In this document: positions 1 to 64,000 of the stretch, one piece after another
Position numbering within the stretch: position 1 is the stretch's first letter
Layout: each line of letters begins with the position of its first letter
NCBI RefSeq assembly: GCF_964340395.1
Contig: NC_135556.1
Location: forward strand, 11,125,410-11,189,409
Direction: 5' to 3'
DNA from: Glandiceps talaboti
Taxonomy: Eukaryota > Hemichordata > Enteropneusta > Spengelidae
Length of the DNA: 64,000 nt
Translations under genes and position numbers: made by a program
The notes under the pieces: generated by a model
Told to the model about the DNA's origin: nothing
Seen by the model: only the letters and a program-made list of their open reading frames with translations
Databases searched by the model: none

Positions 1-1226
1 TAAAACACTGAAACTACTATTTTAGTGCTTAGCATTAACAATGCAAATAATTTATTCTAAATGTGTTCGATTTTCTTTCCTTTTAGTGAAGTGTGAGTTT
101 TGGAAAACTTTCAGTGCGACTATATCTCTATTTATGAAAGATACAAAACTTGTTAATGGGGAAAAAGAAAACAACAACAAAACAATAGTACTTGGGGTGG
201 GTGTCATATAAAAAAAAACATTACGTCAAAACAGTGACATTAACAGCCAAACAAATACCACATATTAATGATTAGAAAATTCACGAAAAAAAAAATCTAA
301 AACAAAAGTGTCCAAACAACAAAATTAGATAGTTGCATACTATTAGAGGTTTTGAAATATTAAAACATTTCTAGACAGCAAATTAGATGGTAGTATACTA
401 TTAGAGGTTTTAAAAATATTAACAAATTTCCAGACAGCAAATTAGACAGTAGCATACGTTTTGAAATGTTTGAATAATTTGAAGACTGACTAGAGTCTGT
501 CTGACTTACAACAACAAAGCATGCCAGCATAAGCAGGGAGGATGAAGTGAGAATTCGACAAGGACAATAGAATTCCCTGTACCAATGCATAGCCTTGGGA
601 TAGGAATTCAGTATTCCGTAGAAGGAGAAATGGAGAAGAAAAATAGAAAGAGAGAAAAGAGAGAGAAAAGAGATCTGAGTACCAAGAATGCTTCATTTGA
701 AATCAAGTCAGTGTTTGGAATGATTACATACATACATGTACATGTAATGTAGAAAAACATATTCTCACTCTTATTGCATTATAAGAGTTGGCAAATTAAT
801 CACTTAAGACGAAATGAAATGAAATGAACCCAAAAATTAGAAAGCCATGAAAAATTGTATATTTCCACATTAACGTAAGCAATATTTAGTAATATTAGTA
901 CATTACACGAACAGCTCTGAAGCAATCTGAATATATACATTACTGTAACACACATAATGAATTGCAAATATCTACATTCAGAATGAAAAATAACAACTGC
1001 TGACTCGTCACTTTCTAACATATTGGTATATAGTTACACAGGTCATGCAGTTTACAAACACTCAATGAATCATGCTTGGAGTAAAAAAGGTGGCCATATT
1101 ACAATATAATTATCAGTTATAATGATAATAAACTTTTTATAACTCATAAATCCATGAAAGTGTTCATTTAGGGACTTCACACAAAAAAAGACAAACAAGT
1201 AAAAAGCTCAAGAACAGTGAACCAAC
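1..1226. other. Gene-free AT-rich stretch
   Basis: No coding exon, RNA gene or full repeat could be supported. A degenerate local repetition built on AGACAGCAAATTAGA is visible around 320-470. The short open frames here lack coding composition and splice context. Confidence 0.5.
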
Positions 1227-1328
1227 AGACTATAAAATATGTCGTGTCGTACGTTCCACCCTCACAAACCTCCTCTCTCTGAGAAGGCTTGATGTGAGGG
1301 TGCCCCGTTATGGCATACCTTACAGACT
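1227..1328. mobile_element. ~100-bp palindromic MITE, family P copy 1
   Basis: The two halves are imperfect reverse complements. The left end reads AGACTATAAAATATGTCGTG and the right end reads back as AGTCTGTAAGGTATGCCATA; each arm also contains a CCCTCACA block. The flanks carry a direct repeat AGTGAACCAA (left 1215-1224, right 1327-1338), which looks like a target-site duplication of about 10 bp. Related hairpins lie at 44326-44420 and 51925-52010. The TSD length suggests a Mutator-like mobilising transposase, by inference only. Confidence 0.7.
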
Positions 1329-1618
1329 AGTGAACCAATAGCAAAGGATAAAACTTCTGATACAAGATATGACTATATGTGGAAAGGAGGAAGTTGTCTA
1401 TCATCTTGAGGTCAAGGTTCAATATGAAGTCATATTCTATGACGTATAATTGCTACTGACATAGACACATTTCAACATAGTCACTGGGGTTGAATTTATG
1501 ACAACTCAATTTTAAATAATTTTTCTGCATTGTTATCGTTCTGCATGACATGAATAATTTAAAGTAACATTTACCTACTAAATTGACAGTACTGGTAACC
1601 CAGTGAAGAAGAGGAACT

Positions 1619-4039
1619 TTAAAGGTGATTCAAAATGCTCACATTCACTATCGCTAATTTGCTAGACTACATGTTTGTGAAATGCATTCTGGTTTAAAAA
1701 CGTTTCAAAAGCGTCTGCAAACACCTTAAAATGACCTTTTTTCAGTCACTTCCCTTCGGATTTACTTCGAGAGTTTTCGGGTATTTCCGGTCCCACCTAG
1801 ACCACGGGATTTTATGACGTCATAAGGAGACATGGTTAACACGTAGCTAATGACGAGCGTAGTCAACAAGTGAATAAAACTCAACAGCATTGTGAAAAAA
1901 TACATTGCTGGTGGTTGTAGTAGACATCAGTAAACAAAAGCTACACTCTACATGTCTTATTAACCAACATTTACCGATTTTTACTCACACTTTCTCACTA
2001 ATTGGCAGTGTCTGTGGGTATAAATGCTAAAATATGATCTCCCCATATTATGGCAAAATAAATCAAAACGGCTAGACTAGATATATATAAACACTTGTAA
2101 TGTCGTGTGTTTCACATTCATTGACTTTTATTTATCTGATTTTTTATTATTTGCCGACAAGAAGCATTACGATACCGTCGTGACGTTTGACGGCATCCCG
2201 GGCCAAGGATGGCATATTTTAGCCCAATCGTACTCGCGTCGCCTTTTGAACAGTGCATTTTAACAACAAAGTAAACATATTTCATCTCGAATAAATATAC
2301 TAGCTATTAGAATACCAATGGGAAACTTCAAGAAGGCGTATCGGGACATGTGCCACAATATATGTGTTGGTCCCATAATACACTAATTGATTCGATTTGC
2401 TCCCAGCATATGGAAGTACGCTCTGAGTCATTGCATCATGTAAATGGAACTGTGACCGACCTAATTTTGTTGTCCATATATAAAATGAGACTGACCTGTA
2501 AATTTTTCACAGTTTTCGTTGTATTGTCACATGTTTGGCTTGTGAACACAAGTTTACATCTATTATTGTCTAGGGCGTAATACTCTAGTCCGAGTCTGAA
2601 ACCCATATAAAACCTAAGAAACTCGCATTCGGATTGGACAGAACAGAAGTAGGTCTTATCGACTTGTTGGGGACTCGAATTATTGCTTGTTTTTATCACG
2701 GTGTACAGGTGATTATTATATATCGGTAGAGGGGTAGTGTTGTCAAGTTTTGTGCAGTCACCGCGGCCACGGCAGTAATAAGTTTATACTAGGATAGTTC
2801 CGCCGATCAAAGGTGAAGCAGTGTATGTACAATGTACGTATGGAATCGGGAGAGCACAGCGCACTCGGGTCGGGTTAAATTGATCCAAGTGTTGATGTAA
2901 TCCATATTTATCAATCATATATATTGTTAAATTCTTCAAGTTGTACAGAAATAACGTCTCTAACTTCAAAACAAACCCTGAGAAACTGGACCGGACGTGA
3001 CTAGCCAAGTATCTAGTTGCAGTCTTTCTTTCATAACCATGTGCTGGGGTCACGACCTTGATTGCCGACGTCAATATTGTCCAATCATATTTAATATCAT
3101 GAACACATCGCGATATTTGATTTGTTGGTTTCCTAAACTGTATACTTCGAATACCATGATTCGTTACAGAATTCTTCTAATGAATATTAAATAGGCCGCT
3201 TGTTGCATTAAATTAGGTATTATCGCAACAAGGGAAACCATACAAGTTTTCTTCCAGACGAGTTGCTAAAGTCACGTAAATGACAACACTAAACTCACGA
3301 AATTTCCTCAATTCTTTACAATTGTATTGCTGATAATATGGCAATCTAATAGCTAGTATATTTATTCAAGATAAATATGTTTACTTTGTTGCTAAATGCG
3401 CCGTTCAAAAGGCGACATCAGTGAGTATAGTCGAGTATAGTGGGCTATAATATGCTGTCGACGCCATGCCTGTCGAAGATATTGTAATGCTTCTCATCGG
3501 CAAATAATAAAAAAGATCAGATAAATAAATTGAAACACACGAGCGACATTACAAGTGTTTATGTATATCTACACTGTAGTCTAGCCGTTTTGATTTATTT
3601 TGCCATAATATGGGGAGATAATATTTTAGCATTTATACCCACAAACACTGCCAATTAGTCAGAAAGTGTGAGTAAATATCGGTAAATGTTGGTTAATAAG
3701 ACATGTAGAGTGTAGTTTTTGTTTACTGATGTCTGTTATAACCACTAGCAATGTATTTTTTTTCACAATGCTGTTGAGTTTTGTTCACCTAGTGACTACG
3801 CTCGTCATAGTCTTAGTGCTAACGTGTACCCCTTATGACGTCATAAAATCCCGTGGTCTAAGTGGGACCGGAAATACCCGAAAACTCTCGAAGTAAATCC
3901 GAAGGGAAGTGACTGAAAAAAGGTCATTTTAAAGTGTTTGCAGACGCTTTTGAAACGTTTTATAACCAGAATGCATTTCACAAATATGTCGTCTAGCAAA
4001 TTAGCGATAGTGAATCTGAGCATTTTGAATCACCTTTAA
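1619..4039. mobile_element. 2.4-kb long-inverted-repeat element with TTAA ends
   Basis: The left arm (1619-about 2320) and right arm (about 3340-4039) are reverse complements over roughly 700 bp. Shared blocks include AGGTGATTCAAAATGCTCA at the tips, the stretch around CGGGTATTTCCGG, and CGCCTTTTGAAC near the inner ends. Both outer ends abut TTAA (1619-1622 and 4036-4039), the target duplication typical of piggyBac-type elements, although the tips lack the usual CCC start. The central spacer of about 1 kb (2321-3339) has no recognisable transposase, so the copy looks non-autonomous. The arms differ by scattered substitutions, so the insertion is not recent. Confidence 0.7.
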
Positions 4040-4357
4040 GTCCCCTTAAAATATTTGGGTTAGAAATGCATGGTTGTGACAACTGACAATTTAGACTAAA
4101 TATTAGTGAATTGTAGCTTCTACTAGCATACAACATACATTTTTTAATATTATAATACAAAATTTTAATGATACCCAATATGTTGACCTACATAGTAGCT
4201 TAATTCATTTATGCATGAATTAGTTCCCCTTGATTGCGCAAAACGTCTACTGCACATATTTTGCTACTGTATCACTAAGTGTCAGTTACAAATGTAGCAA
4301 GCTCCTTGTCATTGGGAGCTCTCACTTAATGGCTTAGTGACTTCCCCAAGAGTCGGT

Positions 4358-4388
<31 letters not shown>

Positions 4389-6429
4389 GCACGATAGTAT
4401 ACAAAATTTATGTGCATGTCTTCTGCTTTTGGTTAGGATGCACAAATCATGTGATTAAAGTCCTTACATTGTGTTTGTAAATATAATATTATTTCAAATT
4501 AACAGGTATCTGTTACTCTGGACTGTCAAACATGTGACACAGACAGGACCTTGAATGGCCTGGGATTATATACTTAATGTCCCATTCTTAGCAGTGCACT
4601 GTACCCATAATGCATTTCTCCTCACTGAAAGTGAAAGTCACATAAAATTTGAATATATTTTCCCTCTGGGGGGTAGTAGTCATCATGGTCATTATGCAAG
4701 ATGACAAACGATAAGAGTGTGGGTAACCAAGACTAACTATACTGTAATGTTAATAGATCCTAACGCTATTGAAACCTAACAGATTTTACATCGCATGGTA
4801 CATTGTAGCTTACTGATTGAACTTTTGCCAATATCACTTTCTCTAGCTCACTGATTAAGTTATAATCAAATTCATCAGACACCACTGAAACTCAGCATGG
4901 GCCATACACTGTTTCAGCGATGTCTGATGATATTGTCTGTAGTTACCATGACTACAATTCACTACCATCACACATGATAACTGCAACGGTACAATGCATT
5001 ATGGGTGAATATGTATGGATCGATTCACAGGTGAAAGAACTTTACAGGAACAAATTGACTGCATGTCTTATCGGAGCTGAGTGCATTCGAAGTGACCAAA
5101 GTCTGTTAAATGTGTGTAATTTAGGTCGACACTAATGTACTCCAACCAGTCATGGGTGTCTAAATAACCTGCCTACTTTGAAATTAAAATCATAATTACA
5201 TCTGGCAATTCTAAATCAATATTATATGGATTCTAATATAATCCTTAATGTAAAGAATCTGCTATTTTCAGATATGTCTTTTTTTATCATTCTCAGACGG
5301 TTACTTGATCTACTAGAAGTTAGTGATGTGAGAACTCTGGCAGTTGAGGTCAGGGGTCACAACTCACTGCAAAGTAGCAATGTAAGAATCATAGCATAGC
5401 AAGATGCAAATATTTGATGAATTTAATGTAGTTATGAAGTACAATCTTTATTTAACCTGACTGAGAAGTGTACCTAATAATATCAGAATTCTTACAAATT
5501 GAACACGTACGCCAGGGAGGTGATGCAGTACAATTATATACGAAAAGTTGGTAAAATTAATGCATTTTATGACTTCAGTGAAATTTAATTATCATAAAAC
5601 ATGTCGCGACCACACAAATTTGAAAAGCTTTCAAATTACAATATGTAACAAGTTTACAATCGTTTAAAATCTAACAAAAAACATCTGAGCTAAAAAATGT
5701 CAATTTTAATGTTTTTAAGCGTTTTTATACAAGATAAAAAATCCACTTGTAATGTATAACAGACTCTCAACATATTACAACATTACTATGTATTTTTTCC
5801 CCTTCTGTGTGTACTGTTATTTTCTCTCCTCATTTATTTACTTTTGTAATTTTTTAACTTCAGTCCGTACAATGCGCTGAAGCGCACATGTAGCATGTTA
5901 TTTTTTACAAGAAATAATAATAATAATAATAATATTGCCTATCAAAGTTTATGTTGATATATCCGTAGCAAAAATACAACTGGTGAATAAGCAAAACGTG
6001 GCAATCTTGAAAGCGGTGTCTATATCCCCCACACACTCATTCAAAAAACTGACTCAAACGGATCGCGACGAAAAAAGTAAAAAACAAAACCAGTAAGCTG
6101 AAAGGAGTGTGATTATATTAAAGATTGCATGAGTTATTTACAGACTGTCTCTGCCCAGACATACATGCAGGCAAAGGTCAAAGGTGAAAGACTCATAAAG
6201 CAATCCTTTCTGCATGGATGCATACCAAAGGTAGTTACTAGTGAAAAGTAATATCTAAATGACCATAGTATGTGTGTTTCCATTCATGAAGACACTCCTC
6301 AAGTATTGAATTTCATGCACATATACAGATGACAGACATTTTATCTACTTTTTTTTACTTTTTAAAAATAAATCCGTATCGATGTTCTTCTTCCTGACAT
6401 ACTAAATGTAAGAGGTTAAAGGTAGGATT

Positions 6430-6610
6430 TGTGTCAACAGTCTTTTGCTTGAAAATCAAATTTGTTCAATTTTCTTCAATTTTCTCCATATCAAAGCCTC
6501 CTTTTGAAAAAGAAATGAAGGAGAAATTTAGGGGTCACTGCATCTATTCTTGCTTTCAAGTGATGTCATTTTCCCCACACAGGTTAACATTGCATTCAAT
6601 GGCCATTTTA
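6430..6610. repeat. Diverged dispersed repeat, copy 1
   Basis: This block resembles 8690-8850. Both contain GAAAATCAAA, a TTCAATT run, a block ending in AAATTT with GGGG nearby, and a GTTAACA...GGCCAT segment. The homology is real but old. The family was not recognised. Confidence 0.4.
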
Positions 6611-6649
6611 GGCCAAAACAAAGTTGTCAGCACAAGCATCACTTAATAC

Positions 6650-6900
6650 CCTCGCGTCGGTGTAGTTTTTGTGTGCGTTTGTCCAGCCCATGCAGTCTGC
6701 AGATCCAAGGGGAAACACAAAAATAATCCTCCCTACTTCAGTGAAGACAACTGCAGAGCCAGTCATGAACAAGCAAATGACATCCGCCCCACATACACAC
6801 TTGCTCTAAAGTACTAAATAAAAGAACAGTAACTGCCATAAATAGTTGATTGAGTGACAGGTTTGTTGAGAATAAAAAAACAACAAAAAAACAAAACGAA
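6650..6900. repeat. Dispersed repeat family, copy 1 (pair with 10450-10690)
   Basis: It shares long near-identical blocks with 10450-10690, including GTCCAGCCCATGCAGTCTGC, CTTCAGTGAAGACAAC, ACACTTGCTCTAAAGTACTA and GACAGGTTTGTTGAGAAT, in the same order and orientation. No coding potential or TIR is evident, and the family is unknown to me. Confidence 0.65.
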
Positions 6901-7748
6901 AAAAAACATGCGTCATCGAACAAGTTTAGACAAAATGTTCTGACAAGACTATTTTTGGGCCTTAGTAGTCTGGATGCTAATCAACATGGTATCGAATCAG
7001 TAAGGAGACTCTCAGAGATCTTAAGATTCGATGAAGGAAAGCACTAGACAACCATTTTGGATTCTACAGGTTAATCGTTTTTGACCTCTATCTAAACAAT
7101 TTGGACACCACTGTTTTTTGTTCATGATTTTACAGAAAATAAATAACAGCAAAAGTTTTCAAAAATTTTATTTCTGGAACACATGCTACGATCATTGATC
7201 TACACCTAGTGACGTACAAGTTGTTGACCAATAGACTGAATTTCCTGTCAACACCTGAAGGGCGATTTACTGTAGTATCACTGAGGATTATCAAAACTTA
7301 TCAGTTTCATCAACTGTGCTTGACCCTTGCACGAATCATGGCGCAGCACTAACCCAAACAGTTACAATAAAAAACAATGCTATCATTCATGGTAAACATT
7401 GATTACTCAATATACTTTATCGGAACTCGTCTATTAGATCTTGCTAAAGTTTGTAAACATGTGATAAGCAATTAGGATAGAAATATAGATATGTTACTTA
7501 GGGAGATGGAATTATCAGTATATATATATACTTGAATGAAATCTACATTATGAATGACGTTTATAATATATCAATAACATTTGTGTAAAAAGAATAATAT
7601 TAAATTCAATAGCAAACTTGTTATCTTTATTGAGGAAATAAGTATGACAATTTTTTATTTATCTATTTATTTAAATTTCCTCGGAAATTAATTTTTCTCC
7701 TACAATAATCTACATGCAATATCCATTTCTAAATATCTCAAAGTTTTG

Positions 7749-8065
7749 TATACTGTAGAACAGGACAGCATGGATTCCAGGCTATACTGTAGAACAGGAC
7801 AGCATGGATTCTAGGCTATACTGTAGAACAGGACAGCATGGATTCCATCAGGCTATACTGTAGATCAGGACAGTATGGATTCTAGGCTATACTGTAGAAC
7901 AGGACAGCATGGATTCCATCAGGCTATACTGTAGATCAGGACAGTATGGATTCTAGGCTATACTGTAGAACAGGACAGCATGGATTCCAGGCTATACTGT
8001 AGAACAGGACAGCATGGATTCCAGGCTATACTGTAGAACAGGCAAGGCTGTTCCAGGTTATACTT
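7749..8065. repeat. 34/37-bp minisatellite
   Basis: The unit is TATACTGTAGAACAGGACAG followed by CATGGATTCCAGGC. Unit starts fall at 7749, 7783, 7817, 7854, 7888, 7925, 7959, 7993 and 8027, so spacing is 34 bp or 37 bp where ATC is inserted. Units at 7817-7887 and 7888-7958 form a 71-bp higher-order pair with the same variant bases, so it grew partly by doubling of a dimer. A degenerate copy trails off after 8040. Confidence 0.95.
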
Positions 8066-10002
8066 TGAACTTTGATACTACCACAGCCTTAGTACTTAAT
8101 GCTATCATCATAGATAAAAAGTGCTACATTCTCAGCTGTTGTCAACTTCAAACAACGTCCTGTATGGTAATCAAGGGATGTAGACATTGGGACAATGTTA
8201 AATTGTTTTGGTATAGCCTTGAGATGGTACATCCACAGAGATAACAATAGTGTAAAAAAACAAAAACAAATTGATAATGATTATAAAAATAACATCCTTT
8301 GTTTCCTTTAAGCCTGGATAAAAACACTACAGAATAATTAAAATTTAGAATCACTAAAATGTTTTTTTTCAAATCTTCCTGTGTACCAACTGTGATTTTG
8401 TTGAAGACAAGCCATTCACGTATATACACACTTTATCTCAGCCATCTACATCACATGACCAGTTGCATTTCATTGTACATACAGCTTGACGTATCACTGC
8501 CAGTTATTTGTGTCAAATTGTTGGCACAATGAGATTTTAATCTGTCATATTTTATCAATGTTTGTTATTTAGCTATTTAGTTCACAGAAAACACATAACA
8601 AAGCAACAGTGACATTGTCAGAAAATATGATATGGTGTGATTTAGGTTGAATGTGCCCTTCATGTATGGGTAATAAGGGACAAATCTCCCTGAAAATCAA
8701 AGTTGTTCAATTCTCTCCAAACTTTGTCGTATGAAAGCTTGTTCCTGTTCCCTTTGAAATAATGCAAGAAATTTGGGGCTTATCAGCTTGTTTTCAAGGA
8801 CATAGACAATATTGTATTTTCCTTGAGAGTTAACACAGCGGCCATATTGGTTTAATTTTGATAACATTTTGACCTCTATTTTAAAAATTTGCATGGTGAC
8901 CCCTAAATTTTTTCCTTGATTTTAACTGAGAATGGGTTTGTGTATTCTTGAACAAAGTAACAGCAAAACTTTATGCTTTTTATTTCTGAGGCACATATAG
9001 CATACCACATTAAACACACGAAGCTGACCTTCACAATATACTAACAAGCAGCATTCTAATTAGCCTTCTGCTCATGCTGAAAACCCATCACTTTCCCATC
9101 CACAACTACTGTATGTGCTTTTATTATTTAGTATTTTATTACCATGAGGAATAGTTCCAACTAGGGATACATTTATTTATCATTGAAAAGTTCACCGACA
9201 CACACATTCAGATTATAGCCTAATAATTCATAAATATAGCCGCATATTTCATCTGTAGTTTGTCAAATGATAGATGCCCCTACAGGAGTTGAATATTATG
9301 ACCAAACACATTAATCTGACTAATGTCTGATTTATAAGCTCATATACTTGTTCTATTAACTCTATCACTTTCAATTTCGCCCCAAATTATTCTTTGTTTT
9401 ACATGTTTATGTTTAGGTCTTGATCTCTGCCCTATATGAAGATGAAAACTTAAACATTTAATATGAGAATGATTCACATGGAAATAAAGGTAATGAGATA
9501 CTGAGCTGACCTAATTCACCAGATTTTCATCAGATTGGACCAAAGTAAAATCTACCTAGCATGTCAAATGATATTTCTAAAAAATTTACTCCGTAACCTG
9601 GATTGTCCTTATGGTCGAAATTTCTATATTGATATCAGTTACCCAGATTTAGCATTCATTTTATAAAGCGCCTCTTAAGTTGGTCAATTAACATTGTTAA
9701 AAATTTACCCCCGTTTTGTTATTATGTCATTGATAATTTCGTAAAATTAATACAGGAAATTTATGGTCAAATTGTATAATATAATATATATGTCATGTAT
9801 CAATATATTTGTTAATGTCTACTGCTTTGCTAGACCTATGTTTCAAAACCCTTACCACTCAATTTTGCACAATTATGATAACTCAATAGGGACTCTTAGA
9901 AATAATTTGTTGACTTCGTTCTTACAAAATAGCACAAAATAGGACAAAATGGATATTTACTGTACAAACATTCTGCAGAATATTTCTAAGTGTCCAACTT
10001 AC
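8066..10002. other. Gene-free stretch; dispersed repeat copy at 8690-8990
   Basis: No gene is visible. The block 8690-8850 is the diverged partner of 6430-6610. The segment 8875-8990 (GACCTCTAT, ACAGCAAAA, TTTATTTCTG) parallels 7082-7180, so the two regions carry a common repeat. The remainder is AT-rich unique-looking sequence. Confidence 0.45.
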
Positions 10003-10185
10003 CCGGTTGTACTGGTTTGCATAGTACCATAGCCGTACAGCAACGGCGTTGTATCCATCAGACTCACGTCCTCATCAGGGGGAATTTCTGCTTTGTAATC
10101 TTTTGTATCTTCCATGACTGTTTGATCTTGTTTAGAGTCTTTCACAGTTTCTTTGTAAAAACCACTGATATCTGAACTGTCAGCC
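10003..10185 (-). CDS. Candidate internal or first coding exon, unknown protein
   Basis: On the minus strand an open frame runs from a possible AG acceptor (10187-10186) to a consensus donor GG|GTAAGT (intron starting at 10002). It encodes about 60 residues, including MEDTKDYKAEIPPDED and LMDTTPLLYGYGTM. An acidic N-terminal stretch followed by a TPLL-type motif resembles the cytosolic N-terminus of a membrane transporter, but no family can be named. The ATG at MEDTKDY could instead be the start of a first exon. The acceptor's pyrimidine tract is weak and no partner exon was found. If real, the gene lies in the 1-18 kb region on the minus strand. Confidence 0.35.
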
Positions 10186-10449
10186 CTGATGAGTTAGGTG
10201 CAGTGGTCGTACTTTGTACTAGTTCTTATAGACTGCAAGCTTCTGAAATACAAAATACGTACATACATTAAATGTCTGACCTGCTAATATCGGTCATAGT
10301 CTACTCAGATGGGATTATGTATAAATCATCTAAAGCAACAGAATTTCTGGGATCAAACACAATATCATTGATATTCAAATAGAAAAGACCTGTCTTTTAA
10401 GGCTCAAAAAAAAAAATTGTTTCTGGTCAGCATGAACATCAGTTAAAAA

Positions 10450-10690
10450 CCCTGCGTCGATCTTTCTTTTGTGTGTGTTTGTCCAGCCCATGCAGTCTGC
10501 AGATCTGGGAAAAATAACCTTCCCTACATCAATTGCTACTTCAGTGAAGACAACCGCAGAACCAATCACGAACAAGCAACTGACATCTGCCCCAAATACA
10601 CACTTGCTCTAAAGTACTAAATAAAAAGAACAGTAGCTGCCATTAATAGTAGATTGTGTGACAGGTTTGTTGAGAATTTTATTTTTTTTA
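10450..10690. repeat. Dispersed repeat family, copy 2
   Basis: Partner of 6650-6900 in the same orientation. It carries a small extra segment (CATCAATTG) and scattered substitutions relative to copy 1. Confidence 0.65.
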
Positions 10691-11160
10691 AATTGTGTCG
10701 TCGCACCAATTTAGACAGCACATCCTGACCAGAAACAATCTTTTTGCCTAATACAGTGAACATGCCGAGAGTTACTGACAGTGTATAAATTCCAACATTA
10801 AAAGTATAAATTTGCTGATGAGAAATATTCCATTCAGACAGGCAAATGCTGGCATCTACAATTAACCTCATACAAAAATAGCTGCAATTTGTCATTCAAT
10901 CTTCAAACTCAATAAAAAATAACCTGCACTACAGCTTTCAATTCATATGACGGCTGATTTCAGAGAGCGAGAGAGAAAGAGAGGAGATCTCAAAGTTTAA
11001 GTGTTGTGACGTGATTGATAGCTTTTATCTGATCTAACATGAACATCTTCTAGAATGGACAAGATGTCTAGTGGCGTCATCTTCAATGAGGTCTAAATGT
11101 GTCTTGTTAGATGTTACTATAATGGTATATATTGAATAACCTTGCTTGTATAACTTTATA
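10691..11160. other. Gene-free stretch
   Basis: Nothing beyond AT-rich sequence and a short GA-rich tract near 10967-10984 was recognised. Confidence 0.4.
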
Positions 11161-11164
11161 TTTC

Positions 11165-11760
11165 TACAAAATAGATCTTTCCTATATCACTCTCACAGTT
11201 CTATTGAATAAATTTTTCCTACCACTGTCATAATTTAATGAAACTTTCCCACCACTTTCCTACCAAGGTATATGTACATGTACATCCATAATTCTGCAAG
11301 ATGGAATTTTCCCACAACTCTTACAATTTTACAAAATAGAAATTCCGTACCACTCTCAGATCAAAGCCTTGAACGCTATGACACTATAAAAGGTGGAATT
11401 TTCCTACACTGTACCACACTTGCACCAAGGTACTCTGAAGTTCATTATTTCACAAAATGGATATTTCCAACCATTCTCTCACCAAAGCCTTGAATCGGTA
11501 TGACACTAAAGGTGGAATATTCCAACCATTCTTGCACCAAAGCCTTGAATCGCAATGACACCAAAGGTGGAATATTCCAACCACTCTTGCACCAAAGCCT
11601 TGAATCGCAATGACACCAAAGGTGGAATTTTCCTACCACTCTTGCACCAAAGCCTTGAATCGCAATGACACCAAAGGTGGAATTTTCTCACCACTCTCCG
11701 ACCAAGATACCTAGAAGCTCCTAATTTTACAAAATGGAAATTTCCTACCACACTCTAACA
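11165..11760. repeat. 55-bp minisatellite with degenerate flanks
   Basis: Clear units begin at 11532, 11587 and 11642 with TTGCACCAAAGCCTTGAATC followed by a GCAATGACACCAAAGGTGGA block; the period is exactly 55 bp. Older units extend to about 11350. The flanks 11165-11350 and 11700-11755 hold a related TTTTACAAAATGGAAATTTCC motif, which suggests a composite, partly eroded array. The open frames across it are repeat translations, not genes. Confidence 0.85.
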
Positions 11761-12158
11761 CAAATGACACTAAAGGTCAATCATTTAAAACATTTTGATG
11801 CTGGTTAAACTGAAGGAACTCAAAGCTACACAATTTGTTACATACACACACACACACACACGTACATGACATCTCTTCACAGGGATCAAATTTGGAATTT
11901 GGAATTTGATTGAAGCAAAACCTTGCACTGATGAAGAATAAGGACATGGCCTACTGTGAGGACAATTTTACCATGAGTCGTCAAGGAAACAGAATGTCAA
12001 TGTGAAATCATAACGAGATTCATTACCAAACTAAATGATTTTATATTGAAAATTTGGTATTTATTCATGCATTCTGATATTACCAAAATTAGACTGTATA
12101 GCATTAAAATTACAGAAACGTTTATTTCATGTAAGCTACAATTAAATTTTGTTAACTA

Positions 12159-12722
12159 CTTTGAATCAGGCCAAACATAATGGTAACAACCAAATACATG
12201 TACAATGCTTCATTGTGCTGGAATCATACCTTGTATTAAAGTTCCAAACTAATGCACAATAACTGTGAGAATTTCACAATTATTAAATGTATTACATGCT
12301 GCTATTAGTATTTTGTAAAAAAAAAATTAAATTTCAAAAGTATGAATGAAAATGAAATTGATGCTATTTGATTAATTTCTTTGTGGGGACATTTTTTCTT
12401 TTCAATACAGAACTATTGGAACACAGTTCTGGGATTGTGCAAGTAAAATTGTAAAAGTTAAAATACATGTACTACAAACTCAGTTTGTAATTTTACTTTA
12501 GAGAAACTGCTTCCGTAAAACAGTGATTCAGGCATTGTTTAGTAAAGTTGATGGCATAATGAGTGTTTCCTTGAGAGTTCACTATATTTATATATATATA
12601 TCAGTACAGATCAAGCATAATTTGTGCATTAGTTTGGAACTTTAATACAAGGTATGATTCCAGCACAATGAAGCATTGTACATGTATTTGGTTGTTACCA
12701 TTATGTTTGGCCTGATTCAAAG
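12159..12722. mobile_element. Element bounded by perfect 101-bp inverted repeats
   Basis: The arms 12159-12259 and 12622-12722 are reverse complements with no mismatch seen by eye. They start CTTTGAATCAGGCCAAACAT and run to AATGCACAA at the inner end. The 362-bp spacer has no coding potential. Near-perfect arms in otherwise eroded sequence imply a young foldback/MITE insertion or a recent inverted duplication. No clear target duplication was identified. Confidence 0.7.
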
Positions 12723-12734
12723 CAAATCCAAACA

Positions 12735-12984
12735 TAGATTTATTTAGTCCTGTTTCCGCCTTTCGGCGTGTGCTTCAGGCTGCGTGTTTTTAATAATTTT
12801 TCCTGTTTTGTTGTTTTTATTTCTGTGTTTGCCTTTTATGTCATGTCACTTCTGTTATTGCTACCCCTTGTTTTATCTTTTTAGTGCTTGTTTTTCCTTA
12901 TTTGTTTTTAAAGGTGCCTGTAAATGGGCTTTATGACGTTGGTATACCTGAATAAATAAATAAATAAATAAATAAATAATGGGA
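12735..12984 (+). repeat. Retroposon-like 3' tail with (AAAT)n
   Basis: A T-rich segment with CGCCTTTCGGCG near its start ends in GGTATACCTG followed by about six AATA/AAAT units. A non-coding body with a short tetranucleotide tail is the usual look of a truncated LINE or SINE 3' end. The family was not identified. Confidence 0.35.
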
Positions 12985-13670
12985 GATTGTGCATGAACTG
13001 TGCTTGCATCATCAAAGCATTATGCTGGAAAACTTCATGAGCAATGCTCTTGGGGATTAGTGTGTGTAAACAGCATTCAATATATATATATTATACACTA
13101 AATTATTTCAGTGAATCATTTCTGCCATCAGGCACCATCAATTAAACTCTTTGTTCACTGTCCGTGTGTGGGTAGGTTTGTCGATAGATTTAGAAAAAAA
13201 AAATCATTTTTCTTATAATTTCCACAGAAGGCAGTGTTTTATACTATTTTGAAAGACTGTCTAAATGTCCTCAGAATATCTACACATATATCTAAATACT
13301 TAGCAGTTGTTGTTTAAGACAATCAAACTTTGCATTTTGACATTATTTATATTTAACCAGAATAGTAGATTTAGATACAAACAGAAAATTAATCAACAGA
13401 AAAATGAATTTTACATGACATGTTACTGAGCATTCTTTTTTATTCTGTGTTTGTATTTTTCCCAGTCTGCCTGGTAGATTTTTGGGAAATGTAAGGAAGG
13501 CACACCATGTATTTAAATGATGGAGCCTTAGCAAGTGATGCTACAGTATGTATAACTGTACTTTACCACAGGTACATTCAAGCAAAAATTATTCCCCACC
13601 CCCACCCCACAACTCCCGCTCCCCAAAAGAGAAGAATTTCTATGTATAATTTCAGCATGTGCCTGTTTAA

Positions 13671-14021
13671 TTAAAGTGGTCATATGGATGAGGATTGGGT
13701 ATTTATTTTTGGATTTTTAATTTTTTAATTTTTATCAAACAATTTTACCATGGCATCCTTACTCCTACCTCAAAAATCAAAATGAAACAATAATGACAAA
13801 GTCTGTGCTTGAAACTCAGAGCATTGCAAATAGCTAAAAAAATGTATAAAAAGTTTGTTATTGTACGTTTTATAACAACCTTTTTACACATTTACTAATC
13901 TTTTGCAATTTAACAAACAAGGTCTTAGCATACGTTGCTTTTAGTAGAAAGCCATTATTGTTTCATAAATTAAAAAATCAAAAAATAAATATTCAATCCT
14001 CTTCCATAATGGCCACTTTAA
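13671..14021. mobile_element. TTAA-flanked inverted-repeat MITE
   Basis: TTAA at 13671-13674 and 14018-14021 flank arms AAGTGGTCATATGGATGAGG and (reverse complement of the right end) AAGTGGCCATTATGGAAGAG. Homology between arms continues for about 60 bp through an ATTTATTTTT run. There is no coding content, which fits a non-autonomous TTAA-specific (piggyBac-type) element. Confidence 0.6.
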
Positions 14022-16428
14022 GAAGGAGTGGCAAATGATTGTTTCATTTTGAAGCATGACAAAATGAATGTAATTTATAATATTTAGAGAACCATTTTAA
14101 AGAGAATAGTTGACTTGAATTGACGACAATGTCAAGCATGGAAATTGCTTATTAGTTTATCCAGTCTGTATACATTTCATAACAGATGGGACCATATAAC
14201 TTTGTCAATATACAAGAAAGAAATTTAAATAATGACATCTTAAACTAAGGCAATATCATAAACATGCCGGTAAACATGCAGTTTATGTAATAGACACAGA
14301 CAAGACAACTGAAGCAGTGAAAACAAACCAATTATATTATATTTAAAATAAAAATGTTTTAAAAATGAATAAGAAAGTACATGTAAATAAATGTATACTT
14401 CAGCAGTAAACGAGTAGAGAAGTGGCTTGGATTGTCGACTAGTTTTGCACCACAGCAGGCTTTTTCAAGAAGTTTGTATTGAATAAATATATACTGGAAA
14501 CTTCAAAGTACAAGCTATTGCATCTAAAAAACTGTAATGAAGGCCTTTTAGTCTGATGTAATAATCACATTGATGGGAATATATGTAGTTCATAGAAACT
14601 CAAATGTGAGTCATAGGATTTTCCCCAGCTATCACATGTTTTGCAGACTATAAAACCTATGATCTGTCATCACAGACTTTCATTTCAGGTACTGTTCCAT
14701 TGATACTCTTGCATGTGATATTTTTACAAACCACAGAACTCTGAACACATGACGATTAACTCAACTTTTGGTTTCTATACTACCTAGTTAACTGTCCACG
14801 TTTGTGACAACATCTAAGGAAGTGAAATTTTGCTGGCATACTTACAATGACATACTTTTCACTCAACGAAGACTTCAAAGAAATCTATCATTCCTAAAGC
14901 AGAGGCCACTAACATATTTGTAAACCTCATACAAAATGGGCCCCTTTCACACAAGGAGAATGCCAAATGTCGTCATAAGATTCCATCATTTTGTGATTTT
15001 TTTGCCAAAATTTTTCACTTTCTCTCAAATGCCTACATGTAAATCTGTAGTTTACTTGAGAAAAGTTAATCAAATACATTTTCATTAAATATATATATTA
15101 TTTCCTTTTATTGTCACGTCAAGAATTATATATACAACACCGATATATCTACGAATTTGTTCAAATTGAAGTGCACGGCTAATATTTCAATTGATGTATT
15201 GTTGCCAAACCTCCATTTGTAGAAAACCATTTCTTCTGCACGTCATATTTTTTGCTAAGGTTGTATATAGGTAAAGTCTTACTGATTTCCCTAGAGCATT
15301 TTTTTCAGTTCTTTTCCCCAATTAAACAAATAATTCAACACCGGAAAAAAATGTAAATTCTCCCTCTCTCAATGCTACGGTTCTAAACCCTGAGCAAAAC
15401 ACTGCAGATGTATTGGGCTATATTTCATTTTAATATAAAACTACGGAAAAAAAACCCAACACACTGTAATTTAATGTACATGATGAATCTCAGATATCAA
15501 AATGCAGTACTTACAGAATTTAAGCATTTTCTGAAACGATCTTACCATATTAGTCCGTGCAAGTCTTGCGTTATTTTCACTCACTCGGTCCTAACAAACA
15601 ACACAAATATGAGCCACTACACACTAGATATAAACTACAGGACATTGACAGCTGACGCAAGCAGGGCAGTGTATCAAACTACAGCTTCTTTCCTTCCCTG
15701 TAAATCATGTGACGTGAGACCGAGTCCAAAGATAGCCTTATGACCTTTGACCCCACCGATGCATACCTTCTCATACACAAAAGGCATGCATAGTGGGCCA
15801 TTCTACACTCAAGATGACTCGAAATACCTGACCACAATGCATGTGACTACAATGCAAAAAATGATGTCAACAGCTAAAGCGTTGTCTAACGATGAGTTCT
15901 GTGCAGTTAATGCACTCGAAAACGTGTCTACATGTAGCATGTACTTGCTTGTATATGGATTTATGTCACAACTGTAATTTTTGTAACAGCTACAAAACAA
16001 TGGATAAGTAGATCTGTCTATTTATATAGATGACATATCTATCTGTGAAATAAGTGATGTTTCTGTGTACTTTCAGATGACATTACACCCAGTATGTTTC
16101 TGTACCTAATTTAAGTATACTATTCTTACATTTGTTAATGTAAGTTAAAGCATAATTTATCCAATAGGAACTATTTATCAAGACAGTCCTTTTTATTCAT
16201 ATGTTCCTCATGACCCCAACGACCCTATATTTCTGCAATCCCAGAAACAATTTTGAAAAAAATTGACGCCCTCTATGGCTAGATTAAAGGATAATCACAA
16301 CGTCAATGATGGTAAGATGCTGACCCTAAAAACACATATCATGGCCAAAAGTATCATTTATAGCTGAAATTCAGAACCTTTAATTTTAATTTTTTTTTTA
16401 CATTTTCCTTCTAACTTTTAATCATTCA
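14022..16428. other. Gene-free stretch
   Basis: Open frames at 15408-15743 and 15747-15977 have no domain, no splice context and no coding bias, so I do not call them. No repeat boundary was resolved. Confidence 0.4.
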
Positions 16429-16708
16429 GGGCTCAAAATTAACTTTTTTCTTTGTAGTCCTAGTGGGCTACCAATTTCAGAGATTGGTAGCCCAAGGATT
16501 GTGACCTGTAGTCACATATTCCTGAACTGAAAACAGATTTCCTCTATTGGAAATATGTGTGTTATTAAAATACTTTCCTTTCCATAAATCTTCCATCTTC
16601 ATCACATAATCAGTGGTAGCCTGAGTGGGCTACCAGCCTCAAATTATAGTAGCCCCATGACAAGAATTGGTAGTCTATGGGCATGGGACTACTGTTAATT
16701 TCGAGCCC
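16429..16708. mobile_element. Hairpin MITE with GGGCTC(G/A)AAATTAAC ends
   Basis: The left tip GGGCTCAAAATTAAC and the right tip (reverse complement GGGCTCGAAATTAAC) match at 14 of 15 positions. The interior holds further inverted GTGGGCTACCA / TGGTAGCCCA blocks. It is non-coding. Confidence 0.65.
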
Positions 16709-17299
16709 CGAATCGCCAACATGTTGTACACACACTCTCTAAATATATTTAAGTACGCAACTTTGCTATAGTGACCAACCAAGTACACATATGTATCCTG
16801 GAAGAATGATCCCCTTCGTGAGCACAACACAAATTAAGTATAAATATAATGCATAAATAAATGGTAAATTGTGATTTAATGTACTGTTTATGAAGATTCA
16901 ATTTTCCTAGTATTTATTCCTAATGTCACCTTACCATTAATTGGCAAATCACTGAGAAAGGTATTTTGTCCTGGCTTTTCTGTCAGCGTATCTCCTCAAA
17001 TAATTGAAACAAAATGCAAAAAATATATATGAATTGTACATATTCAAACAAAATGAAATTCATGCAGTGCCAATGAATATCCTACATAATGGCTACAATT
17101 CTTATGAAAACACACCCCTCCAGATTTTTCATTTCAATTTGAAGTTTTGTCATATTTGGTTTTATATATTTCACACTATATCTGTATCTATGGGAGTTAC
17201 TATAGAAACGGAATAAATTACAAGCCGCATAATTTAAGTAACAATTATAACATGTCTGATTCTGAACCGCGCGTTGATTCAATTTATGAAATGATCTTG

Positions 17300-18060
17300 A
17301 CTGGCACTTGCAAGGTCACACTCAGGTCACACTAGCACTACACACTGTACAGTGAAAACTGGAACTTGCAGCTGATGTTTTTTGATAATAGATTACCATG
17401 GAGATATAAGGGGACCGCCATGATATTACTACATATTCGTATTTGAAAAAGCGAAATGTACTCACGGTTTATGAAACGGGTTTTATATGAAACGTATCGG
17501 TAGACAGTAGATGTGACCTTACAATAGCTATAGCTAACTTCGGCTTATGTCTGTGCACGTTCGTTCACCGACCATTCATACGCGCATATTATAACTTACA
17601 AGAGAAGGGTAACATTACACAACGCAGTACCGGCGGACGACGCGATCAATACACCATACGTATTCGGTTGCTGTTTCTCTAATAAATTCAATACCGGAAG
17701 ACCCTCGTGATAGTATTAACTAGTAAATCATTAACTATATTTTACCTGCGTGATACGTCACGAGTGGAGCCGGTAACTAGCTGAGTTGTTGGAGAATCCC
17801 TTTTTTCACTTTTGGTGACCCCGGTCACGTTCGCATAATCGAGACTGCGTTTAGTTTCTAAACAACCGTCTGGCCTTTGAGTATACTTACAACTGTGTCT
17901 AGCGACGACTCTATTTGTTCACCACTTTAATTATGCAGACTCCTTGAAAGTCAAAGGTAACTATCGAAAGCAAAAAATCGTTCTTTTCATACTTACAGTG
18001 AACGTGTACTGCCGTCTCGACGACTTATACTTTTATACCGCATTGGATATGACAAGACTC
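17300..18060 (-). promoter_or_regulatory. Candidate CpG-richer promoter region with TATA box
   Basis: The CpG dinucleotide is visibly more frequent here than around it. On the minus strand a TATAAAA lies at 18037-18031 and a consensus GTAAGT donor at 17996-17991. This would allow a very short first exon of a minus-strand gene reading leftwards. No coding exon can be linked to it with confidence. Confidence 0.25.
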
Positions 18061-18274
18061 GTTCGTTTTTAAGGTCGGGTCAACGCAGGCCATGGGACTA
18101 ATCAACTTTAGCAGAGGTTGGGTGGAATGTATTTGCGTGGAGCAGAAATAATGTCGACGAATATTTATGACTTCGCAAACCGTAAACTTAATATGTTTGA
18201 CATTTTATACAGATTCTGCATAATTTCTTTCCAAAAGATGGTTACCAAAAAAAAAATTCTCCGAAAACAAAACA

Positions 18275-18345
18275 ATGACGTCATTGGTTATGGCATTGTC
18301 CCTAGCCGCCAGCTCGTTTTGTAATCTTCTTTGTGACGTCATCAT
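18275..18345. promoter_or_regulatory. Two CRE-type palindromes (TGACGTCA)
   Basis: Full TGACGTCA octamers occur near 18277 and 18333, the consensus site for CREB/ATF bZIP factors. They lie upstream of the putative minus-strand TATA region. Function is inferred only from the motif. Confidence 0.3.
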
Positions 18346-18568
18346 TCAGCTGTCTAGTATCTGACTGTTTCCGCATTTCAATAGAGCTGCGCCAGACGTA
18401 GACGAGCTCCCTGTACATCATAATATCCACAGTCGCTTGTAAACTGTTATTCCTTTCCTAAATGGTTTTATTCTTGTCTATGACGGTCCTAATACAGAAC
18501 AATGACGTTATTATAGGGATTGGCGATATTCTTATAAAATCGGTAGCGATGTCATACCCCCCTACATC

Positions 18569-18657
18569 CCTACATACATACATACATACATACATACATA
18601 CATACATACATACATACATACATACATACATACATACATACATACATACATACATAC
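18569..18657. repeat. (TACA)n microsatellite
   Basis: About 22 uninterrupted TACA/CATA units. The Tyr/Thr/His-rich open frames on both strands here are artefacts of it. Confidence 0.97.
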
Positions 18658-18659
18658 AA

Positions 18660-20145
18660 CATGTCGGCAGTGAATCTAGGCTTCTCTATGAAACTGAAAG
18701 TAAAAAAATAACAAAAAAATACTTATTTATTTATTGTCTATCACGGGGAAAATGTTAATATCCAAAAAAATAAACACTGTCACAGAACAAAGTTGCAAAT
18801 GGTCAGAATAAGAGAAAGCTTTTATAAAATATCTCTCCATTGCCTGCATTAGTTACTATATATACATGAATTTAAAATACATTTTCACTGTTTCAACTAT
18901 CTTAAAATTATAAATACATTTATAAAGTTCACAAAAAACAGAACTGAATAAAATTCATACATCAAACAAGCACTACAACATCTGAACAATTTAAAAGTAT
19001 TCTAAAGCATTGTACGCGACACGGATTTTGTTATACGTATTTTTTTTCTCTAAAATTCGTCCACAAATGGCCACAGTACATACAAACTAATTAATTTGAA
19101 GTTATAAACAACCTAACTTTTACTAGTCTGTCAGGTACGTCCATTTTCCTTCACCAAATCATAATAACTGTGCTATTAATTGCCCCTAAAATGTTGCCTC
19201 CTAAGACAAAAAAATACAAGCTTGAAAACAACATTGAGAACTGTTACAAACATGTTTGTATAAAATTTGATCTTCTAAAATCTGTAATGGTCTAAAATGG
19301 GATATTGTTTTTTGGTCAAATAGGTCTAAAATGGGGCCTTGGGTTAGCAGTATTGGCCGCACCCAACTATCAGAGATGGCCACTGGTATGGTGTACTGCC
19401 AACGGGTACAAGGACTCGAGTACGTGCTTGATATTGACTGCCTTAACCAGGTTTTCTAGTGTGATTTCAAAGTTTGTTCTGTTCTGTTCTGTTCTGTTCT
19501 GTTCTGTTCTGTTCTGTTCTGTTCTGAAAGTTAAGAACACTGTGTTTTCAATCTCATCATGTAGCCTATATTATATTAAAAGAATGCTGCTACGAACTCC
19601 AATGTACTATGTGTCCTCCTCGGAGATAGCTGCTAAGTTGGATTTCTCCCTGCTGCTATCATCATGATCACGACCATGTAATCTCGATAGTGCATACCCT
19701 TTCCGAAATGGAACAGCGCCAGCAACGACGAGGTTTACTGTTGATGTTCAAGTTACACAGAAATGTTTATTGATAAAAATGGGTTCCTTGCATTTCATGC
19801 ACAGATGTAGGCCTCGTATAGTAGAGTACAGTAAAGTAAAGTACAGTATAGTATAGTAAATTTTAGTAAAGTGTACAGTAATGTATAGTACAGTATAGTG
19901 GTAAAGTAAAGTATAGTAAAGTAAAGTATAATATAGTAAAGTATGGTTTATACCTAAACTAAGCTAAGCTAAACTAAGCTAAACTAATCTTAACTAAAGT
20001 AAACTAACTGGTTTATAACTAAACTAAACTGCATGAACAATGTTCACTTTGTCTAAGCAGATTATAGTAAACTGCTAAACTGCTATTTCCCCCTCATTAC
20101 AAAAATCTACGTCAAGATACCTGTATATACTGATTGATAACAGGT
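18660..20145. other. Gene-free stretch with simple repeats
   Basis: It contains (GTTCT)n at 19476-19526 and a degenerate array of AGTAAAGTATAGT-like pentamers at 19820-20030 that switches to AACTAAGCTAA. Nothing else was recognised up to the start of the segmental duplication. Confidence 0.6.
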
Positions 20146-21151
20146 CACTTTGTTAGAAAAAAGTAAGAAAAGAAGCACCATCGTCGTAAACCACACCCTC
20201 TTTTACGGCACCACTTTCGTTATTTCGCAGTTTCGCGGAAGAAATAACTGTTACAGCTCTGGTTTGAGAGAATATAACTTACAGATCTAAATATAGTCGT
20301 CTGTGTTGTCTTCTTTTTGTTCAGTATTATGCTGAGTTGGCATTTTTACTCGGGGAGAAATCAATAGCTATACACAATACAAAATATTAGCCTTTAATGG
20401 TGTAACTATTATCGTCAGCATCGTGTAAGATCTATAAATACAAGTAATACTAGTACTAGTAGTATTAGTAGAAGGAGAACGGAAACCATATCACGCAGAG
20501 AGTCGTTACCGACCTTAAAGAAAATCGTCCTTCTATGGTATAAATCTGAAAATCTGCATGAGCCATCATCAACAATGTTGATTCGTGGCCACTCTACTTT
20601 CACTAAAATTTACTCGAAATAAACAGGAGTTGCCGTGTCTTTGTTATAGCATTATTATTATCATACAAAACTATGAGTAGCCATTTCTCGAAAGGATGAG
20701 GGCGGGGGTGTCTCTTTTTATACAATATGAAAATTTGATAAACGTGCTCACAATTCACTAGTATAAACAAGAGCGTGATACCTTCATGCAGAGATGTACT
20801 TGGGATTCATGTGAACACTGAAATATTAAGTTTGAATGGTTTTATGTGGGGTGGGGGGGTGGGGGGTTGAATATATACATTAAGCCAATGCCGGGGCCAA
20901 TGTCGAAAATAATCGCAAAAAGTATTGATTGCTGAAATATTTTCCGTATTGGCCCTAGTTTCTGATTTAATTCCATTATACTGTTGACAGAATTTGATTT
21001 CTAAAAGAAATAAATTGGATTAAATTGAAATTAAAAATTGCAAAAAAAAATCATGCACACTAATGATGCGGGCGCGCAAGGGCATGGGCAAACCGTTTCG
21101 TGGAATTTTGTGTCACGTGATCGGCACCCATTATCCTTATTTCGCAATATA

Positions 21152-23368
21152 ATGGCTTCCAAAGAGGTGCAGTTTTTGAAGAAAATCAACGAAGATTTCC
21201 TTCACTGTGCAGTCTGTTCTGGTCGATACAAGAATGCTAAATGTCTTCCATGTCTACACAACTTCTGTGAATCTTGTTTAGTTAATCTTGTGGGTGAAGA
21301 CGGTGTCAACATTATCTGTCCGACATGCCGACGGAAGTACGAACTGCCCGAAAATGGCGTCACAGGTATTGCTGCCAATTTCTTTCTCGATCAGTTGGTA
21401 GAAATGTTCCAGAAAAGAGACGAAACATCCGATGAATCAAGTATATGTCAGGGTTGCAAGAAATACAAAAGTAGTATGCATTGCATTGAGTGTTCAAGTG
21501 ACATTTGTGAAAACTGTGTACTACCGCATAAAGAGCTCCCAGCTACACGTACACATCGCCTCGTTACGAGAGCTGAATACATAGCTGCGAAGTCCGATGA
21601 CCCCGCCTCGGTACAACCTCCATTGTACTGTACCCGACACCCAAACTACGAAGTGGAATTCTACTGTGAGAAGTGCGACTCAGCTATTTGTCTGAAGTGT
21701 ACAGCACTCGATCACCGCGGCCACGAATATGGTTGTATCAAAGATGCATCCGAAGTGTACACTGAATATTTGAGGGGCTTGATTGACAAAGTGAAAATGA
21801 AAGAAGCGGAAGCGAATGTCAGTAAACAGGCTGTACTCAACGTATCAGAATCGCTGGATGACTGTTATCTGAGAGAGGAAAAGAAAACGGAAGAACACAT
21901 CGAAAAGACCATAGATGAAATCACTCGGTTGAAGAAAGAAAACGGTGACAAACTTCTGAAAGAATTGAGAGACAAATACAATACCAGGAAAGTAAATCTA
22001 AATGCTCAAATGAAAGGATTGGAAATTGCCGAGAGTGATCTATCAAACACGATAGAGTACGCCGAAAATCTGTTACGTTATGGTAATGCTGCACAAGTGA
22101 TGTATGCTAAGAAAGGGGTGTCAACTCAGATGGATGAGCTACTGAAAGTAGAGACAACGACAGAGCCAACAGAGAATGAATACATGGAGTTCCAACCGTG
22201 CAATGACTTCTGTACAGACAAGAGTGTAGGGGCATTGCATACTGTAAAAATGACTTACAAGGTAACTGCTACACCGAAGTTTGTTCGAGTGAATGAAGAT
22301 ATTGCTATCACCATAGCAACTGAAACCATTACGCATAAAGTTATGTCTGCATCTGGTAGATTACAGGTTGATGCTGTAATGACGACACCAGATAAGAGCA
22401 CAGAGAAAGTAGAAGTTAATGACAATAAAGATGGAACATTGACTTTGAAAAGTCGTGGACAGGTGGAAGGTGAACATGAACTGTCAATATCAGTCCATAA
22501 GAAACCAGTAGAAGGGTCACCAGTCAGAGTTCAAGTTATTCCTAAGAAAGGGTTGGTGTCTAAGTTTGGGGTACCAGGGTCAGGGATAGGGCAGCTGAGT
22601 AATCCATTTGGTGTAACTCTGACCAGAAGGGGAAATGTTTTAGTGTCAGATAGTAGTAATTACAGATTGCAGACATTTAGTCAGGGTGGAAACCACCAAA
22701 GCATGTTTAAGTTTACAAATGTTGGAAATGACATTCTTCCAGCTGACACAGCCATTTCAGTTGATGGTAATATCTTTATCACAGACACGTCTAACAAACA
22801 GGTACTTGTCTGTGATGAAAATGGAAAGCTGATTTGTTGCTTTGGAAAGGGGAACTTTCAAAACCCTCTTGGTATTGCATTAAGTCCTGTCAATGGGAGG
22901 GTTTACATTGTTGATAATGGAGCTCACTGTATACTCATTTACTGCCAAGATGGTAATTATATCAAATCATTTGGTTGTCGTGGCAATAAAGATGGTGAGC
23001 TCCGTAATCCTGTGTTCCTCTGTATTGATGATAAAGGCAATGTCTACGTGGCAGATCAAAGTAATCACCGAATACAAGTGTTCAATGCTGATGGTCTCTT
23101 CCTATATTCATTTGGCAAACACGGAAGTGGTGATGGCCAGATGACTAATCCATACGGGGTGTGTCTTGACAAGTTTGGATATGTGTATGTCACAGACTAT
23201 GGTAATAGCAGAGTGTTGAAGTTTGAAGCTGGTGGGAAATTCATCAGTCGTGTTGATACCGGTGGTTTGAGTGTGCCATGGGGACTTTGTGTCACAAGTG
23301 ATGAACCATTCCCTCTGGTCATAGTTGCGGATAATGGAAATGATTGTGTTAAAGTTTTTGCACAATAA
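21152..23368 (+). CDS. TRIM-NHL protein A (RING, B-boxes, coiled coil, filamin, NHL)
   Basis: Intronless gene of 738 residues, a TRIM2/3/71-type (class VII) architecture, probably a cytosolic RING E3 ubiquitin ligase whose NHL propeller binds RNA or protein. Seen: a C3HC4 RING at residues 19-59 (CAVC, CLHNFC, CPTC); a first zinc-binding B-box at about 99-135; B-box 2 at about 160-196 (CTRHP, CEKC, CLKC, DHRGH); a Lys/Glu-rich coiled coil at about 205-345; a filamin/ABP280 Ig repeat at about 390-490 ending SPVRVQVI; and five to six NHL repeats from about 495 to the end (FGVPGSG, NHRIQVF, SRVLKF). The MASKEVQ start is chosen because the frame upstream is not conserved in copy B and B has no ATG there. 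The product is about 93% identical to copy B by eye. Confidence 0.93.
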   Translation: MASKEVQFLKKINEDFLHCAVCSGRYKNAKCLPCLHNFCESCLVNLVGEDGVNIICPTCRRKYELPENGVTGIAANFFLDQLVEMFQKRDETSDESSICQGCKKYKSSMHCIECSSDICENCVLPHKELPATRTHRLVTRAEYIAAKSDDPASVQPPLYCTRHPNYEVEFYCEKCDSAICLKCTALDHRGHEYGCIKDASEVYTEYLRGLIDKVKMKEAEANVSKQAVLNVSESLDDCYLREEKKTEEHIEKTIDEITRLKKENGDKLLKELRDKYNTRKVNLNAQMKGLEIAESDLSNTIEYAENLLRYGNAAQVMYAKKGVSTQMDELLKVETTTEPTENEYMEFQPCNDFCTDKSVGALHTVKMTYKVTATPKFVRVNEDIAITIATETITHKVMSASGRLQVDAVMTTPDKSTEKVEVNDNKDGTLTLKSRGQVEGEHELSISVHKKPVEGSPVRVQVIPKKGLVSKFGVPGSGIGQLSNPFGVTLTRRGNVLVSDSSNYRLQTFSQGGNHQSMFKFTNVGNDILPADTAISVDGNIFITDTSNKQVLVCDENGKLICCFGKGNFQNPLGIALSPVNGRVYIVDNGAHCILIYCQDGNYIKSFGCRGNKDGELRNPVFLCIDDKGNVYVADQSNHRIQVFNADGLFLYSFGKHGSGDGQMTNPYGVCLDKFGYVYVTDYGNSRVLKFEAGGKFISRVDTGGLSVPWGLCVTSDEPFPLVIVADNGNDCVKVFAQ

Positions 23369-23447
23369 CAGTATTGATGCATAACAATATAGGGGAAAGA
23401 GATAAACCTCCCTTAGTTAACATAACAAGAAGAAACGGTGTCATGAT

Positions 23448-23820
23448 AGATATATTGTGGAGTCATGATGGGTGAATGGTTGGCGTGACCGGCTTGGAAT
23501 CTACAGGTTGCAGGTTCGAGCCCTGTCGCTGCCTGCTGTTTGTTTCTGAGTGGCTAAAGTCCTTGGGCAAGATTTGAACCACGACTGTGCTTCAGTCAAC
23601 CCAGCTGTATAATTGGGGACCTGGTAGGATGTAGGTTGCAATGTGAAGGCTTTAATCCTATGCGCTGAAATGGCTGCAATGGATTGTATGCTCCCCAGGG
23701 AGTTGAGGAAGATTAAAGGGCCGTTGTGCCGTTCTGATCTGAGCCAGGGGTAATAATTGTAAAGCGCTTTGAGCACGGTGTGGGAAAGCGCTATATAAGA
23801 AACCAACATTATTATTATAT
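23448..23820 (+). mobile_element. tRNA-derived SINE, present only in unit A
   Basis: A pol III-type A box (GGTTGGCGTGACCGG, about 23477-23492) and B box (GGTTCGAGCCC, 23513-23523) head the element. A non-tRNA body follows, ending in AAAGCGCTTTGAGCACGG and AAAGCGCTATATAAG, and then (ATT)n. This GCGCTATATAA tail is shared by many animal SINEs and LINE partners. The equivalent place in unit B (about 32042-32050) lacks it. A short ATATATT repeat at both edges may be the target duplication. Confidence 0.85.
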
Positions 23821-23868
23821 ATTCATTCTCACCACAAACTAATACTTGGCATTTGTGTGTGCAATTAC

Positions 23869-26800
23869 ACATGTCAAAGTTTTGTATTAATATACTGAAT
23901 TAAGAATACATCAAAGGTGATTACCAGTCTTACCATGCAATCAATAAGTTTAATATACGATGTATGCAATCACAGTATATGTGTGATTCATATCCACATT
24001 GACATTTGTTTGAAATGTGTATGATACTCTAAAACTAGATATTTCCACTACTAGAAAATTTTCCAGTTTTACAGTCTTTAGCTAGTTCTCAAAGACTAGT
24101 TTTACTAATTACCATACTGACGCAGTGTTTATGTACAAGAAGACATTTTAGTTACTACTTATTCTTGTGTTTTTGATTTCCTGTGAAATAAGCGAAAATA
24201 TGTCTTTAGCAAAAAATGTCCAGGTTTACAGTAATGTGAAGTAAAAGAATAACAGGATGGTTATAGGTGAAGTGATGATGAAATGTACACCAGTAATTAA
24301 CCACACTGTAAACAAACATAGTGACATTGTTTTGATGACTTTCAAGATTTCTTTGGTATATCAATCACTTTATCAATTATACTTCGATATCAGTAATTTT
24401 TGTGAATATCAATACAAATTATTTCATATTTGGAATGTCATATTTTTTAGTATTGCAAACGTATGCACCCAATTTATAACAGGTAGCAAGTTTTCGTTAT
24501 GGGGTGTTTACACCAAATACATGTTATATTATTAAACAAAACAAATCTTGACATGAAGTGAGCAAGTGAGATTAAACTTTTTTTCCAAAGATGTAATCAA
24601 TAATAGTAGACAAGGAAAAAAGACATAATAAAGGAAAGTAAAACCAAAACTACAAAAGTGAGATCAATATGCCTAGCGTTGGACTATGATATTTTATGTG
24701 TAATATGACGTTGTACTGAAATTATTTGAATATGTTACATAACTAGATTTATACTTCGCTTGCAAAGTTGCTATATGTACTACATTCTAACTCCAATATC
24801 TACAGTGTTATTACGATAACCAGTTGATTGTCACAATTCTTTCACATTTTACTGTAAAGAATGCATTGTATTGGCTGTTTTGTGGACTTCGTGTGATTCG
24901 GTTTTTACTAGTGAAAAGTTTTCATTTGTAAATAAAGCATTGCAGAGCAAAAAATGTTTATTGTGAGTACAAATGTGTGTGTGTATGTGTGTATGTATGT
25001 ATGTACGTATGTATGTATGTATGTATGTATGTGATTACCGTGTATGTGGTTACCATGGTTACCGTGTACATGGTTATCGTAGCAGATGTAAACATATCCC
25101 TATATACCTTAGAGAAATAGTGTGCATTCAATTGTTGTTTTCAGCCCCCCCCTGTTCCAGCAGTTACTGTGGGGTAAAGCAAATACAATGGGCTCTATCC
25201 CTCCCTCCATCCATCCATCCATCCATACACATCCATATCTGTCAAACTTGGCCGATGGTGGCATTATATGGAGGATATACACGTTACTTTGTTTTATGGC
25301 ACATAATGATCAAATGGTGGACATAGTGAAAAACTGCCATACATAGACTCCATTCAGGTGTCTACCCCACTGTTATCAGGTGCGACCTTGACTTTGACCT
25401 TCAGGGTCAATTATCAAAATCAAGCTTATTTCTGGCATATATACAAGTGTGGCCAATTTTTTTTTTTTTTTTTTTTTACAAGTAATTCAGAACAAGGTAA
25501 ATAAACATAAGCACTACTTTTGAAGTTCATACATACATATACCACTGAATGTTGGCCTTATTTGGTGTAAATCCAACATTTCTGTAGCCTTTTTTTTATT
25601 TTCACTGTAGATTACGAACAATAAGGCAGACACTTAATTCAAGTACTTGACATTACCAGTCTTAGATATGACCTTTTTGCTAGTATCTTTATATTTGATC
25701 TTGAACTTTACCTTGGGACAAAAGTTTTAAAAATCCATTAGTCACAGAAAAAAGTAGTGAGGTGTTGTGGGTGGGGGTGGAGTGAGGATGATCGTGTCTT
25801 CTACAAATGCTTGTCATTCTGAAAACATTGACGATGTAAATCACAACTTTCCTTCTCATGATGGTAAATTAATTCAATGTACATCATTCTGCATTTGTGT
25901 GTATGACTGAGTGTTGAGGGTCTATAGATTGGGTTTGCTAATAACTTAAACAAATGACAGTGAGAAACAACTATTTTCAAATTGCAAGTTTCTAATTTAG
26001 GGTTATTGTAACTGACAGGGGCAGTGTTTTGCGTGGTGGTAAGGGGTCACTTTGGAAAACATCACTTGAAGTGGGGGGGGGGGGGAGGGCGGAGTCACTT
26101 TAGAAACACTACTTGAAGTGGGGGGGGGGGTCATTTTAGAAACAAGGAGATAAGTGTATACATTTTGGTGACGTGAAATGACTCCGGAAGAACTGTAATT
26201 TGTCAATATTTTCTATTACAGGAGATATCCTTTGAGAAAATACATACTCGACTTAAAAACACCGCCCCCAGTCAGTCAAACGCCTTTTGTTAAATTATAA
26301 TGGTTGAAAATACCATGGAATGTAAAACATTTCTATTCAACGATATTTTTGAAAAAAAATTTAAATTTTTATATTTTTATATTACATACGGCAGGGTTTG
26401 AAATGTTATTGAATATCGCGTTTGAGAAATTGAATGATTATTGTGTATATGGTATGATTACATAACTCTAAAATATGACATGTGAACATGTTTTAACAGG
26501 TTGCATATTAAGAAAGACAATGCAATGTTCGAGACATATATACACAATACAGTCTGTATATATGGTAGAACGACTGTATTGTATAACAGCCCCAGGTAAA
26601 AGTTACATTCTTTAAGCTATTCAATACTTATAAGAAAGGTGAGCCAGTAACCCGTGACAATGTTGGCATCGCCAAATCTAGGGCCAAATCTAGGACAGGG
26701 ACTTGAAGACATTCTGTAGTAGAGAACCACCGACACCGAGGTGTTTCTTGGTTTAGAAAAGGAACCAACAACTCAAGTGAGTGTTCATCCAGTTTTAACA

Positions 26801-27470
26801 TATCATATGGTATCAAATCAGTTTGGAGACATCCAACTTTTATGAAGTAGGTGACAGAAACAAATGAATTTTGTTGGATAATTCGGATGTTATCTTCATA
26901 ACCGTAGGAACAAAACAAGCTTTGCGATTTTTATAATCTGGGTGAGGTCAGTCTTTGTTTTAGATATATCTCACAGAGTATAGTAAATAGTGTGTCGTTA
27001 CCAACGTTTGTTAAAATTCCACATGTTCTAAATGGATAGTTTACAGGACCAGCAGTTGTACACTAGTAAACACTTGCTAAGGTATTTGCTACATACAGTA
27101 TTTCGCGTGAACTCAGAGACATAATAAGAGCAAAAATGAGGCACTGAGTGCTTCTATGAATAACTTTCACACAAGTCATGCAGCTATGGGCAAGAAATTA
27201 CTTGTCGATCCTTCGGTCAATCTCTTTTGGAAATAATCAATTGGGGTAACTAAGTGATAACGGATTGGTAAGATTTGAACACTGTATTCTCTAAATTTGT
27301 TTTCTTCCTTTGCAATCTAAATTGGTCATAAGGACCGATAACTTGGCAAAATTGTAATAACTAAAACTTTAATAATTTTGTAATTTTATAGTACTTTTAA
27401 ATTTTTTTCTGAGAATAATTTGTCCGGCTTATATATTTGCACTTTGAATATAATCCCAAATAATCATTGA
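23869..27470. other. Non-coding downstream flank of TRIM A
   Basis: No gene was found. The whole stretch has a counterpart in unit B (32060-37780, minus B's insertions). Identity by eye is about 99% at 25635-26900 and lower elsewhere. Poly-G tracts at 26075-26130 are simple sequence. Confidence 0.6.
24973..25032. repeat. (TGTA)n microsatellite, unit A
   Basis: GT-rich start passing into GTAT units. The homologous tract in unit B (33397-33515) is longer and contains GCAT variants. Confidence 0.95.
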
Positions 27471-27489
27471 CAGTGTGACTTCATACTTT

Positions 27490-27950
27490 ATGGCAGTGTG
27501 ACGTCATACTATATAGCTATATGGCAGTGTGACGTCATACTATATGGGTATGTGTTGCTGACTGACAGATATTGCAAGCCGTAGGCATGTCTGGCTCAAC
27601 AAAAGATTTACTAAACATTGCAACATTTCATCGTCTGGAGTCAACAAGTAATACTTTGGTCCATTTTAACTAGGAGGCGTTAGCCGCCACAGTTTAATAT
27701 CGACACAGAATATCCCGAATCGCACCGTAGTATAGTAAAGTAAGCTAGATTGGTAGGTGGCTAATTTGTACTTCTCTGCGATCAGTAATCGTTATGATCT
27801 TCAATTAAACTGTTAATAACGAGCCTCCTTAAGTGTTAATAACACATATTATTATATACATAGACCTTCATATTCCCAGGGTGTGACGTCAAAGTACGGT
27901 AATATGAAGTCCATAATATCATATTATAATTACTATACTTTGACGTCACA
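27490..27950. promoter_or_regulatory. Four CRE palindromes, unit A
   Basis: TGACGTCA occurs at 27499-27506, 27530-27537, 27884-27891 and 27941-27948. The first two sit in a short tandem repeat (GGCAGTGTGACGTCATACTA). The last two are the arms of an inverted repeat (GTGACGTCAAAGTA / TACTTTGACGTCAC). All four are preserved in unit B. They lie about 2 kb upstream of TRIM B. Confidence 0.4.
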
Positions 27951-28938
27951 GCATAGTAATATGGTCGGATCTACTTTGAATTATTTGTAAACACCGTCAA
28001 CCTGTATACTACAGTTAGTAAGTTGTTGTTGTTTGAAAATATGGTTTCCTTTCTCATTGCCGAACATCGACCATCATCATCAGTGTAAACAGTGAACAAA
28101 TACACCTCTTTTGGACACATCTATCGCCTTTCATAAAATTGTTCCCTGCCTGAAAGTCGCTGGTGTAATGACCTCAATATATAAGTTAGTACTAGTAGTA
28201 GCTATCGTAGCTGCCGCACTTGTTAGAAAAAAAGAAAGAAAAGAAGCACCATCGTCGTAAACCACCTCCTCTTTTACGGCACCGTTTTCGTTATTTCGCA
28301 GTTTCGCGGAAGAAATAACAGCTCTGGTTTGAGAGAATGCCTTAATATGTAGCTTACGGATCTACTAAAGTAAATATAGTTTGTGTTGTATTCTTTTTGT
28401 TCAGTATTATGCTGAGTTGGCATTTTTACTCGGGGAAAAATCATGAGCAATACAAAAATATTAGCCCTATGATGTCACTAATATCCTGCGCATCGTGTAA
28501 GATCTATAATACTTGTAGAAGGCCAATCGTACACATCGTCTCACCTTGAAGTCCCGAATCGTCCACATCAAACTGATAGGTGGAGAACGGAAACGATATT
28601 ACGCAGAGTCGTCGTCAACGTCCTTGTAATGACAATCGTCCTTCTATGGTATAAATCTGAAAATCTGCATGAGCCATCATCAACAATGTTGATTCGTGGC
28701 CGCTTTAAAATGTACTCTATATAGCAGGAGTGGCCATGTCCTTGTTATAACTTATCATATACATAACTATGAGAAGCCATTTCTAGAAAGGGCGGGGGGG
28801 GGGGTATCTTTTTAACACAATTCACTAGCATAACAAGAGAGTGATACTTCCATGGAGAGGTGTACTTGGGATTCAAGTGAACACAGAAATAAGTTTGAAT
28901 GATTTTATTGGGCGGGGGGGGGGGGGATATACACATTA

Positions 28939-29262
28939 GGGGAGAACCATTTGATTTCTGGGTGGGGGGGGGGAAAGAATATTTTGGGGGAAAAAATTGT
29001 CGACAGTTGAAGGAGAGAAAAAAATCTGATCCCGCAATGGCTTGAGAAAAAAGATTGTTCCAACAAAAAGTTGTTGCGATGTGCTACAAAATTGGTACCC
29101 GAGAAAAAAATGCATTGCTTCTGCATATAGATAAAATAATTGATGCAGGACTGACAATAGAAAAAAAAGATTGCTGTCACAGTGATGGGGAAAAGAATTT
29201 GCTGCCAAATCCTCCTTCCCCCAAAAAAACAACAACAACAAAAATATCAAATGGTTCTCCCC
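28939..29262. mobile_element. 324-bp MITE, TTA target, GGGGAGAACC ends
   Basis: The tip GGGGAGAACCATTTGAT is matched by the reverse complement of the right end over 17 or more bases. It is flanked by TTA (left) and T-TTA (right), and the A copy reads straight through at about 20879. TTA duplication with a G-rich tip is a PIF/Harbinger-type signature. It is non-coding and contains poly-G and poly-A runs. Confidence 0.7.
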
Positions 29263-29748
29263 TTTAGGCCAAGTGTAAAAAATAATCGCAAAAATTATTG
29301 ATTACTCAAATATTTTCCTATTAGTTAAACTATACATATGGCATTGAATCCGTGACATGAAAATCTCAAATAGAATATAGATATTCAGGCAAAATCTCCA
29401 TAATTGTTTTCTAAATACCTTGATACATTTGGTAAATTTCATCCATTTTTTTTTCAAAAATCGAACATGAATGTACACAAGACAAGTAAATTTTCGAAAA
29501 CTGAGATAAAACCCTCAATCTCATTGGCGCTGTTGGTTTGTTTAATTCCATTATACTGTTCACAGAAGTTTGATTTCTAACAGAATAAATTGGATTAAAT
29601 TTAAATTATAAATTGTAAATTTTCAAAAAATCGTGCACACTGCTGTACTGGGCGGTGCGGATGCCATCAATCACGCAAGAGCAAACCATTTCGTAGAATT
29701 TTGTGTCACGTGATCAACACCCGTGACCCTAAGTTATTTCGCAACAGA

Positions 29749-31959
29749 ATGGCTTCCAAAGAAGTGCAGTTTTTGAAGAAAATCAACGAAGATTTCCTTC
29801 ACTGTACAATCTGTTCTGGTCGATACAAGAATGCTAAATGTCTTCCATGTCTACACAACTTCTGTGAATCTTGTTTAGTTAAGCTTGTAGGGGAAGACGG
29901 TGTCAGCATTATCTGTCCGACGTGCCGGCGGAAGTATGAACTGCCCGAAAATGGCGTCACAGGTATTGCTGCCAATTTCTTTCTCGATCAGTTGGTAGAA
30001 ATGTTCCAGAAAAGAGACGAAACATCCGATGAATCAAGTATATGTCAAGGTTGCAAGAAATACAAAAGCAGCATGCATTGCATTGAGTGTTCTACTGATA
30101 TTTGTGAAAACTGTGTACTACCGCATAAAGAGCTCCCAGCTACACGTACACATCGCGTCGTTACTAGAGCTGAATACACAGCTGCGAAGTCCGATGACCC
30201 CGCCTCGGTACAACCTCCATTGTACTGTACCCGACACCCAAACTACGAAGTCGAATTCTACTGTGAGAAGTGCGACTCAGCTATTTGTCTGAAGTGTACA
30301 GCACTCGATCACCGCGGCCACGAATATGGTTGTATCAAAGATGCATGCAAAGTGTACACTGAATATTTGAGGGGCTTGATTGACAAAGTGAAAATGAAAG
30401 AAGCGGAAGCGAATGTCAGTAAACAGGCCGTACGTAACGTATCAGAATCGCTGGAGGACTGTTATCTGAGGGAGGAAAGGAAAACGAAAGAACACATCGA
30501 AAAGACCATAGATGAAATCACTCGTTTGATAAAAGAAAACGGCGACAAACTTCTGAAAGAATTGAGAGACGAATACAATACCAGGAAAGTAAATCTAAAT
30601 GCTCAAATAAAAGGATTGGAAATTGCTGAGAGTGATCTATCAAACACGATAGAGTACACGGAAAATCTGTTACGTTATGGTAATGCTGCACAAGTGATGT
30701 ATGCTAAGAAAGGGGTGTCAACTCAGATGGATGAGCTACTGAAAGTAGAGACAACGACAGAGCCAACAGAGAACGACTATATGGAGTTCCAACCGTGTAA
30801 TGACTTCTGTAGAGATAAGAGTGTAGGGGCATTGAATAATGTAATGACTTACAAGGTAACTGCTACACCGAAGTTCGTTCGAGTGGATGAAGATATTGTT
30901 ATCACCATAGCAACCGAAAGCACTAAGCATAAAGTGATGTCTGCGTCTGGTAGATTAGAGGTTGATGCTGTAATGACGACACCAGATAAGAGCACAGAGA
31001 AAGTAGAAGTTAATGACAATAAAGATGGAACATTGACTTTGAAAAGTCGTGGACAGGTGGAAGGTGAACATGAACTGTCGGTGTCAGTCCATAAGAAACC
31101 AGTAGAAGGTTCACCAGTCAGAATTCAAGTTATTCGTAAGAAAGGGTTGGTGTCTAAGTTTGGGATTAAAGGGTCAGGGATAGGGCAGCTTAATAAACCA
31201 TGTGGTGTCACCCTGACCAGGGGAAATGTTTTAGTGTCAGATAGTAGTAATCACAGATTGCAGACATTTAGTCAGGGTGGAAACACCCAAAGCGTCTTTA
31301 AGTTTACAAATGTTGGAAATAAAATTCTTCCAGCTGACACAGCCATTTCAGTTGATGGCAATACCTTTATCACAGACGCGGCCAACAATCAGGTACTTGT
31401 CTGTGATGAAAATGGAAAGCTGAGTCATTGCTTTGGAAAGGGGCAATTCCAAAACCCTATTGGTATTGCATTAAGTGCTGTCAATGGGAGGGTTTACATT
31501 GTTGATAATAGAGCTCACTGTATTCTCATATACTGTCAAGATGGTAATTATATCAACTCATTTGGTTGTTATGGCAGCAAAGATGGTGAGCTCCATAATC
31601 CTGTGTTCCTCTGTATTGATGATAAAGGTAACATTTACGTGGCAGATCAATATAATCACCGAATACAAGTTTTCAATGCTGATGGTCTCTTCCTATATTC
31701 ATTTGGCAACCGAGGAAGTGGTGATGGTCAAATGAATAGGCCATTTGGGGTGTGTTGTGACAAGGTTGGCTACGTGTATGTCGCAGACCATGGTAATAGC
31801 AGAGTGTTGAAGTTTGAAGCTGGCGGGAAATTCGTCAGTCGTGTTGATACTGGTGGTTTGAGTGGGCCATGGGGGCTTTGTGTCACAAGTGATGAACCAT
31901 TCCCTCGGGTCATAGTTGCAAATACTGGAAATGATTGTGTTAAAATTTGTGCACAATAA
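29749..31959 (+). CDS. TRIM-NHL protein B (RING, B-boxes, coiled coil, filamin, NHL)
   Basis: Intronless tandem duplicate of the gene at 21152, 736 residues, same domain order: RING at 19-59 (CTIC, CLHNFC, CPTC), two B-boxes to about 196 (CQGC, CEKC, CLKC, DHRGH), coiled coil, filamin repeat at about 390-488, NHL repeats to the end (FGIKGSG, NHRIQVF, SRVLKF). All RING and B-box zinc ligands are kept, so both copies look functional. Two single-codon differences in length exist (in the linker before the filamin repeat and in the first NHL repeat). Substitutions are spread throughout. Role inferred from family: RING E3 ligase with an NHL substrate- or RNA-binding platform. MASKEVQ start as for copy A. 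Confidence 0.93.
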   Translation: MASKEVQFLKKINEDFLHCTICSGRYKNAKCLPCLHNFCESCLVKLVGEDGVSIICPTCRRKYELPENGVTGIAANFFLDQLVEMFQKRDETSDESSICQGCKKYKSSMHCIECSTDICENCVLPHKELPATRTHRVVTRAEYTAAKSDDPASVQPPLYCTRHPNYEVEFYCEKCDSAICLKCTALDHRGHEYGCIKDACKVYTEYLRGLIDKVKMKEAEANVSKQAVRNVSESLEDCYLREERKTKEHIEKTIDEITRLIKENGDKLLKELRDEYNTRKVNLNAQIKGLEIAESDLSNTIEYTENLLRYGNAAQVMYAKKGVSTQMDELLKVETTTEPTENDYMEFQPCNDFCRDKSVGALNNVMTYKVTATPKFVRVDEDIVITIATESTKHKVMSASGRLEVDAVMTTPDKSTEKVEVNDNKDGTLTLKSRGQVEGEHELSVSVHKKPVEGSPVRIQVIRKKGLVSKFGIKGSGIGQLNKPCGVTLTRGNVLVSDSSNHRLQTFSQGGNTQSVFKFTNVGNKILPADTAISVDGNTFITDAANNQVLVCDENGKLSHCFGKGQFQNPIGIALSAVNGRVYIVDNRAHCILIYCQDGNYINSFGCYGSKDGELHNPVFLCIDDKGNIYVADQYNHRIQVFNADGLFLYSFGNRGSGDGQMNRPFGVCCDKVGYVYVADHGNSRVLKFEAGGKFVSRVDTGGLSGPWGLCVTSDEPFPRVIVANTGNDCVKICAQ

Positions 31960-32505
31960 CAGTATTGATGCATAGCAATGTAGTGGAAACTGAAAAAACC
32001 TCTGATCCCTTAGTTAACATAACAAGAAGAAACAATGTCATGATAGACAGCCATTCTCACCTCAATCTAATACTTGATATTTGTATGTGCAAGTACACAT
32101 ATCAAAGTTTTGTAAAAATGTACTGAATTTTAAAATACATGAAAGGTGATTACCAATCTGACCATGCTATCAACAAATTCAAGATATGGTGTATATAATC
32201 ACAGTATATTGTAAGATTCATATCCACATTGACATTTGTTTGAATTGTGTATGAGACTCTAAACCTAGATATTTTCACTACTAGAAAATTTTGCAATTTT
32301 ACAGTCTTTAGCTAGTTCTCAAAGACTAATTTTACTAATTACCATACTGACGCACTGCGTTTATGTACAAGAAGACATTTTAGTTACTACGTATTCTTGT
32401 GTTTTTGATTTCCAGTGAAATAAGCGAAAATAAGTCTTTAGCAAAAATGTCCAGGTTTACAGTAATTTGAACTAAAAGAATAACAGGATGGTTATAGGTG
32501 AAGTG

Positions 32506-32674
32506 TAGTCTCGCTGCCAAACTCGTGACTATCGTCCCTAATCTGTATATGTATACCGAGCGGCGCAGCCGCGAGAAGAGAGGGTCAGGACTGGTCCCTC
32601 TCTTCTCGCGGCTGCGCTGCTCGGTATACATAAACAGATTAGGGACGATAGTCACGAGTCTGGCAGCGAGACTA
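32506..32674. mobile_element. 169-bp hairpin MITE (TAGTCTCGCTGCC family), copy 1
   Basis: Near-perfect palindrome with tips TAGTCTCGCTGCC and GGCAGCGAGACTA and core CTCTTCTCGCGGCTGCGC. It is flanked by the 9-bp direct repeat GGTGAAGTG (32497-32505 and 32675-32683). Unit A has one GGTGAAGTG at the same place (near 24266), a clean empty site. A 9-bp duplication suggests Mutator-like mobilisation. Confidence 0.9.
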
Positions 32675-33396
32675 GGTGAAGTGCTGATGAAATGTACACC
32701 AGTAATTAACCACACTGTAAACAAACATAGTGACATTGTTTTGATGACTTTCAAGATTTCTTTGGTATATCAATCACTTTATCAATTATACTACGATATC
32801 AGTAATTTTTGTGAATATTAATACAAATTATTTCATATTTGGAATGTCATATTTTTCAGTATTGCAAACGTATGCACCCAATTTATAACAGGTAGCAAGT
32901 TTTCGTTACGGGGTCTTTACACCAAATACATGTTATATTATTAAACAAAACAAATATTGACATGAAGTGAGCAAGTGAGATTAAACTTTTTTCCCAAAGA
33001 TGTAATCAATATTAGTAGATAAGGAAAAAAGACATGATAAAGGAAAGAAGAAATAAAACTACAAAAGTGAGATTAACATGCCTAGCGTTGGACTATAATA
33101 TTTTATATGTAATATGACGTTGTACTGAAATTATTTGAATATGTTACATAACTAGATTTATACTTCGCTTGCAAAGTTGCTATATGTACTACATTCTAAC
33201 TCCAATATCTACAGTGTTATTACCATAACCAGTTGATTGTCACAATTCTTTCACATTTTACTGTAAAGAATGCATTGTATTGGCTGTTTTGTGGACTTCA
33301 TGTTATTCGGATTTTAGTAGTAAAAAGTTTTCATTTCCAAATAAAGCATTGCAGAGCAAAAAAATGTTTATTGGGAGTACAAATGTGTGAGCTTGT

Positions 33397-33515
33397 GTGT
33401 GTATGTATGTATGTATGTATGTATGTATGTATGCATGTATGCATGTATGCATGTATGTATGTATGTATGTATGTATGTATGTATGCATGCATGCATTCAT
33501 TCATGCATATGCATG
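33397..33515. repeat. (TGTA/TGCA)n microsatellite, unit B
   Basis: Expanded counterpart of 24973-25032 with interspersed GCAT units. The Cys/Met/Tyr-rich open frames across it are artefacts. Confidence 0.95.
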
Positions 33516-34128
33516 TATGTGGTTACCGTGTATGTGGTTACCATGGTTACCGTGTACATGGTTATCGTAGCAGATGTAAACATCCCTATATACCTTAGAG
33601 AAAGTGTGCATTCAATTGTTGTTTTCAGCCCCCCACCCCTTCCAGCAGTTACTGTGGGGGAGAGCAAATACAATGGGCTCTATCCGTCCGTCCATACACA
33701 TCCATATCTCTTGAGAGCAATGGCCAATTTCTGTCAAACTTGGCATAAAGGTGGCATTATATGGAGGATATACACGTCACTTTGGTTTATGGCACATGGT
33801 GATCAAATGGTGGACAAAGTGAAAAAACTGCCATACATAGACTCCATTCAGGTGTCTACCCCACTGTTATCAGGTGCGACCTTGACTTTGACCTTCAGGG
33901 TCAATTATCAAAATCAAGCGTATTTCTGGCATATATACAAGTGTGGCCAATTTGTTTTAGTTTTTTTTACAAGTAATTCAGAACAAGGTAAATAAACACA
34001 AGCGCTACTTTTGATGCTCATACATACATATACCACTGAATGTTGGCCTTATTTGGTGTAAATCCAACATTTCTGTAGCCTTTTTTTTTATTTTCACTGT
34101 AGATTACGAACAATAAGGCAGACACTTA

Positions 34129-35944
34129 GGGGCGCCGTCAAAAGATCGATGTTTACAAAAAAACTTAATTGCTTTAGTTTGGGGGTGGGGGGGTTTTGGC
34201 CAAAATAATTTCTCAACCGTCAAAAACGATTTAACGCCATACTTGGCAAATTTAGTACGATTTCAAGGCTGCTTTTACCTAAAACACTGCGTACAGTCGG
34301 TCCGATTTATCAGCGGTACGCGGTTCAGCTTTCAAATTTGCTGCAAAATAGGTATTTGGGAACGAGGTGGGTATCCGGAGTGTGCGTACGCACATTTCAT
34401 CAGTTGGCGTCGTCGAGACACGAAGGGTTCGTACAACTTTCTGGTCCATATATGTTCTCCTCACACAATTTATAAATGCCCTTCGAACGACATTCAGAAA
34501 CTAACGAACAAGATTTGGGAGTTAAATATCAAAAAACAACAGGGCAAATCCCGGGCCGGTGTACAGGAAAGCGCAACGAAGTTGTGGCATGCCAAATACA
34601 AAAATGACCGACGGTCATTAGCCGAGTTCATGTCCCAGGAGGTCGAGTCGAAACAATCTATTTTGAAATACATTAAAAAATATGTTTGAAAGTTAACGAA
34701 GTCACAGTGTGTACGTGATCAGAGCCGATCATTCAATCGTAGTGGTAAATTTTAAAGGACCTTCACGATAATTGATTTCAATAGACTATGTGGATAGGAC
34801 GCGTGACGTTGCCATAATCCACCTACGCGAAGGTTCTAAGTTAGGCCATAAGTTATAACGTGAAACTAATACGAATATTCGTATTATTATATTCGAATGT
34901 AAATCCGGAAATTACCGATGAGATGTCATGTTTGATGTGACCTCTCAACTTGGACTAAATTGTCGTAGATAGCGTGGTATTGCGAATGTTTATTTCTACA
35001 CTCGCAACAAGTTGATCGTTCGACTGATGTTGATTCAATCCTTCGTGAAAAACAAAAGTTCGATCGCCTGAAATAATTATTCTGCAATAGTTTAGCAATT
35101 TCAAACAGATTTTAGATGTTTGTAGATGATTGATAGTTGGAACATGCATGTGAAAGCCGTGGCCGCCGTGTCAACGTGTTCATCACTGTCGTGGTGCGAT
35201 GCGATGTCACAGTCAAAATCAACGGAAACGTGCGAATATATACGACTGGACAGAAACAACTTGAAGGCTAAAAAGCATGAGAGCTGGTAAATACAATTTC
35301 TAGTTGAAACTATGTTTTGCAGAGACAGTTAATGTTTTACACAGGGTTTTACAGTTTGAATTGCAATGTTACTACATATAGTTCTTTACTCCAGTGAAAA
35401 TGGTTACATCCGATCTAATCTTTGGAATGGCCTTTAATGGGAAGTGGTATCCTGCTGTTTGCAAAACATCTTGTCAAGTTTTATGAATCAAATCTATCTG
35501 TACAATCAATTTAGTCGAACTAGTTAACAAAGGCGATTCCTACACTTTCCCGACCGGCCCTGTATTTTTCAGTTAAACAAAAATCATCCGATCAAAGTGT
35601 TGCTGATGAGCCTACACCCAGTCACGAAATGTCTCCCATTTCAAAAAAGAAAGTGAAACCAGACATACCAGTATTAGTAATCAATGTGACTTGACGTGTA
35701 AATTCAGTGTTGTTGTGTTCTGTTGGTTTTCAATAAAAGTATTTTTCTGAGTTAAAATGGTTTTCTATTTTATTTATAATTCATTATCATATTGGTACGT
35801 TGTTTGAAAGTGGAAGTATACAGTAGGAGTCTGAAACGATTTTCAATTTTAGGTCAGTTAAGTTAGATGGGGGGGTGGGGGGGTCTGGGACCTAACTTAA
35901 GCAATTAAGTTAGATATATTATATTGAACTTTTGATGTTGCCCC
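34129..35944. mobile_element. 1.8-kb PIF/Harbinger-like DNA transposon insertion
   Basis: It is bounded by TTA on both sides (34126-34128, 35945-35947), with one TTA in the empty site of unit A (25634-25636). The tips GGGGCGCCGTCAAAAG and (reverse complement of the right end) GGGGCAACATCAAAAG continue as imperfect inverted repeats for about 55 bp, including a shared AACTTAATTGCTT block. G-rich tips plus a 3-bp TTA duplication suit the PIF/Harbinger superfamily. No DDE transposase is recognised inside, only an unassigned open frame at 34243-34689 and possible further exons, so the copy may be non-autonomous or a novel lineage. Confidence 0.75.
34243..34689 (+). CDS. Unrecognised open frame inside the 1.8-kb transposon
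   Basis: Up to 148 codons with coding-like composition, no repeats, and a Lys-rich helical C-terminal half (IQKLTNKIWELNIKKQQ, then KLWHAKYKND and SILKYIKKYV). The element is a plain DNA transposon, so the frame may encode an accessory DNA-binding protein; Harbinger elements are known to carry a second, MYB-like protein. I see no clear MYB tryptophan pattern. Downstream, 35144-35285 reads openly from an ATG to a donor-like TG|GTAAAT, an acceptor-like TTTTTCAG lies near 35570, and AATAAA occurs near 35733, so a spliced transcript is conceivable. The true start and exon limits are unknown. Confidence 0.4.
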   Translation: MANLVRFQGCFYLKHCVQSVRFISGTRFSFQICCKIGIWERGGYPECAYAHFISWRRRDTKGSYNFLVHICSPHTIYKCPSNDIQKLTNKIWELNIKKQQGKSRAGVQESATKLWHAKYKNDRRSLAEFMSQEVESKQSILKYIKKYV

Positions 35945-37785
35945 TTAATTCAAGTACTTGACATTACCAGTCTTAGATATGACCTTTTTGCTAGTATCTT
36001 TATATTTGATCTTGAACTTTACCTTGGGACAAAAGTTTTAAAAATCCATTAGTCACAGAAAAAAGTAGTGAGGTGTTGTGGGTGGGGGTGGAGTGAGGAT
36101 GATCGTGTCTTCTACAAATGCTTGTCATTCTGAAAACATTGACGATGTAAATCACAACTTTCCTTCTCATGATGGTAAATTAATTCAATGTACATCATTC
36201 TGCATTTGTGTGTATGACTGAGTGTTGAGGGTCTATAGATTGGGTTTGCTAATAACTTAAACAAATGACAGTGAGAAACAACTATTTTCAAATTGCAAGT
36301 TTCTAATTTAGGGTTATTGTAACTGACAGGGGCAGTGTTTTGCGTGGTGGTAAGGGGTCACTTTGGAAAACATCACTTGAAGTGGGGGGGGGGAGGGGCG
36401 GAGTCACTTTAGAAACACTACTTGAAGTGGGGGGGGGGGTCATTTTAGAAACAAGGAGATAAGTGTATACATTTTGGTGACGTGAAATGACTCCGGAAGA
36501 ACTGTAATTTGTCAATATTTTCTATTACAGGAGATATCCTTTGAGAAAATACATACTCGACTTAAAAACACCGCCCCCAGTCAGTCAAACGCCTTTTGTT
36601 AAATTATAATGGTTGAAAATACCATGGAATGTAAAACATTTCTATTCAACGATATTTTTGAAAAAAAATTTAAATTTTTATATTTTTATATTACATACGG
36701 CAGTGTTTGAAATGTTATTGAATATCGCGTTTGAGAAATTGAATGATTATTGTGTATAGTATGATTACATAACTCTAAAACATGACATGTGAACATGTTT
36801 TAACAGGTTGCATATTAAGAAAGACAATGCAATGTTTGAGACATATATACACAATACAGTCTGTATATATGGTAGAACGACTGTATTGTATAACAGCCCC
36901 AGGTAAAAGTTACATTCTTTAAGCTATTCAATACTTATAAGAAAGGTGAGCCAGTAACCCGTGACAATGTTGGCATCGCCGCCAAATCTAGGGCCAAATC
37001 TAGGACAGGGACTTGAAGACATTCTGTAGTAGAGAACCACCGACACCGAGGTGTTTCTTGGTTTAGAAAAGGAACCAACAACTCAAGTGAGTGTTCATCC
37101 AGTTTTAACATATCATATGGTATCAAATCAGTTTGGAGACATCCAACTTTTATGAAATAGGTGACAGAAACAAATGAATTTTGTTGGATAATTCGAATGT
37201 TATTTTCATAACCGTAGGAACAAAACAAGCTTTGCGATTTTAATCTGGGCGAGGTCAGTCTTTGTTGTAGATTTATCTCACAGAGTATAGTTAACAGTGT
37301 GTCGTTACCAACGTTTGTTAAAATTCGACATGTTCTAAATGGATAGTTTACAGGACCAGCAGTTGTACTCTAGTAAACACTTGCTAAGGTATTTGCTACA
37401 TACAGTATTTCGCGTGAACTCGGACACATAATAAGAGCAAAAATGAGGCACTGAGTGCTTCAATCTATAAATAACTTTCACACAAGTCATGCAGCTATGG
37501 GCAAGAAACTTACTTGTCGATCCTTTGGTCAATCTCTTTTGGAAATAATCAATTGGGGTAACTAAGTGATAACGGATTGGTAAGATTTGAACATTGTATT
37601 TTCTAAATTTGTTTTCTTCCTTTGCAATCTAAATTGGTCATAAGGACCGATAACTTGGCAAAATTGTAATAATTAAAACTTTAATAATTTTGTAATTTTA
37701 TAGTACTTTTAATTTTTTTCTGAGAACAATTTGCCCGGCTTATATATTTGCACTTTGAATATAATCCCAAATAATCATTGACAGT
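35945..37785. other. Non-coding flank of unit B
   Basis: Counterpart of 25634-27470, with almost no differences over the first 1.2 kb. No gene. Confidence 0.6.
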
Positions 37786-37804
37786 GTGACTTCATACTCT
37801 ATGG

Positions 37805-38420
37805 CAGTGTGACGTCATACTATATAGTTCTATGGCAGTGTGACGTCATACTATATGTGTATGTGTTGCTGACTGACAGATATCATGGATATTGCAAGCA
37901 GTAGGCATGTCTGGCTCAACAAATGATTTACGAAACATCGCAACATTTCATCGTCTGGAGTCAACGAGTAATACTTTGGTTCATTATAACGAGGAGGCGT
38001 TAGCCGCCACAGTTTAATATCGACACATATTATCCCACAGGTACTCGAATCATTCTGTATGATTTTAAAAAAAATATGTACAGTAAATAAGACTTATTTA
38101 CTATACATATTTTTTAAAAATCATACAGATGGATTAGAGTAAACCTACCAGTGGAATATCCCAAATCACACCGTACTATAAAACTGAGAAAGCTAGATTG
38201 GTAGGTTAAGGTGGGTCGCGGCTAATTCGTACTTCTCTGTGATCAGTAATCGTTATGATCTTCAAACTGTTAATAACAAACCTCCTTAAATGTTAATAAC
38301 ATATATTATTATATACATATAAACCCTCATAAAGTCATATTCCCAGGGTGTGACGTCAAAGTACGGTAATATGAAATCCATACATGTATGATATCATAAT
38401 TACTATACGTTGACGTCACA
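37805..38420. promoter_or_regulatory. Four CRE palindromes, unit B
   Basis: TGACGTCA at 37810-37817, 37841-37848, 38351-38358 and 38411-38418, in the same arrangement as in unit A despite point differences around them. They lie 1.0-1.6 kb upstream of the sphingomyelinase-like gene start. Confidence 0.4.
38038..38154. mobile_element. 117-bp palindromic MITE in unit B
   Basis: Inverted CTGTATGATTTT ... AAAATCATACAG arms with an AT-rich core (AGTAAATAAGACTTATTTACT). It is flanked by ATTATCCCA and AATATCCCA (9 bp, one mismatch). Unit A has a single AATATCCCG near 27711, so this is a post-duplication insertion. Confidence 0.75.
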
Positions 38421-38482
38421 GTATAGTAATATGGTCGGAACTACTTTGAACTGTTTGTAAACACCATCAACCTGTACAGTTA

Positions 38483-38510
38483 GTAAGTTGTTGTTGTTGT
38501 TGTAGTTGTA

Positions 38511-38540
<30 letters not shown>
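38483..38540. repeat. (GTT)n microsatellite
   Basis: About 17 GTT units with two GTA interruptions. Expanded relative to unit A near 28022. Confidence 0.9.
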
Positions 38541-38541
<1 letters not shown>

Positions 38542-39133
38542 GAAAATATGGTTTCCTTTCTATTTATGTGATCAGTATATTCATTGATTGCCGAACATCG
38601 ACCATTATCATCAGTGTAAACAGTGAACAAATACACCTCTTTCGGACACTATCCCTTTTCGTAAAATTTCACCATGTTTTTTCGACGTTTTAACTTGCCA
38701 GTGTTAATGTTTTTAGCGTATGACTGAGCCGAGTTCTGTGCATAACCGCCGAGTGTAGGCATCCGGATCCGTTCCTTAGTCAGTCTCTCCGTATGGATCA
38801 TTTTTTCCACAGAACGTGTCTATATTTTGTCAAAGAATTAATCACTGCTGTTGGCAAACGTCCCGTCGTTGGCAAAATGTTCCCTGCCTGAAAGTCGCTG
38901 GTGTAATTTTAATGACCCCAATATATAGGTTAGTACTCGTAGAAGTAGCCACCGTAGCTGCCGCAATGGCGGGTCTACATTCTGAAAACTGAATAAACAG
39001 CTGAGAGCAGTAGCCCTATCACTTTGTAATTGATGCGCGTTCAGCGTAAGTTTGAGAATATTTTAGTTTAAAATTGTCATCATAATAAAAAAAAAACAAA
39101 AAAACAGTGGGTCTATGTATATAATAAATAAAT

Positions 39134-39291
39134 AATCTCCCGGTATTTCTCATTCTTGCTACGTCATCTCGGACTCATGATTCCCCTATGTCTGTAGCCC
39201 TCCTTGCCTATCGACTCGGAGGGATACGGCCGACTTGAGGGGAATCATTCGTCCTCGATGACGTAGCACTCATTCGGAATACCGGGAGGTT
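39134..39291. mobile_element. Hairpin MITE with TAAYCTCCCGGTATT ends
   Basis: The tips TAATCTCCCGGTATT and AATACCGGGAGGTTA pair, and inner blocks GCTACGTCATC / GATGACGTAGC and GATTCCCCT / AGGGGAATC continue the palindrome. It ends 128 bp before the initiation codon of the sphingomyelinase-like gene, so it may lie in its 5' UTR or promoter. Confidence 0.75.
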
Positions 39292-39418
39292 ACATTCTAC
39301 TAGGACGTTAACTTGTTTGCATCGAAGTGATTGTGTACATGTCATTTCTATAATTTTGCAGGTAGACATCTCGTACTTCGTACTTACTGTGATCACGGAA
39401 ACAACAAAAGGCGTTGTC

Positions 39419-40194
39419 ATGGAAACAACAAAGGGCGTTTTCCTTCTTGGGACGGTGCTCTGTGTGCTTTTCCCAGTAATCTGTTGTAAGTCTACTAAGC
39501 TTATAAATAACTCTCATCAAATTGACACTTTATATTTGGTAATGGTGGTGTGAGGGCTATAGAGGTGACCTTGATCAATGTCGATGTAAGGTTAGATTAC
39601 TCTAATTGGTTTTGGGGATTAATCCCAATAAAGTTCTACGAAATGAAATATTCAGTGTAATTCAAAAGCATCAGAGAATGAGCAGAATTTACGGCGGGGG
39701 CAGTCGATACAATATTTTGGTCAATTTTTTTTCGCAGCCCCTCCGCACCTCCTTACAAAATGCTCTAAAAAATTCATGCCCCCTCCAGAAAAAAATAAAT
39801 CCAAGAATACCCATCCCTCTGGATATCCCCCAGATATCAAATAGTTAAACCCAAATCATTGTTCTCAACAACAACCCCCCTCACACATACCCCCCCACAC
39901 ACACATACCCCCCCCACACACACACATACCCCCACACACATAACCCCCCCCCCCACACACACACACATATCCCCGCGACCAACCTCTAAACATGAAATGT
40001 TTCTTTCTGTGCCTTTTGTCAACAATACCAGATGTACTCACAAGACTTTGTTAAAATTCCTTTTTTTTCATTTACAGATTCTCATTCATGTGAGAGTGGA
40101 AAACCACAAGTTGAATTAGGTAAGCACAATTGATGTACTATATATCGATATCATCATAATAACGATATATGTAACCAAGTCACCTTCTTTTTTC

Positions 40195-40288
<94 letters not shown>

Positions 40289-42222
40289 AGGGTAGAAGAA
40301 AATCAAGTAGGTTTTTTTCGTCTCTGCAAGCCTGTTTCGTGAGTAAATCACTCGTCAGGAGATGCTGATGTACTGAATATACTAGTACCTCGTATAAACC
40401 GTGTGGTGTAAGGCGGGTTTTACCTAGGGTGTTGAGTGGTGCTTTTGAAGTTTGTACAAAAGGTGTTAATAAGTTATGGCGGTGTGCGATGGGGTCAGGT
40501 GTTACACAACAATGTTTTATTTCTATGACGACAAGAGGATACAAGTTCATTTCGTTTGTTTAATGTAGATAGTTCGGGTCGGCAGATAATAAAGAACTTT
40601 TCTTTGAGGCATAAATTGCACTTCTTGCTTGAGCTATTGTAGGTTGGATTGGATGAAAATGGTCGCCAGGAAATGGAGTGGTCGATGTTTTTATCCTTGA
40701 GGGTCCAGATATGTTTGCTGAGTTCCGTAGAGTTCCTGTGTTTAGTGTATGCTGTATGGTTTCTATACCTTGTCTTAAACTCGTTTTCTGTAAACCCAAT
40801 GTATGTTTCTGTATTGTCGTTGTCCTTGCGTGTGACGGCTGCTTGGTAGATGACGGATCGCTGTAGACAGTTTTCGTTGAGCGGGCATGTTTTCTTTTGC
40901 CGACAGTTGCATGTTTTACTGACATTGGTGCTGTTTACGGTGGTGTTGGTGCGTTCGTGTGAAATAAGGATGCGTTTGTTGTGGTTGTCGATGACGTGCT
41001 TGATGTTATTCATGCAGCTGTAACTGATTTTAAGGGTGTTGCGGTTGAAGATTTTTCTGAGTTTATGATCTTTGTGGAAGTGTTTATCTATAAGGCTGAG
41101 GAATCTGTGTCCGGTGTTGGTGCTAACATTTTTGCTGAATGGGGGTTGTACCATAGTATGTCTTTCCGTTGTCTGTTTCTTCGTCTAGAGGTCGTAGTCG
41201 GCTCGTAGTGTAGTGTGTATTTGTATCCGCTCTCGTTGAGTGCTTTTTGGTATGGAGGCGCGGCTTGGTCGAAGGATGCTTTGTCCGAAGAGTGTTCTTT
41301 GTCGTGATTTGTGGGTAGTTGCTCTCTCGATGTACATATTGTAGGATGGTGTCAGGCTTTGTGTAGGACCGGTACGTACCGTTGCTCAAGTTGAGGGTGA
41401 CATCTAAAAAGTTGATCATCTGTTTGTTGGCTTCTATTGTAATGCGTAATCCGTTGAGGTGGAAAATGCAGCATATGTTTTTCTTGATGTTTTCTGTGTC
41501 TCTTGGTGATGTGTTCGAAACGGCTAATCCGTCATCTCTGTATTAGCCTATGTTGATACCGGGGCCTTGTAGTTGGGAGAGGAGGAAGCTTCCTACCAGC
41601 TCGCATGTTTCGGCACCATCATAGCTGCCCATTGTTACGTCGAATGTTGTGTTGCCTTTCTTTTCCCAGGGTTGTTGTTTATGTATAAGGACAGAGTTCT
41701 TGGCATGGAGGATGATGTTACGTTCGTCGGCTGTGATGTTGTCGTAGTCTGAGGCGAAAGTCAGTGCTCTGTTGAGGAGGTTTTGGCTGATTGATGGGTA
41801 GAATTCTACAACATCGAAGCTGATGAAGTTGTGGGCTTGTTTGTTTTCGACGGCTTTAAACCATTCGATTACTGATGCTGTGTTCTTCCATTGGTTGAAC
41901 TTTGTCGAATTTAGAATTTTGGTGTTGATTCGATCGAGTATTTGTTTACTGATTTTGCCTATCTCGGATTTTGTGGGGTTGATAAATCGGCAGGTAGGTT
42001 TGTTGGTAAAATTCGGTTTGTGGTCTTTGAGTGTCACGAATGCTTCTTTGTATGCTGTAGTATCTACTCTGTCGTCGAAGCGTAGTTTCGTTGTGATCTT
42101 TTTGTTTTCTCTATGGATTGCTTGTGTGGTGTTGGGTTGTGCGTGTTTGTAGGATTTTGTGACGTTTTGTTGTAGGAGGTCGTTGTATGTTTTGGGTTTA
42201 AGTTTGTAGTAGTTTGTCGTCT

Positions 42223-42305
<83 letters not shown>

Positions 42306-45300
42306 TTTTGATGTTGCTTATGATTCACACTCTACATTCTCTTCCGAATAGGTGATGCCTTACCAGAATGTGATCTCGACGAATCTTACTGTGGCAAGTT
42401 TGGACTAGACTTCGTCTGTACTGAAACTTACAGATTCAGGCACCCATGCAAAGACAGAGGCCAAAATGTCATTTGCTCCTCCCCTGACAAAAATCTAGCT
42501 CCAGCAACACCGGCTACAACTTTGAAAGTGTTGGCATACAATGTTTGGGAGCGTGGGTATACGTATTACCAGAATGGTCAACATGAGCGAACCTGTCGTA
42601 TCCCACAGCAAATCTTTGACCTGTATGGTGACCTTGACGTCATTGTGTTTAATGAAGCCTTCATGGGTGGATGCTTTCCCTACGATGGTGTATCATTCCG
42701 CGACATGTTGACTCAATATGGATTTGAACATTTCACAAAGACACTAGGCGAAGAAGATAGAGAAGATACCCAGAATGGTGGTGTCTTTATCGCGTCTCGA
42801 TGGCCAATAGTGAAAGAGAGTGAAAGAATATACAAAAATGCTGCTCAGCCTTCTCCGGATAACGTGTCCGACAAGGGATTGGTGTACGCAAAAATCGAAA
42901 AGGAGACAAATTCTGGAAAAAGAATATATCACATCCTGGGAACTCATATGCTGGCTGGATTGCATGGTGATGAGGGAGTTAAAATACGAGCTCTTCAAGC
43001 CAAAGAAATGCGGATGTTCGTGGAAGAACAAAACATAACAGCGGAAGAGCCAGTTATCTATGCCGGTGATTTAAATACAGATCTCCATGGCACAGATCGA
43101 AGATGGGAACAGATGTTAGAAATCTTCCAGGCAAATATGCCGGGTATTGTCGGAGACCTCAATGTGACCATAGACTATGAAAACAATGACGTCAGGGTAA
43201 GTCCAGAGGATGGAGGAAAGTGGCTAGATTATGTCATCTATAGCAACCAGCATTTGATGCCGAACAACGCAAGCCAAGAATCTATCAAATTCGTGGATGA
43301 AAATCCATTTGAAGTTTGTATTCAACCTTTGCCAACTCAAGAACCCTGTCAGTTGGCCATGAATATAACAGACCTTGCCGAACATTATGCAGTGTTAGGT
43401 CGTTTTGATTTCTCCTCTGCAGTTTTGGATCCTGTTGAATACCCAACTCCAGAACCTATACCAGGTAGGCCTATGTAAATATAATGTAATGAAATGTTAT
43501 GTTATGTTATGTTATGTTATGTTATGTTATGTTATGTTATGTTATGTTATGTTATGTTATGTTATGTTGTGTTATGTTATGCTATGTTCTGTCATGTCAT
43601 GTCATGTCATGTTATTATGTTATGTTATGTTATGTTATGTTATGTTATGTTATGTTATGTTATGTTATTATGCTATGTTATGTTATGTTGTGTTATGTTA
43701 TGCTATGTTCTGTCATGTCGTGTCATGTCATGTTATTATGTTATGTTATGTTATGTTATGTTATGTTATGTTATGTTATGTTATGTTATGTTATGCTATG
43801 CTATGCTATGCTATGCTATGCTATTTGTTTGCTAAAGTGTCCTACGTGGACAATGACATAGAAATAGCCACATCCAGCCCACTGGCTAATATTAATAAGC
43901 CACAAAGTATACAAGATAAAATAAATAGTGTCACATGTCTCAAATATACATTAGCATCATTGACAAAATAACAAAAATTGTGTGACTACAAGTCCTTTGT
44001 GGTTTTAATAACAATATATTCATTAAAATAAGCTTTGACAAGGTTTTTTCTTTAAGAGGTCTATCAGAAAACACTGAATATTTAGTGACTGTGTTATTGA
44101 CAGTTCAATCCTTTCTATTTATTCCAATAGAGGAATGTACTAATGATGTACCGAAAGTATGGCTGGGTAAGTCAAATCATAACATAAATCATCGCACTGT
44201 CTTCAGTTTTAAAACCTTACATGTAATTATACTATATATATGCTACCTAGATCTAGACTACCTTTAGACGTGTAGGACCATAAACCCTACCCTACCCGTG
44301 TAGGGTCTAGTGTAGAACTAAACGTAGACTGTAAGATACGTCGTGACGTTTCGCCCGGCCTCCTCTGTTAGGGGTTGGCCGATGTGTGAGGGCGCCCCGT
44401 CACGGTGTACCTTACAGACTATAGACTAAACGCTACAACACTATTTCCGCTATCTATCTATAAACATACATTTTGATTTTTTTTTTTGAATTTTTGTTGG
44501 ACGAGCGAAAATTCAAAAAATGAAAATGTCAGTTAGGATAGCGGAAATAGTGTTGTAGCGTTTGGTCCTACACGTCTGCAGGTAGGCTATATACTATCTT
44601 CGGGACTTGAATACTATAAACCTAGATATTTTCGCCGCGAAAAAATTTTGTCATCTATAAGAGTCATCAGCTATCTCAAAGACTAATTTTTACTTCCATA
44701 CCAGACTGTAACATTGTGTTCATGTACGAGAAGGCAATCTAGTCACTACTTAATTTTGCATTTTTTGCCAAAAATAAGTCTGTATGGAAAATCTTCAAAA
44801 TTACATTATTTTTCCACACTCGTAGAAATACTGCGTGGAGTATCACGTAATATCAAGCACGGTGGCTTCACTGTGATGGAATTCTAAGAGTTAGCAGTTA
44901 TGCACTTACAGAACTATATAAAACATATGTAGACATGAAAACGTATTCAAATCATACACTGACTTTTATTTAACGTATATTTTATTCGTTTACTTGATAT
45001 ATATTGCTTCATAGGATATGCCACCAATGAGTGTGACTTGACACCCAAATATTGTGAGATGTTCGGACTAGAAGAAGTTTGTACGGCAAGTTACAAGACG
45101 TGGGATTTATGTCATGTAAGGGCTGGTAAAAATGTCCTCTGCGCTGTACCAAAGATCACGTTACCTCGTCCAACACCAGCCACTACATTTAAGGTAATAA
45201 TAACAATGGTTTATCATATGTCTTACTCAATGTATCCAGCCCTTACACTGTTCGATGGTTTGAAAAAGGTTCATTTGGCACAATTAATTGGCAACGGCCA

Positions 45301-47381
45301 TCTCAGGTTCGAAATATTATAGTATATTATTATGTTCATTGTCAACGTCTTGGAGAGTCAGAAGGAAGCTAAATCCATAAAGGCAACCGAAATTGTACCC
45401 GTGTGCGCATGTCAATCGTGATTGCATCGTATATGCTTGTTTGGACATAGACCCTATGTTTGAACAATCTTTCATTGCGCACTTCTTGCAGTTTCAGCCA
45501 GTAACTCAATAGTCAATTTTCCGGTTCCAAGATGCATTGCGCGAGATGATGTCGCTTATGTTGTTAGATTTCATTTTACTCTTGTTTTGTCTTTATTGTA
45601 TTTGAAATAACATTTTCATCAGGAAATGATGGTAAGACATGTTGACCTCTTTAATTAGGGGTGTGATTTTATAGAACAAAAACTGAACGTCATCGATGAC
45701 AGATTGGGTTTTACGGGTAAACCCAGGGTACCGTCATGTGACAACCATCCCCTGAGTAGCGCGTGCAAACCCCTCTGCGCGTACGCGTATAATACATGGC
45801 ATTGTATGGGGACACGCGCAATGCATCTTGGAACCGGCAATAGGTCTATTCAATCTCTGTTCAATTTTTGCTGGTAGAAATAGGAATGCCTGTTATTGCA
45901 AATGAGAGTACAATCTATTATAACTATAAAATGGTCAAAATAATGACTTTTTATACATCTTCCCCTGAAATATATTGAGTACTTTGCTGTTTATATAAAT
46001 ATGTGAGGGGACATGCCCAGACTAGCTGTAAGCTATTTCCCTACTTCCCATTTACATGAATTATCCAGTGTTATATTTATTAGGTGTAAATATACTGATT
46101 ACGTATTGATGTATATTGGAAACAAACGACTACATTCACCTATGTGACTGCCTTCTTTCTGAAATGACCGGTAACATGTTCGTACAGAGTTTATGTGGAC
46201 CTTGTGTATGACATCATAATTTTAGTATAAAAAATATCACTGGGTACCATAACACATACCCCCCCCCCCCCTCACCCAAACATTCGACGATATCATGTAA
46301 TTCATGTCTTTTCTGTGATTTCACATTGAAGGTACTTACCTACAACGTGTACGAGTTACGATATCTCTACTACCAAAGTGGTCAACGCGAACGAACATGC
46401 AGAATTCTAACTCAGATCTTTACTCGCCATGGAGATGTCGATGCTATCGTCTTCCAAGAGGCTATTATGGGTGGCTGCTTTCCTGACGATGGGGCATCCT
46501 TTCGTGATATCATGACTTATTATGGTTTTAAATATTTTACCGGTACTCTTGGAGAAGACCTCATGCGCCTACTCCCCCCTCCGTACACTTATGAGAATGG
46601 TGGCGTCTTCATAGCTTCACGTTGGCCAATACTTAGTTGGGATGAAACTGTGTATGAAAGTAAAGTTGCCATCTCCTATGATGCAATGGCAGCCAAAGGG
46701 GCTATTTATGCAGAGATCGAGAAATCAGTTGGCGGCAAGACGAGAAAATATCATGTTCTTGGTACTCATTTACAGGCTGATCATGATGATCTCGGTGACG
46801 AAGTTCGGTTCAACCAAACTGTCGAGATGCATGCACTGATGCTTAAACAGAATGTCCCCAAAGATGAAGCAGTGATTTACGGTGGAGATTTTAATACTGA
46901 TTTTAACTCGAAACCAGTAAAATTTCAGGCCATGTTAGAGGCAATGGAGGCCAAACTTCCTCAAAAAGTAGGAAACATCAATTGTACCAGTGATAAGTGT
47001 TTCAACGACATCAATAAGAACGACTTTGACCCGGACTGCAACGAAGAACGCGACTGGTTGCCAGGCATATGGCTTGATTACGTCCTGTATAGCTACTCAC
47101 ATCAAGTACCGGTCAAATCCAGCCTAGAAGCCATAAAGTACGTTGACGAACCTAAATTCACCGTATGCATGGATCATATCATCGAACCTTTTGGCGGTCA
47201 CTTGTATCCGTATTCAGACAGATGCATTATGCCGAACAACATTTCGGATTTATCCGATCACTACGCTGTCCTCGGTACATTTGAGTATTCGGTGGTGGAA
47301 GACGTACCATCATCTCCAGCAATGAGACATTCCTCCTTGTTTTCGGTAGTTGCTGTTTTCCTGCCAATCATATTTTCTTGA
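39419..47381 (+). CDS. Two-module secreted sphingomyelinase-like phosphodiesterase, GPI-anchor candidate
   Basis: Six exons join in frame: 39419-39485, 40078-40119, 42352-43464, 44131-44166, 45015-45193 and 46332-47381, 828 residues in all. Every junction is GT-AG and phases agree. Exon 1 encodes a signal peptide ([18 protein letters not shown]). Each module has a short phase 1-1 exon, a Cys-rich segment ([20 protein letters not shown]) and a catalytic domain of the endonuclease/exonuclease/phosphatase fold resembling bacterial and secreted neutral sphingomyelinases. The C-terminus ends in a hydrophobic run ([14 protein letters not shown]) after small residues, typical of GPI attachment. Predicted role: hydrolysis of sphingomyelin or a related phosphodiester at the cell surface. 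Substrate is inferred from the family only. The two modules clearly arose by internal duplication. A two-gene reading is less likely because the linking exon phases fit and no start, stop or signal peptide separates them. Confidence 0.8.
40195..40287. repeat. (TA)n tract, left side of Penelope-like element
   Basis: About 45 uninterrupted TA units, directly adjoining the 3' end of the minus-strand retroelement. Confidence 0.97.
40288..42222 (-). mobile_element. Penelope-like retroelement, 5'-truncated, in intron 2
   Basis: On the minus strand a reverse-transcriptase region (about 41550-42220; motifs [33 protein letters not shown]) is followed by a C-terminal GIY-YIG endonuclease region (about 40500-41150; [19 protein letters not shown]). 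RT plus GIY-YIG is the hallmark of Penelope-like elements. The start of the protein is missing and the copy looks broken, with a few breaks, so it is not expected to be active. It sits between two (TA)n tracts, suggesting insertion into a TA microsatellite. Confidence 0.9.
40318..40370 (-). ncRNA. Hammerhead-ribozyme-like motif in the Penelope tail
   Basis: The minus strand reads CTGACGA, then a 4-bp stem (GTGA...TCAC) closing a five-base loop, then GAAAC, followed by AGGCTTG. That is the conserved hammerhead core with stem II, and the short stem III loop typical of motifs known from Penelope-like elements. CATCTC before the core and GAGACG after stem III could form stem I. This old copy may no longer cleave. 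Confidence 0.55.
42223..42303. repeat. (TA)n tract, right side of Penelope-like element
   Basis: About 40 TA units. It ends only 48 bases before the exon 3 boundary at 42352. Confidence 0.97.
42352..43464 (+). CDS. Exon 3: first sphingomyelinase-like module
   Basis: One 1113-nt exon carries both the Cys-rich segment and the whole catalytic domain, with no intron between TLK and VLAYN, where module 2 has one. Motifs in order: AYNVWE (metal-binding Asn), FNEAF (Glu), [17 protein letters not shown] (His), YAGDLNTD (Asp and Asn), WLDYVIYS, and [10 protein letters not shown]. The last normally reads DH in this family (SDHYPV in bacterial enzymes). Here an Glu precedes the His, so activity may be altered. 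The exon ends in phase 1 at CCAG|GTAGGC, directly followed by a long pentanucleotide tract. Confidence 0.85.
43492..43824. repeat. (TTATG)n pentanucleotide array in intron 3
   Basis: More than 60 TTATG units with variant blocks (TCATG, CTATG, TTGTG). One block containing TGTTCTGTCATGTC occurs twice about 120 bp apart, a sign of segmental growth of the array. It starts 27 bases after the exon 3 donor. The long Cys/Tyr/Met-rich open frames are artefacts. Confidence 0.95.
44267..44578. mobile_element. Larger palindromic element hosting a nested MITE, intron 4
   Basis: The outer tips AGACGTGTAGGACC and GGTCCTACACGTCT are exact reverse complements. Inner arms AACGCTACAACACTATTTCC and its complement at 44535-44560 continue the palindrome. 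The left arm is interrupted between GGACC and AACGCTAC by about 145 bp that include the nested family-P hairpin at 44326-44420. The outer element is therefore older than the inner one. Confidence 0.7.
44326..44420. mobile_element. Family P palindromic MITE, copy 2 (nested)
   Basis: Tips AGACTGTAAGATACGTCGTG and (reverse complement of the right end) AGTCTGTAAGGTACACCGTG, with GTGAGGGCGCCCC on the right arm. It is flanked by ACTAAACG on both sides (44317-44324 and 44425-44432), an 8-11 bp target duplication. Confidence 0.7.
45508..45850. mobile_element. Inverted-repeat MITE in intron 5
   Basis: CCGGTTCCAAGATGCATTGC near 45522 pairs with GCAATGCATCTTGGAACCGG near 45815. Outer CAATAG / CTATT blocks extend the arms. 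The interior is non-coding. Exact ends are unresolved. Confidence 0.6.
46332..47381 (+). CDS. Exon 6: second sphingomyelinase-like module and C-terminal anchor
   Basis: This 1050-nt terminal exon begins after TTGAAG at VLTYNVYE, in phase 0. All family catalytic motifs are intact: TYNVYE (Asn), FQEAI (Glu), [20 protein letters not shown] (His), YGGDFNTDF (Asp/Asn), WLDYVLYS and [10 protein letters not shown] (Asp-His). An extra Cys-containing loop ([17 protein letters not shown]) is absent from module 1. The tail after [13 protein letters not shown] is hydrophobic to the stop, consistent with GPI attachment. Its Cys-rich partner is exon 5 (45015-45193). Confidence 0.85.
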   Translation, partial: VLTYNVYELRYLYYQSGQRERTCRILTQIFTRHGDVDAIVFQEAIMGGCFPDDGASFRDIMTYYGFKYFTGTLGEDLMRLLPPPYTYENGGVFIASRWPILSWDETVYESKVAISYDAMAAKGAIYAEIEKSVGGKTRKYHVLGTHLQADHDDLGDEVRFNQTVEMHALMLKQNVPKDEAVIYGGDFNTDFNSKPVKFQAMLEAMEAKLPQKVGNINCTSDKCFNDINKNDFDPDCNEERDWLPGIWLDYVLYSYSHQVPVKSSLEAIKYVDEPKFTVCMDHIIEPFGGHLYPYSDRCIMPNNISDLSDHYAVLGTFEYSVVEDVPSSPAMRHSSLFSVVAVFLPIIFS

Positions 47382-48260
47382 AAATTGTGTCACAGACCAA
47401 TATTTGAGTATTTACTATTTTGGCAATTTTGCCCCTTTGTCTAAAAATCATTAATTTAATTACCTTCTAAAGTTGAGTTACCAGACTAATAACGTTAATC
47501 CTGACTCTTATCGGCTGAATGGCGAGAAAACTAAGCATTTACATATTTGTTCAGTTGAGTATAAAAATAATCTCATTGCTTTGTCACATAATATATTAAT
47601 GAGAGCATATGGTCCTAGTGTACTCGATAAAGCTAGAATTTCGCTGACGATCCAATTTTAAGTAAATTTATCACCGATGACTTCATCGTTTACTTACATC
47701 CAATCGCAAAGAAAATATATTATGACATCATTGTTTAATAATGGAAATGTAGACACTTTGTTAAAGTAAGAGTTTGGACAATAGAGGCCAGTAGAAAGAG
47801 AGAAGAAAAAAGGTAAGCATCTCGTTCGGAGAGGTACATTGTATGTAAGTGGCGAACCATAAATCTGTCTTTTGAGCTATTCCGAGGTGCGCGTGTGATC
47901 TGGTATAAGAGTAACTTTGAATGTGGCGTACAGTTAGCTGAACAGTCACTACAACATTTGACGAACAAAGAGAATAGCAACACTAATGTGAAGTCAACAC
48001 CATTGAACGACGAACGTCGACGGACAACTATAACTTAACATTCCTTTGTAACTAGCACAACAACGAACGTCTTATTTGAAAGCATCTGAGATTACAAAGA
48101 AGTAAAAAAAACTTCCACCTAGGGGTCTGTAATTTTACAATTTTTGTTACGGTGCAGTTTCGTTAGACGGTATTCGACATATATTCGTAAAAGACAAAAC
48201 AATACAATATTCTTCGAGGTGCAGAAAAGCGTAAGTAAAACTTCCTCTTAGATGTAAAGT
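47382..48260. other. Intergenic, downstream of the sphingomyelinase-like gene
   Basis: No gene was recognised. A minus-strand open frame at 47735-47983 lacks supporting features. The 3' UTR of the upstream gene presumably occupies the first part. Confidence 0.4.
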
Positions 48261-48384
48261 TAGTCTTGCTGCTAGACGTTTGGGCCTTCTTCCGATACCA
48301 TAAGCGAACGAAGTTCGCAGTGAGGGCTTTCGGTCGTGTGTCGTATTGTATAGGACGAACATCCGAGGTCTAGCAGATAGACTA
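48261..48384. mobile_element. Hairpin MITE (TAGTCTCGCTGCC family), copy 2
   Basis: Tips TAGTCTTGCTGCTAGAC and (reverse complement) TAGTCTATCTGCTAGAC resemble the tips of the element at 32506-32674. Flanks ATGTAAAGT (48252-48260) and ATGTAAAAT (48385-48393) form a 9-bp target duplication with one mismatch. It is more diverged than copy 1, hence older. Confidence 0.7.
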
Positions 48385-48393
48385 ATGTAAAAT

Positions 48394-50320
48394 TTGCTTA
48401 ACGTTTTCACCAATAGCTCAATAATGGAGGTTAATACATGTACACAATATCATTCCCTGGTATGCCCTACTCGTAGTAAACTGGGTAAAACAAAGACGCT
48501 TAGCTCACACGTATTGTTTGTAACGGCTATGATTTGCGACAGTATTAAAATACATCAGCGTGATAATTGAAAAGTAAAAAAAGACAATTTTTTTTACAGC
48601 GACTGTAAGGTCTACAAAAAATAATTGTTTGGTTCCGCTTACCCGACCCCACCTAGCTTTTCACTGCCGACCCTAAATTTATTTTTACGTATTCGAGAAA
48701 AAAATAATAAAATAGCAAAAATGGTGAAGTCTCACGAGAAATAGTGGATACGGAAACTGACATCAACTGAAATAAACAACACATGCACAGATACAATTTG
48801 GAAAACAATGGAAAACCTGAACTAGACACTCACACACGAAAAAGAAATAAAATAAATGCCCCACCTATTCTAAATTTGAGTAACCGGAACCACACAATTT
48901 TTTTTATTAGGCCTAAGATTGATGTTTTACATACTCAGAATATGATTGTTAACAATGATTATAATCTAGTGAGAGATTAGGTAGTTGTTTTCAGCTCTTT
49001 TTCTAGTTTCGAGTATACGGCGGCCTCCCGGTCTGCAGGAAATGTCGACATCAAATGTTTAAGATTGCCAATTGTCTTCCCTTTTTCTGTGACAACATAT
49101 ATCGGGCATACAGTTTACATCTCTCACAGTTTTACTCGCTGCAATGTGAAAATATTCGCTACTATTTGCAATCTAGCCTTTGGTAGGCTGGATACATAAA
49201 CTTACTACTTGAAATTTGACGTGCTTTATTAGGGCGTGATTTTTTTGAAAATCGTCTTGTTAATGTTGTGGTAAAATGAACAGTGGAGGTATGTATACAC
49301 AATTCCATAATATGAGTTCGTGTTCGAAACATCTAGCAAAAAGGTCCCACATTTTAGTGTAAGGCAGTATGACTGAAAATAGCTTAAATTACCTTACCTT
49401 AATATTTGGTCCTGTTATTCCTACACATACACTACCTGTACACTGAATACTAGAGTTAACGTTTTCCGTGTACATATATTATAGCTAAAGTGCACAATGA
49501 TAAATCATCCTAAAAATCACGCCATGAAACAAGTCAAACATCGAGGTATTGTGAGTGTATCCAGGCACTAAGGGCTAGACCGCAAATTAAGGTTGGGGTA
49601 TCGGTCACATCTGAACGTAAAAAAACAAAACACTGAAAATTCTGTACAATTGGTCGTACAGTTATATGTGATTCTGCACATTTTTGTTACGTCATAACTG
49701 CAGTGTATAATACAATGTACCGTAAACAGGTATATAAACGGGAAAATGTCAAACGTACAGTGGTAAAATGTAAAGAATGCATATTTTGGCAGAGGCACTT
49801 TAAATTTCCAAATGAAAATTCTAAAATATGCAAGAATAAAACATACACATTGCATTTCGTGCGCGGAAAAAAATATATAAACCCAGCAAATCTCAGAGTA
49901 AAATGTGTTAATTGAAACCATATAGATCTCTGAGTTCTTGCCATGATGCATTATTTTACTCCTGGACCATCTCCCCCACCCCAGGTACTCTGAAAAGGAA
50001 GGAAGGTAGGTGACACATTTATGAGAAGCGATCCACAGAATTAAATGATTCGTTAATAATTAACTAAATGACCTGGAAGTAAAATGTTCTCAGTATAGCT
50101 TGTTGACCTTGTGCAGGTGAATACAGTTTACGACAGTTAGTTGAGACGAAAATTTTCTTCATTTCAGGAGCGTGGGGACGTAGATTCTGGCTTAGGTATT
50201 GAATTGTGAGACTTCGGGATGACAGAGAGGTTGGGACAATGTGTTTAAGTCAGTGTACAGACTGTGTATCGCTACAACCATTGTGACGCGCACTGTCCGT
50301 GCTTTGTGAACATAGTCAAA
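48394..50320. other. Intergenic, upstream of NXPE gene A
   Basis: AT-rich, with no gene recognised. GGGCGTGAT near 49232 and ATCACGCC near 49517 may be remnants of inverted-repeat ends. Confidence 0.4.
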
Positions 50321-50505
50321 ATGAAGACATATTGTAAATTGCTGGTGATTTTGATGGCAGCCACTGTTATCATTCTGGTAAGGTTTTGACGTTCTTCAAG
50401 TTGTACTTTACAAAGCACAGGCACTGTTTCAGCAATAATCGCGATCACGTGATATAGCCACAACGAATTCATGTTCACTAATATCATCATCATAGTAGTA
50501 GTAGC

Positions 50506-50546
<41 letters not shown>

Positions 50547-51500
50547 ATGCATTCATATCTTCAAATCCTAACATTATATTTCAGATTAAAGAGATTGGAT
50601 TGAGCACAGATTTGACTAAAAAAAGAACAGCATCGGTTCAGCAGTCGTCCCGACCCGATATGATTATGTCGCCCTCAACGACAAAACCCAGTCATCAAAG
50701 AGAATCTGGTTTGCCAACAGATGTTTACGAAATCGTCACTTTCCGTCCGGATGACAGAGATTACATCATGGACAAACCAGTTTCGACACACAATTTCACT
50801 AATCCAAATATGACAAGATTTAAACTGTCGAGAAATGACACTATCTACGAAGGGCAGATATTTATTGTGAACATTGAAACTTTCAATAGTTGGGGCGTGC
50901 AGAAGACAACGGGTGGAGATCTTTGGTTTGCTGCCATGTATGATATCGACCATAAAATGAACACAGCAGGACATGTGATAGATCATCAAAATGGGACGTA
51001 TAGTGTGTATTTCTACGCAGCTTGGCCAGGAATCGCACACATAGACATTACTCTGGTGTATACAAGTCAGGCCATAAAGTGGCTGTACAACCTGTGGAAT
51101 ATTCCAAATCGCATTGTATGGAAAGGAATCTACTCCCAAAACACAAACGATTCGAATTCATACAGCGAAGCTCGATGTCAGATAGGGAAGATGCCAACAC
51201 AACGCGGTGAAAGTAAGTGTGGATACAACCATGAAAGTGCTCTTGGGGATATTGGTTTTGTGTGTGAAACGTCATCAAATTGTGACGAGTTGGCCATGAC
51301 TCAAGGAAACATAACGTGGTTGAATGAAAAAGCAGAACTGTTGGTCGGAGAAAATAATGAATACTTTAAAAGGTAAGCTGACAACTCTGTACTTTTTAAA
51401 CTATGTGTCTGTTGGCTCTTTACTCATGCTTTCCAGTCTCTCTCTCTACGTGTCTCTGTGTCTCTGTCTCTGTGTGTCTCTGTCTCTCTCTGTCTCTGTC

Positions 51501-51571
<71 letters not shown>

Positions 51572-52956
51572 ATCTATCTCTCTCTCTCTATTATATTTTC
51601 TGCCTCAATATTAATGAATTACTTTTCTTTTTCAATTACAGTGAATACCTAATGCAGAGAATAGAGAATGGACCAACTTTCATTCAAATCAAAGGTAAAT
51701 TAGTGTATAAATATTATCGGTAGGCTAGTGAAGGATTAAATCTTCATACACGTGACATTACTATGACAGTATCAGCTCCATGGATTCTGACAGATGAAGA
51801 GTAGCCCGGATACTTGGATATGTCATTCACCAGAACTGACAGTAGAATGTGTCAAATAGTCAGTTCTCTGGGCTGGACGAAATGATAATCTTAGTTGTTA
51901 TTGTGAGAGTTGTGTTAGTCCATGGTCTGTAAGGTACACCGTGACGGGGCGCCCTCACACATCGGTCAAGCGGCCGGTGAGGGCGGAACGACACGGCATA
52001 TATTGCAGTCTGTGCTTGTTGTTCAAGTGTTGATTTTAAGACATCAAGCTGTGTTCAATTTAGATTATTATAATTTGTCTCTAGCAACGATGTTTCGTCT
52101 TTCGTTGTTAGGAAAATTTTTATAACGTATCTGAATAATTAATCAAGATTTGTGTGTTTACCATCCAGCCAACCGAGGAAGAAAAAATTATGAAGACTTC
52201 TTACGTCCTTGCACGCCAGAATGCAAAAGACCAATCGTGTCAGGCTATTGGATTGACGACACCTGGCAGTCATTAATATGTAAATTACACAGGTGGGAGA
52301 AGCAGCCAATGAGAGACGTCAAAGAGTGTTTGAGTCATAAAGATATGTACTTCCTGGGGGACTCCACAACGAGGCAGTTTTCAAACGTAGTTGTCGAACT
52401 GGTCGGTATGGGAGGGTTGTTAAGGAAACGACATGCCGCGAGGACATATCGCCGAGTTGAAGACGAGGAATATAATATATCGTTCACTTTCCAACATCAT
52501 CCCTGGGCAGTCGGCGGAAGTCCGTATCCGATCGGAGAAGTGAAATTCGAATCTGAAGTTATTGATAGTTTACAAAACTCACAGTGCAATTACGTCATCC
52601 TGGTTGGGCCATATGCGCACTATACGTCATGGACAAGAGATAATTATATCAAAAGACTCCGACTCCTCAGAGAATCCCTTGTACGTTTCAAACAGAGGTG
52701 TCCTGATGCTAAGGTCTTCATTAAAGGTAGCAAACCACGTGATCACGCTGTCTTCATTTCATATATACACAGTAATGACTTCTTTCTTTATGAAATGAAC
52801 AAATTAATGAAGCAGATTTTTGACGGTTTAGGTGCGATATTCCTTGATGTATGGGACATGAATCTGTCATACCCAGCACCGAACAATATCCATATGCCGA
52901 TGGAAGTTATCCGTCAGGAAGCTAATTTATTTCTGTCCTACATTTGTAAACTTTAG
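50321..52956 (+). CDS. NXPE family protein A (neurexophilin-like plus PC-esterase domain)
   Basis: Four exons: 50321-50377, 50585-51372, 51642-51694 and 52148-52956, phases 0, 2 and 1, 568 residues. Exon 1 encodes a short cytosolic end and a type II signal anchor (LLVILMAATVIIL), typical of Golgi enzymes. Exon 2 carries the neurexophilin-like beta-sandwich (WFAAMYD, DHQNGTYSVYFYAAWPG). Exon 4 carries the PC-esterase (SGNH-like) domain, with the nucleophile motif GDSTTRQ (Ser about 372) and the C-terminal WDM...NNIH (Asp about 536, His about 548). All catalytic positions are present, so activity is plausible. Vertebrate NXPE1 has been linked to sialic-acid O-acetylation; the acceptor here is unknown. 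The exon 4 acceptor (AATCAAG) has a poor pyrimidine tract but is the one that keeps frame with exon 3. Confidence 0.85.
50504..50546. repeat. (CAA)n microsatellite, NXPE A intron 1
   Basis: About 14 units in the intron just before exon 2. It produces an artefactual poly-Thr/poly-Val open frame. Confidence 0.95.
51438..51590. repeat. (TCTG)n/(TC)n microsatellite, NXPE A intron 2
   Basis: Pyrimidine-rich CTCTGT passing into about 18 TCTG units and back to TC, 50 bases upstream of exon 3. Confidence 0.95.
51925..52010. mobile_element. Family P palindromic MITE, copy 3, NXPE A intron 3
   Basis: GTCTGTAAGGTACACCGTGA on the left pairs imperfectly with the right end (reverse complement GACTGCAATATATGCCGTGT). 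GCGCCCTCAC / GTGAGGGCGG are the inner arms. The target duplication is unclear. Confidence 0.65.
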
Positions 52957-54200
52957 ATTTTAATTTGAGGTTTGTGAACATTTTTTTTGAATATGGAAAT
53001 AAATACAATTCTTTGATAAATAACCGGGAGTGACAGTACGTCTTAGTAAGTAGAATGTTACATTTTAAAACGCGGCAAAAATTAAGCACCCCCCCCCCCC
53101 CAGTAAACCCCAACAACAAACAAACCAACCAACCAACAAACAAACAAACAAACAACAAAGGAAGGAAGGAAGGAAGGAAGGAAGAAAAAAACTGATACCC
53201 CAGAACAACGTATTCTAGATACGAACTAGAATACAGTGACTAGATGACTGCTTCAAATTGACGAATATACACATTTTTAATGGCCTTCCTTGTCACCCGC
53301 CGTTTCTATCGATCTACGCAATATGTGTTGAAAGGTTACGGAGATTGGCACTACACGGAGCCGCCAGCCGTACAGGTAATCACACCAGTGCACAAAGTAG
53401 CTTGTAAATATAAAGCTATGTACGGTGGTTGACCTTTTGGTAGATCATTTGTTTAATTTTGTTAATATTTAATTATAAACCAAACGACCGCCATGTTTAC
53501 GAGAAAGCTGCCGATATTCCCCGAGGTCACGTAGAACGGTTATTTTTGTACTGTGTTCAAGCATCGTAATAATATATCGATATTAACACCCACGTTTCGT
53601 ATGTTAAAGGTAAGCTCACTGTTGTTTCGTTTTGAGGATGATTTAAGACACAAACGGTAATACCGTCTCTTTGTACATGTATTATTATCGCAAGCAATTT
53701 TCCCCATTAACACACCTTGTTTTAAATCATATTTGTAATGTCGTCTGTGCTGCACGTCCATACATGAGAACTACCTGTACAGAGATAGTCCAATAAATAA
53801 CAGTCATTCTTATATACTTTCAGAAAGTTGCAATATCATTATATGACGTATTGATACCCTTCTAAGCTGATGTATATGTTAGCCTTGTTAATGTAAGTTG
53901 TTCTGGCATGGCATGGCATGGCTTTGTTGTGATACATTCCACAGCGTGCACGCTCGGACCTCGTCACAGACTGTTACGAACCGTCCTGCCGAACTACATC
54001 TGCGCACTGATATAATAAGAAACAGTACAGATTCTGGAAACGATATACATGTATATTGGTATTTCATGACATCACAACGTGGTACCGTTAGACATTTTGT
54101 AGCCCTGATATGTACAGACAGACACAGACAGAGTGACTGAGTGCACACCTTATATTTACTTTTTATGTGAATTATGGCTACAGGTGCTCCCGCCGTCATC
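52957..54200. other. Intergenic between the NXPE genes
   Basis: It contains a (C)n run near 53090-53102, an (AAC/AACC)n stretch and (GGAA)n at 53157-53186. AATAAA near 52999 may be the polyadenylation signal of NXPE A. No other gene was seen. Confidence 0.5.
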
Positions 54201-54930
54201 ATGGATAAACGAAGTCGGTACCAGTGGAAGAAAGTTCTAAAATATGTTTTCATTGCAGTGTCTATAGTTTTACTTCTATACTTGGTAAGTAAGCGGGAAT
54301 AGAGAAGGGTGGTTGGTGTTGAAAGTCTGGACAGAGTTACTGTCGTCCTTCAGCTTTTACAGTAGTCTTCCGAAGCAGAGTCAGAGGTCTTGCTTGCTAG
54401 GTGACACCGATATAGTAATTTGATAGAAAAATGTATCTGTGTGATGTGCTGCTCTATAAGATGCAATGGATATGTATTGTATTAGGTTAATTCGACACAC
54501 GGTGTGTACTTGAACTAAATTTTCCAAGTCTCTTATTTCCACGTCTGAATCTACATTGTAAAATACATCGTGTCCTTTATCAATATCATGATCCCTCCCC
54601 ATGGAAAAGGACGACAAGAGCGCCCACAACGGCTGGTCGTTCAGTCTAGTTTGAATCATACCCCAGCAATTACTTATTAGTAATGGAAACGACAATTATG
54701 AAATGAACAATACGACCTAAGTTACTGGACAGAGATATATATCTGTATTAGCTCTGGATTTGTACGCTGTTGGGTTTCGACACGTCTTCAGTGGGAGAAG
54801 ACGTGTCGAAACCCCGCAGCGTATAAATCAAGAGTTAATATCTGTATCACCCAGCGAATGAACCTTCCATTTAGCCTATGATTAATATCGATATTTGCCA
54901 TCGCCCTTGTATACAATTTGTACACAAATA

Positions 54931-55013
<83 letters not shown>

Positions 55014-58000
55014 GGTTATACTGTATCATCTGATCAATCAGCCATCGAAGACATCACAACCAATAGATTTCTACCCGATCAAATGTACTAATAGAACTCA
55101 TTTAATCGTTAGTCCAAGCTTCAGTTGTGTATTGCTAACCTGATAGCGTTTTGTCAACTCTAAGGCTTGGCACAGTTTTTGTAACTTTAATTTGAGTGAA
55201 GTTATGTTGTGACCATCCAGATTCCAAATGTGACGAGACAATAAACAAAAATTTTTTCAAACATCTAAACTAATTGTGGTTATATTTCAGGTAAGGTCAC
55301 TTGGAACATCAGGTGGGCCTACAATTGTGCACCCAATGGTACAAAGTCAACAAACGCATGCGCAATATAAGATGGAAGAAACAAAAGAAATTATTGACAA
55401 TGCACAAGTTAACGAGTTAATTCCAGTAATGTCTGCGGACAAAACCCCTGATTCAGAACTGGATCCAACACGGACAGTCGTGGAAATGGTAGCAAGAGGG
55501 GATGACGTAAATGTTGTTGATGATGATGACGACGACATTGATGACGATGTCTGGGATGAGTTCGATGAAACACTAGACACGTCAAATCCAACGAATATCG
55601 AAAAAAGTGTTGTAAGACTGCTACAGGACCCCGAAGATGTACACCTGTACGACACACTACACGTTGTCATAGAAACACGTGATGTAAATAACAAACCACG
55701 AACTCACGGTTCCGATTTCTGGTATGCTATTATGTATAATGAGTTACAGAAAACACGAATCGCGGGACGTGTCTTAGATCACCACAACGGTACATATAGT
55801 GTATACTTTTACGCTACGTGGACCGGCTATGCTTTCATAGACATTACCTTGGTTCATATCGGAAAGGCCACGCAATGGTTACGTGAAGTGTACTGGCCCA
55901 AAGAAAATAAAATTTTCTGGACTGGTCATTTCCGAGAAGAAGAACGAATGGAGCAGACTCATTGTGTACAGAGCGAAGATAGTACAACATCAGACGGGAT
56001 GTGTTACTATGGAAACCCGTCCGCACTGGGAAGCACATCATTTGTATGTCGTCAACCTCCAACTCTGCCGTGCCATGCTCTTTACTCTACCGATGTCAAT
56101 TTTACATCTATGGTTGAAAGTGCAAAAGATCTGGTGAAAGGGAAAGAAGATTGGTTTTCAAGGTAGTACGCATTTATGTAGGGAGCCTTCAGTAATTACG
56201 TATACAAGGGGAGGTCCAGGGAATTCAGGTCAGAATATGACCATCCTCGATTCCTGCGAGCAAAAAAGCGGCCCACCCTCAATTTCCTTTCTCTAAATCT
56301 AGACTCATTGGGATGTAGAACTGGTGACAGTGATGGGATGCTAAAATCACAAAATAAAGCAAAGTTAGACAATACAATGAGTCAAAGTAAAATGTTACTC
56401 TCCCCTAATGACATATCCTAAAATATGGCCCTCCCCCGTAAAAAGTGGCCCTCCCCCTTGTAAATTAATACTGAAGGCACCCTCAAAGCATATTCAAGGA
56501 CACGTATTTAGTAGCGGTAGGTAGTTCATCACCAAGCGGCACGAAAGCACGCCCTCGTGCGGTCGAAGATGATTCAGCGCTACATTCGTCTTTGTCGACA
56601 GCTTTATTTACATTAGATTTTGAACAATATACTTGTTGAGCAGTGGGACCGATTCATTGTCATCAAACTATAAATATCACAGCTTATCAGTTAGTATTCT
56701 TGCCAGTAAAGATGAACACTTCATATTACCCAAATTTTTTCGCGTAAATTTCTACGTCGACGACCATGAACTATGCGTTCTTGATTATGACATTGTCTAT
56801 CAAAGCATAGACCCTACACCAGTCTATGATCAAAGTGGGGTCTATGATCAAAGTGACCAGTTTATGTTAGAGACATTTCATGTCATTGATAATATTTTCA
56901 CTATTTTTCTTCTCAGTTCCTCTGTGATGGTTGAGTCCCGTGACGTTGTAATTGTCAAGGTCAAAGGTAAATACTGATAGGTAATTTGATATTTGTTTCA
57001 AGAAACTCACGAAAGATAAAACAAGAAAACATGACTTAGGAGGACACACGAGAAAGAAGAAGAGACAAATAAACTTATATGAACGCATTAATAGAAAATT
57101 TACTCTGACAATATTCCCTCCAAATGTAAATTTGCATTTCCTTACGTATGTTTAAAATACCTTTCGCTCACAGCCTTGAAAAGCCTGGTGTAAAATGGTT
57201 CATTCTGCGTAAAAAGGCATGTCCCTATCAAGCTGATTAAAATCTGGTGTCACAGTAGGAATATTCCCCGGGGAATGTTCTCGATTCCTTTTATTTACCT
57301 TTTATTTCCTAAGAATGCTGTCAGTTGTTTTCGATTTTGCCATTCCCCGGGAGTGACAGCCTTTCCAAACGAAAAGAAAGAGGAAGTATACAAAGGAAAC
57401 AGAAGTAAATACAGCGATCAAGCCGTATGCCCATATCAGATTTTAATCGGATTGGTTTTCTGTCGAACACTACTTTCTCAAAAAGAGACTGATACGATAC
57501 AAAGTGTCTCATTCAAATTTTTCAACATTTGATGTTAACGTGAAGGCAACAGTTCGGGCATTTATTTCAAGTATATTTGAACAAACTGTAGAATACTTTT
57601 CTCTCATCCCAAAAGTAATATTTAGCGATATCGGCATAGCTAATAAATATTGACAATCATCCATTTCTTTCTCTACAGACATCAAAAGAACGGACCACGG
57701 GTTGGAACGCCCAAAGTGTAACGAAGTTGCGCCGCAGAGTGGTCGACAATTTCCTGGTTACTGGATGGACAGTCAGTGGACTTCATTGCTTTGTGATGTA
57801 CAATCATGGCAGAAAACACCCCTCAATACCATACGAGGTTGTCTACAAAACAAACAAATTTACCTTCTCGGTGATTCAATGAAGCAATTTTATGAAGCCC
57901 TCTTAGAATTGGCTGGTTTGTTAAATTCACGGTCTCACAGACCCACGCATCATGATAACGTTCTTACAGACAAGACCAACTTCACTCTGTTCTCACCGCC

Positions 58001-58463
58001 ATGGCCAACTGAAAGCTTGCCGGTTAAAGTCAGCGATACCAAATATGAAACTGGCGTCATTGATGAGTTGGATGACGTAGCATGCAATTATGTCATCATC
58101 ATTAGCTCTTACACGTACTTTCTGCAGTGGCCACTTAAAAACTATGAAGCTAGGATGAAACTGATCAAGGAGGCATTACTTCGCCTGAGAGGGCGCTGTC
58201 CCAATACGGCCATCGTGATTAAGGGAACTAAACCAAATGAACACTTTGAGCCACTGTCGCATGTATTTAAAAGTGATTATATTTTATTTGAAATGAACAA
58301 TTTGTTAAAGAAAATGTTCCAGGACAGTGGATTTTACTTTTTGGACGTTTGGGACATGAATCTGAGCTACCCTGCTCCACATAGAGCTGCCATGCCAGTA
58401 CCACTAATTCGCCAAGAAGTTGCTATATTCCTGTCATACATGTGTCCGGTTACATTAAGTTAG
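54201..58463 (+). CDS. NXPE family protein B, PC-esterase signature degenerate
   Basis: Four exons: 54201-54284, 55291-56162, 56917-56966 and 57679-58463, phases 0, 2 and 1 exactly as in NXPE A, 596 residues. Exon 1 gives a basic cytosolic stub and a type II anchor (YVFIAVSIVLLLYL). Exon 2 starts with a longer, acidic linker (DDDDDIDDDVWDEFDE) before the neurexophilin-like domain (WYAIMYN, DHHNGTYSVYFYATWTG). The exon 4 nucleophile motif is GDSMKQF (Ser about 402), lacking the Arg seen in A. The C-terminal motif is WDMNLSYPAPHRAAMP, in which the position of A's catalytic His is Ala; a His two or three residues earlier is the only candidate substitute. It may be a pseudoenzyme or have altered chemistry. 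It arose by tandem duplication with NXPE A. Confidence 0.85.
54736..54845. mobile_element. Hairpin MITE in NXPE B intron 1
   Basis: Central arms GGGTTTCGACACGTCTT and AAGACGTGTCGAAACCC are exact complements around CAGTGGGAG. Outer blocks GGATTTGTACGCTG / CAGCGTATAAATC and ATCTGTATTA / TTAATATCTGTAT extend the palindrome. Confidence 0.7.
54931..55009. repeat. (CA)n microsatellite, NXPE B intron 1
   Basis: About 39 CA units, nearly uninterrupted. Confidence 0.97.
56181..56482. mobile_element. Inverted-repeat MITE in NXPE B intron 2
   Basis: Left tip GGGAGCCTTCAGTAATTA and right tip (reverse complement) GGGTGCCTTCAGTATTAATT, followed by CAAGGGGGAGG-type blocks on both arms. It starts 18 bases after the exon 2 donor. 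Confidence 0.65.
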
Positions 58464-60600
58464 TACGTAACGAACTGTACAGGATATAATTATGTGTGAA
58501 TATATCATGGTATGCAACAGTTGTTCTTCAGTGGGCACAGCTGTTGTTGAGACGGTGCCTACAGACTGTCAGAGTTTCACCTGTCTATTGACTGACTGTG
58601 AGTCGTACTCCCTCTGTCGTGTAATGTATGTATATGAGAACGAGCGTACAGGAATCACAGATTCAGCCTGTAGACGGCCGGGCTACCAAAACTCATGATG
58701 TTACGAAGATGTCAGACCGGTTACAGATCGTTACACTGTACTTATAGAAATACGAAGTTGAACAAAAATACCCTGCGTATTTTAAGGGAAACGTGTATGA
58801 TTAATACATACTATTAAATCCTTGAGGATATGATTGGCTGGGTCGAGCTCTATTTTGATCATGTTGAATGGCATAGTTGAGTTAGTATCATTACTGTTCA
58901 AAGCTCAAATAATTTGATCGGGTAGGTCTATATTTTCAGTAGGCACAAATCATGTATCAAAATGTTAGTTCTATTAAATAGATCTTAATGTCGGCCCTTT
59001 CGTCACGCCATATTCAAGTTACCATTCAGTGGCTCTGCTGTTTAATACGACCATACAGAAACCACACAAAAACTGTAAGCTTACATGCTACACTTCAAGA
59101 AAGCAAGATCTAATGAACACGTACAGTTTCTTGCAACATTTTGTCCAAATATAATGAGCGCGACACCACCATGTAGACATCATGGGTAGAATCAAACAGA
59201 GCCGATGAACGGTAACTGTGAAATTGGGTTTAGAAGAATGAGTAGTCGAATGAAACAGGAAGCAGAGTAATCGAATGTCGAACTGTACAATAGAATACAG
59301 AATTAAACATGGAAAATAGAATACAAAATTAAAAAATGGAAAGTTGAGTTGTAAAATTTCATTCAGAAATGAAAGTTCAGTTGTTTAATTGCATTCAGTT
59401 TTGGAATGACGAATTGTAAAATGGAATATAGAACAGAAAAATAGATATTTGAGTTGTAAAATTGAAATAAGAATAGCAAAATGAGGAGTTGTAATTTTGT
59501 CATGGATTGGACACCATATGGAAACAGCCTAAGTATAAAATGTGCGCTTCGGAAAGCTACCGACATTGACAGGGCTGGGTGGGCATTATGTACTCGGCGG
59601 AACGTGCATGTAAATATTGTTTACCCTATTGTCACGGACGAAGGACAATTGCAAACAGTTGCTGGAGACTGCATCTAAGGTGGGGGGGGGGGGGGGGGCT
59701 TGGCTTTACCTTGTCTTTAATTTTGATACATGTTTCCGTTTTCTGTATACTCTGGCATCAACACATTTTTTTGACTGTTTTCTATTTATACGCAACTAGT
59801 TTGTCAAACTTCCATACATAGCTGGAAATATTTTGTTCAATAAGGTGTTTAGAAACCTGCAGATTTGAGTTTTGGCGAGAACATTTTTCTCCTTTTTTGT
59901 ATAAAATAGCAAAACCTTTTTTTTACGTAGTACTATTATTTAATTGTTTATTTCCCCTTATTACCATTCTGAGAACAGGACAACCCCATATATATCTTTG
60001 TACAATGTTTTTTTTTTTTAAAACCCTCAATCATTGATATTTTGTTCGGCGTCCATAAATATTGCGTTGTGTTGGATTTACTGGCGTCGGAATACGGTTT
60101 GTTGTTTCTGCACATAACTTGTCATTAGTTGTTCAAGAGTAGCGAGAATAGAACAGTCGGAGACTAAAATACTATTACTTCCATATCCTACCGCAAGAGG
60201 GCGCACCAACCACGCCCCGCTTTCCTGTCATACACATCGTAGCAGTCTTTACCGTACGAATTGCTTATTCTTGTACCAATTGATTTCAAAGTTGGGATTT
60301 TCGAAGAAATAAAAAAATGTTCTCAACAATATTGCTCCACACATATTTTATATGCATAAACATTGGGGTCATTTTGGCTGATAACGCCAATATGGAAAAG
60401 TTCCGTTCTATGCATGTAATGTAATTTCTGAAAAGCGTGTCTAGTCTTCAAGATCAGCCCACACATCACACACTTTAGAAGACTCAAACTCACAGGTCAA
60501 ATAATAAACATACAACGCAACAACATTTTATATATATGAAATATTGAATATTAATTCTTTTTATTTATTGAAATAAAACACTGGTGTCAAGGCAAGGTAT
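58464..60600. other. Intergenic, downstream of NXPE B
   Basis: No gene. A degenerate AT-rich repetition (variants of AATAGAATACAGAATTAAA and GAGTTGTAAAATTG) spans about 59265-59480, and a poly-G run lies at 59681-59698. It probably contains the NXPE B 3' UTR. Confidence 0.45.
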
Positions 60601-62535
60601 ACTTTTACATGGAAAGGAATTCCATAGCAGCTTTCTCTTTGAAATAAAATAAAATAAAACACTGACCAAAAAAGAAAATACATAAGTAATGGCATATGAG
60701 TGGTAAGCTAGTCCAGAAAACATACAAATTATACTATACAAAAAATTTGGGAAGTAGTTTCACCCCCAAAAAATTCCCATCAAATTATAGATTAAATGAA
60801 CATACTTATATATGTGTATTGAAATATTGAAAAAAGATAAAATCATAATTATGAAAATATGATAAAGTTTCATAGTAAGGGAAATTGTTACATCAGAACA
60901 GAATTATCTTTTTGCCATGCAGATAACTATATGATGCATATGGTTTGCCGAATGATAAATTTATGGTTGTTGGTATACATAGTTACAAATAAGCTATCAA
61001 TAGTACATGGTCCTGTGATAAGTAAGTTGTTACTATGGGGTAAATTGCTGTTGCTATGGGTTGAAGTATCGTTGCCATGCAGCAAACTATTGTTACTATG
61101 GGGTAAATTATCATGTACATGCAACACACACATATCTCACTTTATACCGTGGATATTTCTCGTTACGTTAGCTTACCACTCTCAAATATATATATATTTA
61201 TCAATTTTTGCCAAAAATACTGACTTCTGAGAGTAAAAATGGCTCATTTTGCTTTTGGGTAATGAAGGTCTTCTGAAAAAAATGAAATAAAAACAAATAT
61301 TTCAAAGTAAAGATTGTACGTTTCTGATGTTGAATCTGCATCTCAAAGACAACAAAATACATAATTATTCGTGTTTTATACAAATTTCTGAAAGATGATC
61401 AACAGGATTGAATTTGAGACAATCTCTGGGATGACGACAGGCATTTGTTGTCTTAGAGACGGAATAAACATCAGAAGTAAAAAAGCTGCCGAGACATTTC
61501 TACACAAATAATAGATATTTTTCATACATGTGACACTTCATGCACATATAATACTATTTACAGGGAAAAAAAAACCAGCCACCGTTGGTTGTTACTTCAA
61601 TTTTCAGACGTTTTTACACCAAAGTAAGATTTTTTAGTAAAGAGGGGACTTCTACAGTTCCTTGCCCAGTTTAAACTCATTTTATTGGGAAATATAGAAA
61701 AATATACAATTGATTATCGTAAAAAAGCAATTTCAATCAAAAGAAATTGCTTCTTGTGTCTGGAACCACTGATGTATTTTAACAAAAATTCAATAACCAC
61801 ATTGAAAATCCCTAACCCTAAATACATGTACAGGGAGAATACTGAACAAATTTCACATTGAAACTGAGGAGGGGGTAAAATTCCCTTCTACTCCCATAGA
61901 ATATATTATAAAATAGATAGTTATGTATAAAATGATGAAAACTTTTCACGACCTGATCCTATTTTTCTTATGAAAATATGAACATTTCTGGTAAATATTC
62001 TGTACAAAAAAAGTGCACCAGAGTGTATACAGACCATTAGAAAAATGACTCACCACAGAAATGAACTGTATTCAACAAATCAAGGCATTTTGAAATTTGG
62101 TTATTGCTGAGTAGATTTTACATATTTATTGACTGAGTGGCACTCTGATTAGTTTCAATATCAAATTATATTGGCAGTTGAAAAAAAAATATTTAGGGCA
62201 AGTTTTTTATGTATTTTAATTTTGATAATCAAACCTTCATCAGTCTGTTTACTTGTTAATTTTTAATCCTATAATGGAAAGAACCTAACCATATAAATTA
62301 TCTAGTAGTCTGTGGTTTGGATTTTTAATCTGAGCTCTGGTGTGCTTCATTTAAAAAGTCTCATAAGGCAAGGGTGTTTTTTTTTTTCAAGTGTCTGTTA
62401 CCACTAAACTCGTCATCTCTTGCTGATGGCTAATTCATTAGTAACAGCCACTGTGAAAAAATACACCTAAAATTCCGGAGCACAAAATTACAAAAAACTT
62501 GACCTTTATAAAACGTCAAAAATCACTTCTTTGTT
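60601..62535 (-). other. Intergenic and probable 3' UTR of the cadherin gene
   Basis: AT-rich, no coding signal. TTTATT on the plus strand near 61680 would be a minus-strand AATAAA, a candidate polyadenylation signal about 850 bases after the stop. A short tandem motif (GTTACTATGGGGTAAATT) recurs two to three times at 61026-61110. Confidence 0.35.
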
Positions 62536-64000
62536 TTAAACATATTCTTCCAAGTTAAGGTTAGGGTCTGCTTCTAGCTTCATAGTAATATTAGCATCCT
62601 GCAACAATGCAATGTCTTTGAACACACCAACAAGGTTTTCGAAACTTGGCCCCCAATTTAATAAATAATCCCAACTAAAATGTCCGTTGGGAGGTTTGAC
62701 GGCCACATGTGGAAATTCATCCCCTGACATCGGCAATGTGCTGAGCGATCCATCGCCTGAGTCTATGCCCACATAATTATAAATACGGCTTGTGTCTGGT
62801 AAATCTGTATCGTCTTCATTCACCTCTGCCAGTTTTGAAAATATCATTTTGCTGGGATCAAATTCTGTAAATTTCAATTTCTCCCGATCAACTTCAAATT
62901 CAGAACATGTAAATGAATCATTGCTTTCGTCTGTTGATGACTCCGGGGGTTCAAGAAGATTTTCTTGATTCGGGAACGGTACTCTACGCCCCCTAGGATG
63001 GTCACTACTTGACGTAGAGAAACCGTCTTCTAGTGTGCTGGGCAAACTACCAGCATGTTCATTTGGCCTTGAGGAGTTCAACATGGCCACTTCTTCAACC
63101 GACAGCCCTACTGGCTGCTCAGAGTCTAAGTCTGTACCTACAGTAAGTGGACTTTTCAGTCGACTACTAGGTCTACTGTTTGGAAGGTGTCCATTTGGAC
63201 TTTTAGTCCTTCTAGAAGCTTCACTTGCAGTGCTCACATTGCTTCTAAAGCCTGGCTCACTGCGTAGCTCGCTGTGATTAATGCTTTGATCTGAGTTTGT
63301 TCTACTGTGTGATAATTCTTTTATGGGTGACGTCCGACTAAACATATTGAGATGTGAATGCGGTGATTGCCCGCGTAGTGGATTTGGACTTTGCCTTGAG
63401 GTATGATGCAAGGGACTCTGTCTTGCCCCAGGTGTGTACAACGGAGCCAACGGACTCTGCCTTGCTTGTGCAAAATGACTGGGACTCATACGATGTTTAT
63501 GAATGTTTCTGTTGTACTGTTGTCTACCATCCCTGTAGCCTCTGTAGTGATATGTTACATCAATGTCTGACGGGGCAATACTGCTGGCATTTTCCAAATC
63601 ATAATGTTCAACTTCTTCCATTTGTAATCCAGGTGTTATAATTTCTCCTTCAGTTATCGTTGTATCAGCATCCAAATTAATATTCCTCTTCTTCTGTTCA
63701 TTTTCAATAATATCGGGTTGCTTTCCAAGAATTCCGAGTCTGGCTTTCTCACTATTTGTTGGGGAGTTACTTTTCAAGTTTTCTCCAGTGAATGCTTCGT
63801 TCACTTCCCCAACACCATCCAGGTCGACTACAGCTTGATCTTTTGTTTTATCCTCAGGCTTACGCTTTCTGCGTTTACGCACATATACAAGGCAGATCAC
63901 AACGAAGAGTATAACAACGAGAGCTAAGACAATGAACACAATTATCAGAGTAATATTTGTATCACCACCACCACCACCACCTACAAGTGGCGAGCATACA
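62536..64000 (-). CDS. Fat/Dachsous-class cadherin, transmembrane and cytoplasmic tail (3' exon, partial)
   Basis: The frame stays open to the window edge, so the 5' part lies outside; 487 codons are visible plus the stop at 62536-62538. A short extracellular stub with six Gly codons and NIT is followed by one membrane span (LIIVFIVLALVVILFVVICL, about residues 16-38), a basic stop-transfer (RKRRKRK) and a roughly 440-residue tail. Tail motifs YDLENASSIAPSDIDVTYHY (middle) and SWDYLLNWGPSFENLVGVF near the C-terminus resemble conserved stretches of Dachsous-type cadherins, which act in planar polarity and Hippo growth control. The Ser/Pro-rich middle (RQSPLAP, SRTSPIKE) looks disordered. Dachsous is preferred over Fat from memory of these motifs, and the cadherin repeats that would settle it are not in view. 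Confidence 0.65.
   Translation of the reverse strand, partial: VCSPLVGGGGGGDTNITLIIVFIVLALVVILFVVICLVYVRKRRKRKPEDKTKDQAVVDLDGVGEVNEAFTGENLKSNSPTNSEKARLGILGKQPDIIENEQKKRNINLDADTTITEGEIITPGLQMEEVEHYDLENASSIAPSDIDVTYHYRGYRDGRQQYNRNIHKHRMSPSHFAQARQSPLAPLYTPGARQSPLHHTSRQSPNPLRGQSPHSHLNMFSRTSPIKELSHSRTNSDQSINHSELRSEPGFRSNVSTASEASRRTKSPNGHLPNSRPSSRLKSPLTVGTDLDSEQPVGLSVEEVAMLNSSRPNEHAGSLPSTLEDGFSTSSSDHPRGRRVPFPNQENLLEPPESSTDESNDSFTCSEFEVDREKLKFTEFDPSKMIFSKLAEVNEDDTDLPDTSRIYNYVGIDSGDGSLSTLPMSGDEFPHVAVKPPNGHFSWDYLLNWGPSFENLVGVFKDIALLQDANITMKLEADPNLNLEEYV

Follow-up and report, generated by a model that had tools for sequence, protein, structure and literature searches.

Exon structure and the two modules

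The window, a 64,000-nucleotide stretch of Glandiceps talaboti NC_135556.1, carries at positions 39419-47381 of its forward strand a gene whose rebuilt model joins six exons, all on this strand, into 828 codons followed by a stop. All introns are of the GT...AG type, their phases are 1-1-1-1-0 and one frame runs across the six exons, in agreement with a sequence-only reading that had proposed six exons of compatible phase and an 828-residue protein. Exon 1 (39419-39485) contains the start codon and the signal peptide (22 residues) and ends in phase 1; a homologous exon lies 5′ of two related loci on chromosome 9, L030 and L033. Exon 2 (40078-40119), a short phase 1-1 exon of 14 residues, forms the head of module 1 and has a counterpart in seven of the nine chromosome-9 loci, the window counted. 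The rest of module 1 is encoded by exon 3 (42352-43464), which comprises a Cys-rich segment, catalytic domain 1 and a Pro-rich linker, and ends at a phase-1 donor. Between the modules lies exon 4 (44131-44166), a second short phase 1-1 exon of 12 residues; its acceptor is uncertain because 44104-44166 is an open phase 1-1 exon too, so that an acceptor at 44104 is possible. Exon 5 (45015-45193) encodes the Cys-rich segment of module 2 and ends in phase 0 at an intron position that recurs in L030, and exon 6 (46332-47381) encodes catalytic domain 2, a hydrophobic GPI-type C-terminal tail and the stop codon. If the exon 3 donor is left unused, read-through of 43465-43478 adds GRPM before a stop, which poly(A)-like signals (43920 and 44022) follow on the 3′ side. 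A soluble isoform with one head could possibly be produced in this way.

Both modules follow the same order of short phase 1-1 exon, Cys-rich segment and catalytic domain. The claim of one exon pattern repeated in both modules holds for this order but not for the exon layout, since the Cys-rich and catalytic parts share one exon in module 1 and are separated by a phase-0 intron in module 2. Alignment of the two modules gave 182 identical residues in 391 aligned positions (47%, E = 4e-117). Within conserved codons, the two modules agree at 18 of 59 fourfold sites, against an identity of 62% at codon position 1 and 70% at position 2; on this codon comparison they are an old duplication under protein-level constraint. 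Nine Cys columns are conserved in at least 19 of the 20 modules of the family, and each short exon bears one further Cys.

Hydropathy analysis (15-residue mean above 1.6) singled out only residues 3-27 and 812-828 of the 828-residue protein. This corresponds to a GPI-type architecture, with an N-terminal signal peptide, a C-terminal hydrophobic tail and no other membrane span; by eye, the small residues PSSPA precede the tail. Together with the homology described below, these peaks bear out the proposal that two sphingomyelinase-like modules are flanked by a signal peptide and a predicted tail of the GPI type. The tail probably ties the protein to the cell surface.

Homology to bacterial sphingomyelinase C and the active site

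A profile search of the protein matched the Exo_endo_phos (EEP) domain PF03372 over two stretches (2.9e-15). The best PDB match of each module was a bacterial sphingomyelinase (SMase) C, with E values of 2.3e-25 for module 1 and 4.4e-17 for module 2, and a profile of 17 family modules matched 2uyr, a bacterial SMase C, at 9.3e-40. All eight PDB matches of this profile are named sphingomyelinases or beta-hemolysin. The modules are not closer to SMPD2/3 than to the bacterial enzymes: human nSMase2 (SMPD3, 5uvg) reached 5.9e-6 with the profile and 0.18 and 0.49 with the single window modules as queries, and SMPD2 itself was absent among the matches of the PDB searches. TIGR03395 (sphingomyelin phosphodiesterase) was the sole NCBIfam match in all 17 modules scanned, with scores of 114.4 bits for module 1 and 91.3 bits for exon 6 of module 2, both below the NCBI curated cut-off of 248.2. 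By sequence comparison, both modules are thus homologous to bacterial SMase C and much less to human neutral SMase, and the label 'sphingomyelinase-like' was right by homology. A PDB search with the last 67 residues of module 1 gave no match, and AF2 models of the two window modules had a mean pLDDT of 41, too poor to use. No close viral relatives were found among the viral contigs searched; a PHROGs search with module 1 returned one family, of unknown function. Prokaryotic relatives were likewise not found among genome contigs with two short peptide patterns, a weak test of recent horizontal transfer.

The alignment to Listeria SmcL (1zwx) extends through the final D-H. The catalytic N, E, H, D and N, the Asp of W(L/I)DY and the final His are invariant in 20 of 20 modules, and the Asp before the final His is kept in 18. 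Module 2 of the window matches N16, E53, H151, D195, N197, D295 and H296 of Bacillus cereus SMase, and module 1 matches all of these except that Glu stands at the D295 equivalent. We take D195 and D295 to be central metal or catalytic residues of the B. cereus enzyme. N16, E53, N197 and H296, as well as the pair His151/His296, are named for this enzyme in the available part of PMC9710629. At the edge site, the Glu is replaced by Q in window module 1, the Phe by I in window module 2 and the Asp by N in 17 of 20 modules. The Trp-Phe apex hairpin is missing: in the alignment, the interval from WLDYV to the final (D/E)HYAV contains no Trp in the two window modules and is bounded by Cys in both.

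Paralogues and the one-gene reading

Paralogues were collected by searching the genome with exon 6 as the only query. No local tandem array was seen, as no other copy lies within 100 kb on either side of the window. Nine loci with a module 1, the window and eight others, are found on chromosome 9. The phase-1 donor after module 1 is at the same place in all nine, and a short phase 1-1 exon similar to exon 4 follows it in each. Module 2 was reached in eight of them, with a phase-1 acceptor in 8/8 copies; L033 lacks a module 2 ahead of the next gene, and the module 2 of L034 is frameshifted. A hydrophobic tail ends all seven intact second modules, weakly in L031 (hydropathy 1.44). No first module carries a hydrophobic tail before its donor, and the frames read beyond this donor have a hydropathy of 1.36 in L030 and 1.74 in L031. 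Of the seven chromosome-9 loci with more than 2 kb upstream examined, three (the window, L030 and L033) have a METTK signal-peptide exon preceding exon 2 and module 1. In L034 and L036 the signal-like phase-1 exon shows no METTK similarity, L031 has only repeat-like candidates and L032 has no signal-like exon in the upstream stretch.

Four further genes, two of them side by side on contig C5 (L037) and one each at L038 and L039, consist of the same Cys-rich and catalytic module but have only one module per gene. They are 36-46% identical to the window modules, lie outside the tandem group, and three of the four end in a hydrophobic tail. Tree support was 100/100 both for the group of second modules and for the split of tandem from single modules; the first modules as one clade were neither shown nor rejected (p-AU 0.46). 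Distances among first modules agreed with those among second modules (r = 0.873; 16 of 5040 permutations as high). As dN/dS was 0.11-0.21 in 11 of 12 pairs and 0.05 in one pair with saturated dS, both modules are, by this measure, under purifying selection. Because the splice and tail pattern is shared, the distances of the two modules agree and the single-module paralogues fall outside, the two-headed gene would stem from one internal duplication and have multiplied later.

The same paralogues answer the doubt whether the window holds one gene or two. Two adjacent single-headed genes would need the first to continue past the exon 3 donor as far as the stop at 43478 and the second to have an unseen start of its own before 45015. 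The stop four codons past the donor and the poly(A)-like signals behind it are consistent with such an arrangement, the pair on C5 provides a precedent, and one permissive signal-like candidate occurs between the modules of L031, although this lies 3′ of the inter-module exon and has no METTK similarity. Scanning between the window modules found no signal-peptide exon, which is mild evidence by itself since 10 of 57 control stretches contained a candidate. Further constraints come from the conservation of the donor and inter-module exon in 9/9 loci and of the module 2 acceptor in 8/8, from first modules that have no tail before the donor, in contrast with most single-module paralogues, and from a METTK exon seen upstream of module 1 only. 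We regard two separate genes as highly improbable. The best reading, as originally proposed, is a single gene that encodes two SMase-like modules together with a signal peptide and a tail of the GPI type, and the comparison of loci supports it.

A putative tethered two-headed enzyme

We consider it likely that a single animal gene makes a tethered ectoenzyme with two SMase C-type heads in tandem, arisen by one internal duplication. In the sequence, each head comprises a Cys-rich segment and, behind it, a catalytic domain of the EEP/DNase I type, and the hydrophobic tail follows the second head only. This tail would be exchanged for a GPI anchor that keeps the two heads at the outer leaflet. 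There, each head would employ a divalent metal and two histidines to hydrolyse sphingomyelin, or a closely related sphingolipid with phospho-choline or phospho-ethanolamine, releasing ceramide and the phospho-head group. In place of the aromatic hairpin with which bacterial enzymes insert into membranes, the protein would rely on its tether, and the pair of heads would bring avidity or a wider substrate range. The ancestor would have been single-headed and tailed, resembling the paralogues of contigs C5 and C11; its module, bounded by phase 1-1, would have duplicated once inside the gene, the first copy losing the tail, before the two-headed gene multiplied on chromosome 9. More tentatively, at somewhat less than even confidence, the loci may form a lineage-specific family of GPI-tethered two-headed SMase C, with at least seven intact two-module loci, whose heads would be separately constrained, with active and edge metal sites drifting apart and labour divided between heads; each such protein would process sphingolipids of the outer leaflet.

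The Glu preceding the last catalytic His may make window head 1 the weaker one. Taken further, this Glu and the Q at the edge-site Glu would fit a head 1 that is a decaying or regulatory pseudoenzyme, leaving head 2 alone to work. The remaining catalytic and central metal-site residues of head 1 are nevertheless intact, the Asp is retained in the other eight module 1 copies, dN/dS is 0.05-0.21 in the three module 1 pairs that include the window, and in L031 it is module 2 that deviates, with Asn for this Asp, so that no one head is consistently degraded; we find a pseudoenzyme rather unlikely. The two-headed protein could also act on something other than sphingomyelin, such as ceramide phosphoethanolamine or a glycan modified with phosphorylcholine or phosphoethanolamine. 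The absence from the alignment of the membrane-binding hairpin of bacterial SMases points in this direction, as does an EEP-superfamily enzyme that clusters near sphingomyelinases and removes phosphocholine and phosphoethanolamine from GlcNAc, according to the accessible part of PMC10704324. Against it, the metagenomic bacterial enzymes M-SMase2 and M-SMase5 lack the hairpin or have its apex replaced and still showed sphingomyelinase activity (PMC9710629, in part), and both the NCBIfam result and the names of the PDB matches point to sphingomyelinases. A different substrate is, on this balance, unlikely.

The proposed two-headed SMase C shares with the bacterial enzymes (B. cereus 2ddr/2uyr, Listeria SmcL 1zwx, S. 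aureus beta-hemolysin 3i41, Streptomyces 7cne; TIGR03395) the EEP superfamily, secretion and the catalytic N, E, H, D-x-N and final D-H aligned to 1zwx. It differs in having two heads per chain, introns, a predicted GPI-type tail, in each head an extra Cys-rich segment and a short exon that bears a Cys, a Cys-bounded loop in place of the Trp-Phe hairpin, and TIGR03395 scores below the cut-off. The ecto-sphingomyelinases ENPP7 (transmembrane) and SMPDL3B (GPI-anchored) are membrane-tethered phosphodiesterases that face outside, and they belong to other folds and families and have a single catalytic domain. SMPD2 and SMPD3 are single-headed and intracellular-facing, and the window modules resemble them weakly. 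Venomous-spider-type sphingomyelinase is presumably of the SMase D type. SMPD2 and SMPD3 do belong to the same superfamily, with a similar Mg2+ site (PMC10682184, in part). Two candidate relatives were set aside: tick IsSMase, which the title of its paper calls a venomous-spider ortholog and which is therefore not of this SMase C-type family, and the Glycera venom SMases, placed among acid sphingomyelinases in the available part of PMC4202326. An oyster ceramide paper lists one neutral sphingomyelinase without domain detail in the part available (PMC3517309). A phrase search of one literature collection found no paper on two-domain sphingomyelinase forms, and the titles and abstract openings of the matches listed described no two-domain, GPI-anchored or animal bacterial-type SMase C. 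To our knowledge, the sphingomyelinases described so far have a single catalytic domain.

Secreted SMase C is familiar above all from bacteria, as an enzyme that damages membranes. In the present case the genome of an animal holds a family of SMase C-type enzymes, doubled in one chain and apparently tied to the animal's own cell surface. The family also traces the steps by which a single-headed gene with a tail would have become double-headed. The family allows a direct question of what two heads on one tether provide: avidity on membranes, action on two substrates, or a division into a catalytic and a binding head. It may also represent a possible source of outer-leaflet ceramide in animals, beside the SMPD and ENPP7 enzymes.

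The gene model and its surroundings

Rebuilding the model from the window sequence bore out the sequence-only reading that six compatible plus-strand exons (39419-39485, 40078-40119, 42352-43464, 44131-44166, 45015-45193 and 46332-47381) join into a single frame of 828 codons, with GT-AG introns in phases 1-1-1-1-0. The start of exon 4, the short inter-module exon, is ambiguous, 44104 being possible as an alternative to 44131. Both modules have a Cys-rich and a catalytic part, as that reading had claimed, but they do not share one exon pattern: module 1 holds the two parts within one exon and module 2 has them separated by a phase-0 intron. Hydropathy of the 828-residue product gave residues 3-27 and 812-828 as the sole outstanding segments. 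A 24-nt tandem duplication (39393-39439) spans the start codon, and the METTKG coding stretch is repeated in the 5′ leader.

Of 391 aligned positions, the two modules share the same residue at 182. In conserved codons, 18 of 59 fourfold-degenerate sites agree between them, about the level of saturation, and codon positions 1 and 2 agree at 62% and 70%. The modules thus go back to an old duplication, after which each has been kept as protein.

Two minus-strand open frames in intron 2 (40498-41184 and 41546-42331), with GIY-YIG and reverse transcriptase likeness, look by eye like parts of a Penelope-like element; Pfam gave no match on either. TA tracts lie beside them, (TA)44.5 at 40198-40286 and (TA)39.5 at 42225-42303, and 67 copies of ATGTT fill 43494-43824 in intron 3, between the modules. 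Fold-back, MITE-like stretches noticed by eye upstream of exon 1 (about 39150-39300) and in intron 4 (44240-44600) are unconfirmed by the inverted-repeat listing, in which TA tracts fill the matches listed. The window also carries, on the plus strand, two similar TRIM-NHL genes (21035-23368 and 29605-31959), each a single open frame with RING, B-box, filamin and NHL repeats, and, downstream of the sphingomyelinase gene, two NXPE-like genes (50453-52956 and 55234-58463) with a neurexophilin-type and then an NXPE4_C domain (Pfam).

One gene or two

A genome search with exon 6 as query gave 26 matches. On contig C9 (chromosome 9), the order module 1, module 2 is seen again in a cluster spanning 17.78-17.84 Mb and at a separate locus at 16.20 Mb. 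Among the loci retrieved, eight further ones on C9 carry module 1 (L029-L036), followed by module 2 in seven. L030 has the complete six-exon layout, with the METTK signal-peptide exon, exon 2 and the intron within module 2; exon 2-like exons occur in 7/9 C9 loci. L033 (C9:17788700-17791200, with L040) has the signal peptide, module 1 and the inter-module exon, and no module 2 was found ahead of the next gene's own signal-peptide exon; it is either truncated or a form with one head. A frameshift disrupts the second module of L034 (L034:2476-3698), which is a pseudogene or an assembly error.

We regard it as very improbable that the window holds two separate adjacent genes rather than one two-headed gene. 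The expected look of separate genes is seen at L037 on contig C5, where a pair of single-headed genes are neighbours and each has its own tail. Scanning 43465-44131 and the whole gap between the window modules recovered no signal-peptide exon candidate, and the same scan recovers exon 1; because 10 of 57 control stretches contain such a candidate, this absence alone is mild evidence. A permissive scan did find an inter-module candidate in one of nine loci (L031). Two short-exon candidates, which overlap and both end at 44166 (start 44104 or 44131), bear the exon 2 motif, and 50 control stretches gave no candidate bearing it, the motif having been picked after the exon was seen. The deciding evidence comes from the paralogues. 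At all nine C9 module 1 loci (the window among them), a phase-1 GTA donor stands in the same position past the Pro-rich linker and is followed downstream by a phase 1-1 exon of the form C...P..WL (36 nt, 39 in L032); the eight second modules, again counting the window, all share the position of their phase-1 acceptor. These conserved donors and acceptors slightly lowered the probability of two genes and, with the inter-module exons, support the earlier claim of one gene with two modules.

Tails, history and selection

A hydrophobic C-terminal tail is present on all seven intact second modules (window, L029, L030, L031, L032, L035 and L036), with a best 14-residue hydropathy of 2.57-2.88 in six and 1.44 in L031. 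By the same measure, no module 1 of the C9 loci has such a tail ahead of its donor. When the frame is continued through that donor into intron sequence, hydropathy rises to 1.36 in L030 and 1.74 in L031, so the contrast with the weak tail of L031 is not clean at those two loci. Module 2 of L031 (L031:3260-4459) has, besides this tail, Asn in place of the Asp that precedes the last catalytic His, and this head is possibly weakened. Of the seven loci with more than 2 kb of upstream sequence, three yielded the METTK exon: the window, L030 and L033 (L029 and L035, with less than 1 kb, lie outside this count). L034 and L036 have an upstream signal-like phase-1 exon unlike METTK in sequence; no upstream signal-peptide exon was found in L032, and L031 gave nothing but repeat-like candidates.

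In a maximum-likelihood tree of 20 modules, which omits L034 module 2 and drew a tool warning about long branches in the single-module rows, all seven second modules form one group (100/100) and the 16 tandem modules stand apart from the four single-module ones (100/100). The nine first modules form two supported groups; that these belong together is neither demonstrated nor rejected (p-AU 0.46). Across seven loci, distances among first modules track those among second modules (r = 0.873; 16 of 5040 permutations equally high), and same-locus pairs are hardly closer than other pairs (0.470 vs 0.479). These results place a single ancient internal duplication before the multiplication of the loci and give no strong indication that the heads exchanged sequence. 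Of the four single-module paralogues, both of those in L037 and the one in L039 have their own hydrophobic tail; none was found within the exon of L038. The simplest path would be a single-headed, tailed ancestor, duplication of a phase 1-1 module within the gene, loss of the first tail, and amplification. Among paralogues, dN/dS was 0.11-0.21 in 11 of the 12 pairs computed and 0.05, with saturated dS, in the twelfth (window module 1 vs L032 module 1). Both heads are under purifying selection.

Family identity and predicted action

Pfam returned at or above cut-off only Exo_endo_phos, in two stretches, with three weaker matches under it. The best PDB matches of each module are bacterial sphingomyelinases C; human nSMase2 reached E values of 0.18 and 0.49. 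A 17-module profile matched the B. cereus enzyme (2uyr) at 9.3e-40 and human nSMase2 at 5.9e-6, and alignment with Listeria SmcL (1zwx) extends through the active site's final D-H. Bacterial sphingomyelinase C is the closest kind. TIGR03395 (sphingomyelinase C) was the sole NCBIfam family in 17/17 modules scanned, a set that left out L030 module 2, L034 module 1 and L035 module 1 of the tree's 20 and represented window module 2 by exon 6 only. The window modules scored 114.4 and 91.3 bits, below the curated cut-off of 248.2. In bacterial enzymes a Trp-Phe hairpin serves membrane binding, according to PMC9710629; the matching region is without Trp in the window modules, and two invariant cysteines flank it. 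Because both cut-off and hairpin were tested and neither agreed, we do not file the window gene under TIGR03395. Its product is nonetheless predicted to work like a sphingomyelinase C. None of the literature matches listed describes a double-headed sphingomyelinase C or one from an animal; database entries may exist.

Invariant across the 20 modules are N, E, H, D, N, the Asp of W(L/I)DY and the last His. The Asp preceding that His is kept in 18/20, being E in window module 1 and N in L031 module 2; head 1 of the window may be weaker through this Asp-to-Glu change. At the edge metal site, the Asp is replaced by N in 17/20 modules, and in the window Q replaces Glu in module 1 and I replaces Phe in module 2. 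Nine Cys columns are retained in all of the 20 modules or in all but one, and each short exon of the window adds one Cys.

The sequences show how the gene is laid out in genomic DNA, what it is homologous to, that active-site residues are conserved and that both heads are under selection. Beyond this, we propose that all six exons would be spliced into one transcript, and that the product would be secreted, form disulphides and receive a GPI anchor. A single-headed soluble isoform terminating at 43478 is also possible, because a stop and poly(A)-like signals come after exon 3. The two-headed protein would be a metal-dependent enzyme that hydrolyses sphingomyelin or a closely related substrate at the outer leaflet, where the tether may stand in for the absent membrane hairpin and the two heads may raise avidity.
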